From Desulfarculus sp. (GTDB taxonomy: Bacteria > Desulfobacterota > Desulfarculia > Desulfarculales > Desulfarculaceae), in NCBI GenBank assembly GCA_016218705.1, contig JACRDC010000038.1, positions 1 through 64,000 of the forward strand: 64,000 nt of DNA. The letters run 5' to 3'. This document shows, piece by piece, positions 1-64,000 of this stretch. The notes beneath the pieces were generated by a model. It was not told where the DNA came from and did not search any database. It worked only from the letters and a program-made list of their open reading frames with translations. The translations under genes and the position numbers were made by a program. Positions within the stretch are counted from its first letter, which is position 1. Every line of letters starts with the position of its first letter.

Positions 1-147
1 AAAAAAGCCGCGCTTTTTTGGGGACCCCGGTGGATGGCCCGCCGGGCGCGAAAGCGCCCGGGAGGCCGGGCAAAACCACGTTTTTGCCCGCTCGAGGGCA
101 AATCAAAGAGCCATGGATGGCTTTGATTGCATATTGGTATTAGGCCG
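1..147. repeat. Palindromic hairpin-array repeat, family A, copy 1
   Basis: A run of consecutive short palindromes. CCGGGCGC and GCGCCCGG pair around a GAAA loop near 43-62. CGGGCAAAA pairs with TTTTGCCCG near 67-91. AATCAAAG pairs with CTTTGATT near 101-128, enclosing CCAT/ATGG. The same units occur in reverse order and orientation at 11130-11245. A separate small hairpin (AAAAAAGC/GCTTTTTT) lies at 1-19. The block sits just past the stop codon of the minus-strand PAS-GGDEF gene, so its transcript could end here. No coding potential is seen. Confidence 0.7.
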
Positions 148-168
148 CGCCGACCCGCCCCACGAGCG

Positions 169-1791
169 CTAGGACGAGGCGTTGCCCGGGTGGGGCAGGG
201 GCTTGCCGCGCTTGTGCTCGTACATGCGCTGGTCGGCCTCCTTGAGCAGGTCCTCCAGGGGGCGGGGGGCGGCGGGGTCGTAGACCGTGGTGCCCAGGCT
301 CAAGGACAGGGGGAAGGGGTGCAGCCCCTGGCGCCGCCAGGCCCGCAGGTTGTGCTCCAGGCGCTGGCTGATGGGTTCGGTGGTCTCCTCCTCGCCCTCC
401 AGGGCCAGGGCCACGAACTCGTCGCCGCCCATGCGGGCCACGATGTCCGAGCCGCGAAAGGTGCTTTTGAGCACCTGGCTGGCGGCCACCAGGGCGCGGT
501 CGCCCTCGGTGTGGCCCAGGCGGTCGTTTATCAGCTTGAGGTCGTCCACGTCTATGAAGAACAGGTGCAGGCGCCGGCCCATGCGCTGGGCGGTCTTGAC
601 CTGCTGGCGGGCCAGGGTGAGGAACCCGCGGCGGTTGTACAGGCCGGTGAGGTCGTCCACCAGGGACAGGGAGCGCAGTTCCTCGCGCAACTGGGCCAGC
701 TCGCTGATGTCGCGCAGAGAGGCCAAAAGCGCCGGCTGGCCCTGCCACTTGGTGGGCACCACCCGCATCTCCACCACCACCTTCTGGCCGTCGGCGGCCC
801 TCAGGCACATCTCGTGGCGCTGGCCGGTGGCCAGGGGAAAGGCAAAGGGCCGGCCCACCAGGTCCCAGGCCCGGGTGGCCATGATGCGCTCGGCCGCCGG
901 GTTGACGAAGAGCACCAGGCCGTCGGCCCCGGCCACGATCAGGCCGTCGGCGTTGTCCACGATGAGCTGGCGCAGGTTGGACTCCACCACCTGCAAGGCC
1001 TCTTCCATGCGCTTGCGTTCGGTGATGTCGCGGCCCACCGCCTGGACCTCCACCAAGCGGCCCTCTTGGTCGAAGATGCCCCAGTCGGTCCAGCGCTGCC
1101 AGCGGCGTTCGCCGCCAGGGGTGGTGTAGGTCTGCTCGATGCGCCCCAGGGGGTGCTGGGGGGTGAGCTGCTCCAAGAGCCGGCGGGTGCCCTCGGCGTC
1201 GGCCGCGGGTAGGTGGTCGTAGATGTTCACCCCCACCAGGCGCGCCGCCGGCTGGCCCACGTAGCTGGCCAGTGCCTGGTTGGTGAAGGTCAGGGTGCCG
1301 TCGGAGGCAAACCGGCAGATCAGCTCGGTCTGGTGCTCCACGATGGACTGGTAACGGACGGTCCGCCGCCGCTCCCGCTCCAGGGCCTCCAGGCGGGCCG
1401 AGGCCAGGTCCAGGGCTAGGGCCAGGCGGGCGGGGTCCAGGGTTTGGCCGTCCAGGCAATCCTGGGCGCCCACGGCCAGGGCCTGGCCTGCCGCCAGCGG
1501 GTCCCAGGGCTCCAGCACCAGCACCAGGGGCAGGCTGGGGGCCTGCCGGCGCAGCTCCTCCACCAGGGGCAACGCCCCCGGGCCGTCGCCGGCCCACAGG
1601 GCCACGCGCACGTCTTCCTGGCCGGCCAGGGCCAGAAACTGCTCCCGGCCGGTGGCCAGGCAGACCTCAAAGGCCTCCCCCCCGGACCGAGACAACAGCT
1701 CGGCCAGGCCGGCCGCTCCTCCTGGCTGGCCGGCGGCCATGAGCACCTTGCGTGGGACCAGATTCACCGCGCGCATCACCTCGTAAATCAA
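169..1791 (-). CDS. PAS-PAS-GGDEF diguanylate cyclase with degenerate receiver-like N-terminus
   Basis: 540 aa, cytoplasmic by appearance (no membrane segment). Residues about 10-135 have a receiver-like alternation, but no phospho-acceptor aspartate is evident where one would be expected. Two PAS domains follow (about 145-265 and 272-385), the first ending in the usual DITERKR linker. The GGDEF domain covers about 390-525 and has an intact GGDEF motif at 455-459, with RGSD five residues upstream matching the RxxD product-inhibition site. It should therefore make cyclic-di-GMP and be feedback-inhibited. It stands alone on the minus strand. The ATG at 1791 was kept; a second Met at residue 6 is an alternative. 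Confidence 0.88.
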   Translation of the reverse strand: MIYEVMRAVNLVPRKVLMAAGQPGGAAGLAELLSRSGGEAFEVCLATGREQFLALAGQEDVRVALWAGDGPGALPLVEELRRQAPSLPLVLVLEPWDPLAAGQALAVGAQDCLDGQTLDPARLALALDLASARLEALERERRRTVRYQSIVEHQTELICRFASDGTLTFTNQALASYVGQPAARLVGVNIYDHLPAADAEGTRRLLEQLTPQHPLGRIEQTYTTPGGERRWQRWTDWGIFDQEGRLVEVQAVGRDITERKRMEEALQVVESNLRQLIVDNADGLIVAGADGLVLFVNPAAERIMATRAWDLVGRPFAFPLATGQRHEMCLRAADGQKVVVEMRVVPTKWQGQPALLASLRDISELAQLREELRSLSLVDDLTGLYNRRGFLTLARQQVKTAQRMGRRLHLFFIDVDDLKLINDRLGHTEGDRALVAASQVLKSTFRGSDIVARMGGDEFVALALEGEEETTEPISQRLEHNLRAWRRQGLHPFPLSLSLGTTVYDPAAPRPLEDLLKEADQRMYEHKRGKPLPHPGNASS

Positions 1792-2044
1792 ACAAAGTTA
1801 CCCGTCCCGGGCAGGCGCTGGCCAGGGGCGGGACGCCGGGCGGCTTTCAAATCTACTCTGCGACAAGCGCCGTGGCCATTCAAGCCTAAAATAACCAAGG
1901 CTCTTAACCAGATGGCTGAGGAGCCCCTGTGCCCCCGACGGCGGGCCGCGCGGGCTGCTTTGGGCTTGTGGCCGGCCGGTTGGCGGCGTAACCTGGCGGA
2001 CGTGGCCCCGGCGGGGGCACGGGCCAACTCAGCAGGAGGGGAAA

Positions 2045-2758
2045 ATGAAGGTACTGGCCTTGAACGGCAGCGCCCGTGCCGGCAAGGGAGTCACGGCGCG
2101 GCTGTTGGCCGCCCTGGCCAGCGGCCTGGCCCAAGGTGGCGCCCAGGTGCGGGTCATGGAGGTGGCCCGCCTCAAGGTGGCCCCCTGCCTGGCCTGCCTG
2201 AAGTGCATGCTGAAAACCCCGGGCCTCTGCGCCCAGCACGACGACATGGAGCAAATCTACCCGGCCTTGCAGGGCGCCGACCTGCTGGTGCTGGCCACGC
2301 CGGTGTACACCGACAGCATGAGCGCCCAACTCAAGGCGGTGATGGACCGCTGCATCTGCACCATGCAGCCCTATTTGACCCAGGGGCCGGACGGTAGGGT
2401 GCGCCACCCCGCCCAATGGTCCATGCCCGGCAAGATGCTGCTCGTCAGCACCGCCAGCTTCCCGGAGCCGGCCACCTTCGCGCCGCTGGTGGCTACCTTC
2501 CGCGCCCAGGCGGCCAACTTTTTCAGCCAGCCCCTGGCCGAGCTGTGCGTCCCCGGCTCCATCGCCCTGCAGATGGAGCCCCACCGCCTGGAACCCCACC
2601 TGGAGCTCTTGAGCCAGGCTGGCGGCCTGCTGGCCCGGGGAGGCGCGATACCCCTGCCCTTGCTCATGGCCATCAATCGCCCGCCCTTGAGCGTGGACGA
2701 GTACCTGGAGATCGGCCGGCGCTATGAGGACATCTGCCGCCAGAGACTGGCGACCTAG
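2045..2758 (+). CDS. Iron-sulfur flavoprotein, NADPH-dependent FMN reductase fold
   Basis: 237 aa. The N-terminus MKVLALNGSARAGKG is the flavodoxin-like FMN phosphate-binding loop. It is followed by a compact cysteine cluster, C-x2-C-x2-C-x7-C, at about residues 48-62, the pattern of the archaeal/anaerobe iron-sulfur flavoprotein (Isf) family that carries FMN plus a 4Fe-4S cluster. Such proteins pass single electrons between ferredoxin and small acceptors or detoxify oxygen species; the partner here is unknown. An AGGAGGGG ribosome-binding site sits just before the ATG. It lies between the divergent cyclase gene and leuC and is not clearly in an operon with either. Confidence 0.8.
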   Translation: MKVLALNGSARAGKGVTARLLAALASGLAQGGAQVRVMEVARLKVAPCLACLKCMLKTPGLCAQHDDMEQIYPALQGADLLVLATPVYTDSMSAQLKAVMDRCICTMQPYLTQGPDGRVRHPAQWSMPGKMLLVSTASFPEPATFAPLVATFRAQAANFFSQPLAELCVPGSIALQMEPHRLEPHLELLSQAGGLLARGGAIPLPLLMAINRPPLSVDEYLEIGRRYEDICRQRLAT

Positions 2759-2868
2759 GCGCCGGGAGCCGGTCTTGACCGGGCTCCAAGGGGGGCCTAA
2801 AAAACTCCTTGCCATCCTGGCCGCTTGGGGCACAATCCTGTTACCCGCGTAGCGCCCCGGAGGCAGGC

Positions 2869-4128
2869 ATGGCCCAGACCCAAAGCCAAAAGATATTGGC
2901 CGCCCACTGCGGCCAGGACCAGGCGCGCCCCGGCGAGATCGTGGAGGCCCAGGTGGACTTGGTCATGGCCAACGACGTCTCGGCGCCCCTGGTGATACGG
3001 GCCTTCCACCAGGCCGGTGGCCTGCAGGTATTCAACCCCCAACGGGTGGTGATGGTGGCTGACCACTTCACCCCCAACAAGGACCTGGCCGCCGCCCAGA
3101 CCGCCCGCCAGATGTCCGAGTTCGCCAGCCAGCACGGCCTGGGCCAGCGCTTCGAGGGCGCGCAGGCCGGCGTGGCCCACAGCCTGATCTGCGAGCAGGG
3201 CCTGGCCTTGCCCGGCGAGCTGATCATAGGCGCCGACAGCCGGGCCTGCACCTACGGCGCCCTGGGGGCCTTGGCCGTGGGCGTGGGCAGCAGCGACGTG
3301 GCCGCGGCGCTCATCACCGGCCGGGCCTGGTTCAAGGTGCCTCAGTCCATCCGGGTGGTCCTCACGGGCCACCTGCCGCCCTGGGTGGGGGCCAAGGACC
3401 TGGGCCTGGAGATGCTGCGCCGCCTGGGACCCGAGGGCGCCCACTACCAATCCCTGGAATTCCACGGCCCCCTGCTGGCCGGGCTGGACCTGGAGGCCCG
3501 CCAGTGTCTGGCCAGCATGAGCGTGGACACCGGGGCCAAGGCCGGCCTTTTCCCGGCCGACCAGGTCTGCGCCGGCTACCTGGAGGGACGGGCGCGGCGG
3601 CCCTGGCGGGCCTTGGGGCCCGACGACCAGGCTGAGTACAGCCAGGTGCTGGAGATAGACGCCAGCCGGCTGGAGCCCCTGGTGGCCCGGCCCCACAGCC
3701 CCCACGACGTGGCCCCGGCCAGCCAGGCCGGCCGCGAGCCCGTGGACCAGGTCTTCATCGGCTCCTGCACTGGCGGGCTCTTGAGCGACCTGCGGGTGGC
3801 CGCCGGCCTGTTGGCCGGCCGCCGGGTGCACCCCCGGGTCCGCCTGATGGTCATCCCGGCCACCCCAAGCATCCTGCTGGCCGCCCTGCGCGAGGGCCTG
3901 GCCGAGACCCTGCTCGAGGCCGGGGCCATCCTGGGGCCGCCCTCCTGCGGCCCCTGCGCCGGCGGGCATTTGGGGGTCCTGGCCGCTGGCGAGGTGGCCG
4001 TCTCCACCAGCAACCGCAACTTCGTGGGGCGCATGGGTCACCCCAAGAGCCGCGTGTACCTGGCCGGCCCGGCGGTGGCCGCCGCCTCGGCCCTGGCCGG
4101 GCGCCTGGCCGGCCCCGAGGAGATATAG
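2869..4128 (+). CDS. leuC: 3-isopropylmalate dehydratase large subunit
   Basis: 419 aa, the usual length of the short (archaeal/anaerobe-type) LeuC. It isomerises 2- to 3-isopropylmalate in leucine synthesis using a 4Fe-4S cluster. Cluster cysteines are visible in IGSCTGG and PPSCGPCAGG in the second half, and the N-terminal DLVMANDVSAP and DHFTPNKD signatures are present. The open frame extends 20 codons further upstream, but the ATG at 2869 is preceded by GGAGG and begins MAQTQSQKILA, so I start there. leuD follows after 2 nt. Members of this family also act on methylmalate or homoaconitate; leuA and leuB are absent here, so the substrate is inferred. Confidence 0.92.
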   Translation: MAQTQSQKILAAHCGQDQARPGEIVEAQVDLVMANDVSAPLVIRAFHQAGGLQVFNPQRVVMVADHFTPNKDLAAAQTARQMSEFASQHGLGQRFEGAQAGVAHSLICEQGLALPGELIIGADSRACTYGALGALAVGVGSSDVAAALITGRAWFKVPQSIRVVLTGHLPPWVGAKDLGLEMLRRLGPEGAHYQSLEFHGPLLAGLDLEARQCLASMSVDTGAKAGLFPADQVCAGYLEGRARRPWRALGPDDQAEYSQVLEIDASRLEPLVARPHSPHDVAPASQAGREPVDQVFIGSCTGGLLSDLRVAAGLLAGRRVHPRVRLMVIPATPSILLAALREGLAETLLEAGAILGPPSCGPCAGGHLGVLAAGEVAVSTSNRNFVGRMGHPKSRVYLAGPAVAAASALAGRLAGPEEI

Positions 4129-4130
4129 CC

Positions 4131-4634
4131 ATGCTCACCGGCCGGGCCTGGACCTTCGGCGACCACGTGGACTCCGACGCCATCATCGCCGCCCGCTACC
4201 TGGTGCACAACGACTCCCACTTATGGGCAAAGCACGTGCTGGAGGACCTGCGCCCCGAGTTCGCCGGCCAGGTGGGGTTCGGCGACTTCATCGTGGCCGG
4301 CCGCAATTTCGGCTGCGGCTCGGCCCGCGAGCAGGCGCCCCTGGCCTTGAAGGCCGCCGGGGTGGGCGCGGTCATCGCCGTGAGCTTTGCCCGCCTTTTC
4401 TTTCGCAACGCCTTCAACATGGGCCTTTTGATCTTCGAGTGCCCCCAGGCCGCGCGGGCGGTGCATGACCACGACCGCCTGGACCTGGACCCCTACAGCG
4501 GGCTGATCCGCGACCTTGACCAGGACAACACCTTCCAGGCCCAGCCCGTGGACCCCTACCTGGCCCGGCTGGTGAGCCAGGGGGGCCTCCTGCGCAAGGT
4601 GGCCAGGGAACTGCAAGACAGCTACAAGGGCTGA
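4131..4634 (+). CDS. leuD: 3-isopropylmalate dehydratase small subunit
   Basis: 167 aa, normal for the stand-alone small subunit (the aconitase swivel domain). GRAWTFGDHVDSDAIIAARY at the start and NFGCGSAREQAPLALK in the middle are the LeuD signatures; the latter binds the substrate gamma-carboxylate and helps define isopropylmalate versus aconitate specificity. The ATG lies 2 nt after the leuC stop, so the pair is translationally coupled and forms the heterodimeric enzyme. Confidence 0.92.
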   Translation: MLTGRAWTFGDHVDSDAIIAARYLVHNDSHLWAKHVLEDLRPEFAGQVGFGDFIVAGRNFGCGSAREQAPLALKAAGVGAVIAVSFARLFFRNAFNMGLLIFECPQAARAVHDHDRLDLDPYSGLIRDLDQDNTFQAQPVDPYLARLVSQGGLLRKVARELQDSYKG

Positions 4635-4801
4635 GCCGGCCCCAACCCCGGGCCGGGCAAACCGCACAAAGGATTTGCAATTAGGGCGCGGCCCGGCTAA
4701 ATAAGACCGTTATGACAGGGCGGATGCCCCCGGCGGCGGCCATCATGGCCGTGGGCCGGGCCGTTTCCATGCAACCCCAAGCCTAGAGAAAGTCCCAAGC
4801 C

Positions 4802-5821
<1,020 letters not shown>

Positions 5822-5842
5822 GCCCCGAAAGGGCCGGCGGCC

Positions 5843-6418
5843 ATGCTCAAGATCACCGGCGGGGCCTGGCGGGGGCGCAACCTCCAGGTCCCGCCAGGAC
5901 AGGACACCCGCCCCAGCGGGTCCAAGGTGCGCCAGGCCCTGTTCAACATCCTGGGTCCGCGCCTGGCCGGCGCCCGCCTGGCCGACCTGTTCTGCGGGCC
6001 TGGCACCCTGGGCATCGAGGGCCTGAGCCGGGGGGCGTCCTGGTGCCTGTTCGTGGAGAACGGCCCCGCCGCGCTCAAGGCGTTGCGGGCCAACCTGGCG
6101 GACCTGGGCCTGGAGGGGCGGGCCAAGGTGCTGGTGGCCGACGCCGCCGGCCCGGCCCTGTCGAGCCAGGGGCCGCTGGAGATCATCCTGGCCGACCCGC
6201 CCTACCGGCGGGGACAGGTGGCCCGCCTGCTGGCCCTGTGCGCCGGGCCGGGCCTGTTGGCCCCCGGCGGGCTCTTGGTCATCGAGCACGCCCCCCAGGA
6301 GCCGCCGCCGGAGCAGGACGGCCTGGAGTTGGTGGACCAGCGCCGCTACGGCCAGACCATGCTGAGCTTTTGGGCGCCGGCCCCGGCGCAACCCATCCCA
6401 GAAAGGGCCTCATCATGA
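5843..6418 (+). CDS. rsmD: 16S rRNA (guanine(966)-N2)-methyltransferase
   Basis: 191 aa, a SAM-dependent Rossmann methyltransferase that modifies G966 of 16S rRNA on the assembling 30S subunit. It begins MLKITGGAWRGRNLQVPPGQ, and shows TRPSGSKVRQALFNIL, the SAM loop LFCGPGTLGIEGLSRG near residue 55, and the ADPPY catalytic motif near residue 118, all typical of RsmD. Its stop overlaps the coaD start in an ATGA arrangement. rsmD-coaD pairing is widespread in bacteria. Confidence 0.94.
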   Translation: MLKITGGAWRGRNLQVPPGQDTRPSGSKVRQALFNILGPRLAGARLADLFCGPGTLGIEGLSRGASWCLFVENGPAALKALRANLADLGLEGRAKVLVADAAGPALSSQGPLEIILADPPYRRGQVARLLALCAGPGLLAPGGLLVIEHAPQEPPPEQDGLELVDQRRYGQTMLSFWAPAPAQPIPERASS

Positions 6419-6930
6419 AAAGCGCGGTCTATCCCGGCTCCTTCGACCCCATCACCAACGGCCACATCTCCATCATACGCAGGGGCTTGGAGATCTTCGA
6501 CGAGGTCATCGTGGCCGTGGCCCGCAACTCCGAGAAAAAAAGCCTGTTCACCATCCCCGAACGCCTGGACATGATCAGCGAGGCCCTTTCCGACACCAAG
6601 GGCGTGCGCGTGGACACCTTCCAGGGCCTGTTGGTGGACTACGTGGTGGAGCAAAAAACCAACGCCATCCTGCGCGGCCTGCGCGCCCTGTCCGACTTTG
6701 ACTACGAGTTCCAACTGGCCCTGATGAACCGCAAGCTCAGCCGCAAGGTGCAGACCATCTTTTTGATGACCGACTACAAGTGGCTCTACGTCTCCTCCAC
6801 CATAATCAAGGAGGCGGCCAGCCTGGGCGGCGACATCAACGGCCTGGTGCCGCCCATCGCCCGCGAGCGCCTGGCCGAGAAGTTCCCCCTGCTCAAGGCC
6901 CGCCTCACCGCCGGCAAGAACGGCCATTAA
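6415..6930 (+). CDS. coaD: Phosphopantetheine adenylyltransferase
   Basis: 171 aa, hexameric nucleotidyltransferase of coenzyme A synthesis (4'-phosphopantetheine plus ATP to dephospho-CoA). The N-terminal GSFDPITNGH includes the TxGH nucleotide motif; LRGLRALSDFDYEFQLALMNR and WLYVSSTIIKE are the other conserved CoaD blocks. The ATG at 6415 overlaps the rsmD stop and gives the exact family length; the open frame continues far upstream only by chance in this GC-rich DNA. Confidence 0.96.
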   Translation: MKSAVYPGSFDPITNGHISIIRRGLEIFDEVIVAVARNSEKKSLFTIPERLDMISEALSDTKGVRVDTFQGLLVDYVVEQKTNAILRGLRALSDFDYEFQLALMNRKLSRKVQTIFLMTDYKWLYVSSTIIKEAASLGGDINGLVPPIARERLAEKFPLLKARLTAGKNGH

Positions 6931-6972
6931 TACCACTTCACGTAAACGATGTAGGCCCTGGCCGAGGACAAG

Positions 6973-7062
6973 AATACGGGCGGGGATAAACCCCGCCCCT
7001 ACATCAAGATAAGGCAGTATTTACACTGTCTTAATGTGGGGGCGTGGTTTATCCCCGCCCGT
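6973..7062. terminator. Long inverted repeat between convergent coaD and dnaA
   Basis: The segment CGGGCGGGGATAAACCCCGCCC near 6975 is repeated in inverted form near 7037-7059 (TGGTTTATCCCCGCCCG), and the DNA between also pairs (GGCAGT...ACTGTC). The result is an imperfect palindrome of about 90 nt that also contains a local GGGCGGGG/CCCCGCCC hairpin. It lies exactly between the ends of two convergent genes, so a bidirectional terminator role is likely although a long T run is missing. The same GGGGCGGGGTTTATCCCC core recurs near 21519. Confidence 0.5.
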
Positions 7063-7145
7063 GCGTTTTGTCTGACAACAACTTTAAAGCACAAACTTTA
7101 AGTGACGCGTCCTCCAACATATACCGCCAGCACCGCTGGGGGTCC

Positions 7146-8471
7146 CTAACTATTGGCCAGGCCCAGGCGCTGCTCCAGATAGGCCAGTTCCTGGGACAGC
7201 TTGGGGTCGCTGCCCAGGCCGCGCTCCACCTGGTCCACGTTGTACATCACCGTGGAGTGGTCGCGGTTGAAGGCGCGCCCCAGGGCCGCGTAGGAGGCCT
7301 CGGTGTGGCGCCGGCAGAGGTACAGGGCCAGGTTGCGGGGCCGGGTCACGGTCTTCTTGCGGCTCTTGCCGGTCAAGAGGCCCCGCTCCAGGCCGTAGAC
7401 CTGGGCCACCAGGTTCAATATCTGCTCAGGCGTGACCCGGCTCAGTTGCAGGTGCATGTGCCCCAGCACCTCGGCGGCCAGGCGCAGGTCCAGGGGCCGG
7501 CCGGTGAGGCTGCCCTTGGCCAGTAGCCCCACCAGGGCCGATTGCAGGCGTCGCACGTCGCCCACCACGTCCTGGGCCAGGTACTCCAGCACGTCCGGGT
7601 TCACGCTCACGCCCTCCTCGCGGCTCAGGTGCTCCAGGATGCGCACCCGGGTGAGGTGGTCGGGCGGCTCGATGGCCGCCGTCAGGCCGGAGCTGAGGCG
7701 GCTGGCCAGGTGGCGCTTGAGCCCCTTGATCTGCCCGGCGGGCGAGGCCCCGGTGAAGACCAGGCGCTTGCCGGCGTCCAAGAGGGCGTCCAAGGTGTAG
7801 CCCAACTCGTCCTGGGTCTTGTCCTTGCCGGCCAAGAACTGCACTTCCTCGAGCAAGAGCACGTCGCAGCCGCGCCGGTAGCGGTCCTTGAAGGCCTCGA
7901 TGCGTTTGTTGCGCAGGGCGGCGATCATCTGGTTGGCGAAGTCCTCGGCGGTGAGGTAGGCCACCCGGGCGCCGGGGTCGCAGGTGAGCACTTGGTGCCC
8001 CACGGCCTGGGTGAGGTGGCTCTTGCCCAGGCCGGTGCCCGAAACCAAGAATAGGGTGTTGGCGAACAGCTTCTGTCCCTGGGCCATGGCCTTGGCCGCG
8101 GCCCAGGCGAACTCGTTGCCCGTGCCGGCCACGAATTTATCGAAGATAAAGCGTTGGTTGAGCCGAGGCCGCCCTTGGGCCACCTGGGGCAGCTCCAATT
8201 GCTGGGGCGCGGCCTTGGCGGCCAACTGGGGGGCGGGCAAGACCTCCAGGGCGATCTGCAGGGGCTGGCCCAGTTGGGCCAGAATCTCGCGCATGCGCGG
8301 TAAGTGGTTGTCGCGTATCCAGGTGCGGTGAAAGGCGTTGGGGCAGCCCAGGGTCAGGCGCGCGGCGTCCTGGCGCATTAGGCGCAAGGGGGCGATCCAT
8401 ACCTGAAACTCCTCGTTGTCCAGGCCGGCGCGCAAGCCGTCATAAAGGGCATTCCAAAGGACCAAGGACAA
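7146..8471 (-). CDS. dnaA: Chromosomal replication initiator protein DnaA
   Basis: 441 aa with the normal order of domains: DnaB/DiaA-interaction domain (about 1-75), short linker, AAA+ ATPase (about 105-310) and C-terminal DNA-binding domain (about 340-441). Walker A is GTGLGKS at 145-151. The C-terminal signature RHTEASYAALGRAFNRDHST, which reads the DnaA box, is intact. Walker B reads LLLEEVQFL instead of the usual LLIDDIQFL, keeping acidic residues but as Glu-Glu. The start is TTG at 8471, preceded by GGAGG five bases upstream; no in-frame ATG fits. The gene runs away from the putative origin at 10.5-11.1 kb. Confidence 0.95.
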   Translation of the reverse strand: MSLVLWNALYDGLRAGLDNEEFQVWIAPLRLMRQDAARLTLGCPNAFHRTWIRDNHLPRMREILAQLGQPLQIALEVLPAPQLAAKAAPQQLELPQVAQGRPRLNQRFIFDKFVAGTGNEFAWAAAKAMAQGQKLFANTLFLVSGTGLGKSHLTQAVGHQVLTCDPGARVAYLTAEDFANQMIAALRNKRIEAFKDRYRRGCDVLLLEEVQFLAGKDKTQDELGYTLDALLDAGKRLVFTGASPAGQIKGLKRHLASRLSSGLTAAIEPPDHLTRVRILEHLSREEGVSVNPDVLEYLAQDVVGDVRRLQSALVGLLAKGSLTGRPLDLRLAAEVLGHMHLQLSRVTPEQILNLVAQVYGLERGLLTGKSRKKTVTRPRNLALYLCRRHTEASYAALGRAFNRDHSTVMYNVDQVERGLGSDPKLSQELAYLEQRLGLANS

Positions 8472-8750
8472 AGCATCCTCCGTAGACCGAAAATATGGTC
8501 AGAATACGGGAGTATATTCGTATATGGACAGGCTTCGCGGGCGTTGCAGATGATGGTCCATTATTTACCGCTTGCCTTGCCGGCCGGTCAACGCCTGCCT
8601 GGCTGGTTGGGCCTTGGGGCCGCCAGTTACTTGTACACAGGGTAACATCCTTGATTGATTCAAAATAATTATGCCAAGCCCGCAAGGGGCGGGATTTAGG
8701 TTTTTTTTGCCCCGCCGGGGTAAGCCCGCAAGCCCCTTGGGCTTCCAGGA

Positions 8751-8770
8751 TTAGTCACATTTGTGACTAA
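8751..8770. promoter_or_regulatory. Perfect 20-bp palindrome, candidate operator
   Basis: TTAGTCACATTTGTGACTAA: two 9-bp arms around two central bases, in the region upstream of dnaA and of a small plus-strand ORF. The TCACA/TGTGA halves recall CRP/FNR-family half-sites but in the opposite order and closer together than in a CRP site, so the factor is unknown. Confidence 0.4.
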
Positions 8771-8877
8771 AAATGACACACAGCCAATCTGCAAATATCT
8801 TCAAAAAATTCAAAAAATCGCCGATTTTCATTTTTTTTAGGCTAAGAAAGCCGCCAGGGGCCTAACCAGCGGTAAAG

Positions 8878-8937
8878 ATGGCGAAAGGGTTGTACCCCTG
8901 TCGGAGGAGGCACTTCGTGAAAAAATATCCCTGGTAA
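8878..8937 (+). CDS. Possible 19-residue basic peptide ORF or leader
   Basis: ATG at 8878 opens a 19-codon frame (MAKGLYPCRRRHFVKKYPW). A second in-frame start, GTG at 8917, has a very strong GGAGGAGG ribosome-binding site six bases upstream and would give only MKKYPW. The ORF is followed by GC-rich hairpins. This could be a translated leader or chance; no homologue is recognised. Confidence 0.25.
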   Translation: MAKGLYPCRRRHFVKKYPW

Positions 8938-9114
8938 AACCGCCCGGCCGGCGGGCCTGGGACCCACCGGCCGGACCGGGTTGCGGGCGCGGGCCGGCGC
9001 GGCGCCAACCGCGTCCCGCCATGACAGAGGCCGTCTCCCTCCGCGGGGGAAGGGACCGGCCAGGCGAATCTTACGTCCTGACCCTTCCGGCCGCAAGCCC
9101 GGCCCGTGGCGCCG

Positions 9115-10209
9115 CTACCAGAGGGGCTGGCAGGCCGCGCCCAGGGACTGGGCCACCTCGGGATGGGTGAAGGCCCCGGCGTGGGCGTTGAAGCCCTTGG
9201 CCAGGGCGGGGTCGCGCCGGGCGGCTTCCAGGGGGCCGCCGGCCAGGGCCAGCACGTAGGGCAGGGTGACGTTGGTCAGAGCGAAGGTGCTGGTGCGCGA
9301 CACGGCCCCGGGCATGTTGGTCACCCCGTAGTGGATTACCCCGTGCAGGGTGTAGATGGGATCCTCGTGGGTGGTGGGGCGGATGGTGGCCACGCAGCCG
9401 CCCTGGTCCACCGAGACGTCCACGATCACCGAGCCGGGGTTCATGGACATGACCATCTCCTCGCTCACCAGGCGGGGGGCGCGCGCCCCGGCGATCAGCA
9501 CCGCTCCGATCAAGAGGTCGGCGGCGGCCACGCTGCGGGCCACGGTGTCGGGCAGGGAGATGAGGGTGGTGATGCGCGAGCCGAAGATGTCGTCCAGATA
9601 GGTCAGGCGCCTTAAGTTGCGGTCCAGCACCGTCACCTCGGCGCCAATGCCCACGGCGATCTTCAAGGCCGCGGTGCCCACCACCCCGGCCCCCAGGATG
9701 GTCACCCGGCCCCGGCGCACTCCGGGCACCCCGCCCAACAAGAGCCCCCGGCCGCCGGCCTGGCGCTCCAGGTAATGGGCCCCGGCCTGCACCGCCATGC
9801 GGCCGGCCACCTCGCTCATGGGGGTGAGCAGGGGCAGGCTCATGTCCTCCAACTGGATGGTCTCGTAGGCCACGGCGGTCACCTGGCGCTGGATCAGCTC
9901 CTGGGCCAGCTCGGGCACCGCCGCCAGGTGCAGGTAGGTGAACAGCGTCAGCCCGGGGCGCAGGTACTGGTACTCCTGGGCGATGGGCTCCTTGACCTTG
10001 ACCACCAAATCGGCGGCCCAGGCTTCCTCGCGGGAAACCATCACCGCCCCGGCCTCCAGAAAATCCTGGTCACTCAGGCCCGCCTCCAGGCCGGCGCCGC
10101 TCTGCACCACCACCCGGTGGCCGGCGCCGGTCAGTGCCCGCACCCCCGCCGGCACCAGGGCCACCCGAAACTCGTCAACCTTGACCTCCTTTGGTACGCC
10201 GATGAGCAT
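9115..10209 (-). CDS. ald: Alanine dehydrogenase
   Basis: 364 aa, NAD-dependent interconversion of L-alanine and pyruvate plus ammonia. [18 protein letters not shown] is the canonical start of the family; the Rossmann motif GAGVVGTAA sits near residue 175. KVKEP and the conserved catalytic HLA (YLHLAA) lie in the first domain, and [16 protein letters not shown] is the family signature in the last third. A GGGGGAG ribosome-binding site precedes the ATG. It is transcribed away from the origin region and stands alone. Confidence 0.95.
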
Positions 10210-10504
10210 CTGCTCCCCCTTTGCTCAGGATGAGATTGCGCTTGGTGCCCGCCGCCGGTGGGCCGGGCATGGGGTCTTACCCATATGATAAACAACCGCC
10301 GCCATCCGGTGCCAGGACTTGCCAGGGGCCGGCCCCTGGTCCTCGCCCGCCTGGGAACAGACTGGGTGGCCCAATCCCTGGCGCGTCTGCAAACGCCTGG
10401 CAACGAAATTTTTAGGGGCCAGCCCGACCGCCGGGCCGCCGCCCTTCAAGGGCTGCCGCGGCGGCGCTTGCGCCACGATTAAGACGCCCGCCCCCGGCCA
10501 GGCC

Positions 10505-11075
10505 TGTTTCCCACCACGTTCCCGGTCAGGGCCTAGGTTTTTTACACAGCCCCTGGGCCGGGGAGGCCGAAGGTTTCCACCGCCGGGGCTGGGCTGGCCC
10601 TTATTTTCCCACAGCCGCGTGGGCCTCGGGCCAGGTTTTTCCACCCCGCCCCCACGGCCCCGGGTCACGTTTCGCTCCACCTCGCTCCGGGTCTTGCACC
10701 GCGTCCCAGTGCCGAATACGGGCTTTTCCGCCGAGGGCAGTGACGCACTACCCAGGCCGACGCTGTTTCCCCACCGCTAGGCCGCACATTATTAAGGCAG
10801 ATGGCCGGCATTCTCCGCCAAGTCTCCAGGGGTTCGGCGTTTTTATCCCCATGCGGCCAGAATGTTTCTCCACCGCGCGGCCCATGTTTTCCACGAAGTT
10901 TCCACTAGTGCCGCGACGTTTTCCACCAACTGTCCACCACTGATTCAACCTAATATAATTTAGTTATTACATATGATTATATATGTTTTCCACCAGTAGC
11001 GCCCTGCTTGGCGGCTGCGGTTAGCCCACAACCGGGCCGGGCAACACGGGTCTTACCAGGAGGGTTCTCCACCGG
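10505..11075 (+). other. Putative chromosomal origin of replication (oriC) with variant DnaA boxes
   Basis: No credible gene lies between ald and the GGDEF-EAL gene. Instead a repeated GTTTTCCACC-like nonamer, a variant of the TTATCCACA DnaA box, recurs in one orientation: near 10507, 10541, 10572, 10604, 10635, 10723, 10763, 10839, 10862, 10884, 10898, 10916, 10930, 10983 and 11063. The cluster brackets an AT-rich stretch at about 10945-10990 (TAATATAATTTAGTTATTAC), a good unwinding element in otherwise GC-rich DNA. dnaA is 2 kb away. Together this fits a bacterial oriC; the exact edges are uncertain. Confidence 0.75.
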
Positions 11076-11129
11076 GCTGGGCGAAAATGCGGCGGAGGGG
11101 TCTTTCGGTAGCCCCTGGGCCGCAATCGC

Positions 11130-11245
11130 GGCTGGCTTATACCAATATGCAATCAAAGCCATCCATGGCTTTGATTGCTGATCGGCCGGGCAAAAGCGTG
11201 ATTTTGCCCGGCCTCCCGGGCGCTTTCGCGCCCGGCGGGCCTGGG
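11130..11245. repeat. Palindromic hairpin-array repeat, family A, copy 2
   Basis: Reverse-complement copy of the 1-147 element. AATCAAAGCCAT/ATGGCTTTGATT is a near-perfect palindrome at about 11151-11176. CGGGCAAAA pairs with TTTTGCCCG at about 11186-11210, and CCGGGCGC pairs with GCGCCCGG around TTTC at about 11216-11236. It lies between the origin and repeat family B. Confidence 0.7.
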
Positions 11246-11255
11246 GCATATCCCT

Positions 11256-11476
11256 ATTCGAGAGTGCTGCACGGGGCGTCCTGCCCCGTGCAGCATCGGC
11301 TTGGCAAAAACGCGGTTTTGCCAAGCCTCCACAATTGCTCGCCTAAAAAGGCTCGCAATTAGGCGGGCCGTCCATGGCCCGCATCGGCCGCTGTGTCACC
11401 CAGGATGTGTTTCACGGACAACCAGCTGTATATTCAGTGATATTTATGTTTCGCCGTGCAGCGGCCTCTATTCAGG
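11256..11476. repeat. Palindromic hairpin-array repeat, family B, copy 1
   Basis: About 220 bp closely repeated at 26183-26402 in the same orientation. It is a chain of hairpins: TGCTGCACGGGGC pairs perfectly with GCCCCGTGCAGCA, CTTGGCAAAA with TTTTGCCAAG, AATTGC with GCAATT around GCCT/AGGC, and GCGGGCC with GGCCCGC. The last third is not palindromic but is also conserved. Both copies lie upstream of multi-domain sensor genes. Confidence 0.75.
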
Positions 11477-11558
11477 TTTGCTACATTTTTAACGCGGCAG
11501 GATGGACCGCGGCGGCCAGCCTGGGGACTGGCAGGGCATTTTCCAATGGATCAGGTGG

Positions 11559-11587
11559 TTACATTTTGGTGATTTTTCATGTATAAT
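11559..11587 (+). promoter_or_regulatory. Sigma-70-type promoter of the GGDEF-EAL gene
   Basis: TTACAT at 11559-11564 and TATAAT at 11582-11587 are separated by 17 bp; the -10 is preceded by TG (extended -10). Transcription would start about 30 nt before the coding sequence, which has AAGGAAA as ribosome-binding site. Confidence 0.6.
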
Positions 11588-11623
11588 TACCCTTCGTTTC
11601 GTAGGACATAACAAGGAAACCCC

Positions 11624-14614
11624 ATGCCCCCAGAGCCTCCTGCCCAGGCCCCTGATTTGCTGCGCCAACTGGACGAGGCCCAGCGCCGCGCCGCCCGCCT
11701 GGAGAAGGAACTCGAGGCCAGCCAGGAGCGGCTGGCGACCCTACGCGACCTTATGGGACCCGAGGGTCAGGCCAGCCTGGCCCTGGAGCGCCTGCTGCTC
11801 AGGGAGGCCCACTACCGCACCCTCTTCGAGACGGCCAACGACGCCATCCTGATCCTGGCCGATGGCCGCATACTGGACTGCAACCCCCGCGCCCTGGAAC
11901 TCTTCGCCGCCAGCCGCCAGGCCCTGGTGGGCTTTGCCCTTACCGACCTATCGCCTCCGGCCCAGGCCGGCGGCCAGGACTCGCTGGAGGCCGCCCAGGC
12001 CTTGGCCAGCCAGGCCCTGGCTGGGCATCCCCAGAATTTCGCCTGGCGCTTCCAGGGCCTGGGCCAGCAGCCCCTGGAGGCCGAGGTGAGCCTCAACCGC
12101 CTGGTGCTGGCGGGCCAGGACTACCTGCTGGCCGTGGTGCGCGACGTCACCGCCCGCTGCCGCACCGAGGAGAGCCTGCGCGTCAGCGAGGAGCGCTTCC
12201 GCAATTTGAGCGAGAACGCGCCGGACATCATCTACACCCTGGGCCAGGACGGGGCCTTCACCTACGTCAATCCGGCCTGGCGGCGCATCCTGGGCCACGC
12301 CCCCGGCGAGGTGCTGGGGCATTTCTTCGTGGACTTCGTGCTGCCGGCCGAGCGGCCCTATTTCCGCGAGGCCTTCCGGCGCATCCGCGACCAGCACGAG
12401 ATATTGCAGACCACCCGCTGCCTGCTGCACAAGGATGGCGGCCAGCGCCTATTCAGCATGAGCGGCTCGCCCAACCTGGACGCCCGCGGCCAGGTCACGG
12501 GCATGGTGGGCATGCTCAAGGACGTCACCAAGCGGGCGGCGGCCGAGCAGGCCCTGCGCAAGAGCCAGGCCAGCCTGGCCCGCGCCCAGAAGATGGCCCA
12601 TCTGGGCAACTGGGAGATGGACCTGGCCACCAACCAGATGACCTGCTCTGAAGAGGTGTTTTGCATCTACGGCATCGGCGGTCCCCAGGCCCCGGTCAGC
12701 CTCAGGAGCTTCATGCTCTCGGTGCACCCCGCCGACCGGGAGATGGTGCGCCGGCACCTGGACATGGTGCCCGGCATGCAGGGGCCCCTGGGCCTGGAGC
12801 ACCGCATCGTGCGCCCCGACGGCCAGACCCGGGTGGTCTACCAGTTGGCCGAGCTGGTGCGCGACGACAAGGGCCAGCCCAAGGCCCTGGTGGGGGCCGT
12901 GCAGGACATCACCGAGCGCAAGCGCTCGGAAGAGCACATGAACCTCTTGGCGCGCGTCTTCGAGAACACCGTGGAGGGCATCCTGGTCACCGACGGCCAG
13001 GGCGTCATCCGCATGATCAACCGCGCCTTCACCACCATCACCGGCTTTTGTCCCGAGGAGGCCATCGGCCAGACCCCGCGCCTGTTGTCCTCCCACCGCC
13101 AGGGGCCGGAATTCTACCAGGCCATGTGGCAGGACCTCAAGGAGCAGGGGCACTGGCAGGGCGAGATCTGGAACCGCCGCAAGAACGGCGAGGCCTTTCC
13201 CGAGTGGCTGACCATCACCGCCATCAAGGACCCCCAGGGCGAGGTTTCCCACTACGTGGGCGTGTTCCATGACATCACCGAGATCAAGCGCAGCGAGGAG
13301 CAGATAAGCTTCCAGGCCTACCACGACGCGCTGACCGGCCTGCCCAACCGCCTGCTCTTCAACGACCGGCTGGGCATGGCCCTGGCCCACGCCCAGCGCC
13401 AGAACGAGGGCCTGGCGGTGTTGTTCCTGGACCTGGACAACTTCAAGAACATCAACGACAGCCTGGGCCACGCCATGGGCGACCAGCTCTTGCAGGCCGT
13501 GGCCCGGCGCCTGGTGCGCTGGGTGCGCGACGAGGACACCGTGGCCCGCCTGGGCGGCGACGAGTTCATCATGCTGCTGCCTGGCGCCAACACCCCGGAC
13601 TACGCCGTGCAGGTGGCCAGCCGGGTGCTGGAGACCATGGCCGAGCCCCTCCGGGTGCGCGGCCAGGAGTTCTACCTGACGGCCAGTATCGGCATCACCC
13701 TTTACCCACACGACGGGGCCGACGCCGAGACCCTGGTGGCCGGGGCCGACACGGCCATGTACCGGGCCAAGGCCGACGGCCGCAACAACTACAAGCTCTT
13801 CACGCCGGCCATGAACCAGCAGGTGGTGCGGCGCATGGACCTGGAGCGCAGCCTGCGCCGGGCCTTGCGCCAGGGCGAGTTCGTGATGCACTACCAACCC
13901 AAGGTGGAACTGGCCAGCGGCGAGGTGGTGGGCGTGGAGGCCCTGATACGCTGGCAGAGGCCCGGGGTGGGGCTGGTGCAGCCGGCCGAGTTCATCCCCG
14001 TGGCCGAGGAGACCGGGCTGATCGTGCCCATAGGTGAGTGGGTCTTGTTCACGGCCTGCCGCTGCGCCCAGAACTGGCGGCAGCAGGGCTTTTCCCACCT
14101 GCGGGTGGCCGTGAACATCTCGCCGCGCCAGTTTCGGCAGCGCAACCTGGTGCAGATGGTGGGCCGCGCCCTGGCCGAGAGTGGCCTGCCGCCCCAGTGC
14201 CTGGAACTGGAGGTCACCGAGAGCGTGGTCATGCACAGCGTGGAGGAGGCCATCGCCACCTTGAGCCAACTGCACGGCCTGGGGGTGCAGCTCTTCATGG
14301 ACGACTTCGGCCGGGGCTACTCCTCGCTCTACCACCTCAAGCGCTTCCCCATGCACGCGCTCAAGATTGACCGCTCCTTTGTCAGCGACATCGCCACCAA
14401 CCCCGGCGACGCCTCCATCGTGGATACCATCATCTCCATGAGCCGCAGCCTCAACCTCAAGGTGGTGGCCGAGGGCGTGGAAACCCAGGAGCAGCTCAAT
14501 TTCCTCAAGGGCCTGCGCTGCGACCAGATGCAGGGCTTTCTCTTCAGCAAGCCCCTGCCCGCCGAGGAATTGCAGGCCCTGCTCAAGAGGCGCCAGCCGC
14601 GCCAGCAAGACTAG
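11624..14614 (+). CDS. Multi-PAS GGDEF-EAL cyclic-di-GMP signalling protein
   Basis: 996 aa, no membrane segments. A short coiled coil (about 10-45) is followed by four PAS domains at about 62-180, 187-305, 312-437 and 442-562, each ending in a D-I/V-T linker. GGDEF (about 565-725) has an intact LGGDEF motif. EAL (about 735-985) keeps EALIRW, the DDFGRGYSSL loop and EGVETQEQ, so both synthesis and hydrolysis of cyclic-di-GMP look possible; the dominant activity cannot be read from sequence. Its promoter and ribosome-binding site are clear, and it is monocistronic, facing the convergent metallopeptidase gene. Confidence 0.93.
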   Translation: MPPEPPAQAPDLLRQLDEAQRRAARLEKELEASQERLATLRDLMGPEGQASLALERLLLREAHYRTLFETANDAILILADGRILDCNPRALELFAASRQALVGFALTDLSPPAQAGGQDSLEAAQALASQALAGHPQNFAWRFQGLGQQPLEAEVSLNRLVLAGQDYLLAVVRDVTARCRTEESLRVSEERFRNLSENAPDIIYTLGQDGAFTYVNPAWRRILGHAPGEVLGHFFVDFVLPAERPYFREAFRRIRDQHEILQTTRCLLHKDGGQRLFSMSGSPNLDARGQVTGMVGMLKDVTKRAAAEQALRKSQASLARAQKMAHLGNWEMDLATNQMTCSEEVFCIYGIGGPQAPVSLRSFMLSVHPADREMVRRHLDMVPGMQGPLGLEHRIVRPDGQTRVVYQLAELVRDDKGQPKALVGAVQDITERKRSEEHMNLLARVFENTVEGILVTDGQGVIRMINRAFTTITGFCPEEAIGQTPRLLSSHRQGPEFYQAMWQDLKEQGHWQGEIWNRRKNGEAFPEWLTITAIKDPQGEVSHYVGVFHDITEIKRSEEQISFQAYHDALTGLPNRLLFNDRLGMALAHAQRQNEGLAVLFLDLDNFKNINDSLGHAMGDQLLQAVARRLVRWVRDEDTVARLGGDEFIMLLPGANTPDYAVQVASRVLETMAEPLRVRGQEFYLTASIGITLYPHDGADAETLVAGADTAMYRAKADGRNNYKLFTPAMNQQVVRRMDLERSLRRALRQGEFVMHYQPKVELASGEVVGVEALIRWQRPGVGLVQPAEFIPVAEETGLIVPIGEWVLFTACRCAQNWRQQGFSHLRVAVNISPRQFRQRNLVQMVGRALAESGLPPQCLELEVTESVVMHSVEEAIATLSQLHGLGVQLFMDDFGRGYSSLYHLKRFPMHALKIDRSFVSDIATNPGDASIVDTIISMSRSLNLKVVAEGVETQEQLNFLKGLRCDQMQGFLFSKPLPAEELQALLKRRQPRQQD

Positions 14615-14615
14615 A

Positions 14616-15356
14616 CTAAAGGCGCAGGAAGGGGCCAGCCTGGTTGAGCCTTTGCCGGCGCTCAAGGCAGTCGGGCATTAGCCCGGCCAAGAGCCGCCAG
14701 AAGGCCGGCGAGTGGTTGGGTTCCACCAGGTGGCAGACCTCGTGGGCGGCCACGTAGTCCATCAACTCCGGCGAGGCCATGACCAGCCGCCAGTTGAGGT
14801 GGATCTCCCCCCGGCTGTTGCAGGAGCCCCAGCGCCGCTTCTGGTCGCGCACCCGCACGGCGGGCGAGGCCAGCCCCAGGGCCAGGGCGAAATGGGCCGC
14901 CCGGGGCGGCAGGAGCAGGCCGGCCTGGCGGCGGTACCAGCGGGCCACGGCCCCGGCCACGGCCAGCAGCCGGGCCTCCGGCCCCAGGTCCTGGCCCAGG
15001 GTCACCAAGAGGCGCCCCCCCAGGGGCTCCACCCGGGGCCGGCCCCCGGCGCGGCCCCGCAACAGCGTGAGCGCGTGGTCCTGGCCCAGGTAGGGGAAAA
15101 CCTCGCCGTCCTGGTAGACGCGGGGCGGGGGCGGCAGCCCCTCCTGGGCCAGGCGCTCCAGGTGCTTGAGCACCCAGGGGGCCTTGCCCAGCACCAGCTC
15201 GTCCACCTGACGGGCGCTGGCGCCCAGCGGTACCCGGGCCACCAGCCCCTCCTCGGGGTCCAGGGTGAGCGCCAGGGTGCGGCGGCGGCTCTTCACCAGC
15301 CGAAAGGCTATCTCCCGGCCCTGAAAGCTCACGCTGCGCTCTTGTCCCCGCTCCAC
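14616..15356 (-). CDS. YgjP-like (DUF45) metallopeptidase-fold protein
   Basis: 246 aa. The C-terminal part has HEVCH at about 204-208 with the downstream HSPAFW, the zinc-binding pattern of the YgjP/DUF45 (M48-like, WLM-related) family. RVRDQKRRWGSCNSRGEIHLNWRL just before it is the family's other signature. Function of the family is not settled; some members have been assigned nucleotide hydrolase activity. It ends one base after the GGDEF-EAL gene on the opposite strand, so the two genes converge with almost no spacer. Confidence 0.85.
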   Translation of the reverse strand: MERGQERSVSFQGREIAFRLVKSRRRTLALTLDPEEGLVARVPLGASARQVDELVLGKAPWVLKHLERLAQEGLPPPPRVYQDGEVFPYLGQDHALTLLRGRAGGRPRVEPLGGRLLVTLGQDLGPEARLLAVAGAVARWYRRQAGLLLPPRAAHFALALGLASPAVRVRDQKRRWGSCNSRGEIHLNWRLVMASPELMDYVAAHEVCHLVEPNHSPAFWRLLAGLMPDCLERRQRLNQAGPFLRL

Positions 15357-15501
15357 CGCTGCTCCCTTGATCCCAACGGGTCACCTGTCCGGGCCGGCCG
15401 CCTCTTGCCTTGCGGGCATTATGACACCCCTGGTAAGCTGCTGCTATACTTAAGCCCGTGGCATTAGCTCAACCTGAACTCCTAGTGGAGACATAGCCGC
15501 C

Positions 15502-17001
15502 ATGCCTCACGAGCGCATACGCTTTGCCCCCCTGCGCGACAAAGTCACCGACCCGGCCAGCGCCGTCCTGCATGTGAAGGACGGCAGCAACCTCTTCGTC
15601 TCGGGCTTCAGCCCGGTGGGCTATCCCAAGCTGATACCGGCCGAGGTGGCCAAGCGGGCCAAGGCCGGCGAGCACCTGCGCATCAACCTCTACGCCGGCG
15701 CCTCCACCGGCGAGGACCTGGACGACGTGCTGGCCGAGGCCGGAGTGGTGGTCTGGCGTCGGCCCTACATGGCCGCCAAGGCCATGCGCCAGCGCATCAA
15801 CCGGGGCGAGATACTCTTCAAGGACGATCACCTCTCCTTCACCTCGGCCCAGGTGCGCTCCGGCGGCCTGGGCAGCGTGGACGTGGCGGTGGTGGAGGCC
15901 CTGGCCATCAACGAGAAGGGCCACCTCATCCCCACCATGAGCGTGGGCAACACCCCCACCTTCGTGCGCCAGGCCGACAAGATCATCATCGAGATGACCG
16001 ACGCCTGCCCCCTGGACTTGGAGGGCATCCACGACATATTCATCCCCGAGGACCCCCCCTACCGCATGCCCATCCCCATCTACCGGGCCTCGGATCGCAT
16101 CGGCAAGCCCTACATCGAGATGGACCCCCACAAGGTGGTGGCCATCGTCTACTCCCAGGAGCGCGATCACTGCCCCATCTTTCCGCCGCCCGATAAATTC
16201 GCCCATGACATCGCCGCCCACATCCTGGATTTCGTGGAGCACGAGATCAAGGCTGGCCGCCTACCCAAGGGGTTGCCCTGGCAGTCGGGGGTGGGCGACG
16301 TGGCCAACGCCGTGCTCCTGGGGTTCTTGGAAAACGACTTCTTTCACGGCCTGGACCTCTACTCCGAGGTGTTGCAGGACGCGGTGCTGGACCTTTTGGA
16401 CCTGGGCAAGGTGCGCCACGGCTCGGGCTCGGCGCTGACCTTCTCCACCAAGGGCCAGGACCGCTTCATCAAGGAGCTGTACCGCTACAAGGAGCGGGTG
16501 GTTTTGCGGCCCGTGGAGATATCCAACTCGCCGGAGGTGATCCGCCGCCTGGGGGTGCTCTCGGTCAACACCGCCCTGGAGATTGACATCTACGGCCACG
16601 TCAACTCCACCCACCTGTGGGGCAGCGAGCTGATGAACGGCATCGGCGGCTCGGGCGACTTCGTGCGCAACGCCGCCCTGTCCTTCATGGTCACCCCGGC
16701 CACGGGCAAGGGGGGCAAGATATCGCGCATCGTGCCCATGGTGACCCACGTGGACCACTCCGAGCACTCGGTGGACGTGGTGGTCACCGAGTTCGGCCTG
16801 GCCGACCTGCGCAACCTCTCCCCCCGCCAGGCGGCCCGGGCCATCATTGACAACTGCGCCGCCCCGGCCTACCGCGATCTTCTGAGCGATTACCATGAGC
16901 GGGCGGTGCGGGAGCGGGGCGGCCACGAGCCCCAGTTGCTGGGCGAGGCCTTCAGCTTCCACCAGCGCTACATGGCCACCGGCGACATGCGTCCGGCTTG
17001 A
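15502..17001 (+). CDS. Acetyl-CoA hydrolase / succinyl-CoA:acetate-type CoA-transferase
   Basis: 499 aa, the length of Cat1/AarC-type class I CoA-transferases, which exchange CoA between acyl-CoA and acetate or succinate through a glutamyl-CoA intermediate. VNTALEIDIYGHVNSTH in the middle carries the catalytic Glu, and GIGGSGDFVRNA plus PMVTHVDHSEHSVDVVVTE are the conserved C-terminal blocks. The acyl specificity cannot be read. In an acetate-oxidising or fermenting anaerobe it would activate or release acetate. The LuxR-type regulator starts 5 nt after its stop. Confidence 0.9.
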   Translation: MPHERIRFAPLRDKVTDPASAVLHVKDGSNLFVSGFSPVGYPKLIPAEVAKRAKAGEHLRINLYAGASTGEDLDDVLAEAGVVVWRRPYMAAKAMRQRINRGEILFKDDHLSFTSAQVRSGGLGSVDVAVVEALAINEKGHLIPTMSVGNTPTFVRQADKIIIEMTDACPLDLEGIHDIFIPEDPPYRMPIPIYRASDRIGKPYIEMDPHKVVAIVYSQERDHCPIFPPPDKFAHDIAAHILDFVEHEIKAGRLPKGLPWQSGVGDVANAVLLGFLENDFFHGLDLYSEVLQDAVLDLLDLGKVRHGSGSALTFSTKGQDRFIKELYRYKERVVLRPVEISNSPEVIRRLGVLSVNTALEIDIYGHVNSTHLWGSELMNGIGGSGDFVRNAALSFMVTPATGKGGKISRIVPMVTHVDHSEHSVDVVVTEFGLADLRNLSPRQAARAIIDNCAAPAYRDLLSDYHERAVRERGGHEPQLLGEAFSFHQRYMATGDMRPA

Positions 17002-17005
17002 GGTT

Positions 17006-18082
17006 ATGTCAGAGCATGGATCTTCGATGAGCGAACCAGACATCTCCATGGCCCGGATGAGGGAGGAATTGGACAGCTTGCGCCGGCAGGTGGCCGAGCT
17101 GCAACAGAGCCGGGAGGAGCATGCCCGGGTGGCGCTGGCCCTGCGCCAGCAGGCCGAGCTGTTGGACCTGGCCCATGGGGCCATCATTGTGCGCGACCTG
17201 GGCAGCCGGGTGCTGTTCTGGAACCGGGGAGCCGAGGAAACCTACGGCTTCAGCCGGCAAGAGGCCCTGGGAAAGATCACCCACTCCCTGCTGCGCACCG
17301 TCTTCCCCCAACCCCTGTCGGCCATAGAGGAGGAACTGCTGCGCCGGGGACGCTGGGAAGGCGAGCTGACCCACACCACCAAGGATGGTCAAGAGGTCGT
17401 GGTGGCCAGCCGCTGGGCCTTGCGGCGTGATGACCAGGGACAGCCCGAGGCCATCCTGGAGATCAACAACGACATCAGCCAGCGCAAGCGCGCCGAGGAG
17501 GACCTGCGCCACACCCTGGAGAGGCTGGACGAGACCGTGCGCGAGCGCACCGCCGAACTGGTGGCCACCAACCGCGCCCTGACCGAGGAGATAGCCGAGC
17601 GCCGGCGGGTGGAGGAGGAACTGCGCGCCAGCGAGCGGGAGCTCAAGGCCAAGACCGAGGAGTTGAAGGAGGTGAACTCGGCCCTGCAGGTGATGCTCGG
17701 GCAGCAGGAGCGCTACCGCGCCGGCATGGAGGACCAGATGCTCTCCAACCTGCGCATGCTCATCCTGCCCTACCTGGAGAACCTTCTGCGCAGCCGCCTG
17801 GGGCCGGACCAGCGGGCCCAGGCCGAGATCATCCAGTCCAACCTGCTCAACCTGGTTTCTCAGTTCACCAAGCGGCTGACGGCGGCCAACCTGGGGCTGA
17901 CGCCCAAGGAACTCCAGGTGGCCAACCTGGTGCGCGATGGCAAGAGCACCAAGGATATCGCCGAGTTGTTGCGCTTGTCCCCCCGGGCCATCGTCTTTCA
18001 CCGCCAGAACATCCGCCGCAAGATGGGTCTGCACAACCACAAGGGCAAAAACCTGCGCTCGGCCCTGCTCTCCCTGGCCTGA
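17006..18082 (+). CDS. PAS-coiled coil-LuxR type transcriptional regulator
   Basis: 358 aa from ATG 17006; ATG 17027 is an alternative start and neither has a clean ribosome-binding site. A short coiled coil is followed by one PAS domain (about 45-165, ending DISQRKR), a long coiled coil (about 165-250), a bundle region and a C-terminal LuxR helix-turn-helix (LTPKELQVANLVRDGKSTKD onward, about 295-350). No kinase or receiver domain is present, so the PAS domain probably senses a ligand or redox state directly. It lies 5 nt downstream of the CoA-transferase and may be co-transcribed with it. Confidence 0.82.
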   Translation: MSEHGSSMSEPDISMARMREELDSLRRQVAELQQSREEHARVALALRQQAELLDLAHGAIIVRDLGSRVLFWNRGAEETYGFSRQEALGKITHSLLRTVFPQPLSAIEEELLRRGRWEGELTHTTKDGQEVVVASRWALRRDDQGQPEAILEINNDISQRKRAEEDLRHTLERLDETVRERTAELVATNRALTEEIAERRRVEEELRASERELKAKTEELKEVNSALQVMLGQQERYRAGMEDQMLSNLRMLILPYLENLLRSRLGPDQRAQAEIIQSNLLNLVSQFTKRLTAANLGLTPKELQVANLVRDGKSTKDIAELLRLSPRAIVFHRQNIRRKMGLHNHKGKNLRSALLSLA

Positions 18083-18230
18083 AGGGGCCGGACCGGGCAT
18101 GATTACAGTTTAAGACTGTATTTATCCTGAAATTAAGTACGCATTTACAAGCGCGCAAGCTTGATATAACCATCTTCGTGAATGGCAGACGGCCCCAGGC
18201 CTGACCGGGCCGCCGCCACCGCGAAGAGGC

Positions 18231-20573
18231 ATGATGACCCCAGCCGGCCTCACATGGCCCAGGCGGATGCGGGCCTGCTGGCCCTTGGCCCTGCTGCTGC
18301 TGGCGCATTTTGCCGTCCGCTGGTCCCTGGCGGTCACTCCCGTCATGGCCCAGGCCGACTACGACGAGTCCATCACCGGCCTGATGGCCCTGCACCTGCT
18401 CCAGGGGGACTGGCAGGTATTCTTTTGGGGCCAGCCCTACATGGGCACCCTGGAGCCCACCCTGGCCGGCCTGGTCTTTTGGTTGGCCGGCCCCTCCACC
18501 AAGGCCCTGCGCTTCTACTTGGTCCTGGTCAGCAGCCTGGGCCTGCTGGCGGTCTATGGCCTGGGGCGCGAGGTCAAGGACCACCGCCTGGGGCTCTTGG
18601 CCGCCGCCTTCTGGACCCTGCCGCCGCTGTTTCTCACCTTCGACGGCCTTTACGCCACCGGCGGGCACCTGGAGTCGGTGGTGGCGGCGGCCTATTTTCT
18701 CTACGCCGCCTGCCAGTTGGCCTTCCGGCCGCCGGCGCGGCCCGGTCTGTTGGCCCTGGCGGCGGGGGTGGTGGCTGGCCTGGGCTGCTGGAGCAGCCTC
18801 TTGGTGGCCCCCCTGGTCCTGGCCGCCGGCCTGGGGCTGCTCTTGGCCCGGCCGCGGCTGCTCAAGAGCGCCGTCCCCTGGCTGCTGCTGGCCGGCTTTC
18901 TGTTGGGCTCGGCACCCTTGTGGTGGTGGAACCTCACCCACGATTTCATGACCTTCCGGGCCATCGAGCAGGGCTCGCGGGAGGTGCTGGGCAACCTGTG
19001 GTTTTTGCTGCGCGGGGTGTGGCTCAAGACCCTGCTGGGTGCCTGGTGGGATGGGCATAGCGTGGAAAACCTCATCCCCCTGCCCCTACAGGTGGCGGTG
19101 GTGCTGGCCGTGTATTTGCCGGTGCTGCTGTTGGCCCTGGGGGTGGCCGGGCGCTGGCTGTACCGTCTGGCCCGGCGGCAGGCCCCCCTGCAAGGGCCCC
19201 TGGACCTAATGGTGGCCGCGCTCCTGGCCGGCATGCTGGCCCACGCCGCCAGCGCCTATGGCCACCGGGGCTTCACCCGCTACGCCGAGTCGCTCTACGT
19301 GGCCCTGGCGGTGCTGACCGGGTATTGGCTCTACCTATTGTTCTCCTGGCGCAAGGCGGCCCTGGCCGTGGCCCTGGCCGGGCTTTTGGGCTTCAACCTG
19401 CTGACCCACCTGGCCTTCATCAAGGAGAGCCAGGGCCTGGCCGCGCGTCCCGCCGACCCCCTCATCGCCAGGCTGCATCAGTTGGGCATTGACCGCTGCT
19501 ACGCCAGCGGACGCCTGGCCTACCCCATCGCCTTCGAAAGCCGCGAGACCATCATCGCCGCCGACCATTTCGGCTGGCGCAATTATGAGTATCTACAGCA
19601 GGTGGACCAGGCCGGCAAGGTGGCCCTGGTCAGCCATGACCTTCTGGGGCCTCCCTTCCCAGGCCAGGTCAAGATGGGCCTGCGCATGCTGGGCGGTGGC
19701 GCCCAGCGGGAGAGGGTGGGCGAGTACGCCTTTTGGCACGGCTTCCAGCCGCCGCCGCCGGACAGGCCCCTCAACCGCCGGGACTGGCGCGTCAGCGGCA
19801 GCGGCGGCCAGAGCGGCCTGGAGGGCCGGCTGGGCGACCGCGATCTGGCCACGGCCTGGCCGGGGCCGGGCCAAGCCGGCGATTGGCTGCAGGTGGACCT
19901 GGGACGGGAGGTTAACCTGGCCCGCGTCTCGCTCCTGCCCCATCCTGGCGGGCGTTTAAGCCCCGGCGACGAGGTGCCCCTGCGCCTGGAGATATCCCAG
20001 GACGGCCGGCAATGGCGCAGCGTGGCCGAGGGCGTCTGCCTGGCCGGTCTGTTGTGGCGGGGGCAGCACCCCAAGCTTTGCGGCTCCCTGGCCCTGGAGG
20101 TGGCGGTGCCCGCCCAGCCCGCCCGCTATCTGCGCCTGGTCTTCACCGGCGTGAGAGACGGGCACCCCCTTTGGCCCCTGGCCGAGCTCTTCATCCACGA
20201 GGCCGCGCCGGCCCCGGGCTATCAGCCGCCGGACTCGGCCCGGCAACACCTGGAGCAGGCCCAGGCCCTGCTGGCGGCCTGGGTCCAGGAGCCCAAGGGA
20301 CCACACCCCATCTTTCCGGGGGTGCCGCCCAGCTACCGGGCCGGGCGCGTGGACTGGCCCCGGGTGGTGGGGCACCTGCGGGCGGCCAGCCTGGCGGCCC
20401 CGGAGTGGGAGGAGCCCCCGCGCCGCCTGCTGGAGGCCCTGCTGCTGGCGGGGGTGGATTACCAGGAGGCCATGAACCGCTGGCCCGCCCTGGACGAAGA
20501 GCAGCCCCCGTCTGGCCGGCAGGCGCCGGGATTGACCGCCCCTGCATGGAACGAGGTGGCCGCCCGGCCTTGA
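18231..20573 (+). CDS. Membrane GT-C glycosyltransferase-like protein with C-terminal discoidin-like domain
   Basis: 780 aa. About residues 15-420 hold roughly ten hydrophobic segments. After the first one comes AQADYDESITGL, an acidic first-loop motif as in GT39/PMT-like GT-C transferases that use polyprenyl-phosphate sugars. A soluble domain follows; about 515-665 (RDWRVSGS ... ATAWPGPGQAGDWLQVDLG ... YLRLVFTGV) resembles an F5/8 type C (discoidin) carbohydrate-binding module. The dolichol-phosphate-mannose-synthase-like gene 115 nt downstream would supply the lipid-linked sugar. ATG 18231 and ATG 18234 are equally possible starts. Confidence 0.75.
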   Translation: MMTPAGLTWPRRMRACWPLALLLLAHFAVRWSLAVTPVMAQADYDESITGLMALHLLQGDWQVFFWGQPYMGTLEPTLAGLVFWLAGPSTKALRFYLVLVSSLGLLAVYGLGREVKDHRLGLLAAAFWTLPPLFLTFDGLYATGGHLESVVAAAYFLYAACQLAFRPPARPGLLALAAGVVAGLGCWSSLLVAPLVLAAGLGLLLARPRLLKSAVPWLLLAGFLLGSAPLWWWNLTHDFMTFRAIEQGSREVLGNLWFLLRGVWLKTLLGAWWDGHSVENLIPLPLQVAVVLAVYLPVLLLALGVAGRWLYRLARRQAPLQGPLDLMVAALLAGMLAHAASAYGHRGFTRYAESLYVALAVLTGYWLYLLFSWRKAALAVALAGLLGFNLLTHLAFIKESQGLAARPADPLIARLHQLGIDRCYASGRLAYPIAFESRETIIAADHFGWRNYEYLQQVDQAGKVALVSHDLLGPPFPGQVKMGLRMLGGGAQRERVGEYAFWHGFQPPPPDRPLNRRDWRVSGSGGQSGLEGRLGDRDLATAWPGPGQAGDWLQVDLGREVNLARVSLLPHPGGRLSPGDEVPLRLEISQDGRQWRSVAEGVCLAGLLWRGQHPKLCGSLALEVAVPAQPARYLRLVFTGVRDGHPLWPLAELFIHEAAPAPGYQPPDSARQHLEQAQALLAAWVQEPKGPHPIFPGVPPSYRAGRVDWPRVVGHLRAASLAAPEWEEPPRRLLEALLLAGVDYQEAMNRWPALDEEQPPSGRQAPGLTAPAWNEVAARP

Positions 20574-20687
20574 GGCCAGTCCCTGGTCCCACGGGGTGTC
20601 CCCCTATCCTAGGTCTCTCCAGACCTTGGGGCGCGGCCTCGTGTTTCCCTAAACGCTAAAAACCTTGGCACGCCACAATAGTCGGCA

Positions 20688-21422
20688 ATGGTCTTCGCAC
20701 TAGGGGAATGCGGCGTGGAGATACTGGTCGTCATACCCACCTACAACGAGGCCGACAACCTGCCCCGGTTGGTGGCGGCCCTGGCATCCCTGGGCCTGGA
20801 CCTGGGGGTGCTGGTGGTGGACGACTCCTCGCCCGACGGTACCGGCCAGTTGGCCTTGGGCCTGCGCGAAACCTATCCCTGGGTGAACGTGCTGCAACGC
20901 CGGGGCAAGCTGGGCCTGGGCTCGGCCTACGTGGAGGGCTTCCGCTGGGCTTTGCAGCACAGCGGCGCCAGCCTGGTGGTGCAGATGGACGCCGACTTCT
21001 CCCATGACCCGGCGGCGGTGCCCAGCCTGGTAGAAGCGGCGCGCGGCGGGGCCCTGGCCGTGGGCTCGCGCTACGTGCCCGGCGGCCGGGTGAAGAACTG
21101 GGGCCTGGGCCGGCGCATGCTCAGCCGGGGGGGAAGCCTCTACGCGCGGGCCATCCTGGGCCTGCCTCTCAATGACGTCACCGGCGGCTTCAAGTGCTGG
21201 CCCCGGGCGGTGCTGGCCTCCCTGAACCTGAGCCGGCTGGTGAGCGGCGGCTACGCCTTTCAGGTGGAGATGAACTACCGCGCCCACCGGGGCGGGCACC
21301 AGTTGGTGGAGGTGCCCATCTGTTTCGAGGACCGCCGCGTGGGGCAGTCCAAGATGACGCTGGGCATCGGCCTGGAGGCCCTGGTGGTGGTCTGGCGCTT
21401 GTGGCTGCAAAGGGGCATCTGA
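20688..21422 (+). CDS. Polyprenyl-phosphate mannosyl/glucosyltransferase (DPM1-like GT2)
   Basis: 244 aa. VVIPTYNEADNLPRLV, VVDDSSPDGTG, QMDADFSHDP and the C-terminal GGFKCWPR...VGQSKM are the signatures of dolichyl-phosphate mannose synthase-like family 2 glycosyltransferases. It lacks C-terminal membrane helices, as in the soluble DPM1 type. It would charge polyprenyl phosphate with a hexose for the GT-C protein encoded just upstream. GTG at 20715 (VEILVVIPTYNE) is an alternative start closer to the conserved domain. Confidence 0.87.
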   Translation: MVFALGECGVEILVVIPTYNEADNLPRLVAALASLGLDLGVLVVDDSSPDGTGQLALGLRETYPWVNVLQRRGKLGLGSAYVEGFRWALQHSGASLVVQMDADFSHDPAAVPSLVEAARGGALAVGSRYVPGGRVKNWGLGRRMLSRGGSLYARAILGLPLNDVTGGFKCWPRAVLASLNLSRLVSGGYAFQVEMNYRAHRGGHQLVEVPICFEDRRVGQSKMTLGIGLEALVVVWRLWLQRGI

Positions 21423-21610
21423 GTCCCTATCGGTGGAGTTGAGCACCACGCGCGTGCCTCGTCGCCCTCCAGAGCCCCTTGTAATGACTTCATAGCCTAT
21501 CAGCTTCTTGGTTTTCGTCGGGGCGGGGTTTATCCCCACCCGTTTTTTCACCGGATCAACCCCTCAACGGGGGCCGCCGGCCTTGGTCAGGGCGACAACG
21601 CCACCCGACC

Positions 21611-21694
21611 CGTTTACGCCCGCCGCGGCTCGCGGCCCCGTTTATGCCCGCCGCGGCTCGCGGCCCCGTTTATGCCCGCCGCGGCTCGCGGCCT
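21611..21694. repeat. Three tandem copies of a 28-bp repeat
   Basis: The unit CGTTTATGCCCGCCGCGGCT plus CGCGGCCC is repeated three times head to tail (starts 21611, 21639, 21667), with only a C/T change in the first. The third unit runs into the stop codon of the exporter permease gene. There are no spacers, so it is not a CRISPR. The CCGCGG core makes each unit weakly palindromic. Confidence 0.8.
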
Positions 21695-22922
21695 ATTCGT
21701 AGCGCAGGGCGTCTATGGGGTTGAGGCGGGCGGCGGTGCGGGCGGGGTAGAAGCCGAAGAACACGCCCACGCCGGCGGAGAAGAGGAAGGCCGCCAGGAT
21801 GGCCTGGGGCGAGATGAGGGTGGGCCAATCGAGGAGCTTGGAGATGGTGAAGGCCCCGGCCATGCCCAGGACCATGCCGATGACCCCGCCGAAGAGGGTG
21901 AGCAGCACGGCCTCGGTGAGGAACTGCAAGAGGATGTTGCGCTGCTTGGCGCCGATGGCCATGCGGATGCCGATCTCGCGGGTGCGCTCGGTGACCGAGA
22001 CCAGCATGATGTTCATGATGCCGATGCCGCCCACCACCAGGGAGATGGAGGCCACGGCGCCCAACAAGAGCGACATCACCTGGGCCGACTGCTGGGACAC
22101 GGCCAGAATCTCGGTGAGGTTGCGCAGGATGTAGTCGCGCTCCTTGTTGGGGCCCACGCGGTGGCGCTGGTCCAACAGGGCGGTCACCTCCTCCTCGGCC
22201 TGGGCCAGCACCTCCTCGCTTTTGGCCTGGATGAGCATGGCGCCCACGGTGTTGGGAAAGGGGTTGCCCAGTATCTTGCGCTGGGCGGTGGTGATGGGCA
22301 TCATGATGAGGTCGTCCTGGTCGTCGCCCCGGGGCGACTGGCCCTTGCTCTCCAACACCCCCACCACGGTGAAGGGCACCTTCTTGATGCGCACGATCTT
22401 GCCCACCGGGTCCTCGGCGCCGAAGAGGTTCTCGGCCACGCTGGCCCCCAAGAGGCAGTTCTTCAGCGCGCTCTCCACGTCGGTGGCGGTCATCTCGCGG
22501 CCGGCGGCGATCTTCCACTCGCGCACCTGAAGCATCTCTGGTGTGCAGCCCTGTATCTGCGTCCACCAGTTCATGTTGCCGTAGACCACCTGGGCGCTGC
22601 CGCGCACCGTGGGCGCCACCCTCTCCACCGAGGGGCATTCGGTCTGGATGGCTTTCACGTCGTCGTAGGTGATGGTGGGCACGGTGCCGGCGCCGGAGCG
22701 CAGGCCGCCGGCGGTGGCCGAGCCGGGCACCACCAAGAGCAGGTTGCTGCCCATGGAGGCGATCTGGTCGGCGATGACCTTGCTGGCCCCGGCGCCGATG
22801 GCGATCATGACGATCACCGCCCCGATGCCGATGATGATGCCCAGCATGGTCAAAAAGGAGCGCATCTTGTTGACGGCCAGGGCGCGCAGGGCGATCTTGA
22901 GCGCCAGGAACAGTTCCATCAC
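21693..22922 (-). CDS. MacB-type ABC transporter permease (FtsX-like)
   Basis: 409 aa. An N-terminal helix (about 20-45), a large periplasmic MacB-type domain (about 50-285) and three C-terminal helices with the FtsX domain, including EIGIRMAIGAKQRNILLQFL. It is the membrane part of a tripartite exporter for macrolide-, peptide- or lipid-type substrates. It overlaps the ATPase gene by 4 nt and follows it in the operon. In classical MacB the ATPase and permease are fused; here they are split. Confidence 0.92.
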   Translation of the reverse strand: MMELFLALKIALRALAVNKMRSFLTMLGIIIGIGAVIVMIAIGAGASKVIADQIASMGSNLLLVVPGSATAGGLRSGAGTVPTITYDDVKAIQTECPSVERVAPTVRGSAQVVYGNMNWWTQIQGCTPEMLQVREWKIAAGREMTATDVESALKNCLLGASVAENLFGAEDPVGKIVRIKKVPFTVVGVLESKGQSPRGDDQDDLIMMPITTAQRKILGNPFPNTVGAMLIQAKSEEVLAQAEEEVTALLDQRHRVGPNKERDYILRNLTEILAVSQQSAQVMSLLLGAVASISLVVGGIGIMNIMLVSVTERTREIGIRMAIGAKQRNILLQFLTEAVLLTLFGGVIGMVLGMAGAFTISKLLDWPTLISPQAILAAFLFSAGVGVFFGFYPARTAARLNPIDALRYE

Positions 22923-23635
22923 TGGCCCCCCGGCCCGGCCCAGCCGCCATCCTGGCGGCGGCGGTCGGAGATGATCTGGCCGTCCTTGAAGGTGAGCACC
23001 CGGCGGGCGTGGGCGGCCACGTCGGCCTCGTGGGTGACCATGATGATGGTTATGCCCTGGGCGTGCAGCTTCTCGAAGACCTCCATGATCTCCTCGCTGG
23101 TCTTGGAGTCCAGGTTGCCGGTGGGCTCGTCGGCCAGGATGAGGGTGGGGTCGCCGGCCAGGGCGCGGGCGATGGCCACCCGTTGCTGTTGGCCGCCGGA
23201 GAGCTGGTTGCTGTAGTGCTCGGCCCGCCGGGCCAGGCCCACCATCTCCAGGGCGGCCAGGGCCTTCTGGTGGCGCTCCCTGGTGGGCACGCCGGCGTAG
23301 ATCAGGGGCAGCTCCACGTTCTCGCGGGCCGTGGTGCGGGTGAGCAGGTTGAAGCCCTGAAAGACGAAGCCCAGCTTCTTGTTGCGCACCTCGGCCAGTT
23401 GGTTCTTGGACAGGCGCTCCACGTTGACCCCCTCCAGGGCGTAGGAGCCGGTGGTGGGGGTGTCCAGGCAGCCCAGGATGTGCATGCAGGTGCTCTTGCC
23501 GCTGCCCGAGGAGCCCATGATGGCCACGAAGTCGCCGGCCTCCACCTCCATGGTGATGCCCCTGAGGGCCTCCACCAGCTCCTGGCCCATGCGGTAGGAC
23601 TTGGTGATGTCGCGCAAGCTGACCACGCAGGCCAT
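22919..23635 (-). CDS. MacB/LolD-type ABC transporter ATP-binding protein
   Basis: 238 aa. Walker A GSSGSGKST near residue 39, the Q-loop in VFQGFNLL, signature LSGGQQQRVAIARAL and Walker B LILADEPTGNLD are all intact, and the LolD/MacB subfamily markers (DTPTTGSY, NLDSKT) are present. It begins at the base after the membrane-fusion gene stop (TAA-ATG) and overlaps the permease gene by 4 nt, so the three genes form one translationally coupled unit. Confidence 0.94.
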   Translation of the reverse strand: MACVVSLRDITKSYRMGQELVEALRGITMEVEAGDFVAIMGSSGSGKSTCMHILGCLDTPTTGSYALEGVNVERLSKNQLAEVRNKKLGFVFQGFNLLTRTTARENVELPLIYAGVPTRERHQKALAALEMVGLARRAEHYSNQLSGGQQQRVAIARALAGDPTLILADEPTGNLDSKTSEEIMEVFEKLHAQGITIIMVTHEADVAAHARRVLTFKDGQIISDRRRQDGGWAGPGGQ

Positions 23636-24844
23636 TTAGAACCTCGGCCCCCGCCCGGCGCCCGTGGCCGCCGCCGGCTTCTTGCCGCCCGCCTGCTCGA
23701 TTATCACCTCGTCGCCTTCCCTGAGATCGCCCTCGGTAAGCTCCACGGCGTTGCCGTCGCCTATGCCGGTCTTGACGGCCACCGGCGTGGGCTGGCCGTC
23801 GGCGCCCAGCACGTAGACCCGCCGGGCCACCGGGGACTTGGCCTTGGCCGGGGGCTGGCCGGAGGCGGCGGCGGGGGCGCCACCGGGCGTCTTGGGCTTG
23901 AAGCGCAGGGCGGCGGTGGGCAGCCTGAGCACCCCGTGGCGGTGGTCCACCTCCAGGGTGACGTTGGCGGTCATGCCCGGCTTGAGCTTCAGCTCGCGGT
24001 TGTCCACTCCGATCACCACCACGTAGGTCACCACGTTCTGGCTGACCACCGGGGCGCCGCGCACCTGGGTGACCTGTCCCTCGAAGCGAATCTCGGGGTA
24101 GGAGTCCACGGTGAAGTAGGCCGTCTGCCCCTCCTTGACCCGGCTGATGTCGGCCTCGTCCACGCTGGTGTCTATCTCCATGCGCGTGAGGTCCTGGGCG
24201 ATGTTGAACAGGGTGGGGGTCTGGAAGGAGGCGGCCACGGTCTGGCCCACGTCCACGTTGCGCGAGACCACGGTGCCGTCCACGGGAGAGCGGATGGTGG
24301 AGTAGGCCAGGTTGGTGCGGGCTTGGTTCAGGGCGCCGCTGGTCTGGACCACGGCGGCCTCGGCGGCCAGCAGGGCGGCCAGGGCGGAGTCATGGGCGGT
24401 CTGGGCGGTGTCCAGCTCGGCCCGGGCGATGAAGTCGCCGGCGATCAGCTCGCGGTTGCGCCCCAGGGTGCGCCGGGTGTCGGCCACCGTGACCTTGGCC
24501 TTCTGCACGCCCGCCAGGGCCGCCTGGTAGTTGCCCAAAGCCTGCTCCACCTGGGCCTCGAAGATGGCGGGGTCAATCTGGGCGATGGGTTGGCCCTGCT
24601 TGACCGGCGAGTTGTAGTCCACGTAGATCTTGCGGATGGTGCCCGAGACCTGGGTGCCCACCTGCACGTTGACCACCGCCGCCAGGTTGCCGGTGGCCGA
24701 GACCGTGGAGATGATGTCGCCCCGTTGCACCTTGGCGGTCTTGTAGACCGGCGCCTCGGGCCGGCCGAAGAGCAGGTACAGGCCGCCGCCGGCCAGGGCC
24801 AGGAGCAGCAGGCCGCCCAGGGCCAGGATGATCTTTTTATTCAT
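23636..24844 (-). CDS. MacA-like periplasmic adaptor (membrane-fusion) protein
   Basis: 402 aa. One N-terminal membrane anchor (about 4-24, IILALGGLLLLALAGGGLYLL), then a barrel-sandwich lipoyl half, a long alpha-helical hairpin (about 95-195), the second lipoyl half (TIRSPVDGTVVSRNVDVGQT) and beta-barrel domains. This is the HlyD/MacA architecture. It is the first gene of the three-gene exporter operon. No TolC-like outer-membrane gene is in the window. Confidence 0.92.
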   Translation of the reverse strand: MNKKIILALGGLLLLALAGGGLYLLFGRPEAPVYKTAKVQRGDIISTVSATGNLAAVVNVQVGTQVSGTIRKIYVDYNSPVKQGQPIAQIDPAIFEAQVEQALGNYQAALAGVQKAKVTVADTRRTLGRNRELIAGDFIARAELDTAQTAHDSALAALLAAEAAVVQTSGALNQARTNLAYSTIRSPVDGTVVSRNVDVGQTVAASFQTPTLFNIAQDLTRMEIDTSVDEADISRVKEGQTAYFTVDSYPEIRFEGQVTQVRGAPVVSQNVVTYVVVIGVDNRELKLKPGMTANVTLEVDHRHGVLRLPTAALRFKPKTPGGAPAAASGQPPAKAKSPVARRVYVLGADGQPTPVAVKTGIGDGNAVELTEGDLREGDEVIIEQAGGKKPAAATGAGRGPRF

Positions 24845-24946
24845 CGCCTACCTCGGACTTCACGGACCGGCCGCAGGGTGATGGTTATCTCGGATTATCG
24901 CAGCAGGAGCCGTGCCAAGACTCCCGGGGAGTATAACGCCACAACC

Positions 24947-25056
24947 CATAATTTTTACACGTTTTTATGCGCCCGGTCCCCGGCGTGGCCACCGGGAGTT
25001 GGCCAGGGACGCATAAAAATTATGCGTCTGGCCGGAGCAATGCGAAATTTTTATGC
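24947..25056. promoter_or_regulatory. Repeated AT-rich motif cluster upstream of the exporter operon
   Basis: The motif ATAAAAATTATGC or its inverse occurs several times: CATAATTTTTA near 24947, TTTTTATGCG at 24962-24971, the near-palindrome GCATAAAAATTATGC at 25011-25025 and GCGAAATTTTTATGC at 25042-25056. TTTTTATGCG and CGCATAAAAA form an inverted pair 38 bp apart. They lie about 100-210 bp upstream of the adaptor gene start and before the end of the convergent-side peptidase gene. They could be operators; the factor is unknown. Confidence 0.35.
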
Positions 25057-25099
25057 ACCAGGACCGCTCCCCAGGCGCGCGCCCAGCCTCGCCCAGGAG

Positions 25100-25124
25100 C
25101 CTGTCGAGGGATTACTTCGACAGG
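25100..25124 (-). terminator. Hairpin after the P1 peptidase gene
   Basis: CCTGTCGA and TCGACAGG form an 8-bp perfect stem just past the stop codon of the minus-strand peptidase gene. No strong T run follows, so termination efficiency is uncertain. Confidence 0.45.
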
Positions 25125-25127
25125 ACA

Positions 25128-26129
25128 CTAGCGGTCGGCCAGGTCCTTGAGGGCGCTAAAGCCGGCCAGGCCCTTGGCGGCCAGCACGCCGCGCATGATG
25201 GCGCGGGTAAAGCAGTCGGCCGCGGCCCGGCCCAGCTCGTTGAGGGCCGGGGCCTGGGCGCCCACGAAGAAGCCCGGGGCCTGGGGCAGGGGCCTCTTGC
25301 CCGTGGCCAGGCAGAAGATGGTGTCGCCGTCGAACATGGTGTGGGCCGGCCGGATGGCCCGGGCCAGGCCGTCGTGGGCCATCTGGGCCAGCTTCTGGGC
25401 CTGGGCCTTGGTCAGGATGGCGTCGGTGGCCACCACCCCGATGGTGGTGTGACGGGCGGTCTGCCCCTGGCCCGGGCCGGGCAGCCGCACCGCCCGCCGG
25501 CCCAACTCGCCCAGTTCGCTGTCCATTTCCAGGCGCGTCTCCCAGAAGAGCCCGCTGGCCGGGTCCAGCACCGAGCCCAGGCAGTTGACCACCACCGTGG
25601 CCGCCACGGTCAGCCCCAGGTCCAAGACCTCGCTGGCGCTGCCCAGCCCGCCCTTGAGGCCCCCGGCCACGGCGCTTATACCGGCGCCGGCGTTGCCCAG
25701 GGCCACGGGTCCGGCCTGGGCCGCCTGGCAGGCCTTGGCGCCCCAGGCGGGGCCGATGGGCGGCACGAAATCCCGGCCCCGGCCCAGGTCGTAGAAGGCC
25801 GCCGCCGGCACGATGGGCGCCACCTGTCCCTGATCCAGGGGAAAGCCCCAGCCTTGAGCCGCCAGCCAGCGCACCACGCCGTCGGCCGCGGCCAGGCCGT
25901 AGACCGAGCCCCCGCTCAGGCAGACGGCCTGCACCTTCTCCACCAGGTTGAGGGGGGCCAGGAGGTCGGTCTCGCGGGTGGCCGGGGCCGAGCCCCGCAC
26001 ATCCACCCCAGCCACGGCCCCTTCGGGGCACAGCACCACGCTGACCCCGCAGGTGTGCTTGGGCGAGGCGTGGTGCCCCACCAATATCCCTTCCACGTCG
26101 GTCAGCGCGTTGTAGCGTCCGCTGGGCAT
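25128..26129 (-). CDS. P1 (S58/DmpA) family self-processing peptidase
   Basis: 333 aa. This N-terminal nucleophile family cleaves itself in the GxGSxS region to expose a Ser; here KGGLGSASEV near residue 180 provides it. Other family blocks are NALTDVEGILVGH at the start, GSVYGLAAADGV, and HTTIGVVATDAIL. Members act as D- or L-aminopeptidases or beta-peptidyl aminopeptidases; the substrate is not readable. The open frame extends 12 codons upstream, but the ATG at 26129 has AAGGAGGT correctly placed. It stands alone. Confidence 0.88.
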   Translation of the reverse strand: MPSGRYNALTDVEGILVGHHASPKHTCGVSVVLCPEGAVAGVDVRGSAPATRETDLLAPLNLVEKVQAVCLSGGSVYGLAAADGVVRWLAAQGWGFPLDQGQVAPIVPAAAFYDLGRGRDFVPPIGPAWGAKACQAAQAGPVALGNAGAGISAVAGGLKGGLGSASEVLDLGLTVAATVVVNCLGSVLDPASGLFWETRLEMDSELGELGRRAVRLPGPGQGQTARHTTIGVVATDAILTKAQAQKLAQMAHDGLARAIRPAHTMFDGDTIFCLATGKRPLPQAPGFFVGAQAPALNELGRAAADCFTRAIMRGVLAAKGLAGFSALKDLADR

Positions 26130-26182
26130 GATTGGCAACCTCCTTGAGCTGGGCGGGCGGTCCACCAGTCCAGCCTAGCATA

Positions 26183-26402
26183 ATTCGAGGGTGCCGCACG
26201 GGGCGTCCTGCCCCGTGCAGCATCGGCTTGAAAAAAACGCGGATTTGCCAAGCCTCCAAAATTGCTAGTCTAAATGAGGCCCGCAATTTGGCGGGCCGTC
26301 CATGGCCCGCATTGGCCGCTGTGCTGTCCAGCGTGTGTTTCACGGGCTACCAACTCTTTTCTCGGCGATATTTGTGTTTCACCGTGCAGCGGCCTCAATT
26401 CA
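26183..26402. repeat. Palindromic hairpin-array repeat, family B, copy 2
   Basis: Close copy of 11256-11476. The first hairpin (GCACGGGGC/GCCCCGTGC) and the GCGGGCC/GGCCCGC hairpin are intact. The second (CTTGaAAAAA... TTTGCCAAG) and the third are decayed by substitutions. It lies between the peptidase gene and the hybrid kinase gene, again upstream of a large sensor. Confidence 0.75.
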
Positions 26403-26546
26403 TGGCCAACCCCCCGGCTGGCCAATGGCGGGATGAAACGGCGGGGGGCCGGATGGCCCGGGCGCCCGGTCTTTATACCGCATGAAAGTGCTTGTATCGG
26501 TCTGGATTGTCGGGGATCATAGTGGGGAATTGACCATACCCATGCA

Positions 26547-29729
<3,183 letters not shown>

Positions 29730-29964
29730 CCCGGGGCGTCACAAGTCCGGCCCCAGCCCCCGTGCCAGCCCCGCCGCCAGTCTTCTCTGGAAAAGCCGCG
29801 CCCGCCGGTGGAAGATGCGAAGCGGTCGCCTTGGCCGGCGGACAGCCACCGCCAGGGGCGGCAGGCGTGGGCATCTCGTATGGGGCGGGCATGGGTTGGC
29901 TGACAAGGATTGGCCCCGGGCAGGCGGCCCCGGTGGCCGGGGCGGCCCTGGGCACGCCCCACGC

Positions 29965-30462
29965 ATGGCTGGACCCGGCGGGCTGGTGGGCCAATTTTTG
30001 GGCCGAGTCGGCGTCCCAGTACGCCGCCGGCGCGGATGTAGGCCCCCAGGAGGGGCTGAAGTACCTGGTCAGGGCCTTGGTGCACTGCTTCTCCTGGCCC
30101 TGGCGCTGGGCCAGGCCCTGCTCGTGGGCCACCTGGGCCTGGCCGCCGCCGGCGACTCCTGGGTAGCCCGCCAGCCTGACACCCGCCAATGCGCCCGCCA
30201 GTGGCTGGAGCGCTTCTTGCCGCCGGGGGCCGGCCTGTTGGCCGACCTGCCCGCCGGCGCCGGCCCCGTGGTGGAGGCGGCCCTGGAGGTGCCCGCGGGT
30301 CCGCTACGGCTGGAAGTGGTTTTGGAGGCAGGGGAGGGCGGCTGGCCGGTGGTGGAGCAAGTAAGTATCACCCCCGACCTGGCCGCCGAGTTTAGTTGTC
30401 GCTGGAGCCTGCTTAAGGAGAGGCTGCCGATCTTGGCCGGCCTGGAACCGGGAGACAGCTAG
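29965..30462 (+). CDS. Hypothetical protein with one hydrophobic segment
   Basis: 165 aa if it begins at ATG 29965; the same frame is open much further upstream into the kinase gene, so the start is a guess and lacks a good ribosome-binding site. Residues about 38-58 (ALLLLALALGQALLVGHLGL) look like a signal peptide or a single anchor. The following 105 residues are mildly amphipathic with a beta-rich C-terminus. A competing frame begins at ATG 29890 (MGWLTRIG) and ends near 30166, so a frameshift between the two is conceivable. No family is recognised. Confidence 0.4.
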   Translation: MAGPGGLVGQFLGRVGVPVRRRRGCRPPGGAEVPGQGLGALLLLALALGQALLVGHLGLAAAGDSWVARQPDTRQCARQWLERFLPPGAGLLADLPAGAGPVVEAALEVPAGPLRLEVVLEAGEGGWPVVEQVSITPDLAAEFSCRWSLLKERLPILAGLEPGDS

Positions 30463-30494
30463 CCAGGCGGCCCGTGCCGCCAGGCCTGGCTGGC

Positions 30495-31043
30495 TCAGTC
30501 GGCCTGGAGGGCCTGGCGCACGGCCTCCAGGGCGGCCAGGCGCCGGGGCTCGCAGGCGGCCACGGCCTGCTCGTAGCGCTCCTTCAACTGGGGATGGCTG
30601 GCCGGGTTGGCGCGCACGGCGCTGCCGCCGATGCCCTGGGCGGCCAGGGCCGCCGTCAACTCCTGGGCCAGCTCCTGGTGCAGGTCGTCGGCCAGGCGCT
30701 CCTCCATGGCCAGCACCCGGGCCAGTTCCACCACGGTCCTCTCGGCGGCGGTGCCGGCGGCCAGGGCGGCCAGGGCGGCCAGCCGCGCCTGCCAGTCATC
30801 ACCCATGTCCTCCACCAGCGCCGCCGCCGCCGCCTGGCGGGCGCTGGGCCGCTGGTCCTCGGGCAGGGCGGCCAGGCGGCCGGCCAGGGCCTGGGGATCA
30901 AGCTCGCCGCCGGCCGCCCGGCGGCCCAGGGCGCGGCCCTGGCGCTTGCCCTCCTCGCGGGCCTGCTCGTCGTGGCCGCCGCCAGCGCCCAAGGCCGCGG
31001 CCCGCTCCATGGCGATCTGGATGCTGGATTTTATTTCGGCCAT
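30495..31043 (-). CDS. Conserved hypothetical helical protein
   Basis: 182 aa, Ala-rich and almost entirely helical. It begins MAEIKSSIQIAMERAAALG, resembling short proteins common in Desulfobacterota that start MAEIKS-IEIAMEKA, whose function I do not know. Charged heptad-like stretches suggest helical bundles. AAGGAG precedes the ATG at 7-nt spacing, so it is probably real. It lies between the terminator of the selenoprotein operon and the hypothetical gene above, transcribed on its own. Confidence 0.7.
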   Translation of the reverse strand: MAEIKSSIQIAMERAAALGAGGGHDEQAREEGKRQGRALGRRAAGGELDPQALAGRLAALPEDQRPSARQAAAAALVEDMGDDWQARLAALAALAAGTAAERTVVELARVLAMEERLADDLHQELAQELTAALAAQGIGGSAVRANPASHPQLKERYEQAVAACEPRRLAALEAVRQALQAD

Positions 31044-31122
31044 GGGGCACTCCTTTGGCTGGCGTGGCGAGAGGTTTGAATTATGGCCCTAGTATAGGCC
31101 AAAGGCGCGGCGCCAACAATGA

Positions 31123-31152
31123 GCGGGGGGCCACCAAACGGCGGCCCCCCGC
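31123..31152 (-). terminator. Terminator hairpin of the Sec-type Hdr operon
   Basis: GCGGGGGGCC and GGCCCCCCGC form a perfect 10-bp stem with a 10-nt loop, 28 nt past the stop codon of the last gene of the minus-strand operon. No T tract follows, but the stem is very stable and it separates this operon from the small gene beyond. Confidence 0.6.
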
Positions 31153-31179
31153 GTTATGAACCGGGTCAGGAGGTAGTCT

Positions 31180-32502
31180 CTACTCCTCCTCGTCTTCCTC
31201 TTCCATGTCCTCCAGCACCACGCCCAGGCGCTCCCACTGCTCGGCCGCCTCGGCCTCGGCCTTGGCCACTTCCTCGGGGCTCCAGGGCTCGATGATCAGG
31301 GAATCGGCCAGCATCTCCCAGATGTACATGGTCTCGATGCCCAGGTCGTATTCCTTGGTCAGGCCCTTCATGATCTGGTCGCGGCAGTTGTGGCAGGGCG
31401 CGCAGACGATCTCGGCGCCGGTGGCCTTGATCTGCTCGGCCTTCTTGCGGCCATAGTACAGGCGCTCGTTGACGTAGGGCATGGCCCAGGCGCCGCCGCC
31501 GGCCCCGCAGCAGAAGTTGTTCTCGCGGGTGGAGTAGGTATCCACCCAGGTGTCGCAGATCTGGTCAACCACGTAGCGCAGCTCGTCGTAGTAGGCCTTC
31601 TTGAAGGCTTTTTCGGACTTGCGGCCGTAGTTGCAGGGGTCGTGCACCGTCACCAGCTTGCCCGCGAACTTCTCGCGGTCAATCTTGATTCGGCCTTCCT
31701 TGATGTACTCGATCATCAGCTCGTAGATGCTGTAGACCTTGAACTCGTTGAAGGCCTCGGGGAACCACTTGACGAGACCAAGCCTGGTCCCGAAGTAGGC
31801 GTGGCCTCACTCGGGTAAGAGGAGAATCTCGGCTTTCAGTCGCCGGGCGTTCTCCACCACGCGCCCCACCTGCTCCTTCATGGACTCGTCGTCGCCAGAG
31901 AACAGGCCCCAGTTCACGCCCTCCCAGTTGGTGCTGGAGATGGTCCAGGACTCCTTGGCGGCGTAGTATATCTTCCACCAGAAGCGCATGTCCTCGGGCT
32001 CGCCAAAGGGCTCCTTGGAGTTGATGGTGGTGATGACCCGGGCGCCCACCTTGTCAATGGGCACGTAGAAACCGGGGCAGCACTCGTCCATCTCCTCGTG
32101 ACCCACCTCGGCCAGAAGCTGCACGAAGTCGTCCTTGGGGATGCCCAGGTTGTTGCCGCGCTGCAGGTTCATCATGGTGCCCTTGTGGATGGGGCCGGGC
32201 ACCTTGTCGCGCTCGCGCAGGCCGCGGGCGCGGCGGGTCATGGCCACGATCTCCACGCCCATGGGGCAGGCGCGCTCGCAGCGGCCGCACAGGGTGCAGA
32301 CCCACGGCCACCTGGAGTTGATCAGCTCGTCGTCCAGCCCCAAGGCGGCCATGCGCACCGCCTTGCGGGGATCAAAGCCGTCCACGCCGGTGACTGGGCA
32401 GCCGCCGGCGCAGGTCCCGCAGGTCAGACAGACGTCCGCCCACTTGGGGTCCACGCGGAGCTTGCTCTCGCGCTTGCCCAGTTTCAATGGCTCTTGGCTC
32501 AT
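31180..32502 (-). CDS. Selenocysteine-containing HdrD/DsrK-like CCG-domain Fe-S protein (Sec232)
   Basis: 440 aa read through an in-frame UGA at 31809-31807; conceptual translation gives LLPE-Sec-GHAYFG, where the plus-strand paralog (61325-62650) has MPDCGGGSYG. Both sides of the UGA align with that paralog, so this is one gene, not two. N-terminal: two 4Fe-4S motifs (CLTCGTCAGGC, CTLCGRCERACP; HdrC-like). C-terminal: a CCG (cysteine-rich) half ending at Sec, then a full CCG domain (HDPCNYG, FCCGAGGG, CAPCHNC). This fuses HdrC- and HdrB-like parts and would receive electrons from HdrA. Start ATG 32502 has AAGGGGAG upstream. It ends in an acidic tail and is the last gene of the Sec operon, 294 nt after the previous one. 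Confidence 0.88.
31774..31809 (-). promoter_or_regulatory. Candidate bacterial SECIS element for Sec232
   Basis: Directly after the UGA (31809-31807) come 15 nt, then GGGACCA-GGCU-UGGUCUC, a 7-bp stem (one G-U) with a GG-containing tetraloop. UGA-to-stem distance and a loop carrying GG are the accepted marks of bacterial SECIS hairpins bound by SelB. Confidence 0.7.
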
Positions 32503-32796
32503 GTTCGTCTCCCCTTGATTTGGAGCCCTAGGGACGCCGCCGGCCCGCACACCTTGAGCATCCCGGTTCTTCGCGCTAGGCCCCGGCCGTGGCTGGGGGT
32601 AATAGACAATCCTACATCAAAAAACGTCCGCAGGGCAATTCTGGCGGTTTGCTAGTACTCCCTGGGCAGCTCGGTTTTTACCGCCGGCTCGGGCTCCTGC
32701 CCTCGCCGGCCTCGCTCGGCCGGAGTGAATCCGGCCTCGCTCCCGGCCCGCCGGTGGCGGGCCGGCGGGGCTCCCGCCCCGCGAGTCAACATAACC
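32503..32796. other. Intergenic insert flanked by a 22-nt duplication of the upstream gene's end
   Basis: 294 bp inside the Sec operon. CTAGTACTCCCTGGGCAGCT at 32652 is an imperfect copy of the stop-codon end of the FAD/NAD gene at 32797, so a piece of that gene's terminus lies on both sides of about 125 bp of GC-rich hairpin DNA (CCGGCC and GCGGGCC palindromes). The Cys operon has only 43 nt at this place. No gene is seen in it. Confidence 0.6.
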
Positions 32797-33636
32797 CTAG
32801 TACTCCCTCGGCAGCTTGTCGAGCTGCGTCTTGGTAAACACCGGGCCGTCCTTGCAGACGTACTCGGGGCCGACGTTGCAGCGGCCGCAGATGCCGATGC
32901 CGCACTTCATGCGGTTTTCCAGGCTCATGATGATCTGGTCTGATTGCCAGCCCAGTTTGTCGAAGACCGGCTGGGTGAACTTGATCATGATGGGCGGGCC
33001 GCAGATCAGGGCGATGGCGTTGTCGGGCTTGGGGGCCACGTCGCCGGTGACCGTGGGCACGAAGCCCACCAGCCCGGACCAGCCCGGGGCCTCGCGGTCC
33101 ACGGTGACGTGCACGTTGGCCTGGCCGCTCTGCTGCCAGGCGGTCCACTCCTGGGTGTAGAGCAGCATGCCCGGGGTGCGCGCGCCGTAGATGAAGGTGA
33201 TCTCGCCGAAGTCCCCCCGGTTGTCGGGGTGCAAGAGCCAGTTCATGGTGGAGCGCAGGGTGGTGACGGCGAAGCCGCCGGCCACGATGACGATGTTCTT
33301 GCCCTTGTTGGCCTTCAGCGGATAGCTGTTGCCCAAGGGCCCGCGCACGCCCATGATGTCGCCGGCCTTCATGTTGTGCAGCCGGGAGCTCACCGAGCCC
33401 ACCTTGTTGACCGTGAACAAGAGATCGCGCCCCTCGGTGGGGCTAGAAGCGATGCCGATGGGTATCTCGCCGTAGCCGCTGATGCTAAGCTCGGCGAACT
33501 GGCCCGGCGTGTAGTTGAAGGCGCTGGCGTCCTCGCTGTTGAGGAACTGGAGCCAGAAGGACTTGAGCTGCTTGTCCTCGGTCTCCACGCGCACTTCCTT
33601 GATGCTCACCGGGTAGGGGACGTAGGTATTTCTCAT
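32797..33636 (-). CDS. FAD/NAD(P)H-binding oxidoreductase subunit (FlxA/AsrB/HydG-like), Sec operon copy
   Basis: 279 aa. A ferredoxin-NADP-reductase-like fold: FAD barrel (about 1-100, with GIASSPTEGRD), NAD domain (NIVIVAGGFAVTTLRS about 110-125, ICGPPIMIKF about 215) and a C-terminal 2Fe-2S binding stretch MKCGIGICGRCNVGPEYVCKDGP (C at about 243-258) as in PyrK/AsrB. It should be the NAD(P)H-oxidising entry point of an Flx/Hdr bifurcating complex. By eye it is about 94% identical to the plus-strand copy at 60442-61281. Confidence 0.88.
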   Translation of the reverse strand: MRNTYVPYPVSIKEVRVETEDKQLKSFWLQFLNSEDASAFNYTPGQFAELSISGYGEIPIGIASSPTEGRDLLFTVNKVGSVSSRLHNMKAGDIMGVRGPLGNSYPLKANKGKNIVIVAGGFAVTTLRSTMNWLLHPDNRGDFGEITFIYGARTPGMLLYTQEWTAWQQSGQANVHVTVDREAPGWSGLVGFVPTVTGDVAPKPDNAIALICGPPIMIKFTQPVFDKLGWQSDQIIMSLENRMKCGIGICGRCNVGPEYVCKDGPVFTKTQLDKLPREY

Positions 33637-33653
33637 TTGCTCCCTCCCCGTTC

Positions 33654-34682
33654 CTAAGCGTTCATGTCGTTGACGACCTTGCGGACGTCAATGTTCACCG
33701 GGCAGAGCTGCACGCAGCGGCCGCAGCCCACGCAGCCTATCTCGCCGCCGCGCTTGACCGGGATGTACTTGAACTTGTGCATGAAGCGCTGACGCACCCG
33801 GTCCTTCTTGGTGCCCCGGGGGTTGTGCCCGGTGCCGTGCATGGTGAACAGCCAGCTCATGCAGTAGTCCCAGTTGCGCACCCGGCGCCCCGCCTCGCCC
33901 TGGGTCTCGTCCTGGATGTCGAAGCAGTGGCAGGTGGGGCAGCAGAAGGTGCAGGTGCCGCAGTTGAGGCAGCTCTCCATGACCCGGTCCCACAGGGGCG
34001 CGTCGTAGAGCTCCATGACCTCGCGGGCGTTGACCTTGTCCATGGCCACCCCGCCCTTTATCTTGGCCTCGGCGGCCTTCTTGAGCTCGGCGGCCTGGCC
34101 CTCGTCGCCAGCGGCGGCGGCGGGCAGGTCCTTGACCAGGGCCTCGCCCTTCTCCGTCAGGGCCTTGGCCAGGAAGTGATCGCCCAGGTCCACCAGCAGC
34201 ACGTCCAGGCCCGTCTCGCCGTGGGGGTTGCTACCCACCGTGGTGCAGAAGCAGGTGGGGCAGGGGTCGTTGCAGGCCAGGCCGATGAGCGCGGTCTTCT
34301 CGCGCTTGTCGCGCCAGTACAGGTCGTTGGTCATCTCGTCCTGCACGAAGATCAGGTCCAGCACCTGGAAGGCCTTGGCGTCGCAGGGACGAATGTTCAA
34401 GAGCACCCGCGGCCGGGAAAGCGGGGCCTCGGCCTGCATGATCATGCCCTGGGGGTCGCCCTGGACATTCTTGAAGCGCATCATGCACTCGGTCTGGGGG
34501 AAGAAGAAGTCCTTGGGGCTCATCTCGGTGTTGGAGAACTCCCACAGCGCCTCGGCCGCCGTGGCCACCGGGCCCCAGCCCACCTTGCCGTCCTTCATGA
34601 CCGGCGCGAACAAATCCTGATCGCGGCAAAGGCCCTGCAGGAAGGCGTCCACCTTGTCTTTGGCCAATATCTTTTGCGACAT
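33654..34682 (-). CDS. AsrA/FlxC-like 4Fe-4S protein, Sec operon copy
   Basis: 342 aa. Related to anaerobic sulfite reductase subunit A and the hydrogenase/Flx ferredoxin subunits. The middle of the protein has RPCDAKAFQVLD and a PCPTCFCTTVG block; the C-terminal third has two 4Fe-4S motifs (CLNCGTCTFCCPTCHCFD and CVGCGRCVQLCPVNID). It would carry electrons between the NAD(P)H-binding subunit and HdrA/MvhD. It lies 17 nt from the FAD gene and 12 nt from the preceding gene. About 90% identical by eye to 59396-60424. Confidence 0.86.
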   Translation of the reverse strand: MSQKILAKDKVDAFLQGLCRDQDLFAPVMKDGKVGWGPVATAAEALWEFSNTEMSPKDFFFPQTECMMRFKNVQGDPQGMIMQAEAPLSRPRVLLNIRPCDAKAFQVLDLIFVQDEMTNDLYWRDKREKTALIGLACNDPCPTCFCTTVGSNPHGETGLDVLLVDLGDHFLAKALTEKGEALVKDLPAAAAGDEGQAAELKKAAEAKIKGGVAMDKVNAREVMELYDAPLWDRVMESCLNCGTCTFCCPTCHCFDIQDETQGEAGRRVRNWDYCMSWLFTMHGTGHNPRGTKKDRVRQRFMHKFKYIPVKRGGEIGCVGCGRCVQLCPVNIDVRKVVNDMNA

Positions 34683-34694
34683 GGTCCGCCTTCC

Positions 34695-35645
34695 CTACTT
34701 GATGAAGTCCTGGGGGTCGTTGGGCCTGAACAGCGACATGGGCGGCGTGGCGCCGATCTCCATGCCGGGGCGATAGCCGTAGAGCTCCCGGATGTCTTTT
34801 TCGATCTTGCTGGTGAGCCGCCGCATCTTGATGCCCTGGGGGCAGGCCGATTCGCAGGCCCCGCAGTCGGTGCAGCGGCCCGCGCAGTGGAAGGCCCGCA
34901 GGATGTGGAAGGTGGCCACGTCGGCCTCGTCCTGGGTCTTGCCGCACCACTGGGGCTGGGCCTCGTCCACGAAGCAGACGTGGCAGTAGCACAGGGGGCA
35001 GGCGTCGCGGCAGGCGTAGCAGCGGATGCAGTCCTTGAGCGTCTCTTGCAGCTCGGCCCAGCGCTCGGCGGGAATGAGCTTCTCCCAGGGCGCGGCCACG
35101 TTGTCAATATTGCCGCCGTGCCCCTCGGGGCCTTTCTCGCCGATCATCTCGTCGCTGATGACCGGGTTGCGCTGCACGCAGGTCAGGCAGTTGGAGCGTA
35201 GAAATTTCTTACGTTCGATGCGCTGCTCGAAGCCCTGGCCCTTGACCAAAAGATGCTCCGGCTCCTCGATCACCTCGGTGATGGTCTTGCCCGGGAACAG
35301 GGCCTGCACCTTGCGCCGGTCCACCATGCCAGGGCTGTTGACGCCGATGACGTAGAGGTCCTCGCGCTTGAACTGGTTCTCGTTGATCAGGTTGACCAGG
35401 TTGCGGCTGACGCAGCCCTGGGCCACCACGGCCATGCGCCCCGGGCGGCGGATGGTGTACAGGGCCAGGTTGTTGCAGCAGAAGCTGGTCCAGGTGAGGT
35501 TCTCGGCCTCCTCGGGCGTGTAGGCGAAGTAGGGGTACTCGCGCATGGGCACGCTGCCCTTGGCATAGCCGATCACCACGTCAACCTTGCCCTCGCTCAA
35601 GAGCCTTTTGGCCGCCTCGCGGATTTTCTGTGCGATAGCTTCCAT
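34695..35645 (-). CDS. 4Fe-4S electron-transfer subunit of Hdr/Flx complex (FrhB/FlxB-like), Sec operon copy
   Basis: 316 aa, rich in cysteine. The N-terminal half (VIGYAKGS, FCCNNLALYTIRR, VVAQGCVSRNLVNLI, LRSNCLTCVQRNP) resembles the coenzyme F420 hydrogenase beta / CoB-CoM reductase accessory family. The C-terminal part has CIRCYACRDACPLCYCHVCF and CTDCGACESACPQGIK, two 4Fe-4S sites. Its ATG overlaps the mvhD stop (TGATG). About 93-94% identical by eye to the plus-strand copy at 58433-59383, clearly more than the flanking hdrA and hdrD-like genes. Confidence 0.85.
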   Translation of the reverse strand: MEAIAQKIREAAKRLLSEGKVDVVIGYAKGSVPMREYPYFAYTPEEAENLTWTSFCCNNLALYTIRRPGRMAVVAQGCVSRNLVNLINENQFKREDLYVIGVNSPGMVDRRKVQALFPGKTITEVIEEPEHLLVKGQGFEQRIERKKFLRSNCLTCVQRNPVISDEMIGEKGPEGHGGNIDNVAAPWEKLIPAERWAELQETLKDCIRCYACRDACPLCYCHVCFVDEAQPQWCGKTQDEADVATFHILRAFHCAGRCTDCGACESACPQGIKMRRLTSKIEKDIRELYGYRPGMEIGATPPMSLFRPNDPQDFIK

Positions 35646-36085
35646 CAGGCCACCTTCCTGATGTCTTTGATCATGTGCTGGGCCGGCCCCAGGGCCTTGA
35701 CGGCCTCGGTGACCGCGGCCACGGTCTTTTGGAACTTCTCGGCCTCGGCCGAGGAGATCCAGGAGAAGTGCAGACGGCCGGGCTCTATGCCCACGTACTC
35801 CAGCAGGTTTTTCAGGACGGCGAACCGCCGCCGGGCGAACATGTTGCCAGCTATATAGTGGCAGTCGCCCGGGTGTCAGCCGGAGACCCAGACGCCGTCA
35901 ACCCCCTTGCGGAAGGCGGCCAGGATGAACTTGGGGCTCATGCGGCCGGTGCAGGGGATGCGGATGACCTGGATGTTGGGCGGATACTGCAACCGGCTCA
36001 CGCCGGCCAGGTCCGCGGCTCCATAGGAGCACCAGTTGCACAGGAAGGCCGCTATGCGCGGCGAGAACTCTGCGTTGTCACTCAT
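35645..36085 (-). CDS. mvhD: Selenocysteine-containing MvhD/FlxD-type [2Fe-2S] protein (Sec70)
   Basis: 146 aa read through an in-frame UGA at 35878-35876. The translation VWVSG[14 protein letters not shown] aligns residue for residue with [17 protein letters not shown] of the plus-strand copy (57996-58433). MvhD links hydrogenase, formate dehydrogenase or Flx modules to HdrA through a 2Fe-2S cluster; its cysteines appear in [12 protein letters not shown] and the Sec-x4-C pair. Sec-containing MvhD/FrhD proteins are known in methanogens (VhuD). It lies 51 nt after hdrA and overlaps the next gene by one base. Confidence 0.9.
35831..35878 (-). promoter_or_regulatory. Candidate bacterial SECIS element for Sec70
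   Basis: Three bases after the UGA, CCGGGCGA pairs with UCGCCCGG (8-bp lower stem) and inside it UGCCA pairs with UGGCA around a 9-nt loop. The structure starts closer to the UGA and its loop is AU-rich, less typical than the hairpins after Sec62 and Sec232. Confidence 0.5.
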
Positions 36086-36136
36086 GGGCTTACCCCGTAG
36101 TATCGTTTAGGGTCAGGCTCGTCGGCCGCGATCGGC

Positions 36137-39100
36137 CTAGAGCATGGCCTCGATTTGCGCCATGACGTCCTGGGTGGTGAAGCCGCGCAGGTTGGGAGCA
36201 CCCGAGCGGCAGGAGGCCACGCAGGTGCCGCAGCCCTTGCACAAGGCCTCGTTGACCACGGCCAGGCCCTTGTCGTCCTGGGTGATGGCCTGGTAGGGGC
36301 AGACCGTCCAGCACACCCCGCAGCCCACGCACTTCCTCTGGTCTATGAAAGCCACCGTGCCCGACAGCGACATCTCGGCGCTGCTTAGCACCGTCACCGC
36401 CCGGCTCACCGCGGCTTGCGCCTGGGCCACCGCCTCCTCCAGCGGCTTGGGATAGTGGGCCAGGCCGGCCATGAACACGCCGTCGGTGGCAAAATCCACG
36501 GGCCTGAGCTTCTGGTGGGCCTCCAGGAACCAGCCGTCCTCGTCAATGGGCACCTTGAACATCTGGGCCAGCTCGGTGTTCTTGTGGCTGACGATGGCGC
36601 TGGCCAGGCCCACCAGGTCGGCCTCGATGAGCAGGTCGCGGCCCAGGATGTGGTCGCGCACCGTAACCATGAGCTTGCCGCCGTCCTTCTTCACCACCGG
36701 CTTCTGGTTGACATCGTAGCGCACGAAGAGCACGCCCTTGGCGCGGGCTTCCTTATAAAGAAGCTCGCGCTCGGCGAAGGTGCGCATGTCGCGGTAGATG
36801 ATGACCACCTGGCAGTCGGGGTTGTGCTCCTTGAGGTGCAGGGCGCTCTCCACCGAGTGGGTGCAGCAGACCTTGGAGCAGTAGGGACGCTCGGGCTCGC
36901 GGCTGCCCACGCACTGGATGAAGACCGCGCTGTTCACCTTCTTGGCGTCCAGCTCGCCGTTCATCATGGCCGCGTCAATCTGCAGGTGGGTCATGACCCG
37001 GGGGTCCTGGCCGTACAGGTACTCGGTGGGCTGGTACTCCTGCCCGCCGATGGCGATGATGGCCCCGCCGTGCTCCACCACCGTCTCGCCAGCCGGGCCG
37101 GCCAGGGTGGTCTTGAAGTTGCCCACGAAGCCTTCAACGTTTTTGATGTTGCTGGCCAGGTGGGCGGTGATGAGCGGGTTGTCCATCACCTGCTTGGCCA
37201 GGCCGTCCAGGTAGGGCTGGACCTCCTCGCCCTGGGCGGTGATCCTGAGCAGCCGGGCGTTGCCGCCCAACTGGGCGTCGCGCTCCACCAGGTGGGTGGT
37301 GAAGCCCTGGCCGGCCAGCTCCAGGGCCGCGTTCATGCCGGCCACGCCGCCGCCGATGACCATGGCCGCCGGGTTGACCGACAGCTTGACCTCGTTCAAG
37401 GGTTGCAGCAGGGCCACCTTGGCCACGGCCATGCGCACCAGGTCCTTGGCCTTCTCGGTGGCCTTCTCCGGCTCGGCCGAGTGCACCCAGGAATCCTGGT
37501 TGCGGATGTTGGCCATGTCGAAGAGGTATTTGTTGAGCCCCGCCGCCTGCAGGGTCTCCTGGAACAGGGGCTCGTGGGTGCGCGGCGTGCAGGCCGCCAC
37601 CACCACGCGGTTGAGGCCCTTCTCCTTGATGGTCTGGGCCATCTTGTCCTGGGTGTCCTGGGAGCAGGAGAACAGGTTGTTCTCCACGAACTCCACGAAG
37701 GGCAGCGTCTTGGCGTACTCGGCCACGGCCTTGACATCCACCACGCTGGCGATGTTGATGCCGCAGGAGCAGACGAACACGCCCACCTTGGGCACCTCGC
37801 CGCGCACGTCCACGGCCTGGGGCACCTCCTTGGTCTGGGCCAAGGTGCCGCGGGCGGCGCTGAGCTTGCCCGCCGCCGCGCAGGCCGCGGCGGACGCCTC
37901 CACCACCGACAGGGGGATGTCCTTGGGGCCGGCCAGGGCGCCGCAGACATACACGCCGGGCCGGTTGCTGGCCACCGGGGCGAAAGAGGTGGTTTTGACG
38001 AACTGGGTGGACTTGAGCTCGATGCCCAGCTTGCTCGCCAACTCCACGCTGGTCTTGGCCACCTCCAGGCCGTGGGAGAGCACCACCATGTCGAAGACCT
38101 CGGTCTTGGCCTGGCCGTCCTCGGTGGCGTACTCGATCATCAGCGACTTGTCGGCCTGCTCGGTGATGGTGTGGATGCGGCTACGGATGAAGCGCACGCC
38201 CGAGCGCTTGGCGTTCTCGTAGTACTTCTCGAAGTCCTTGCCAAAGGTGCGCATGTCCATGAAGAAGATGGCCGCGTCCAGCCCGGAGTGGCTGTGCTCC
38301 TTGGCTATCACCGCTTCCTTGATGGCGTACATGCAGCAGACGGATGAGCAGTAGGGGTGGTCGCAGGTATTGACGTCGCGGCTGCCCACGCACTGCAACC
38401 AGGCGATCTTCTTGGGCTCCTTTTCGTCGCTGGGGCGCACCAGATGGCCCATCCAGGGACCGCTGGCCGCCAGGATGCGCTCCATCTCCAGGGCCGTGAC
38501 CACGTTCTTATACTTGGAGTAGGAGTACTGGACATAGGCGCTGGGGTCGAAGGGCTTAAAGCCCGCCGAGATGATGACCGAGCCCACCTGCACGTCGCGG
38601 GTGGTCTCCTTGTCCTCGTAGTTGATGGCGCCGGTGGGGCACTGCTTCTCGCAGTTGCCGCACTTGCCCTTGGTCAGCTTGATGCACTTGGCGGGGTCAA
38701 TGCCGTATTTCAGCGGCACCGCCTGGGCGTAGCGCACGTAGATGGCCTTGCGCTTGTCCAGGCCCTCGTTGTAGTCGTTGCTGACCTTGGCGGGGCATTT
38801 GGGGGTGCAGGCGCCGCAGGCGATGCACTTGCTGGTGTCCACGTAGCGGGGGTGGGTTACCACCTTGACCGTGAAGTCGCCCTCCTCGCCCGTGATGTCC
38901 GCCACCTCGGAGAGGGTCAGGAGCTCGATGTTGATGTGCCGGCCGACCTCGACCAGCTTGGGGGAGATGATTCACATGGCACAGTCATTGGTGGGGAAGG
39001 TCTTGTCCAACTGGGACATGACTCCACCAATGGCCGGCCCTTTTTCAACCATGTAGACATAGTAGCCGGAGTTGGCCAGGTCCAGGGCGGCTTGCATGCC

Positions 39101-39157
39101 TGCAATGCCACCCCCGACCACCATCACCGCGCCAGTCACCTTCTTGCCTGCTGCCAT
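36137..39157 (-). CDS. hdrA: Selenocysteine-containing HdrA-like flavoprotein with two FAD modules (Sec62)
   Basis: 1006 aa read through an in-frame UGA at 38974-38972. FPTNDCAM[11 protein letters not shown] matches FPTNDCSMCILSPKLVE of the copy at 54931-57966. Order: FAD loop [12 protein letters not shown] (11-22), the DCxM-Sec cluster motif, an inserted ferredoxin ([11 protein letters not shown] 111-121; second site about 158-174), the classical HdrA N-domain ([12 protein letters not shown], about 455), a second FAD loop [12 protein letters not shown] and a C-terminal 2x4Fe-4S ferredoxin. It is longer than classical HdrA (about 650 aa). HdrA performs flavin-based electron bifurcation; Sec at this motif is known in methanogen HdrA. 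First gene of the Sec operon. Confidence 0.92.
38938..38974 (-). promoter_or_regulatory. Candidate bacterial SECIS element for Sec62
   Basis: UGA, then 14 nt, then GCUGGUCG-AGGU-CGGCCGGC: an 8-bp stem (two G-U pairs) closing an AGGU tetraloop. The AGGU loop is the same core seen in the E. coli fdhF SECIS. In the Cys paralog the matching stretch has lost the AGGU loop. Confidence 0.75.
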
Positions 39158-39198
39158 GGGCGCTACCTCGCGCTGGGTGTGGGGGGAGCAAACAAACG

Positions 39199-39236
39199 CA
39201 AATCACCTATTTTCCAAGGATAACCTAGGTGATTTG
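39199..39236. promoter_or_regulatory. 11-bp inverted repeat in the leader of the Sec operon
   Basis: CAAATCACCTA (39199-39209) and TAGGTGATTTG (39226-39236) are perfect inverted copies 16 bp apart, about 40-80 nt upstream of the hdrA start and just downstream of the likely promoter. It may be an operator or, in RNA, a leader hairpin. Nothing like it was seen before the Cys operon. Confidence 0.6.
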
Positions 39237-39259
39237 TCTCCTATTGCACAAGTCTCTCC

Positions 39260-39288
39260 CTTGTATACTCGAAAATCGGCGCTGTCAA
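39260..39288 (-). promoter_or_regulatory. Likely promoter of the Sec-type Hdr operon
   Basis: On the minus strand TTGACA (39288-39283) is a perfect -35 box. TATACA (39267-39262, 15-bp spacer) or TACAAG (39265-39260, 17-bp spacer) could be the -10. The leader would be about 95 nt and contain the inverted repeat. Confidence 0.5.
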
Positions 39289-39358
39289 GGCTTTCTGTTG
39301 CCCATCTCCGCCGGTGAATGAGGATTCATTTATCGGTATTATCTGTTTTGCCGATATG

Positions 39359-39904
39359 TTATGCCGGGCGGCTCACCACGGCGTCGCCGGGCGCTCCAGA
39401 CTCGGCCAGCACCACGTCAATCACCTGCCCCGCCTGGGGCGACACCCTGGCCCCCACGTAATCGGGCTGGATGGGCAGCTCGCGCTGGCCTCGGTCAATC
39501 AGGGCCAGAAGCTCGATGCGCTGGGGCCGGCCGAAGTCAATCAGGGCGTCCAGGGCGGCCCGGATGGTGCGGCCGGTGTAGATGACGTCGTCCACCAGCA
39601 CCACCACCCGGCCGTCAATGGCGAACTCGATCTCGGTCTTGCCCACCTTGGGCCGGCTGTGCAGGCGGGTCCAGTCGTCGCGGTAGAGGGTGATGTCCAT
39701 CACCCCGGTGTCTGGGGCGCGGCCAGCCAGGGCGGCCAGGTGGCCGCGCAGGCGGTAGGCCAGATAGGCCCCGCCGGTGCGGATGCCCACCAGGGCCACT
39801 TCGCCCAGGTTGGGGTGGCGCTCGAGCAGGGCCCGGGCCAGGTCGTCCAGCATCTGCCGTACCTGGCCGGCCGTGAAAATGGTGCCAACCTCCTGGACGT
39901 CCAT
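39359..39904 (-). CDS. pyrR: Bifunctional pyr operon attenuator / uracil phosphoribosyltransferase
   Basis: 181 aa. PRTase fold with the PRPP motif VVVLVDDVIYTGRTIRAAL near residue 100, the flexible-loop residues TLYRDDW and the C-terminal ELPIQPDYVGARV typical of PyrR rather than Upp. It binds pyr mRNA and UMP to control pyrimidine genes, and may also make UMP. No pyr genes are adjacent. It lies upstream of, and in the same direction as, the Sec operon, 201 nt away, and divergent from tRNA-Leu. Confidence 0.93.
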   Translation of the reverse strand: MDVQEVGTIFTAGQVRQMLDDLARALLERHPNLGEVALVGIRTGGAYLAYRLRGHLAALAGRAPDTGVMDITLYRDDWTRLHSRPKVGKTEIEFAIDGRVVVLVDDVIYTGRTIRAALDALIDFGRPQRIELLALIDRGQRELPIQPDYVGARVSPQAGQVIDVVLAESGAPGDAVVSRPA

Positions 39905-40075
39905 GGGCGCTCCTGGGTGGGCCGATAAGGTCTTAAGGTTGTGAAGAAAGTCTTTTATAACCTGGGCTAGCGGCGCTTACAAGCATTTTCCGCCTGTGGG
40001 CCAGCCGCCCCCCGCGCACAATCCGCCAGTCAGGGCTTGACCGGCGCTCATTTGCCAACTATAAATGCCCCTAGC

Positions 40076-40163
40076 GCCGGAGTGGCGGAATTGGTAGACG
40101 CAGGGGACTCAAAATCCCCCACTCCTTGCGGGTATGAGAGTTCGAGTCTCTCCTCCGGCACCA
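40076..40163 (+). tRNA. tRNA-Leu (anticodon CAA)
   Basis: GCCGGAG pairs with CTCCGGC to form the acceptor stem; A73 and an encoded CCA follow. D-loop GGTAGACGC, anticodon stem GGGGA/TCCCC around loop CTCAAAA (anticodon CAA), a long class II variable arm and T-loop TTCGAGT are all clear. An efficient terminator follows at 40185. Confidence 0.97.
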
Positions 40164-40184
40164 AACATATCAGGTGGTTAGCAA

Positions 40185-40220
40185 GCAAGCCCAGCCAAGT
40201 GACCGGGCTTGCATTTTTTT
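40185..40220 (+). terminator. Rho-independent terminator of tRNA-Leu
   Basis: GCAAGCCC and GGGCTTGC form an 8-bp stem with a 12-nt loop, followed at once by ATTTTTTT. The best intrinsic terminator in the window. Confidence 0.9.
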
Positions 40221-40930
40221 CGGGTAAGCGAGAGGTAAGCACAAGAAGCAATATGAAATGATGCCCGCACTCACACTAGGCCATTTCATTGACCTGCTGC
40301 TACCCACGAGGATGGGTCATCGATAGCCTGCAACTCACCCCTTCCCCGAACGCTCGCCAACGCCACAAAGGCTGAAAAACCCCGTGTCGGCGGTTCAACT
40401 CCGTCCCTCAGCACCAAAGAAATCAATGGCTTAGGTCGTAAGGCCTAAGCCCTACTTATTTGCTAGCATCCATATGGCATCCAAGCGGACAGGGAACCAC
40501 GGGACCATGGCGGGGCTGTCTCGGCTTGCCCTTGGGGCGGTAATTGCCAGGCTTGGCAGGCGTGGTGGGCGGCTTCTGGTCGTGGTCCGCTAGCCAGTCC
40601 AACGGGATCAAGCCCACAAAACTTGAGGGCATGGCGCATTCGGCCAATGCGAGCTACTCCAGCATTGCCTAGATTCGTCAGCAAAGTGATACTTGCCGCA
40701 AATTATCTTTGCTGCCCAAGACGCTTTTGGGCAAGTGTTACTTCTAGCCAGTGTTACTTCTAGCCGGCATGTGTGGGTGCCCTTTGCTAACATAAAATCA
40801 AAGGAGGTGATGCTAGTTATCCAGCGTCCTTGACAGAGCCTTCGAAGTTCGGGCCGAGGCCGCGGGTGCAGGTCAACGGCGAGCTATATATCGCACGAAC
40901 AGGGCAAAGTGCATCCAATGGATCAACATA
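40221..40930. other. Gene-poor, lower-GC region with a tRNA 3'-end relic
   Basis: About 700 bp without a convincing gene. At 40381-40416 a T-arm (GGCGG-TTCAACT-CCGTC) followed by CCTCAGC-ACCA looks like the 3' end of another tRNA whose 5' part is missing. Next to it (40428-40451) GGCTTAGG/CCTAAGCC forms a hairpin. Minus-strand fragments around 40460-40650 have a faint transposase-like look but cannot be assigned. The region looks like the scar of an integrated or transposed element beside tRNA-Leu. Confidence 0.45.
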
Positions 40931-40936
40931 TTCTAT

Positions 40937-40965
40937 TTGACTGCCCAGCATAATAATTCAATAAT
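40937..40965 (+). promoter_or_regulatory. Promoter of the fdhA leader transcript
   Basis: TTGACT (40937-40942), 17 bp, AATAAT (40960-40965), in a locally AT-rich stretch. The -35 box lies 66 bp before the leader ORF, the same distance (64-66 bp) as in the other two leader units. Confidence 0.6.
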
Positions 40966-41002
40966 TTGGCCCGTTCCTGTCCCAATCCCAAGGCGGCTGC
41001 CC

Positions 41003-41062
41003 ATGCGACTGTTTTTTGGCTTTACCTGAACTCCATCCTTGGAATCTACCCGGGTTAGGTAG
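41003..41062 (+). CDS. Leader ORF 1: MRLFFGFT-UGA-10 codons-stop, upstream of fdhA
   Basis: ATG 41003, eight codons, UGA at 41027-41029, then ten further in-frame codons to TAG at 41060-41062. If the UGA is read as Sec the peptide has 19 residues and ends STRVR. Its twin at 54133 encodes the same first eight residues with only synonymous third-base changes, has the same total length and ends STQVR. AAGG lies nine bases before the ATG. No function is known for such a peptide; a regulatory leader is inferred. Confidence 0.65.
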
Positions 41063-41063
41063 A
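41027..41063 (+). promoter_or_regulatory. SECIS-like hairpin in the fdhA leader
   Basis: UGA, 15 nt, then UCUACC-CGGGUUA-GGUAGA (6-bp stem; GGGU in the loop). Spacing from the UGA equals that of the candidate SECIS after Sec232. fdhA starts 160 nt downstream, so the hairpin is not part of that gene. Confidence 0.6.
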
Positions 41064-41221
41064 CGGGAAAGCCAGCTTCGCCCCTTTGCCCCGAATTTTT
41101 CCACAGATAAATAGCTAGCTTTTGCCTGACCAGCCGGGTTGACCTGCCCCTAGGAGCAGTTTCAGCTTGTAGTCGTGTGGCCGCATATCTGGCCCTCCTC
41201 TGGCCCAAAGGAAGTAACCGC

Positions 41222-43921
41222 ATGGACACCAACCAGCCGACCATGAGCATCAACGGCACGATGGTCACCTTCACCCCCGGTCAGACCATCTTGGAGGTGG
41301 CGTGGGAGCGGGGGATTGATATCCCCACCCTGTGTTACTTGAAGGACGCCTCGCCCACGGGCGCCTGCCGGATCTGCCTGGTGGAGGTCAAGGGCGCCCG
41401 CACCCTGGTGGCCTCCTGCGCCATGCCGGCCGGGCCGGGCATGGAGGTGACCACCGACAGCCCGGAAGTGCACCGTAGCCGCAGGCTGAACATCGAGCTC
41501 TTGCTGGCCAGCGGCAACCACAATTGCCTGACCTGCGAGAAGAACGGCGAATGCAAGCTGCAAGACCTGGCCTATGCTTACGGCATCAAGGAGATTCGCT
41601 TCCAGGGCCAGACCCAGCAGTACCCCAAGGACGACAGCAATCCGCTCATCACCCGCGACTTCTCCCGCTGCATCCTTTGCGGCCGCTGCGTGCAGGCCTG
41701 CAACGACCTGCAGGTCAACCGGGCCATCGGCTACGGCTACCGGGGCGCGGCCAGCAAGATCGTCACCACCGGCGATAGGCCCTATCAGGAGAGCGACTGT
41801 GTGTTCTGCGGCCAGTGCGTTGAGGCCTGCCCGGTGGGGGCGCTGACCGAGAAGAAAGCCAAGGGCCTGGCCCGCTCCTGGGAGACCAAGAAGGTGCGCA
41901 CCACCTGCCCCTACTGCGGGGTGGGCTGCCAGATGTGGCTGCACGTCAAGGCGGGGCGCATCGTGAAGGTCACGGCCGTGGAGGACGCCCAGCCCAACCG
42001 GGGCATGCTCTGCGTCAAGGGGCGCTTCGGCTACGACTTCGTGCACTCCCCCGAGCGGCTGACCACGCCGCTCATCAAGGGCGAGGACGGTCAGCACCAC
42101 CCGGCCACCTGGGATCAGGCCCTGGACCTGGTGGCCACCCGGCTCAAGCAGATCAAGAAGAAGCACGGGGCAAACGCCATCGCCGGGGTTTCCTGCGCCC
42201 GCAGCATCAATGAAGACTCCTACAACATGCAGAAGCTCTTCCGGGCGGCCATCGGCACCAACAACATAGACCACTGCGCCCGGGTCTGCCACGCCCCCAC
42301 AGTGGCCGGTCTGGCGGCATCCTTCGGCTCCGGGGCCATGACCAACTCATTCGCCGACTTTGACAAGGCCAGGCTGATCTTCGTGATCGGCTCCAACATC
42401 ACCGAGGCCCACCCCGTGGCCGGGGCCTTGGTCAAGCGGGCGGTGGCGAAGGGCGCCCAGCTAATCGTGGCCGATCCCCGCTTCACCGGCATCGCCGAGT
42501 CCGCCCACATTTATGTTCCCATCAAGGTGGGCTCGGACGTGGCCTTCATCAATGGCCTGATGAACGTCATCATAAGCGAAGGGTTGCAGGATCAAGCCTA
42601 CATAGACCGCTGCACCACGGGTTACGCCGACCTGGTGGCTAAGGTGGCCGAGTATCCGCCCAGCAAGGCGGCGCGCATCGCCGGCATCGGGGTGGATTTG
42701 CTCAGGGAAACGGCCCGCAAGCTGGCCTCGGTCAAGCCGGCCATGCTGGTCTACACCCTGGGAATCACCGAGCACACATGCGGGGTCAACAACGTGCGCT
42801 CCACCGCCAACCTGCAGATGCTCCTGGGCAACGTGGGCTTCGAGTGCGGCGGGGTGAATCCCCTGCGCGGCCAGAACAATGTACAGGGGGCCTGCGACAT
42901 GGGCGCCCTGCCCGGCGACTACCCCGGCTACCAGAAGGTGGAGAACCCGGCCGCCCGCCACAAGTTCGAGGAGGCCTGGGGGGTCAAGATGCCCAGGAAG
43001 AATGGTCTGATGATCCCCCAGATGTTCGAGGGCATCGAGCAGGGCGAAATAAAGGCCCTGTGGGTTTTTGGCGAGAACCTGGCCAACACCGAGCCGGACA
43101 TCCGCCACGTGGAGCACTGCCTGAAGTCGGTGGAGTTTTTGATCTGCAACGACATCTTCCCCACCGAGACCACTCGTTTCGCCGACGTGATCTTCCCGGC
43201 GGCGGCCTGGAGCGAGGACGACGGCACCTTCGCCAACAGCGAGCGCCGGGTGCAAAGGGTGCGCAAGGCCGTGGAGCCGCCCGGGCAGGCCAAGCCCAAC
43301 TGGTGGATCTTCCGCGAGGTGGCGGGGCGTCTGGGCCAGGAGTGGAAAAGCAAGAGCGGCCAGGATATCTGGGACAAGGAGGTCAGCGAACTGGCGCCGT
43401 TGTTCAAGGGTATCAAATATTCCCGCCTGGAGAACGACGGCCTACAGTGGCCCTGCCCGGACAAGAATCATCCCGGCACGGCCTGCATGCACAAAGAAGG
43501 CCGCTTCACCTGCGGCCTGGGCAACTTCGAGGCCCTGGACTGGACCCCGCCGGCCGAGGTTCCGGACAAGAAATATCCCCTGGTGCTCAGCACCGGCCGG
43601 CGCCTCTACCACTACCACACCCGCACCCAGACCGGGCGCTGCGGGGGACTGAATGACCTCCTGGGTCAGGAGACCGCCGACATCTCCCTGGCCGACGCCG
43701 CCGAGTTGGGCGTGGCCGACGGCGACATGGTGCGGGTTTCCAGCCGGCGCGGTCAGGTGATGGTCAAGGCCCGGGTCACCCGTCAGGTGCCCAAGGGCCT
43801 GGTGTGGATGGCCTTCCATTTCCGGGAAGGCAACGCCAACTGGCTGACCAACCCGGTGTACGACCCCATCAGCCTCACCGCCGAGTACAAGGCCTGCGCG
43901 GTGCGCGTGGAGAAAGCCTGA
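41222..43921 (+). CDS. fdhA: Formate dehydrogenase alpha subunit with NuoG-like N-terminus, Cys form
   Basis: 899 aa. N-terminal NuoG-like 2Fe-2S domain (CYLKDASPTGACRIC), NHNCLTCEKNGEC His-Cys type site, two 4Fe-4S motifs (CILCGRCVQAC, CVFCGQCVEACP), then the molybdopterin part with its own 4Fe-4S site (CPYCGVGCQM). The metal ligand is Cys356 in HCARVCHAP, where many relatives carry Sec. It oxidises formate (or reduces CO2) with Mo or W bis-MGD. The frame opens at a GTG 15 codons earlier, but ATG 41222 follows AAAGGAAG. The next genes, hdrA and mvhD, suggest a formate-linked HdrA complex. Preceded by leader ORF 1. Confidence 0.92.
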   Translation: MDTNQPTMSINGTMVTFTPGQTILEVAWERGIDIPTLCYLKDASPTGACRICLVEVKGARTLVASCAMPAGPGMEVTTDSPEVHRSRRLNIELLLASGNHNCLTCEKNGECKLQDLAYAYGIKEIRFQGQTQQYPKDDSNPLITRDFSRCILCGRCVQACNDLQVNRAIGYGYRGAASKIVTTGDRPYQESDCVFCGQCVEACPVGALTEKKAKGLARSWETKKVRTTCPYCGVGCQMWLHVKAGRIVKVTAVEDAQPNRGMLCVKGRFGYDFVHSPERLTTPLIKGEDGQHHPATWDQALDLVATRLKQIKKKHGANAIAGVSCARSINEDSYNMQKLFRAAIGTNNIDHCARVCHAPTVAGLAASFGSGAMTNSFADFDKARLIFVIGSNITEAHPVAGALVKRAVAKGAQLIVADPRFTGIAESAHIYVPIKVGSDVAFINGLMNVIISEGLQDQAYIDRCTTGYADLVAKVAEYPPSKAARIAGIGVDLLRETARKLASVKPAMLVYTLGITEHTCGVNNVRSTANLQMLLGNVGFECGGVNPLRGQNNVQGACDMGALPGDYPGYQKVENPAARHKFEEAWGVKMPRKNGLMIPQMFEGIEQGEIKALWVFGENLANTEPDIRHVEHCLKSVEFLICNDIFPTETTRFADVIFPAAAWSEDDGTFANSERRVQRVRKAVEPPGQAKPNWWIFREVAGRLGQEWKSKSGQDIWDKEVSELAPLFKGIKYSRLENDGLQWPCPDKNHPGTACMHKEGRFTCGLGNFEALDWTPPAEVPDKKYPLVLSTGRRLYHYHTRTQTGRCGGLNDLLGQETADISLADAAELGVADGDMVRVSSRRGQVMVKARVTRQVPKGLVWMAFHFREGNANWLTNPVYDPISLTAEYKACAVRVEKA

Positions 43922-43931
43922 GGAGGGATCG

Positions 43932-43985
43932 CCGCCAGCCGGCTGTATTGGCCGGCATCAACAGGGCCGATTCTCCGGCTGGCGG
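43932..43985 (+). terminator. Long inverted repeat after fdhA
   Basis: CCGCCAGCCGG (43932-43942) and CCGGCTGGCGG (43975-43985) are perfect 11-bp arms enclosing GGCC/GGCC pairs. It starts 11 nt past the fdhA stop and lies before the next promoter, so it likely ends the fdhA transcript, although there is no T run. Confidence 0.55.
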
Positions 43986-44003
43986 GCCATCAACATTACG
44001 TAT

Positions 44004-44032
44004 TTGACTAGCGCCGCGCCTTGGGATGTAAT
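44004..44032 (+). promoter_or_regulatory. Promoter of the third-hdrA leader transcript
   Basis: TTGACT (44004-44009), 17 bp, TGTAAT (44027-44032). The -35 box is 64 bp before leader ORF 3. hdrA therefore has its own promoter despite following fdhA. Confidence 0.65.
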
Positions 44033-44067
44033 AGCTATATTATAGCTCTATATGGGTGACGAAGCGC

Positions 44068-44190
44068 ATGGCCACAAATTACGGATTCACCTGAGTGCCC
44101 CGGACTCTGATGCTACCCGGGCACGGTAGAAGGAGAACGCCGCAGCCGCCGCCGGCCGAGGAACGGGCCATGGCCGCCAAGCTCGTCTAG
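44068..44190 (+). CDS. Leader ORF 3: MATNYGFT-UGA, divergent member, upstream of hdrA-mvhD
   Basis: ATG 44068, eight codons ending GFT as in the other leaders, UGA at 44092-44094. If the UGA is read through, the frame stays open to TAG at 44188-44190 rather than closing in the hairpin. The first five residues differ from MRLFF. The ribosome-binding site is weak. Leader position, GFT-UGA ending and hairpin support homology with leaders 1 and 2. Confidence 0.45.
44092..44129 (+). promoter_or_regulatory. SECIS-like hairpin in the third-hdrA leader
   Basis: UGA, 18 nt, then CUACC-CGGGCAC-GGUAG (5-bp stem, GGG in the loop). hdrA starts 287 nt beyond; the DNA between holds a second strong stem at about 44192-44258 (CCTCCCGG pairing with CCGGGAGG around CTCGGCAT/ATGCCGAG) that could be part of the same control region. 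Confidence 0.5.
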
Positions 44191-44415
44191 CCTTCCCTCC
44201 ACCTCCCGGGTTGATCTCGGCATGGGCGCATGCCGAGCCGCCAAGCCCTCCGGGAGGTTATTCATGTCCACATTGCCCCAGCCATCAAGCGCTGGCCGCC
44301 GCCAGCGGCCTGGCCCACACGCCGGGCGCTTGCCCCTCGGCGTCTCCAGCCCCGGCATGCGGCGCGGCCCCATTACGACCATCCCCCAGCCAAGCCAGCG
44401 GGCGAGGAAAGAGCA

Positions 44416-47400
44416 ATGCTGAACCAGGAAATGGAGATGCTCTGCCAGACCTTGCAGGCCGGCGAGTTCGGCGACGTGATGGTGGTGGGCGGCGGCATCA
44501 GCGGTATCCAGGCCGCCCTGGACCTGGGCACCGCCGGCTTCAAGGTCTACCTGGTGGACCGCGCGCCGACCATCGGCGGCCACATGGCCCAACTGGACAA
44601 GACCTTCCCCAGCAACGACTGCTCCATGTGCATCGAGTCGCCCAAGTTCGTGGAGTGCAACCGCCACCCCAACATCGAGATGATGACCTACTCCGAGGTG
44701 GAGAAGGTGGAGGGACAGGCCGGGGCCTTCAAGGTGACCCTGCTCAAGAAGCCGCGCTACATCCAGGAGGACAAGTGCACCGGCTGCACGGTCTGCGTGG
44801 AGTACTGCCCGGTCACCTATCCCGACCAATTCAACCAGGAGATTTCGCGCAATAAGGCCATCCACATCTACTTCGCCCAGGCCATCCCGCTCAAGCCCTA
44901 CATCGACCAGAGCTGCCTCTATCTCAAGGACAACAAATGCGGGATATGCAAGTCGGTCTGTAAGACCAACGCCATTGACTTCAATCAGACCGCCGAAAAG
45001 GTGGAGGTGAGGGTGGGGGCCATTATCCTGGCCCCGGGCTTCGAGCCCTTCGACCGCCGCCTGCGCGATGACTACCACTACGGCGAGTACGCCAATGTGG
45101 TGACCAGCATGGACTACGAGCGCCTGCTCTGCGCCACCGGGCCGTACGAAGGCGAGATACTGCGGGCCTCCGACGGAAAGCACCCTCGCAGAATCGCCTG
45201 GATACAATGCGTCGGCTCCAGGCGGGTCACCCCGGGCGACAACAGTTATTGCTCGGCGGTGTGCTGCACCTACACCCAGAAGCAGGTGATCCTGACCAAG
45301 GACCACGACGCCGAGGCGCGCTGCGCCATCTTCCACAATGACATCCGCGCCCACGGCAAGGACTTCGAGCGCTTCTTCCAGCGGGCCGAGAAGCTGCCCG
45401 ACGTCCGCTTCATCCGCGGCTACGCCTCGGTGGCGCGCCAGGACCCCCAGACCAGGAACGTCTTCGTCCGCTACGCCACGCCCGTCCAGGGCGTCAAGGA
45501 GGAAGAGTTCGACATGGTGGTGCTCTCCGTGGGGCTGACGCCGCTGGCCGGTCATGAGAAGCTGGCCGACACCTTCGGCATCGAGCTCAACGCCCACGGC
45601 TTCTGCCAGATCGAGCCCTTCAATCCCATGCGCACCTCTCGGCCTGGCGTCTTTGTCAGTGGCGCCTTCCAGGGGCCGGTGGACATCCCCGAATCGGTGA
45701 TGACCGCCAGCGGGGCCGGCTCGCAGTGCGGCCAACTCCTCTCCTACCGGCGCGGCAAGCTGGCCAGGGAGAGGGTCTACCCCGAGGAAAGGGACGTCTC
45801 CCAGGAGGAGCCGCGCATCGGCGTCTACGTCTGCCACTGCGGGGCCAACATCGGGCGCATCGTCAACGTTCCCTCCACGGTGGCTTACGCGCTCAGCTTG
45901 CCGGGCGTGGTGCACGCCGAGGAGAACCTTTTCATCTGCTCCACCGAGGCGGCGGCCATGCTGGCCAAGGACATCAAGGAGCGCGGCCTGAACCGTGTGG
46001 TCGTGGCCGCCTGCACCCCGCGCACCCACGAGCCCCTCTTCCGCGACACCCTGCGCGAGGCGGGCATCAACCAGTACTACTACGACATGGCCAACATCCG
46101 GGAGCACTGCTCCTGGGTGCACTCCAAGGAGAAGGAGGCGGCCACGGCCAAGGCCAAGGACATCATCCGCATGTCGGTGGCTCGCGCGCGTTTCCTGCAG
46201 CCCTTGCGGGAATTCGACCTGCCGGTGGACAAGCGGGCCCTGGTGGTGGGAGGAGGCCTCGCCGGCCTGACCGCCGCGCTCAGCATCGCCGAGCAGGGGC
46301 ACGAGGTCCATCTGGTGGAGAAGGACGCCCAACTGGGGGGCATGGCGCGCCGCATCAAATACACTTTGGAAGGCGCCGACGTGCAGGGCTATCTGCGCGA
46401 GTTGATCCGCCGGGTCCATCAGAACCCCCTGATCCATCTGTACACCAAGGCCACGGTCCTTGAGGCCAAGGGCTATGTGGGCAACTTCAACACCAAGGTG
46501 CAGTCCGACCGCGGGGTCCTGGAGATCAGGCACGGGGCCACGGTCATCGCGGTGGGGGCCGACGTCTACAGCCCCAGCGAATACCTGTACGGCCAGGACC
46601 AGAGGGTGCTGACCAACCTGGAGCTGGAGGAGAAGCTGGCCGGCGGCGACCAGGCCGTCCTGGGGGCCGAGAGCGTGGTCATGATTCAGTGCGTGGGCTG
46701 CCGCAACCAGGACCGCAACTACTGTAGCCGCATCTGCTGCGGCCACTCGGTGAAAAACGCCCTCAAACTCAAGGAGCTGAACCCCCGGGCCAGCGTCTAC
46801 ATCCTATTCCGCGACATGCGTACCTATGGCTTCCGCGAGGACTACTACCGCGAGGCCTCCAGCCAGGATGTGAAGTTCATCCGCTACCAACCCGAGGCCC
46901 CGCCCCGGGTGGAGGCCATGCAGGAGGACGGCCGCAGCTTCCTGCGGATCAGCGTAAAAGACCATATTCTGGACCAGGATCTGGCCATGGACGCCGACTT
47001 GCTGGCCCTGGCGGCCGCGGTGGTCCCGCCGGCCGGCGCCAAGGAAGTCTCGCAGATGTTCAAGGTCTCCCTGGGCGCGGACGGCTTCTTCCAGGAGGCC
47101 CACGTCAAGCTCCGGCCCGTGGATTTCGGGGCCGAGGGCGTTTACCTGTGCGGAGCGGCCCACTACCCCAAGCACATCTCCGAGAGCATCAGCCAGGCCT
47201 ACGGCGCGGCCGGGCGGGTGCTAACCTTGCTGGCCAACGAAACGGTGGTGGCCTCGGGCTCGGTCTGCGCGGTGGATGAGCATAAATGCATCGGCTGCCA
47301 GGCCTGCGCCGTGGCCTGCGCCTTCGGGGCCATCGAGATGGCCGAGACCAAGCAGGGCCAGAAGGCTCGGGTGATCCCGGTGCTCTGCAAGGGCGACGGC

Positions 47401-47502
47401 CTGTGCAACACCAAATGCCCCACCGGGGCCATTCAGTTGAAGCACTACACCGACGAGGAGCTGCTGGGCCAGATCAAGGCCGGCCTGCGGGACCGCGCCT
47501 GA
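44416..47502 (+). CDS. hdrA: HdrA-like flavoprotein with two FAD modules, third copy (Cys)
   Basis: 1028 aa, the same architecture as the other two copies but clearly more distant. First FAD loop [13 protein letters not shown] (about 20), FPSNDCSMCIESPKFVEC cluster motif with Cys, inserted ferredoxin (CTGCTVCVEYCP, CGICKSVC), HdrA N-domain (IGVYVCHCGANIG), second FAD loop ALVVGGGLAGLT and C-terminal 4Fe-4S sites (CIGCQACAVACAFGAI, CKGDGLCNTKCP). Upstream open frame is chance; ATG 44416 has GAGGAAAG. With fdhA before it and mvhD after it, it should bifurcate or confurcate electrons between formate, ferredoxin and a disulfide or NAD pool. Confidence 0.9.
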   Translation: MLNQEMEMLCQTLQAGEFGDVMVVGGGISGIQAALDLGTAGFKVYLVDRAPTIGGHMAQLDKTFPSNDCSMCIESPKFVECNRHPNIEMMTYSEVEKVEGQAGAFKVTLLKKPRYIQEDKCTGCTVCVEYCPVTYPDQFNQEISRNKAIHIYFAQAIPLKPYIDQSCLYLKDNKCGICKSVCKTNAIDFNQTAEKVEVRVGAIILAPGFEPFDRRLRDDYHYGEYANVVTSMDYERLLCATGPYEGEILRASDGKHPRRIAWIQCVGSRRVTPGDNSYCSAVCCTYTQKQVILTKDHDAEARCAIFHNDIRAHGKDFERFFQRAEKLPDVRFIRGYASVARQDPQTRNVFVRYATPVQGVKEEEFDMVVLSVGLTPLAGHEKLADTFGIELNAHGFCQIEPFNPMRTSRPGVFVSGAFQGPVDIPESVMTASGAGSQCGQLLSYRRGKLARERVYPEERDVSQEEPRIGVYVCHCGANIGRIVNVPSTVAYALSLPGVVHAEENLFICSTEAAAMLAKDIKERGLNRVVVAACTPRTHEPLFRDTLREAGINQYYYDMANIREHCSWVHSKEKEAATAKAKDIIRMSVARARFLQPLREFDLPVDKRALVVGGGLAGLTAALSIAEQGHEVHLVEKDAQLGGMARRIKYTLEGADVQGYLRELIRRVHQNPLIHLYTKATVLEAKGYVGNFNTKVQSDRGVLEIRHGATVIAVGADVYSPSEYLYGQDQRVLTNLELEEKLAGGDQAVLGAESVVMIQCVGCRNQDRNYCSRICCGHSVKNALKLKELNPRASVYILFRDMRTYGFREDYYREASSQDVKFIRYQPEAPPRVEAMQEDGRSFLRISVKDHILDQDLAMDADLLALAAAVVPPAGAKEVSQMFKVSLGADGFFQEAHVKLRPVDFGAEGVYLCGAAHYPKHISESISQAYGAAGRVLTLLANETVVASGSVCAVDEHKCIGCQACAVACAFGAIEMAETKQGQKARVIPVLCKGDGLCNTKCPTGAIQLKHYTDEELLGQIKAGLRDRA

Positions 47503-47546
47503 GCGACGGATCGGCGGAAAAGCCAACACGCGGAGGTTGCACAACC

Positions 47547-48350
47547 ATGAGTTCGGATTCTCGCTTCACGCCCAAAATCCTGGGCATCATCTGCAATTGG
47601 TGCTGCTATGGCGGCGCGGACCTCTGCGGGGTATCCCGTTTTCAATACCCACCTCACATCCGTCTGATAAGGGTGATGTGCTCGGCCAGGGCGGACCTGC
47701 GCCACATCTTCGAGGCCTTCCTGAACGGCGCGGACGGCATGTTCGTGGGCGGCTGCCACCTGGACGACTGCCACTACATTACTCATGGTAATTATGAAGC
47801 CATAAGCATGGTTAGATTGGCGGGCAAACTACTGGAGCACATTGGAGTGAACCCCAAAAGGCTTAGGATCGAATGGGTATCCGCAGGTGAAGGAATCCGG
47901 TTCGCCAACATTATGAATGAATTCAGCGCAGAGATTGAAAAGCTTGGGCCGCTTGGCAAAAGCGAAGGATTTGAAGGGCCTGCGCTGATGCCAAGAATTG
48001 GGACGGTTGCCAATCTGATTCCATATATCAAGATGTCAAAACGCGATAAATTGGCTTTGCACCTCCGCGACAATCCAACCGCATATGACGAGCTTTACAC
48101 CCAAAAAGAGATCAACCAACTGTTAAGCGAAGTTCCCTCTTTTGAAATTGATAAGGACAAATGCCAAGCTTGCATGATTTGTTTAAAAAAATGCCCCGTG
48201 GATGCGATTGTCGGTGGCAAGAAACTGGTACATTTCATCTCCCAGGATAAATGCATTAAATGCGGTACTTGCCTCGCCGCCTGTCCTCCCCGCTTTGGGG
48301 CTATAAGGAAAACCTCAGAGGTGGACCCCATAAATTGTACAGCCGTGTAA
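47547..48350 (+). CDS. mvhD: MvhD fused to a C-terminal 2x[4Fe-4S] ferredoxin domain
   Basis: 267 aa. The N-terminal MvhD domain (about 1-140) has ICNWCCYGGAD, RVMCSARAD and GGCHLDDCHYITHGN. A linker follows, then a dicluster ferredoxin (CQACMICLKKCPVDAI, CIKCGTCLAACPPRFGAI) at about 205-255, like the tail of NuoF/HydB-type subunits. It can connect HdrA to FdhA. ATG 47547 follows GGAGG. Base composition changes inside the gene: about 68% GC in the line at 47701 but 37-48% in lines I counted at 48061-48180, suggesting a mosaic or recently acquired 3' half. Confidence 0.88.
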   Translation: MSSDSRFTPKILGIICNWCCYGGADLCGVSRFQYPPHIRLIRVMCSARADLRHIFEAFLNGADGMFVGGCHLDDCHYITHGNYEAISMVRLAGKLLEHIGVNPKRLRIEWVSAGEGIRFANIMNEFSAEIEKLGPLGKSEGFEGPALMPRIGTVANLIPYIKMSKRDKLALHLRDNPTAYDELYTQKEINQLLSEVPSFEIDKDKCQACMICLKKCPVDAIVGGKKLVHFISQDKCIKCGTCLAACPPRFGAIRKTSEVDPINCTAV

Positions 48351-48359
48351 GGTGGATGG

Positions 48360-48545
48360 CACGACGGTTAATATGGAGGTACCAAGGGTAGCATCCACGA
48401 TGGAGCCGGTCCGTATCAGGATGCCGTGCCGCTCAAGTTGCTCGTTGATCATGTTCAACAGCTTGACCAGCAGGCCGTCGTTTTGCAGGTCGCTGCCATG
48501 CAGCACCCTGGAATAGGCAATAGCGAATGAACTGCCACAAACCAA
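48360..48545 (-). pseudogene. IS5-family transposase fragment
   Basis: A minus-strand stretch reads LLVKLLNMINEQLERHGILI followed by RTGSIVDATL, like the conserved IS5-group segment that ends GTIVDATI. Both ends of the gene are missing; no inverted repeats or target duplication were seen. It lies directly after the AT-rich end of the mvhD fusion gene, so an insertion event may have reshaped this border. Confidence 0.6.
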
Positions 48546-48861
48546 AAGGTTGGCCCGATAGATATGGGATTGGGCCAGACGTTATCGCTGTTTCGGCATC
48601 TTCATGATAAAACGCCTGGCCACCACTTGGCAGTAAGTAAAGCAATTACCGTATGTTAATAATTGTCACCCCAGGCTGTTATCGCCTGGCGGCGAGCCTC
48701 GGGGAATAGCTTATAGTTTTTACCGATTTGACTGATTTGTTTTTCAGCGGTAGCTTTCCTAGCGAAGTCAACCAAGGCAAAATTTCAAGATTTGGCACCC
48801 ATCCTGGTCCCTCCTGGATATTGGGTGCAGGGTCTTGCCCAGCCAGGGATAGGACAAAGCC
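48546..48861. other. Intergenic spacer, no gene seen
   Basis: About 315 bp of lower-GC DNA between the transposase fragment and the tautomerase gene. Short minus-strand frames exist but have no recognisable similarity. The promoter of the following operon should lie here; AGGA precedes the tautomerase ATG. Confidence 0.4.
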
Positions 48862-49056
48862 ATGCCGGTCATAACCGTTAAAGCCCGCCAAGGGGTGCTG
48901 GCCACCAGCCAGATGAAGGCCCAGCTCATCGAGGAGATAACCGCCGCCTTCGCCCGCGTGGTGGGGGACGAATCCTTTAAGCAAAAGACCACGGTAATCA
49001 TCGAGGAAATCCCCGACCAGAACTGGGGCCGGGCCGGGAAACAAGTCGCCCCGTGA
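48862..49056 (+). CDS. 4-oxalocrotonate tautomerase-family protein
   Basis: 64 aa. Begins M-PVITVKARQG; Pro1 after Met removal is the catalytic base of this family, and KTTVIIEEIPDQNWGRAGK near the end matches the conserved C-terminal strand. Length is typical of the 4-OT subunit (about 62 residues), which forms hexamers and tautomerises small enols. First gene of a six-gene unit with an ABC transporter and a corrinoid methyltransferase; its stop overlaps the next start (GTGA). Confidence 0.85.
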   Translation: MPVITVKARQGVLATSQMKAQLIEEITAAFARVVGDESFKQKTTVIIEEIPDQNWGRAGKQVAP

Positions 49057-49844
49057 TCCAGGCCCTGGCCGTGGCCAAGTCCTATGCCGCCCTGGACGGC
49101 ACCATGGTCCAGGCCCTGGGCGAGGTCTCCCTGCAAGTGGAGTCGGGCCAGTTCGTCAGTCTGGTGGGACCCAGCGGCTGCGGCAAGACCACGCTGCTCA
49201 AGATCATCGCCGGCTTGCAGAAGCCCAGCCAGGGCCGGGTCTTAAGAGATCAACACCTGGTCAACGGCTCCTTCGGGTGGGCGGGCTATCTCTCCCAGGC
49301 CGACACCCTGCTGCCCTGGCGCACGGTGCTGGCCAACGCCGAGATCGGTCTGGAGATACGCCAGACCCCGCCGGCGGCCCGCCGCGCCCGGGTGGCCGGG
49401 CTGATCCAGCGCGTGGGCCTGAGCGGGTTTGAGCAAAAATACCCCTCCGAGCTTTCGGGGGGGATGAAGAAGCGGCTGGGGCTCATCCGCCTTTTGTCCT
49501 ACGACCCCGAGGTATTGCTCCTGGACGAGCCCTTCGGGGCCCTGGACGCCCAGACCCGGGAATTCTTGCAGCAGGACCTGTTGACCCTGTGGCAGGACTT
49601 CCACAAGACCGTGATCTTCGTCACCCACGACCTGGTGGAGGCCATCACCCTCTCCGACTGCATCGTTCTGATGAGCCCCCGCCCTGGCCGCATCAAGACC
49701 GAGTACCGGGTGGACCTGCCCCGGCCGCGCTCCCTGCCCGACATCCAGTTCAGCCCGGCCTTCCAGGAGCTGCACCGCCAGATTCGCCTGGACCTCCAGG
49801 ACGACCTCTGCCCCGGCCTGGCCCCCGCCCCGTCATGCGCCTGA
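49053..49844 (+). CDS. ABC transporter ATP-binding protein (SsuB/TauB/ThiZ-like)
   Basis: 263 aa. Walker A GPSGCGKTT near residue 38, signature LSGGMKKRLGLIRLL, Walker B VLLLDEPFGALD and H-loop FVTHDLVEAI are intact. It belongs to the nitrate/sulfonate/taurine/hydroxymethylpyrimidine importer subfamily, which pairs with one permease type and an NMT1/THI5-like binding protein, as here. GTG start overlapping the tautomerase stop; it overlaps the permease gene by 10 nt. Confidence 0.92.
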   Translation: MIQALAVAKSYAALDGTMVQALGEVSLQVESGQFVSLVGPSGCGKTTLLKIIAGLQKPSQGRVLRDQHLVNGSFGWAGYLSQADTLLPWRTVLANAEIGLEIRQTPPAARRARVAGLIQRVGLSGFEQKYPSELSGGMKKRLGLIRLLSYDPEVLLLDEPFGALDAQTREFLQQDLLTLWQDFHKTVIFVTHDLVEAITLSDCIVLMSPRPGRIKTEYRVDLPRPRSLPDIQFSPAFQELHRQIRLDLQDDLCPGLAPAPSCA

Positions 49845-50602
49845 AGATACATCTCATCAGACTGGCCCTGGTGGCCGGCTTTTTCGCGGCCTGGGAGGCC
49901 GGCGTGGCCGGGGGCCTGCTCAATGCCTTTTTCTTCGGGCGGCCCAGCCTCATATTCATGGACCTCTGGTGGATCACGGTTTCGGGCTACGTTTTCCAGC
50001 ACCTGTGGGTGACCCTGCAGGAATCCCTGCTGGGCCTGCTCCTGGGCGGGGCGGCGGGGGTTGGCCTGGCCTTCGCCCTGGCGGCCAGCCCCTTCTGGAC
50101 CAAGGTGCTGGACCCCATTCTCATGGTGCTTTACGGCATCCCCCGCATCGCCCTGGCCCCCCTGTTCATCCTGTGGTTCGGCCTGGGGGTGGCCTCCAAG
50201 GTGGTCTTCGCCCTGGTGTTGGTTTTCTTCCTGATGTTCTTCAATACCTCCGCCGGACTCAAGGGCGTCAGCGCCGAGATGGTGGACGCCATCCGGGTCA
50301 TGGGAGCCAGCCGCTGGCAGCTCTTGTGCAAGGTGACCCTGCCGGCGGTCTTGCCCTGGATGCTGGCCGGGCTCAAATCCGGGGTGGGCATGGCCCTCTT
50401 GGGGGCCATCGTGGGCGAGTACGTGGGCGGCAACGCCGGCCTGGGCTGGATGATCAACTCCGCCGCCGGGCTGTTCGAGACCACGCGGGTCTTCTCGGCC
50501 CTGTTCGTGCTGGGAATTTTGGTGCTGGTCATCAACCAGGCGCTTAATTACGTGGAGCGCCGGCTGCTCAGGTGGCGTCCCGTGGATCACCAAATCGGAT
50601 GA
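49835..50602 (+). CDS. ABC transporter permease (SsuC/TauC-like)
   Basis: 255 aa with about six membrane helices and the BPD_transp_1 EAA loop (VDAIRVMGASRWQLLCKVTLP). The frame extends 82 codons further upstream within the ATPase gene, but ATG 49835 (MRLKIHLIRLALVAGFF) gives the family length. It forms the channel of the importer encoded by the adjacent ATPase and binding protein. Confidence 0.92.
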   Translation: MRLKIHLIRLALVAGFFAAWEAGVAGGLLNAFFFGRPSLIFMDLWWITVSGYVFQHLWVTLQESLLGLLLGGAAGVGLAFALAASPFWTKVLDPILMVLYGIPRIALAPLFILWFGLGVASKVVFALVLVFFLMFFNTSAGLKGVSAEMVDAIRVMGASRWQLLCKVTLPAVLPWMLAGLKSGVGMALLGAIVGEYVGGNAGLGWMINSAAGLFETTRVFSALFVLGILVLVINQALNYVERRLLRWRPVDHQIG

Positions 50603-50670
50603 TCGCGGGGTTAATGCCTTAGTGCGGAAGACACGGAACTAACCTGATCCCTTTGCTCGCGGAGGTTTTC

Positions 50671-51672
50671 ATGTTCAAGAAGCTTTTGCCCCTGGGCCTG
50701 AGCCTGGCCCTCTTGCTGGGAACAGCCTGCCCCTCCTCGGCCATGCCCCTGGAGAAAGTCTCCTGCTCCGAGGCGGTGCGCGGGTTCTTCTTCCTGCCCC
50801 TGTACGTGGCCCACGGACTTAAGCTGTTCGAAAAGCAGGGCCTGGAGGTGGAGATCGTCTCCACCCAGGGCGGCCCGCTAGCCATGCAGGCCTTGGTGGC
50901 CGGCCAGGTGCAGTTCTGCGCCACGGGCCACGGCCAGGTGGCCAACATGTATGACAAGGGCCAGCCCACCAAGATCGTCAACCAGATGCAGGACAAGTGC
51001 ACCTTCTACCTGGTGGGCCGGCCGGAGATCAAATCCATCCAGGAGTTGAAGGGCCAGACCATCGGTTGCACCAAGGTGGGGGCTGAGACCGACGCCGTGG
51101 GGCGCTTCCTGGCCGCCAGCGTGGGCCTGGACCCCCAGAAGGACATCAACATGCAGAGCGTGGGCGGCATGGACACCATGGCCAGCGCCCTGGACAACAA
51201 CCGCGTGCAGGCGGTGATGGCCTGGCAGCCGCTGACCGCCAAGCTCTTGGCCGAGGGCAAGGGCGTGTTGCTGGCCAGGCTCAACACCATGGCCGACAGC
51301 CAGAAGCACTTCGGGGCGCCCTCCTACTCCTTCTCGGTATTGCAGGTCACCGACGAGTACATCAAGAAGAACCCCGCCACGGTGCAAAAATTCGTCACCG
51401 CCCTGCTGGAGGCCGAGAAGTGGATTCTGGCCCACACCGACCAGGATGTGGCCACGGTGGTGCAGCCCTACTTCGCCGGCCTGCCTCTGGAGCTCATCAC
51501 CACCTCGGTGCAGCAGGACCGCCAAGCCTCCTCGACCGACGGCCTGGTAAGCCGAGATGGGCACGACATGGCGGTGAAGGTCTTCAAGGAGGCAGGCATC
51601 ATCAAGAACCCGGTGCCCTTCGAGGCCATCGTGGACAACTCCTTCGGCCAAAAGGCCCAGGCCGCGCGCTAG
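50671..51672 (+). CDS. ABC transporter substrate-binding protein (NMT1/THI5-like)
   Basis: 333 aa. Signal peptide at 1-23 (MFKKLLPLGLSLALLLGTAC, cleavage likely after SSA). The mature part is an NMT1/SsuA-like type II binding protein: FFFLPLYVAHGLKLFEKQGL, QALVAGQVQFCATGHGQ, TIGCTKVG and VMAWQP. GGAGG sits six bases before ATG 50671. The ligand is not readable; the downstream methyltransferase suggests a methylated N-, O- or S-compound. Confidence 0.9.
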   Translation: MFKKLLPLGLSLALLLGTACPSSAMPLEKVSCSEAVRGFFFLPLYVAHGLKLFEKQGLEVEIVSTQGGPLAMQALVAGQVQFCATGHGQVANMYDKGQPTKIVNQMQDKCTFYLVGRPEIKSIQELKGQTIGCTKVGAETDAVGRFLAASVGLDPQKDINMQSVGGMDTMASALDNNRVQAVMAWQPLTAKLLAEGKGVLLARLNTMADSQKHFGAPSYSFSVLQVTDEYIKKNPATVQKFVTALLEAEKWILAHTDQDVATVVQPYFAGLPLELITTSVQQDRQASSTDGLVSRDGHDMAVKVFKEAGIIKNPVPFEAIVDNSFGQKAQAAR

Positions 51673-51676
51673 AACC

Positions 51677-53287
51677 ATGGGCGCCGCCTTCCCGGCTGGG
51701 CTGGTATTTCCCATCAACGCCCTGCCCGCCTGCCAGACGGTGGAGCAGGGCATAGACACGCTGTGTCACGACGCCGAGCTCAAGGCCCAGGCCGTGCTGC
51801 GCTATTACCAGCAGGCGCCGGCGGACCTGCTCTTCTGCTTCAGCGACATCGCCATCCAGGCCGAGGCCATGGGCGCCCGGCTGGCCTATTCGCCGGCGAG
51901 CCTGCCCGTGGTAGTGGCCCCTGCCCCAAATGTGTTGCTGCCCCGGGCGGCCCAGGTGGGGCGCATGGGGGTCAACGCCCAGGTCCTAGCCCGGCTGGAC
52001 AGCCAATTCCCGGGCCGCTTGCGGGCGGCCATGGTCTATGGCCCCTTCACCGTGGCCGGCCAGGTGGCTGGCGAGCAGGAGGTGCTCAGGTCCACGGTGG
52101 AGCGGCCGGAGCTGGTGCATGCCCTCCTGGAAAAGACCCTGGCCCTGGCCCTGGACTATGCCCGCCTGCTCTTGGAAACCGGGGCCGAGGTGCTGTGGGT
52201 CTCCGACCCCCTGGCCTCCCTGCTGCCGCCTATAGGTTTCTGGGAATTCGCGGGGCAGTATTTGGCAAGGCTCTTGGAGGTGCACGCCGGCCCCACGGCC
52301 CTGCACATCTGCGGCGACACCTCGCCCATCATCGGACCCATGCTGCAAACCGGCGCCGACGGCCTCAGCCTTGACCAATGCCTGGACCTCTTGGCCCTTG
52401 AGGATGCCTTACCTCCAGAAGTGGCCATCATCGGCAACCTGGACCCGGTGGAGGTGCTGGAGTTGACCAGCCCCGAGGATGTGGCGGCCCAGACCAACGA
52501 ACTGGTGGAGGTCATGGGCCTACTGCCCAACTTCTGCTTGAGCAGCGGCTGCGCGCCACCGCCCACGGCCCCCCTGGCCAACATCGCCAGTTTTCTGGAG
52601 GCCGGCCGCGCCCGTTGGCGCCAGCTGGCCCCCCACGCCCAGGGCCTGCGCGACCTGGCGGCCACGGTGCACGCCGGCCAGCGCGGTAAGGTGCCGGCCC
52701 TGGTGTCCGGCCTGCTGGAGGCCGGGGCGTCTCCCTTGCTGGTCTTGAACTCGGGGCTTATGCGGGCCATCCGTAAGGGCAGCGCCCGCTACGAGGTCAA
52801 GCAGTGCCACCTGCCGGAGATACTGCTCATGGTGGATGCCTTTCACCAGGGCTTCCAGCAACTGGAGGGCCGGCTGGGACTGGCGGTGGACCGGCCGCCC
52901 CAGGTGGTGCTGGGCACCGTGAAGGGCGATGTGCACGAGATCGGCAAAAACCTGGTGCGCATCGTGCTGGAGACCCAGGGGGTCAAGGTCCTGGACCTGG
53001 GAGTCAACGTGGAGGGTCGGCGTTTCCTAGAGGCCTGCCAAAAGCAGGGGGTCAGGGTCCTGGGGCTTTCGGCCTTCACCACCGGCGCGCGCAGGGAGTT
53101 GAAAAAGGTGATCCAGCTGTTCCGGGAAACAGGCATGGAGGAGGTGGCCGTGGTGGTGGGAGGGGCGGCGGTCAACCAGCAGGTGGCGGCATCCGTGGGG
53201 GCTGATGGTTATGCCCGCGACGCCCTGGCCGCCGCCCGCCTGGTCAAGGGCATCCTGGCCAGGCAAGGCCGGGCCGGCCGTGGATAA
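51677..53287 (+). CDS. Corrinoid methyltransferase: MtaA/UroD-like domain fused to MtaC-like B12 domain
   Basis: 536 aa. Residues about 10-320 form a uroporphyrinogen-decarboxylase-like barrel with the zinc set of methylcobamide methyltransferases (His210-x-Cys212 in HICGD, Cys292 in SSGC). About 325-400 is a helical cap and about 405-530 a cobalamin-binding Rossmann domain with DVHEIGKN (His420 as the lower cobalt ligand) and VVVGGAAVNQQ. Usually methyltransferase and corrinoid protein are separate; here they are one chain. It should demethylate an imported substrate or pass methyl groups to another acceptor. It starts 4 nt after the binding-protein stop. Confidence 0.88.
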   Translation: MGAAFPAGLVFPINALPACQTVEQGIDTLCHDAELKAQAVLRYYQQAPADLLFCFSDIAIQAEAMGARLAYSPASLPVVVAPAPNVLLPRAAQVGRMGVNAQVLARLDSQFPGRLRAAMVYGPFTVAGQVAGEQEVLRSTVERPELVHALLEKTLALALDYARLLLETGAEVLWVSDPLASLLPPIGFWEFAGQYLARLLEVHAGPTALHICGDTSPIIGPMLQTGADGLSLDQCLDLLALEDALPPEVAIIGNLDPVEVLELTSPEDVAAQTNELVEVMGLLPNFCLSSGCAPPPTAPLANIASFLEAGRARWRQLAPHAQGLRDLAATVHAGQRGKVPALVSGLLEAGASPLLVLNSGLMRAIRKGSARYEVKQCHLPEILLMVDAFHQGFQQLEGRLGLAVDRPPQVVLGTVKGDVHEIGKNLVRIVLETQGVKVLDLGVNVEGRRFLEACQKQGVRVLGLSAFTTGARRELKKVIQLFRETGMEEVAVVVGGAAVNQQVAASVGADGYARDALAAARLVKGILARQGRAGRG

Positions 53288-53846
53288 AAGGCTTCTGCGC
53301 TACCTCCAAATCGCCAGCCCTTCCCTGGCCGAGCAGGAGGCCGGCCAGCTCTGGGACGAGGCCCAGGGCCTGGTGGACCTGGCCACCTGGCAGGACTGCC
53401 TGGATCTGCCCGACTTCTACCGGCGCTTTCATCCCTACGCGGCCAATAGCGCCGCCCTGGGCCGGCTGCTGGCCCCCTGCCGCCAGGTCCGCCTGTTGGT
53501 GGCCACGCTGGGTGACAGGTTGGAGCGGCGCGCTCGCGATTATCTGGACCAGCAAGAGGCCTTTCGCGGGTACGTCCTGGATCGCCTGGGCAGCTACCTG
53601 GTGGAGCAGCGCATGCGCGGTCTGGACCGCCAGGTGACCCTGGCGGCCCAGGTCGGGGGATGCAGCACCACCCGTCGCTACAGCCCCGGGTACAGGGATT
53701 TTGCCCTGGATGCCAACCGGGTCTTCGTGGAGCTGGCCTCGAGTGGCATTCCCGGGCTTGAGTTGGGCGAAGGCGGCCTGCTGCGCCCCGAGAAGACCAT
53801 CACCGCCCTCAAGGGGCTAACCCAGCATGCTGGGGACAAGCCATGA
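53280..53846 (+). CDS. MetH activation-domain-like protein
   Basis: 188 aa from GTG 53280, overlapping the methyltransferase stop by 8 nt. GCSTTRRYSPGYRDFALDANR near residue 125 is the SAM-binding signature of the cobalamin-dependent methionine synthase activation domain. As a free-standing protein next to a corrinoid methyltransferase it probably helps reductive reactivation of oxidised cob(II)alamin using SAM, a role filled by RamA in other systems. The upstream part of the frame is chance. Confidence 0.82.
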   Translation: MDKRLLRYLQIASPSLAEQEAGQLWDEAQGLVDLATWQDCLDLPDFYRRFHPYAANSAALGRLLAPCRQVRLLVATLGDRLERRARDYLDQQEAFRGYVLDRLGSYLVEQRMRGLDRQVTLAAQVGGCSTTRRYSPGYRDFALDANRVFVELASSGIPGLELGEGGLLRPEKTITALKGLTQHAGDKP

Positions 53847-54060
53847 CGATCCCGTAACCATTGCACGCTTGGTCAGTGTCCATAATCGCGGGTAGTGAAG
53901 GAGCGCAAGCAAGGATACGTCTCAGCCTTCTCGCTACGGCCAAGATGATATTTGACGAACTCGGCCCGTGCCTCCGGTGCGCCGATCCTGTCCGCTCATC
54001 TCTTTGCCCCAGTCCTCTTAATCAGCCGCATCAATTCACGCCTCACATTGTTATCGTAAT
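53847..54060. other. Intergenic spacer, no gene seen
   Basis: About 215 bp between the MetH-activation-like gene and the promoter of the Cys operon. Composition drops in GC toward 54060. A short plus-strand frame crosses it without recognisable features. Confidence 0.4.
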
Positions 54061-54067
54061 TATCTAT

Positions 54068-54096
54068 TTGTTGGATAGCTAAAACTGATTTATGTT
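54068..54096 (+). promoter_or_regulatory. Promoter of the Cys-operon leader transcript
   Basis: TTGTTG (54068-54073), 17 bp, TATGTT (54091-54096). The boxes are weaker than those of leaders 1 and 3, but the -35 to leader-ORF distance (65 bp) and the preceding CTAT are the same. Confidence 0.5.
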
Positions 54097-54132
54097 GGCT
54101 GCGTCAAAGCACCCATGCATGAAGGCTTGTCC

Positions 54133-54192
54133 ATGCGCCTGTTCTTCGGCTTCACCTGAGTATCCCGCGCGAACTCTACCCAGGTTCGGTAG
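54133..54192 (+). CDS. Leader ORF 2: MRLFFGFT-UGA-10 codons-stop, upstream of the Cys operon
   Basis: ATG 54133, UGA at 54157-54159, TAG at 54190-54192. The first eight codons differ from leader 1 at four bases, all synonymous third positions (Arg, Phe, Phe, Phe), which indicates selection on the peptide. After the UGA five codons vary freely, then S-T-x-V-R-stop is shared. GAAGG lies seven bases before the ATG. Same length (19 residues with Sec) as leader 1. Confidence 0.68.
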
Positions 54193-54193
54193 G
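54157..54193 (+). promoter_or_regulatory. SECIS-like hairpin in the Cys-operon leader
   Basis: UGA, 15 nt, then UCUACC-CAGGUUC-GGUAGG: five pairs plus U-G, AGGU in the loop, as in the Sec62 SECIS candidate. GGCAGGT (54192-54198), which overlaps its 3' edge, can also pair with ACCTGCC (54249-54255), offering an alternative fold that depends on whether ribosomes occupy the hairpin. The first gene starts 140 nt downstream. Confidence 0.6.
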
Positions 54194-54331
54194 CAGGTTA
54201 AGCCCGCGAACAGCACCGTCTGTTTATAGCGCCCCACAGAGCCTCTTCACCTGCCGGCCACCGGCCTGGGTAGAAACCCCGGGAGGGCACAGCCTCGGCC
54301 ACTGTCAATCGCACGGGAGGAGGTCCCAAGC

Positions 54332-54763
54332 ATGTCTGAAAACTTCGAGCCACGACTCTTGGCCTATTGCTGCCAGTGGTGTTCCTATGCCGCCGCCGAC
54401 CTGGCCGGCGCCATGCGGCTGCAATACCCCCCCAGCGTGCGCATCCTGCGGGTGCCCTGCACCGGGCGCACCGACATACTGCACATGCTGAGGCCCTTCG
54501 AGGACGGGGCCGACGGGGTGTTTCTGTCGGGATGCCTGCTGGACGACTGCCATTACAGGACCGGCAACTACAAGGCCACCAAGCGGGTGGCCTACGCCAA
54601 GCAGCTCCTAGCCCAAGCGGGCATCGATCCCGACCGCCTGGAGATGTACTACAACTCCTCGGCCATGGGCCCCCAGTTCGCCCAGACCTGCCGCGACTTC
54701 GTGGCACGCATCTGCGCTCTGGGACCGGTCTACGCCACTGAAAACAAGAGGGCCATAGCCTGA
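54332..54763 (+). CDS. mvhD: MvhD-type [2Fe-2S] protein, extra copy heading the Cys operon
   Basis: 143 aa. YCCQWCSYAAADLAGAMRLQ, RVPCTGRTD and FLSGCLLDDCHYRTGN are the MvhD cysteine motifs. It differs from the other MvhD copies (the second in this operon, 57996-58433, matches the Sec-operon one better), so it is an additional adaptor, perhaps for another donor such as a hydrogenase or formate dehydrogenase encoded elsewhere. GGGAGGAGG precedes the ATG. The tRNA gene begins 15 nt after its stop. Confidence 0.88.
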   Translation: MSENFEPRLLAYCCQWCSYAAADLAGAMRLQYPPSVRILRVPCTGRTDILHMLRPFEDGADGVFLSGCLLDDCHYRTGNYKATKRVAYAKQLLAQAGIDPDRLEMYYNSSAMGPQFAQTCRDFVARICALGPVYATENKRAIA

Positions 54764-54778
54764 TGGCTATCTCGCCAA

Positions 54779-54875
54779 GGCCGGTTATGGGAGCCGGGCT
54801 CCCCCCGGGCTGCAAACCCGGCGAGGCTGCCCTAGCGGGCATCCTGTTCGGTTCGACTCCGAAAACCGGCCTCCA
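54779..54875 (+). tRNA. tRNA-Sec-like tRNA with cysteine identity (anticodon GCA, U73)
   Basis: 97 nt. Acceptor GGCCGGTT/AACCGGCC is 8 bp; T stem TTCGG/CCGAA is 5 bp around TTCGACT, i.e. the 8+5 branch of bacterial tRNA-Sec. D stem GGGAGC/GCTCCC is 6 bp with a tiny loop, another Sec hallmark, and the variable arm is long (TGCCC-TAGC-GGGCA). Yet the anticodon loop CTGCAAA gives GCA (Cys) and the discriminator is T73 before CCA, both CysRS identity elements. It lies between mvhD and hdrA, co-directional, and is presumably cut from the operon mRNA. From memory, extra tRNA-Cys species mimicking tRNA-Sec have been reported in delta-proteobacteria. Confidence 0.85.
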
Positions 54876-54930
54876 GGGATCCAGGCCGCATGATGCCGGC
54901 CGCCAAGTACGCCAATAACAAGGAGCGGGC

Positions 54931-57900
54931 ATGACTACCAAGGCGCGACAACAAGACCCCGTGGGGGCGGTAATGGTGGTGGGCGGCGGCGTGGCCGCCA
55001 TCCAGGCCTCCCTGGACCTAGCCGACACCGGCTACCTGGTCTACCTGGTGGAGAAGACCCCGGCCATCGGCGGGGCCATGTCTCAGTTGGACAAGACCTT
55101 CCCCACCAACGACTGCTCCATGTGCATCCTCTCCCCCAAGCTGGTGGAGTGCGGCCGCCATCCCAATATCCAGATTCTCACTCAGGCCGAGGTGCAAAGC
55201 ATCGAAGGCCAGGCCGGCGATTTCCGGGTCAAGCTCAAGCAGCAGGCCCGCTACATAAGCCTGGAAAAATGCATCGCCTGCGGGGCCTGCGCCGAAAAGT
55301 GCCCCAAGAAGGTGGATGACGAATTCAACCGCGGCCTGAACAAGCGCAAGGCCGCCTACGTCAAATACCCCCAGGCCGTGCCGCTGAAGTACACCATCGA
55401 CAAGGACAACTGCATCTATTTTCAGAAGGGCAAGTGCAAGGCCTGCGAAAAGATCTGCCCGGCCGGCGCCGTGGAGTTCGCCCAAGAGGACGCCCAGCTG
55501 GAGTTGAACGTGGGAGCGGTGATCGTGGCCGCCGGCTTCAGGCCCTATGACCCCTCTCCCTTTGCCCAGTATTCCTACAGCCGCTTCGCCAACGTGGTCA
55601 CGGCCCTGGAGTTCGAGCGCATCCTCTCGGCCAGCGGCCCCTGGATGGGGCATCTGGTGCGTCCGGGCGACGAGAAGGAGCCCCAGAAGATCGCTTGGTT
55701 GCAATGCGTGGGCTCCCGGGACATCAACAACTGCGACCACCCCTATTGCTCCAGCGTGTGCTGCATGTACGCCATCAAGGAAGCGGTGATCGCCAAGGAG
55801 CATTCCCACGGCGGCCTGGACGCCACCATCTTCTTCATGGACATGCGCACTTTTGGCAAGGACTTCGAGCGCACCTACGAGGGCGCCAAGGAGCGCGGCG
55901 TGCGCTTCGTGCGCAGCCGGGTGCACTCCATCAGCGAGCTGCCGGACAAATCCCTGCGTCTGGAATACGCCACCGAGGAGGGCGAGGCCCGGACCGAGGA
56001 CTTCGACATGGTGGTGCTCTCCCAGGGCCTGGAGGTGGACCCGGCCACGGCCCAGCTCTGCCAGGACCTGGGGGTGGAGTTGGCCAGCACCCAGTTCGTC
56101 AAGAGCGGCTCCTTCAGCCCGGTGGCCACCAGCCGTGAGGGCGTCTACGTCTGCGGCGCCCTGGCCGGTCCCAAGGACATCCCCCTGTCGGTGATGGAGG
56201 CCAGTGCGGCGGCCTGCGCCGCCGGCGGCAACCTGACCGCCGCCCGGGGCAGCCTGGTCAGCCTGCCCGAGATCACCCCCCAGCGCGACGTCAAGGGCGA
56301 GAGCCCCCAGGTGGGCGTCTTCGTCTGCTCCTGCGGCATCAACATCGCCGGCGTGGTGGACGTCAAGGCGGTGATGGATTACGCCGCCACCCTGCCGGGC
56401 GTGGCCTACGTGGAGAACAATCTCTTCACCTGCTCCCAGGACACCCAGGACAAGATGGCCCAGGTCATCAAGGACCAGGGGCTCAACCGCATCGTGGTGG
56501 CGGCCTGTAGCCCGCGCACCCACGAGCCTTTGTTCCAGGAGACCCTCAAGGCCGCCGGCCTGAACAAGTACCTCTTCGACCTGGCCAACATCCGCAACCA
56601 GGATTCCTGGGTGCACGCCAATGAGCCCGAGAAGGCCACCGACAAGGCCAAGGACTTGGTGCGCATGGCCGTGGCCAAGGCCAGCCTGCTGGAGCCCCTA
56701 AGCGAGGCCAAGCTCTCCATCCTTCCCAAGGCCATGGTCATCGGCGGTGGCCTCAGCGGTCTCAACGCCGCCCTGGAGCTGACCCGCCAGGGCTTTGAAA
56801 CCCACATGGTGGAGCGCGACGCCCAACTGGGCGGCAACGCGCGGCTCTTGCGGGTCACGGCCCAGGGCGAGGACGTGCAGGCCTATCTGGCCGAATTGAT
56901 CGCCAAGGCCCAGGCCGAACCCCTGCTCAAGCTGCACCTGGACACCGCCATCAAGGAGGTCAGCGGCTTCGTAGGCAACTTCAAGACCACCCTGGCCGGG
57001 CCGGCCGGCGAGGAGCTGATCGAGCACGGCGCGGCGGTGATCGCCACCGGGGCCGCCGAGCGCCGGCCCACCGAGTACCTGTACGGCCAGGACCCCCGGG
57101 TCATGACCCACCTGGAGCTGGACGCGGCCCTGCTCACCGGGGAGTTGACTCCCCAGAAGGTGGGCGGCGCGGTCTTCATTCAGTGCGTGGGCTCCCGGGA
57201 GCCCGAGCGCCCCTACTGCTCCAAGGTCTGCTGCACCCACACCGTGGAGAGCGCCATCCACCTCAAGGAGCACAACCCCGACTGCCGGGTGACCGTGTTC
57301 TACCGCGACATGCGCACCTTTGCCGAGCGCGAGCTGCTCTACAAGAAAGCCCGCGAACTGGGCGTGCTCTTCGTGCGTTACCACCTGGACAGCAAGCCCC
57401 AGGTCAGCCTCCAGGACGGGCGTCTGTTGGTCACGGCCCTGGACCCCATCCTGGGCCGCGAGATCGAGCTGGAGGCTGATCTGCTCTGTCTGGCCAGCGC
57501 CATCGTCAGCCACAAGGACGAGTCCCTGGCCCAGATGTTCAAGGTGCCCCTGGACCAGGACGGCTGGTTCCTGGAAGCCCACGTCAAGCTGCGTCCCGTG
57601 GATTTTGCCACCGACGGCGTGTTCATGGCCGGCCTGGCCCACTACCCCAAGCCCATCGAGGAGGCCATAGCCCAAGCCCAAGCAGCCGTGAGCCGCGCGG
57701 TGACGGTGCTGTCCAAAACAGAAATGTGGCTTTCGGGCACCGTGGCCTTCATCGATCCCAAGAAGTGCGTGGGCTGCGGCGTGTGCTGGGAGATATGTCC
57801 CTACCAGGCCATCAGCCCCGACGAGCACGGGCTGGCCGTGGCCAACGCGGCCCTGTGCAAGGGCTGCGGCACTTGCGTGGCCTCCTGCCGCTCGGGCGCC

Positions 57901-57966
57901 CCCAACCTCAAGGGTTTCAGCAACCAAGACGTCATGGCCCAGATCACGGCCATGCTCCAGGGCTAA
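54931..57966 (+). CDS. hdrA: HdrA-like flavoprotein with two FAD modules, Cys counterpart of the Sec protein
   Basis: 1011 aa, colinear with the Sec62 protein (about 75% identical by eye). FAD loop VMVVGGGVAAIQ, cluster motif NDCSMC with Cys65 in the Sec position and an additional Cys in LVECGRH where the Sec protein has Val. The inserted ferredoxin (CIACGACAEKC, CKACEKIC), HdrA N-domain ([12 protein letters not shown]), second FAD loop (AMVIGGGLSGLN) and C-terminal ferredoxin ([23 protein letters not shown]) are all intact. Site of flavin-based electron bifurcation. It starts 55 nt after the tRNA, with AAGGAG before the ATG. Confidence 0.93.
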   Translation: MTTKARQQDPVGAVMVVGGGVAAIQASLDLADTGYLVYLVEKTPAIGGAMSQLDKTFPTNDCSMCILSPKLVECGRHPNIQILTQAEVQSIEGQAGDFRVKLKQQARYISLEKCIACGACAEKCPKKVDDEFNRGLNKRKAAYVKYPQAVPLKYTIDKDNCIYFQKGKCKACEKICPAGAVEFAQEDAQLELNVGAVIVAAGFRPYDPSPFAQYSYSRFANVVTALEFERILSASGPWMGHLVRPGDEKEPQKIAWLQCVGSRDINNCDHPYCSSVCCMYAIKEAVIAKEHSHGGLDATIFFMDMRTFGKDFERTYEGAKERGVRFVRSRVHSISELPDKSLRLEYATEEGEARTEDFDMVVLSQGLEVDPATAQLCQDLGVELASTQFVKSGSFSPVATSREGVYVCGALAGPKDIPLSVMEASAAACAAGGNLTAARGSLVSLPEITPQRDVKGESPQVGVFVCSCGINIAGVVDVKAVMDYAATLPGVAYVENNLFTCSQDTQDKMAQVIKDQGLNRIVVAACSPRTHEPLFQETLKAAGLNKYLFDLANIRNQDSWVHANEPEKATDKAKDLVRMAVAKASLLEPLSEAKLSILPKAMVIGGGLSGLNAALELTRQGFETHMVERDAQLGGNARLLRVTAQGEDVQAYLAELIAKAQAEPLLKLHLDTAIKEVSGFVGNFKTTLAGPAGEELIEHGAAVIATGAAERRPTEYLYGQDPRVMTHLELDAALLTGELTPQKVGGAVFIQCVGSREPERPYCSKVCCTHTVESAIHLKEHNPDCRVTVFYRDMRTFAERELLYKKARELGVLFVRYHLDSKPQVSLQDGRLLVTALDPILGREIELEADLLCLASAIVSHKDESLAQMFKVPLDQDGWFLEAHVKLRPVDFATDGVFMAGLAHYPKPIEEAIAQAQAAVSRAVTVLSKTEMWLSGTVAFIDPKKCVGCGVCWEICPYQAISPDEHGLAVANAALCKGCGTCVASCRSGAPNLKGFSNQDVMAQITAMLQG

Positions 57967-57995
57967 AGCCCGGCAGCAAGCAAGGAGCGAAAGTA

Positions 57996-58433
57996 ATGAC
58001 CGAGGCGCAATTCGAGCCGCGCATCGCGGCCTTCTTCTGCAACTGGTGCACCTACGGCGGTGCCGATTTGGCCGGCGTCAGCCGGCTACAGTATCCCACC
58101 AACCTGCGCGCCATTCGCATACCCTGCACGGGGCGCATGAACCCCAACTTCATCATGCAGGCCTTCCGCCAGGGGGCCGATGGCGTGTGGGTGAGCGGCT
58201 GCCATCCCGGCGACTGCCACTATATCGCCGGCAATCTCTACGCCAGGCGCCGCTTCACGGTTTTCAAGAACCTCCTGGAGTACGCGGGCCTGGAGCCCGG
58301 GCGCCTGCACTTTTCATGGATATCCTCGGCCGAGGCCAGCAAATTCCAGCAAACCGTCATCGAGGTCACCGACGCGGTGCGAGCCCTGGGTCCTGCGCAG
58401 CACCTGATCAAAGACATCCGGAAGGTGGCCTGA
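57996..58433 (+). CDS. mvhD: MvhD/FlxD-type [2Fe-2S] protein, Cys counterpart
   Basis: 145 aa, about 80% identical by eye to the Sec70 protein. FFCNWCTYGGADLAG, RIPCTGR and VSGCHPGDCHY carry the cluster ligands; Cys replaces Sec in the last. ATG 57996 follows AAGGAG; upstream frame is chance. Its stop overlaps the next start as TGATG, exactly as in the Sec operon. Confidence 0.93.
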   Translation: MTEAQFEPRIAAFFCNWCTYGGADLAGVSRLQYPTNLRAIRIPCTGRMNPNFIMQAFRQGADGVWVSGCHPGDCHYIAGNLYARRRFTVFKNLLEYAGLEPGRLHFSWISSAEASKFQQTVIEVTDAVRALGPAQHLIKDIRKVA

Positions 58434-59383
58434 TGGAAGCTATCGCACAAAAGATCCGCGAGGCCGCCAAAAAGCTACTTAGCGAGGGCAAGGTGGACGT
58501 GGTGATCGGCTATGCCAAGGGCAGCGTGCCGATGCGCGAGTACCCCTACTTCGCCTACACGCCCGAGGAGGCCGAGAACCTCACCTGGTCGAGCTTCTGC
58601 TGCAACAACCTGGCGCTGTACACCATCCGCCGTCCTGGCCGGATGGCGGTGGTGGCGCAAGGCTGCGTGAGCCGCAACCTGGTGAACCTGATAAACGAGA
58701 ACCAGATCAAGCGCGAGAACCTCTATGTCATAGGGCTGAACAGCCCGGGCATGGTGGACCGGCGCAAGGTGCAGGCCCTGTTCCCGGGCAAGACCATCAC
58801 CGAGGTGATCGAGGAGCCCGAGCACCTCTTGGTCAAGGGCCAGGGCTTCGAGGAGCGCATCGAGCGCAAGAAGTTCCTGCGCTCCAACTGCCTGACCTGC
58901 GTGCAAAGGAACCCGGTGATCAGTGACGAGCTGATCGGCCAAGCCGGCCCCGAGGGTCACGGCGGCAACATCGACAACGTGGCCGCGCCCTGGGAGAAGC
59001 TCATCCCCGCCGAGCGCTGGGCCGAGATGCAGGAGACCTTCAAGGACTGCATCCGCTGCTACGCCTGCCGCGACGCCTGCCCCCTGTGCTACTGCTACGT
59101 GTGCTTCGTGGACGAGGCCCAGCCCCAGTGGTGCGCCAAGTCCCAGGACGAGGCCGACGTGATGACCTTCCACCTGCTCAGGGCTTTCCACTGCGCGGGC
59201 CGCTGCACCGACTGCGGCACCTGCGAGTCGGCCTGTCCGCAGGGCATCAAGATGCGCCGTCTGACCAGCAAGATCGAAAAGGACATCCGGGAGCTCTACG
59301 GCTACCGGCCGGGCATGGAGATCGGGGCCCAGCCGCCGATGTCACTGTTCAAGCCCAACGATCCCCAGGACTTCATCAAGTAG
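58433..59383 (+). CDS. 4Fe-4S electron-transfer subunit of Hdr/Flx complex (FrhB/FlxB-like), Cys operon copy
   Basis: 316 aa, the same length as the minus-strand copy and differing at only about 20 positions by eye. All cysteines are shared: FCCNN, GCVSRN, NCLTC, CIRCYACRDACPLCYC and CTDCGTCESACPQG. It probably passes electrons between the NAD(P)H module and HdrA. The start is fixed by overlap with the mvhD stop; the longer frame upstream is not used. Confidence 0.87.
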   Translation: MEAIAQKIREAAKKLLSEGKVDVVIGYAKGSVPMREYPYFAYTPEEAENLTWSSFCCNNLALYTIRRPGRMAVVAQGCVSRNLVNLINENQIKRENLYVIGLNSPGMVDRRKVQALFPGKTITEVIEEPEHLLVKGQGFEERIERKKFLRSNCLTCVQRNPVISDELIGQAGPEGHGGNIDNVAAPWEKLIPAERWAEMQETFKDCIRCYACRDACPLCYCYVCFVDEAQPQWCAKSQDEADVMTFHLLRAFHCAGRCTDCGTCESACPQGIKMRRLTSKIEKDIRELYGYRPGMEIGAQPPMSLFKPNDPQDFIK

Positions 59384-59395
59384 GAAGGCGCCACC

Positions 59396-60424
59396 ATGTC
59401 GCACAAGATATTGGCCAAAGACAAGCTGGATGCCTTCCTCCAGGGCCTTTGCCGCGATCAGGATTTGTTCGCGCCGGTCATGAAGGACGGCAAGGTGGGC
59501 TGGGCGCCGGTGACCACCGCCGCCGAGGCGCTGTGGGAGTTCTCCAACAGCGAGCTGAGCCCCAAGGACTTCTTCTTCCCCCAGACCGAATGCATGATGC
59601 GCTTCAAGAATGTCCAGGGCGATCCCCAGGGCATGATCATGCAAGCGGAACCCGCGCTGAATAAGCCGCGGGTGCTTCTTAACATCCGTCCCTGCGACGC
59701 CAAGGCCTTCCAGGTCCTGGACATGATCTTCGTGCAGGACGAGATGACCAACGACCTGTACTGGCGCGACAAGCGCGAGAAGACCACGCTCATAGGCCTG
59801 GCCTGCAACGACCCCTGCCCCACCTGCTTCTGCACCACGGTGGGCAGCAATCCCCACGGCACCACCGGCCTAGACGTGCTCTTGACCGACATCGGCGACA
59901 AGCTGGTGGCGGAATCCTTCACCGCCAAGGGCGAGGCTCTGCTCAAGGAGCTGCCCGAGGTAACCAGGCAGGACCTGTTCCAGGCCGGCGAACTCAAAAA
60001 AGCCGCCGAGGCCAAGATCACCAGCGGGGTGGCCGTGGACAAGATCAACGCGGCTACGGTGATGGAGCTCTACGACGCGCCCCTGTGGGACCGGGTCATG
60101 GAGAGCTGCCTGAACTGCGGCACCTGCACCTTCTGCTGCCCCACCTGCCACTGCTTCGACATCCAGGACGAGACCCAGGGCGAGGCGGGACGCAGGGTGC
60201 GCAACTGGGACTACTGCATGAGCTGGCTGTTCACCATGCACGGCACCGGGCACAACCCCCGGGGCACCAAGAAGGACCGGGTGCGCCAGCGCTTCATGCA
60301 CAAGTTCAAGTACATCCCGGTCAAGCGTGGCGGCGAGATAGGCTGCGTGGGCTGTGGCCGCTGCGTGCAGCTGTGCCCGGTTAACATCGACGTCCGCAAG
60401 GTCGTCAACGACATGAACGCTTAA
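59396..60424 (+). CDS. AsrA/FlxC-like 4Fe-4S protein, Cys operon copy
   Basis: 342 aa, the same length as its minus-strand twin. Shows RPCDAKAFQVLD, NDPCPTCFCTTVG, CLNCGTCTFCCPTCHC and CVGCGRCVQLCP. The most variable part between the twins is about residues 155-215 (a charged helical linker), while both ends are nearly identical. Ferredoxin-like relay of the complex. It starts 12 nt after the previous stop. Confidence 0.87.
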   Translation: MSHKILAKDKLDAFLQGLCRDQDLFAPVMKDGKVGWAPVTTAAEALWEFSNSELSPKDFFFPQTECMMRFKNVQGDPQGMIMQAEPALNKPRVLLNIRPCDAKAFQVLDMIFVQDEMTNDLYWRDKREKTTLIGLACNDPCPTCFCTTVGSNPHGTTGLDVLLTDIGDKLVAESFTAKGEALLKELPEVTRQDLFQAGELKKAAEAKITSGVAVDKINAATVMELYDAPLWDRVMESCLNCGTCTFCCPTCHCFDIQDETQGEAGRRVRNWDYCMSWLFTMHGTGHNPRGTKKDRVRQRFMHKFKYIPVKRGGEIGCVGCGRCVQLCPVNIDVRKVVNDMNA

Positions 60425-60441
60425 GAACGGGAAGGGATCAA

Positions 60442-61281
60442 ATGAGAAACACCTACATCCCCTACCCGGTGAGCATCAAAGAGGTTCGGGTGGAGACCGA
60501 GGACAAGCAGCTCAAGTCCTTCTGGCTCCAGTTCCTTAAAAATGAGGACGCCCAGGCCTTCAACTACAAGCCGGGCCAGTTCGCCGAGCTTAGCATAAGC
60601 GGCTACGGCGAGATACCCATCGGCATCGCCTCTAGCCCCACCGAGGGGCGCGACTTGTTGTTCACGGTCAACAAGGTGGGCTCGGTCAGCTCCCGGCTGC
60701 ACAACATGAAGGCCGGCGACATCATGGGCGTGCGCGGTCCCCTGGGCAACTGCTATCCGCTGAAGGAGGCCCAGGGCAAGAACATCGTCATCGTGGCCGG
60801 CGGCTTCGCCGTCACCACTCTGCGCTCCACCATGAACTGGCTGTTGCACCCCGACCACCGGGGCGACTACGGCGAGATCACCTTCATCTACGGCGCGCGC
60901 ACCCCGGGCATGCTGCTCTATACCGAGGAGTGGACCGCCTGGCAGCAGAGCGGCCAGGCCAAGGTCTGCGTCACCGTGGACCGCGAGGCCCCGGGATGGT
61001 CCGGCCTGGTGGGCTTCGTACCCACGGTCACCGGCGACGTGGCGCCCAAGCCCGACAACGCCATCGCGCTCATCTGCGGCCCGCCCATCATGATCAAGTT
61101 CACCCAGCCGGTCTTCGACAAGCTGGGCTGGCAGTCCGACCAGATCATCATGAGCCTGGAAAACCGCATGAAGTGCGGCATCGGCATCTGCGGCCGCTGC
61201 AACGTCGGCCCCGAGTACGTCTGCAAGGACGGCCCGGTCTTCACCAAAACGCAGCTGACATCGTTGCCACAGGAATATTAA
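60442..61281 (+). CDS. FAD/NAD(P)H-binding oxidoreductase subunit (FlxA/AsrB/HydG-like), Cys operon copy
   Basis: 279 aa, about 94% identical by eye to the minus-strand copy. FAD barrel, NAD(P) domain (VIVAGGFAVTT; LICGPPIMIK) and C-terminal 2Fe-2S stretch (CGIGICGRCNVGPEYVC). Likely NAD(P)H entry or exit point for HdrA bifurcation. It lies 17 nt after the AsrA-like gene; GGGAAGGGA precedes the ATG. Confidence 0.89.
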   Translation: MRNTYIPYPVSIKEVRVETEDKQLKSFWLQFLKNEDAQAFNYKPGQFAELSISGYGEIPIGIASSPTEGRDLLFTVNKVGSVSSRLHNMKAGDIMGVRGPLGNCYPLKEAQGKNIVIVAGGFAVTTLRSTMNWLLHPDHRGDYGEITFIYGARTPGMLLYTEEWTAWQQSGQAKVCVTVDREAPGWSGLVGFVPTVTGDVAPKPDNAIALICGPPIMIKFTQPVFDKLGWQSDQIIMSLENRMKCGIGICGRCNVGPEYVCKDGPVFTKTQLTSLPQEY

Positions 61282-61324
61282 TTACGGCCCACTCGCTTAA
61301 AGCGGCGATGCTAAGGAGGTCGAC

Positions 61325-62650
61325 ATGACTGAAGCCATACAGCCCAAGTCCCTGCCTGACGCGGCCCGGGAAAAGTTGGCCAATCTTAACCTTAACCTGT
61401 GCTTGACCTGCGGCACCTGCACCGGCGGTTGCCCAGCCACCGGTACCGAGCGCCTGAATGGCCTGGAAATCCGCAAGGTGTACCGCATGCTGGCCTACGG
61501 CATGATCGACGAAGTGGTCGCCTCCGACTTCCCCTGGGTATGCACCGGCTGCGGCCGTTGCGCGGCGGCCTGCCCCATGAACCTGGACACCCCAGCCATC
61601 ATGGGCTACATGAAACACCTGCGCCCCCGCGACAAGGTGCCTGGCATCCTGCACAAGGGCGTGGAACAGGTGCTGAAATCCGGCAACAACATGGGCGTGC
61701 CCCGGGATGACTATCTCATGACCATGGCCGACATGGGCAACGAGATGGCCGAGGATTGCTGCCCCGGCTTCTACGTGCCCGTGGACAAGCAAAACGCCGA
61801 CGTCATGTTTTTTCCCAACTCCAAGGAGGTCTTCAGCGACTTCGAGGACATGAAGTGGTGGTGGAAAATTTTCTACGCCGCCAAGGAGAACTGGACCATC
61901 CCTTCCAACAACTGGGAGGCCGTGGACTGGGGCCTTTTCACCGGCAACTATGAGGCCACGCGCATCCTGGCCCAGCGCAAGATCGACATGATGAAGGAGT
62001 TCAACGTCAAGCGCCTGATCATGCCCGACTGCGGCGGAGGCTCCTACGGTTGCCGCATGGGACTCAAGACCTGCCAGATGGACGACCCGAGCAACACCGT
62101 CAATTACGTCTACCTCTATGAATATCTGGTGGAGCTGATCAAGTCTGGGCGCATCAAGCTGGACAAGAGCGTCAACGCCGGCAAGGTCTTCACCTGGCAC
62201 GACTCCTGTAAGCACGGCCGCGAGCTGGAACGGCACTTCGGTCATGGCTACTACGAGGAGCCTCGCTGGATCCTGGAGCAGTGCGTGGACCAGTTCGTGG
62301 ACATGGAGCCCAACCGCTTGAACGGCTTCTGCTGCGGGGCCGGCGGCGGCAACTGGCCCATGCCCTACGAGAAGGAGTCGGCCTTCCACGGTCGCAAGAA
62401 GTACGAGTCCATCAAGAACAGCAAGGCCAACGTGGTGGTGTTGGGCTGCTCCAACTGCCACGATCAGATCATGAAGCGCTATCCCAAATTCTACCCGGAT
62501 TGCGACTACGAGGTGAAATACATCTGGGAGCTGGTGGCCGACAGCCTGGTCATCGAACCCTGGAGCGACGAGGAAGTGGAGCAGGCCCAGGCCCAGGCCG
62601 CAGCCCAGTGGGAACGCCTGGGCATCGATCCCGAGGCGGGCTATGAATAG
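61325..62650 (+). CDS. HdrD/DsrK-like CCG-domain Fe-S protein, Cys counterpart
   Basis: 441 aa. N-terminal 4Fe-4S motifs CLTCGTCTGGCP and CTGCGRCAAACP-like (CTGCGRCAAACPM region, about residues 78-90), then ECCPGFYV-like CC pair, MPDCGGGSYGC with Cys at the position of Sec232, and a complete CCG domain (HDSCKHGRE, FCCGAGGGNWPMP, GCSNCHDQ). Only about 45% identical by eye to the Sec232 protein, much less than the three genes before it. Probable disulfide-reducing or membrane-linked acceptor subunit of the complex. AAGGAGG precedes the ATG. Confidence 0.88.
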   Translation: MTEAIQPKSLPDAAREKLANLNLNLCLTCGTCTGGCPATGTERLNGLEIRKVYRMLAYGMIDEVVASDFPWVCTGCGRCAAACPMNLDTPAIMGYMKHLRPRDKVPGILHKGVEQVLKSGNNMGVPRDDYLMTMADMGNEMAEDCCPGFYVPVDKQNADVMFFPNSKEVFSDFEDMKWWWKIFYAAKENWTIPSNNWEAVDWGLFTGNYEATRILAQRKIDMMKEFNVKRLIMPDCGGGSYGCRMGLKTCQMDDPSNTVNYVYLYEYLVELIKSGRIKLDKSVNAGKVFTWHDSCKHGRELERHFGHGYYEEPRWILEQCVDQFVDMEPNRLNGFCCGAGGGNWPMPYEKESAFHGRKKYESIKNSKANVVVLGCSNCHDQIMKRYPKFYPDCDYEVKYIWELVADSLVIEPWSDEEVEQAQAQAAAQWERLGIDPEAGYE

Positions 62651-62669
62651 GTAAAACGGCTTTAGGGGT

Positions 62670-62735
62670 GGCCTGGCGTTGGCTCCGCCAGGCCGCCTGG
62701 TCTCCATAAGGCTCCCGGGCGCTCGGTCCGGGAGC
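62670..62735 (+). terminator. Two hairpins ending the Cys operon
   Basis: GGCCTGGCG/CGCCAGGCC (62670-62694) is a perfect 9-bp stem; GCTCCCGG/CCGGGAGC (62711-62735) is a second 8-bp stem followed by TTCCTTGTTG. Together they separate the Hdr operon from the NifS-like gene. Confidence 0.7.
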
Positions 62736-62778
62736 TTCCTTGTTGTATGATCAAAGAAACCGTGCCAGGAGTCCGAAG

Positions 62779-63909
62779 ATGAAACCACTGTACTTCGACT
62801 ACAATGCCACCACGCCCATGCTGCCCGAGGTGCGCCAAGCCATGCTGCCCTATTTGGAGGCGATATATGGCAACCCCGGCTGTGGACATGCCTGGGGCTA
62901 TGCCGCGCGCCAGGCCTTGGACCAGGCGCGCGGCCAGGTGGCCGGCCTTATCAATTGCCCACCGGAAAACCTGCTCTTCACCTCCTGCGCCACCGAGAGC
63001 AACAACTGGGTGTTGTTCGGCCTCTTGGAGGGAGAAAAGGACGCCCGCCTGGTGACCAGCGCCATCGAGCACCCCGCCATTCTGGAGCCGGCCAAGGTGC
63101 TGGAGGCCAAGGGCCTTAAGGTGACGCGAGTGGGCGTGGACAGCCAGGGCCTGGTGTCGCTGGACGAGGTGGCTGCCGCCTGCACGCCAGACACCCGCCT
63201 GATCTCGGTGATGCTGGCCAACAACGAGACCGGTGCCGTGCAGCCGTTGGCTGAGATCGCGGCCTGGGCGCGGCCCCGGGGCATCCTGGTGCATAGCGAC
63301 GCCGCCCAGGCCGTGGGCAAAATACCGGTGGACGTGAAAGCCCTGGGGGTGGACTTCCTCACCATCGCCGGGCACAAGCTTTACGCCCCCAAGGGCGTGG
63401 GCGCCCTCTACGCCCGCAACCCCTCCCGGCTGCGCCCTTTGCTGTATGGCGGTGGTCAGGAACAGGGTTTGCGCTCGGGCACCGAGAACATCCCTCACAT
63501 GGTGGGGCTGGGCGCGGCCTGCCAATTGGCCGGGGAGGACTTGATCCAGGAGATGACCCGCCAGGCCCAGTTGGGCGCCTTGTTCCTGCAAGGCCTGCAA
63601 GGGCTGGGCGTGGATTATCGCCTGCACTCAGCCCAGGCCCCCCGCCTGCCGGGCACCATGAGCCTGGGCTTTGGGGGGCTCAAGGCCGGTGACATCCTCT
63701 CCGGCCTGGTGGGCTATGACGTGGGCGTCAGCGCCGGCGCGGCCTGCCACGGCGACGCCACCACCATTTCCCATGTGCTGGCGGCCATGGGTGTGCCCAA
63801 GGAATATGCCGAGGGCACCTTGCGCTTTTCCTGGGGCCGGCCCACCAGCCAGGGTGACGTGGCTGAACTGGTGCATAGGCTGGGACTGGTCCTGGCAAGC
63901 CTGGGCTGA
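62779..63909 (+). CDS. NifS/IscS-like cysteine desulfurase
   Basis: 376 aa from ATG 62779 (AGGAG upstream). FDYNATTPMLPEV start, SAIEHPAIL, HSDAAQAVGK and the PLP-lysine motif TIAGHKLYAPKG (Lys about 205) are typical of group I aminotransferase-V desulfurases. The catalytic Cys is in SAGAACHGD (about 328), a short active-site loop variant. It mobilises sulfur (or selenium) from cysteine or selenocysteine for Fe-S or Se delivery. Separated from the Hdr operon by terminators, so co-function with it is only suggested by position. Confidence 0.88.
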   Translation: MKPLYFDYNATTPMLPEVRQAMLPYLEAIYGNPGCGHAWGYAARQALDQARGQVAGLINCPPENLLFTSCATESNNWVLFGLLEGEKDARLVTSAIEHPAILEPAKVLEAKGLKVTRVGVDSQGLVSLDEVAAACTPDTRLISVMLANNETGAVQPLAEIAAWARPRGILVHSDAAQAVGKIPVDVKALGVDFLTIAGHKLYAPKGVGALYARNPSRLRPLLYGGGQEQGLRSGTENIPHMVGLGAACQLAGEDLIQEMTRQAQLGALFLQGLQGLGVDYRLHSAQAPRLPGTMSLGFGGLKAGDILSGLVGYDVGVSAGAACHGDATTISHVLAAMGVPKEYAEGTLRFSWGRPTSQGDVAELVHRLGLVLASLG

Positions 63910-64000
63910 GTAGCATCAGCCCGCCGCCGCTATACCATGGCCAGTCCTTTCCCCCCGACCTTCTGATGTATGGCCGAGGCTAGCCTCTGCTGTCATGACC

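Follow-up and report, generated by a model that had tools for sequence, protein, structure and literature searches.

A tRNA-Cys with a tRNA-Sec-like body in a Cys isoenzyme operon of Desulfarculus sp.: an 8/5 variant of selC* that probably belongs to a low-selenium programme

The analysed stretch of DNA (the window) comprises the first 64,000 nt of contig JACRDC010000038.1 of Desulfarculus sp. (assembly GCA_016218705.1, 4.2 Mb, 99% complete). A tRNA gene at 54779-54875 on the plus strand is part of an operon with the order FlpD-tRNA-HdrA-FlpD. The stop codon of the first FlpD/MvhD gene (54332-54763, PF02662) is located 15 nt upstream of the tRNA and the HdrA gene (54931-57966) 55 nt downstream, all in the plus orientation, confirming the position between mvhD and hdrA given in the sequence-only reading of this DNA. 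Given the short gaps and the common strand, the tRNA is almost certainly co-transcribed with FlpD and HdrA. On the same strand follow the second FlpD gene (57966-58433, start approximate, PF02662) and genes for Fe-S, oxidoreductase and HdrD-like proteins (58443-62650, start approximate). Upstream of the leader of this operon, the region 51677-53846 encodes two proteins, namely a URO-D/corrinoid fusion of the methyltransferase type (MtaA-like) and one of 213 aa without a family match.

A paralogous operon was detected by blastn and codon inspection on the minus strand of the window (31220-39217 at its widest, 32817-39217 as a feature). Positions 54964-61260 (+) and 39133-32817 (-) are 83.7% identical over 6.3 kb, and according to tblastn and blastn within the window the gene set at 58443-62650 parallels that of the minus-strand copy. 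In the latter, HdrA (36137-39217) and FlpD (35645-36085) contain in-frame UGA codons in the motifs NDCAMU and VSGU. The corresponding motifs of the plus-strand copy are NDCSMC and VSGC (UGC), and the first FlpD also has UGC at the VSGU position. Thus, the earlier designation of the plus-strand copy as a Cys operon holds. The hairpins following the Sec codons have folding energies of -14.0 (HdrA) and -21.2 kcal/mol (FlpD), as compared to -8.2 and -11.4 kcal/mol in the Cys copies. The two operons represent a recent Sec-to-Cys duplication in which the SECIS hairpins of the Cys copy have decayed, and this decay led us to reject the idea that SECIS elements are retained at its Cys codons for SelB delivery; delivery by SelB to SECIS-like sites within the Cys operon is therefore unlikely. 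In comparison to the Sec operon, only the Cys operon has the extra FlpD gene and the tRNA at its start. Several FlpD genes of the genome, one of them within the window, contain an in-frame TGA.

The tRNA was assigned by ARAGORN as tRNA-Cys (gca), and the Rfam model of bacterial tRNA-Sec (RF01852) matches it end to end at 54779-54871 with 56.7 bits (gathering threshold 47, E 8.2e-9). The minimum free energy fold is a full cloverleaf (z -2.8) with an 8-bp acceptor stem, a 6-bp D stem with a 3-nt loop, an anticodon stem, a 5-bp T stem and a variable arm of 8 bp with one internal mismatch; the 3' side of the branch comprises 13 nt, corresponding to the 8/5 class. Model match and fold bear out that the 8/5 branch, the 6-bp D stem and the long variable arm are features shared with bacterial tRNA-Sec. 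The marks of tRNA-Cys, recognized earlier in the sequence and in line with the ARAGORN assignment, are the anticodon GCA (54812-54814) and U73 (54872), which is followed by an encoded CCA (54873-54875). These replace the tRNA-Sec marks UCA and G73 (for SerRS), while the 7/5 branch, 4-bp D stem and short variable loop of canonical tRNA-Cys are absent. In view of the identity elements reviewed in PMC7609411, GCA, U73 and CCA would point to charging by CysRS. By sequence comparison, branch pairs 9 and 10 are U-A and U-A, and the G49-U65 wobble, which is retained in the tRNA-Sec of the same genome, is missing. This wobble bears on the acceptance of a tRNA by EF-Tu, and thus EF-Tu may accept the window tRNA.

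The window tRNA is an extra tRNA in a Sec-using bacterium. The same genome harbours a separate true tRNA-Sec(UCA) gene, to which the window tRNA is 52% identical, and a canonical tRNA-Cys with a 7/5 branch and a short variable loop, to which it is 36% identical. The latter was missed by a first pattern and found with a relaxed T-loop pattern, so that the window tRNA could be rejected as the sole tRNA-Cys of the genome. Likewise, it is no replacement of tRNA-Sec, since this genome and almost all named genomes with a relative have a separate UCA tRNA-Sec gene. The single full-length SelB gene is located on another contig and is of the canonical type: the protein is canonical at all 17 positions at which the SelB* proteins associated with selC* tRNAs (see below) depart. 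A specialised own SelB was therefore rejected, and no SelB* was found in the genome. Two CysRS-like genes are present: one is the CysRS of this genome (G000:C125:57173), and the second corresponds to a region (G000:C87:6531-7916) inside a 794-aa ORF away from the window tRNA, and long ORFs resembling it exist in several relatives. A Sec-type body with the sense anticodon GCA is reportedly also found in the Aeromonas-type tRNA-Sec, said to have been described by Mukai and colleagues in 2016 and to carry Sec; the window tRNA differs from it by U73, which points to CysRS.

The sequence-only reading had pointed to described tRNA-Cys species that mimic tRNA-Sec, and this was right. According to the account in PMC7609411, the selC* tRNA-Cys (Mukai et al. 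2017) has a Sec-like body, U73 and the anticodon GCA or UCA, and occurs in anaerobes including Desulfobacterota. Its hallmark, called the most striking feature there, is a modified 8/4 branch with a bulged A51a, and the same account gives SelB* (and CysRS*) beside selC* for Syntrophobacterales and Desulfobacterales only. Measured against this description, the window tRNA is similar in its Sec-like body, in U73 and GCA, and in being additional to a normal tRNA-Cys. In contrast, it has a plain 8/5 branch devoid of the bulged A51a, is not accompanied by an adjacent SelB* or CysRS*, and lies downstream of a UGA-containing leader within an operon of Cys isoenzymes. Because the 8/4 bulge is missing, we file it as a variant of selC* as described there rather than as a plain member.

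This leader, mentioned already in the sequence-only reading, does exist (54133-54192, plus strand) and heads the Cys operon. It contains a short ORF for MRLFFGFT (a further in-frame ATG is located upstream, at 54115), followed by a UGA (54157-54159) and a hairpin with the stem CUACC/GGUAG (54176-54192), which is accompanied by a conserved CCCRNG stretch. An in-frame UAG (54190-54192), ten codons past the UGA, lies at the foot of the hairpin. We named this element the GFT-U leader. It is present in three copies on the plus strand of the window, each ahead of the Cys isoform of a known selenoprotein: the second copy (MRLFFGFT-UGA, 41003-41062) precedes a Cys form of FdhA at 41222 (RVCHAPTVAG) and the third (MATNYGFT-UGA with slightly wider spacing, 44068-44129) a Cys form of HdrA at 44230. 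Of 395 genomes of the phylum, 24 contain the strict motif (no mismatch); a reversed control pattern gave two matches. In an alignment of 26 leaders, each of the five loop-proximal pairs is kept in 24 to 26 sequences, and all changes in them are one-sided; the pair adjoining them on the outer side varies on both sides and is kept in 19. Since the single leader at 54133-54192 folds no better than shuffled sequences, the support for the hairpin is comparative. No Rfam family matches this copy even at a relaxed threshold, nor any of the three copies at the gathering threshold in a window-wide search. The searched literature on prokaryotic selenoproteins does not mention such a leader; Mukai et al. 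2017 may hold part of it. The copies look like a selenium-sensing leader.

Elsewhere in Desulfobacterota the GFT-U leader precedes FlpD, HdrA, FdhA, a YedE-like gene, SelB* and selC* tRNAs. The YedE-like gene (putative selenium transporter family) follows a leader at position 1501 of locus L401 (genome G396). At another locus (L358 in G007), an orthologue of the upstream FlpD contains an in-frame TGA, and roughly 200 nt upstream of it a leader-like IGFP-UAA is found, in which UAA replaces UGA and the hairpin is kept.

In other families of Desulfobacterota, the leader is located about 140 to 400 nt upstream of selC* tRNAs. In the Desulfacinum relatives the order is leader, selC* tRNA (GCA), FlpD and SelB*, and this FlpD is an orthologue of the FlpD at 54332-54763 (49-65% identity). 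In three genomes (G159, G282 and G129) the leader is followed by a UCA tRNA with U73, and in the latter two SelB comes next. The GCA and UCA tRNAs under the same leader have nearly the same body and often occur with SelB*, and the combination of UCA with U73 would imply Cys at UGA. Adjacency of leader and selC* recurs in five families (f1, f54, f55, f76 and f95), and over genomes the two co-occur in five shared genomes (P 0.013); the link is thus strong in adjacency and weaker at the level of genomes. The strict motif was absent in the scanned stretch of the selC*-FlpD-SelB* loci of G363 and G380, and most selC*-type loci outside Desulfobacterota have no leader. The same leader stands directly ahead of selC* tRNAs with either anticodon, FlpD and SelB* are often present too, and an orthologous FlpD follows the tRNA in the Desulfacinum group. 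This shows that the link is not local chance, in agreement with what had been surmised for the placement of the window tRNA. In G397 (L371/L408), a selC*-type tRNA with UCA and A73 is located between the leader and SelB*; A73 is neither the Ser nor the Cys discriminator.

To collect relatives of the window tRNA, we searched by pattern for tRNAs that combine the anticodon GCA with a long variable arm, and then checked the arms of the matches. At least about 60 distinct relatives exist, according to record titles, in Desulfobacterota, Nitrospirota, Firmicutes, Actinobacteria, Chloroflexota and one planctomycete. Additional RF01852 matches in G013 and G043 proved to be ordinary Ser/Leu tRNAs and were rejected. 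Across phyla, the relatives share U73, GCA and CCA; U73 is partly a matter of selection in the scan of named genomes, which required TCCA, and the phylum scan, which made no such demand, still yielded members with U73, bar one of uncertain register. Among the 64 relatives listed, the 3' side of the branch has 13 nt (8/5) in 40, the window tRNA included, and 12 nt in 23, the latter class fitting, as judged from its length, the published 8/4 branch with a bulge. Among the matches listed, the closest tRNAs are 80% (G115) and 77% (G235) identical and belong to other families and different operons. In G115 the tRNA is located immediately 3' of an activase gene; at this locus (L220, G115:C38) and at two others (L112 and L227), selC* tRNAs adjoin genes for a double-cubane-cluster reductase and its activase.

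SelB is encoded in all 33 named genomes carrying a relative, as compared to 21.5% Sec users among sequenced bacteria (PMC5029168). Genes found near the relatives code for SelB, YedE, YedF, the LysR regulator of selenium metabolism NF040786, and the double-cubane reductase together with its activase. With queries drawn from other loci only, a selenium or FlpD/HdrA gene was found nearby at 28 of 48 true loci listed and at none of 71 decoy loci; the latter are pattern matches lacking a tRNA body and differ in taxa from the true set, so that the P value of this comparison is no more than a guide.

A fixed place of the tRNA in the operon with the Cys form of hdrA is not supported. In four genomes, including one of the same genus (G002; the others are G009, G064 and G100), this leader heads an FlpD-HdrA Cys operon whose junction lacks the tRNA, and our pattern scan found no such tRNA elsewhere in them. 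The absence of the tRNA from relatives with leader and Cys operon, named beforehand as a refuting observation, was thus found in part, in these four genomes. Since such relatives run leader and operon without it, the tRNA is an accessory, which was probably gained sideways.

What, then, could be the role of this tRNA? The sequence-only reading had listed SelB cargo, decoy, UGA suppressor and sensor of CysRS charging side by side, with no preference for any of them. Directly observed are the architecture of the tRNA, its identity elements, its place in the operon, the leader and a conserved association with selenium genes. On this basis we tentatively prefer the reading that it is an extra Sec-bodied tRNA-Cys, SelB-compatible, which serves at low selenium to bring Cys to SECIS-UGA codons. 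We infer that, when Sec-tRNA is scarce, the ribosome would stop at the UGA of the leader and the Cys operon would be expressed. Processing of the transcript would release the tRNA, CysRS would charge it with Cys, and its Sec-like body would allow entry into the SelB/SECIS pathway, with SelB as the carrier. Cys could then be inserted at those UGA codons of the remaining selenoprotein mRNAs that are programmed by a SECIS. Decoding of UGA would be near-cognate, with G34 opposite A, helped by SelB/SECIS tethering; tRNA-Cys(GCA) is known as a weak reader of UGA. With a GCA anticodon, ordinary UGA stops would be suppressed less than with UCA. The company of SelB, selenium genes, a Sec-codon leader and UCA sisters is an argument for a family that feeds Cys into the Sec pathway in times of selenium shortage. 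Several observations count against this reading: GCA is unable to pair fully with UGA, the own SelB keeps the residues changed in SelB* and no SelB* is present, SECIS is lost at the Cys codons of the operon itself, close relatives manage without the tRNA, and the missing G49-U65 wobble may allow acceptance by EF-Tu. In addition, canonical SelB discriminates strongly for Sec.

The chief rival, which we rank below SelB-dependent reading of UGA and regard as possible but rather doubtful, is a supplementary ordinary tRNA-Cys. Charged by CysRS and carried by EF-Tu, it would read UGU and UGC and provide extra Cys capacity for the Cys-rich Fe-S isoenzymes replacing selenoproteins, and its Sec-like body would reflect ancestry only. 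Indeed, GCA pairs perfectly with Cys codons, the gene sits among those of Cys-rich HdrA and FlpD proteins, relatives adjoin double-cubane reductase genes, SelB* is absent from the genome, and 8/4 and 9/3 tRNAs are said to function in E. coli translation, in the 2017 work of Mukai. However, a normal tRNA-Cys is already available, and this explanation leaves open why SelB is present in every genome checked with such a tRNA and why SelB* genes and UCA sisters are found under the same leader. Clearly less probable is that the tRNA is a passenger, gained sideways into the gap between flpD and hdrA and expressed without special use, or serving only as a processing site of the transcript. The empty junctions of relatives and the closest listed tRNAs in other families and operons are in line with this, but all stems and Cys marks are intact, and the same leader and FlpD subfamily beside selC* in the Desulfacinum group would be a strange coincidence. 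A decoy which, whether carrying Cys or not, would bind up SelA or SelB and thereby lower Sec insertion in selenium shortage is improbable as well: the 6-bp D stem is a recognition feature of SelA and the 8-bp acceptor a determinant for SelB (PMC7609411), and expression along with Cys isoforms would fit a shut-down of Sec insertion, but a decoy would not need the U73, GCA and CCA kept across phyla, and the SelB* partners suggest delivery.

A Sec-shaped tRNA-Cys is already known from selC*. What is new, as far as the searched literature shows, is that such a tRNA occurs in an 8/5 form within an operon of Cys isoenzymes and together with a UGA/hairpin leader that selC*-SelB* operons also have, although Mukai et al. 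2017 may already contain part of this. Together, the shared leader, the pair of Sec and Cys operons and the selenium neighbourhoods offer a concrete setting for the purpose of selC*, namely growth at low selenium, and the window tRNA is probably one component of a low-selenium programme. It is tempting to speculate, with still more reserve than for the preferred role of the tRNA itself, that Desulfobacterota have a programme for selenium shortage with selC* tRNAs among its outputs, in which the GFT-U leader with its UGA and SECIS-like hairpin would sense Sec-tRNA and switch on Cys isoenzymes, SelB*, selenium uptake by YedE and a Sec-shaped tRNA delivering Cys to Sec sites. If true, Sec versus Cys decoding would be switched by a Sec-reading leader, which would represent a response to a nutrient at the level of the genetic code.
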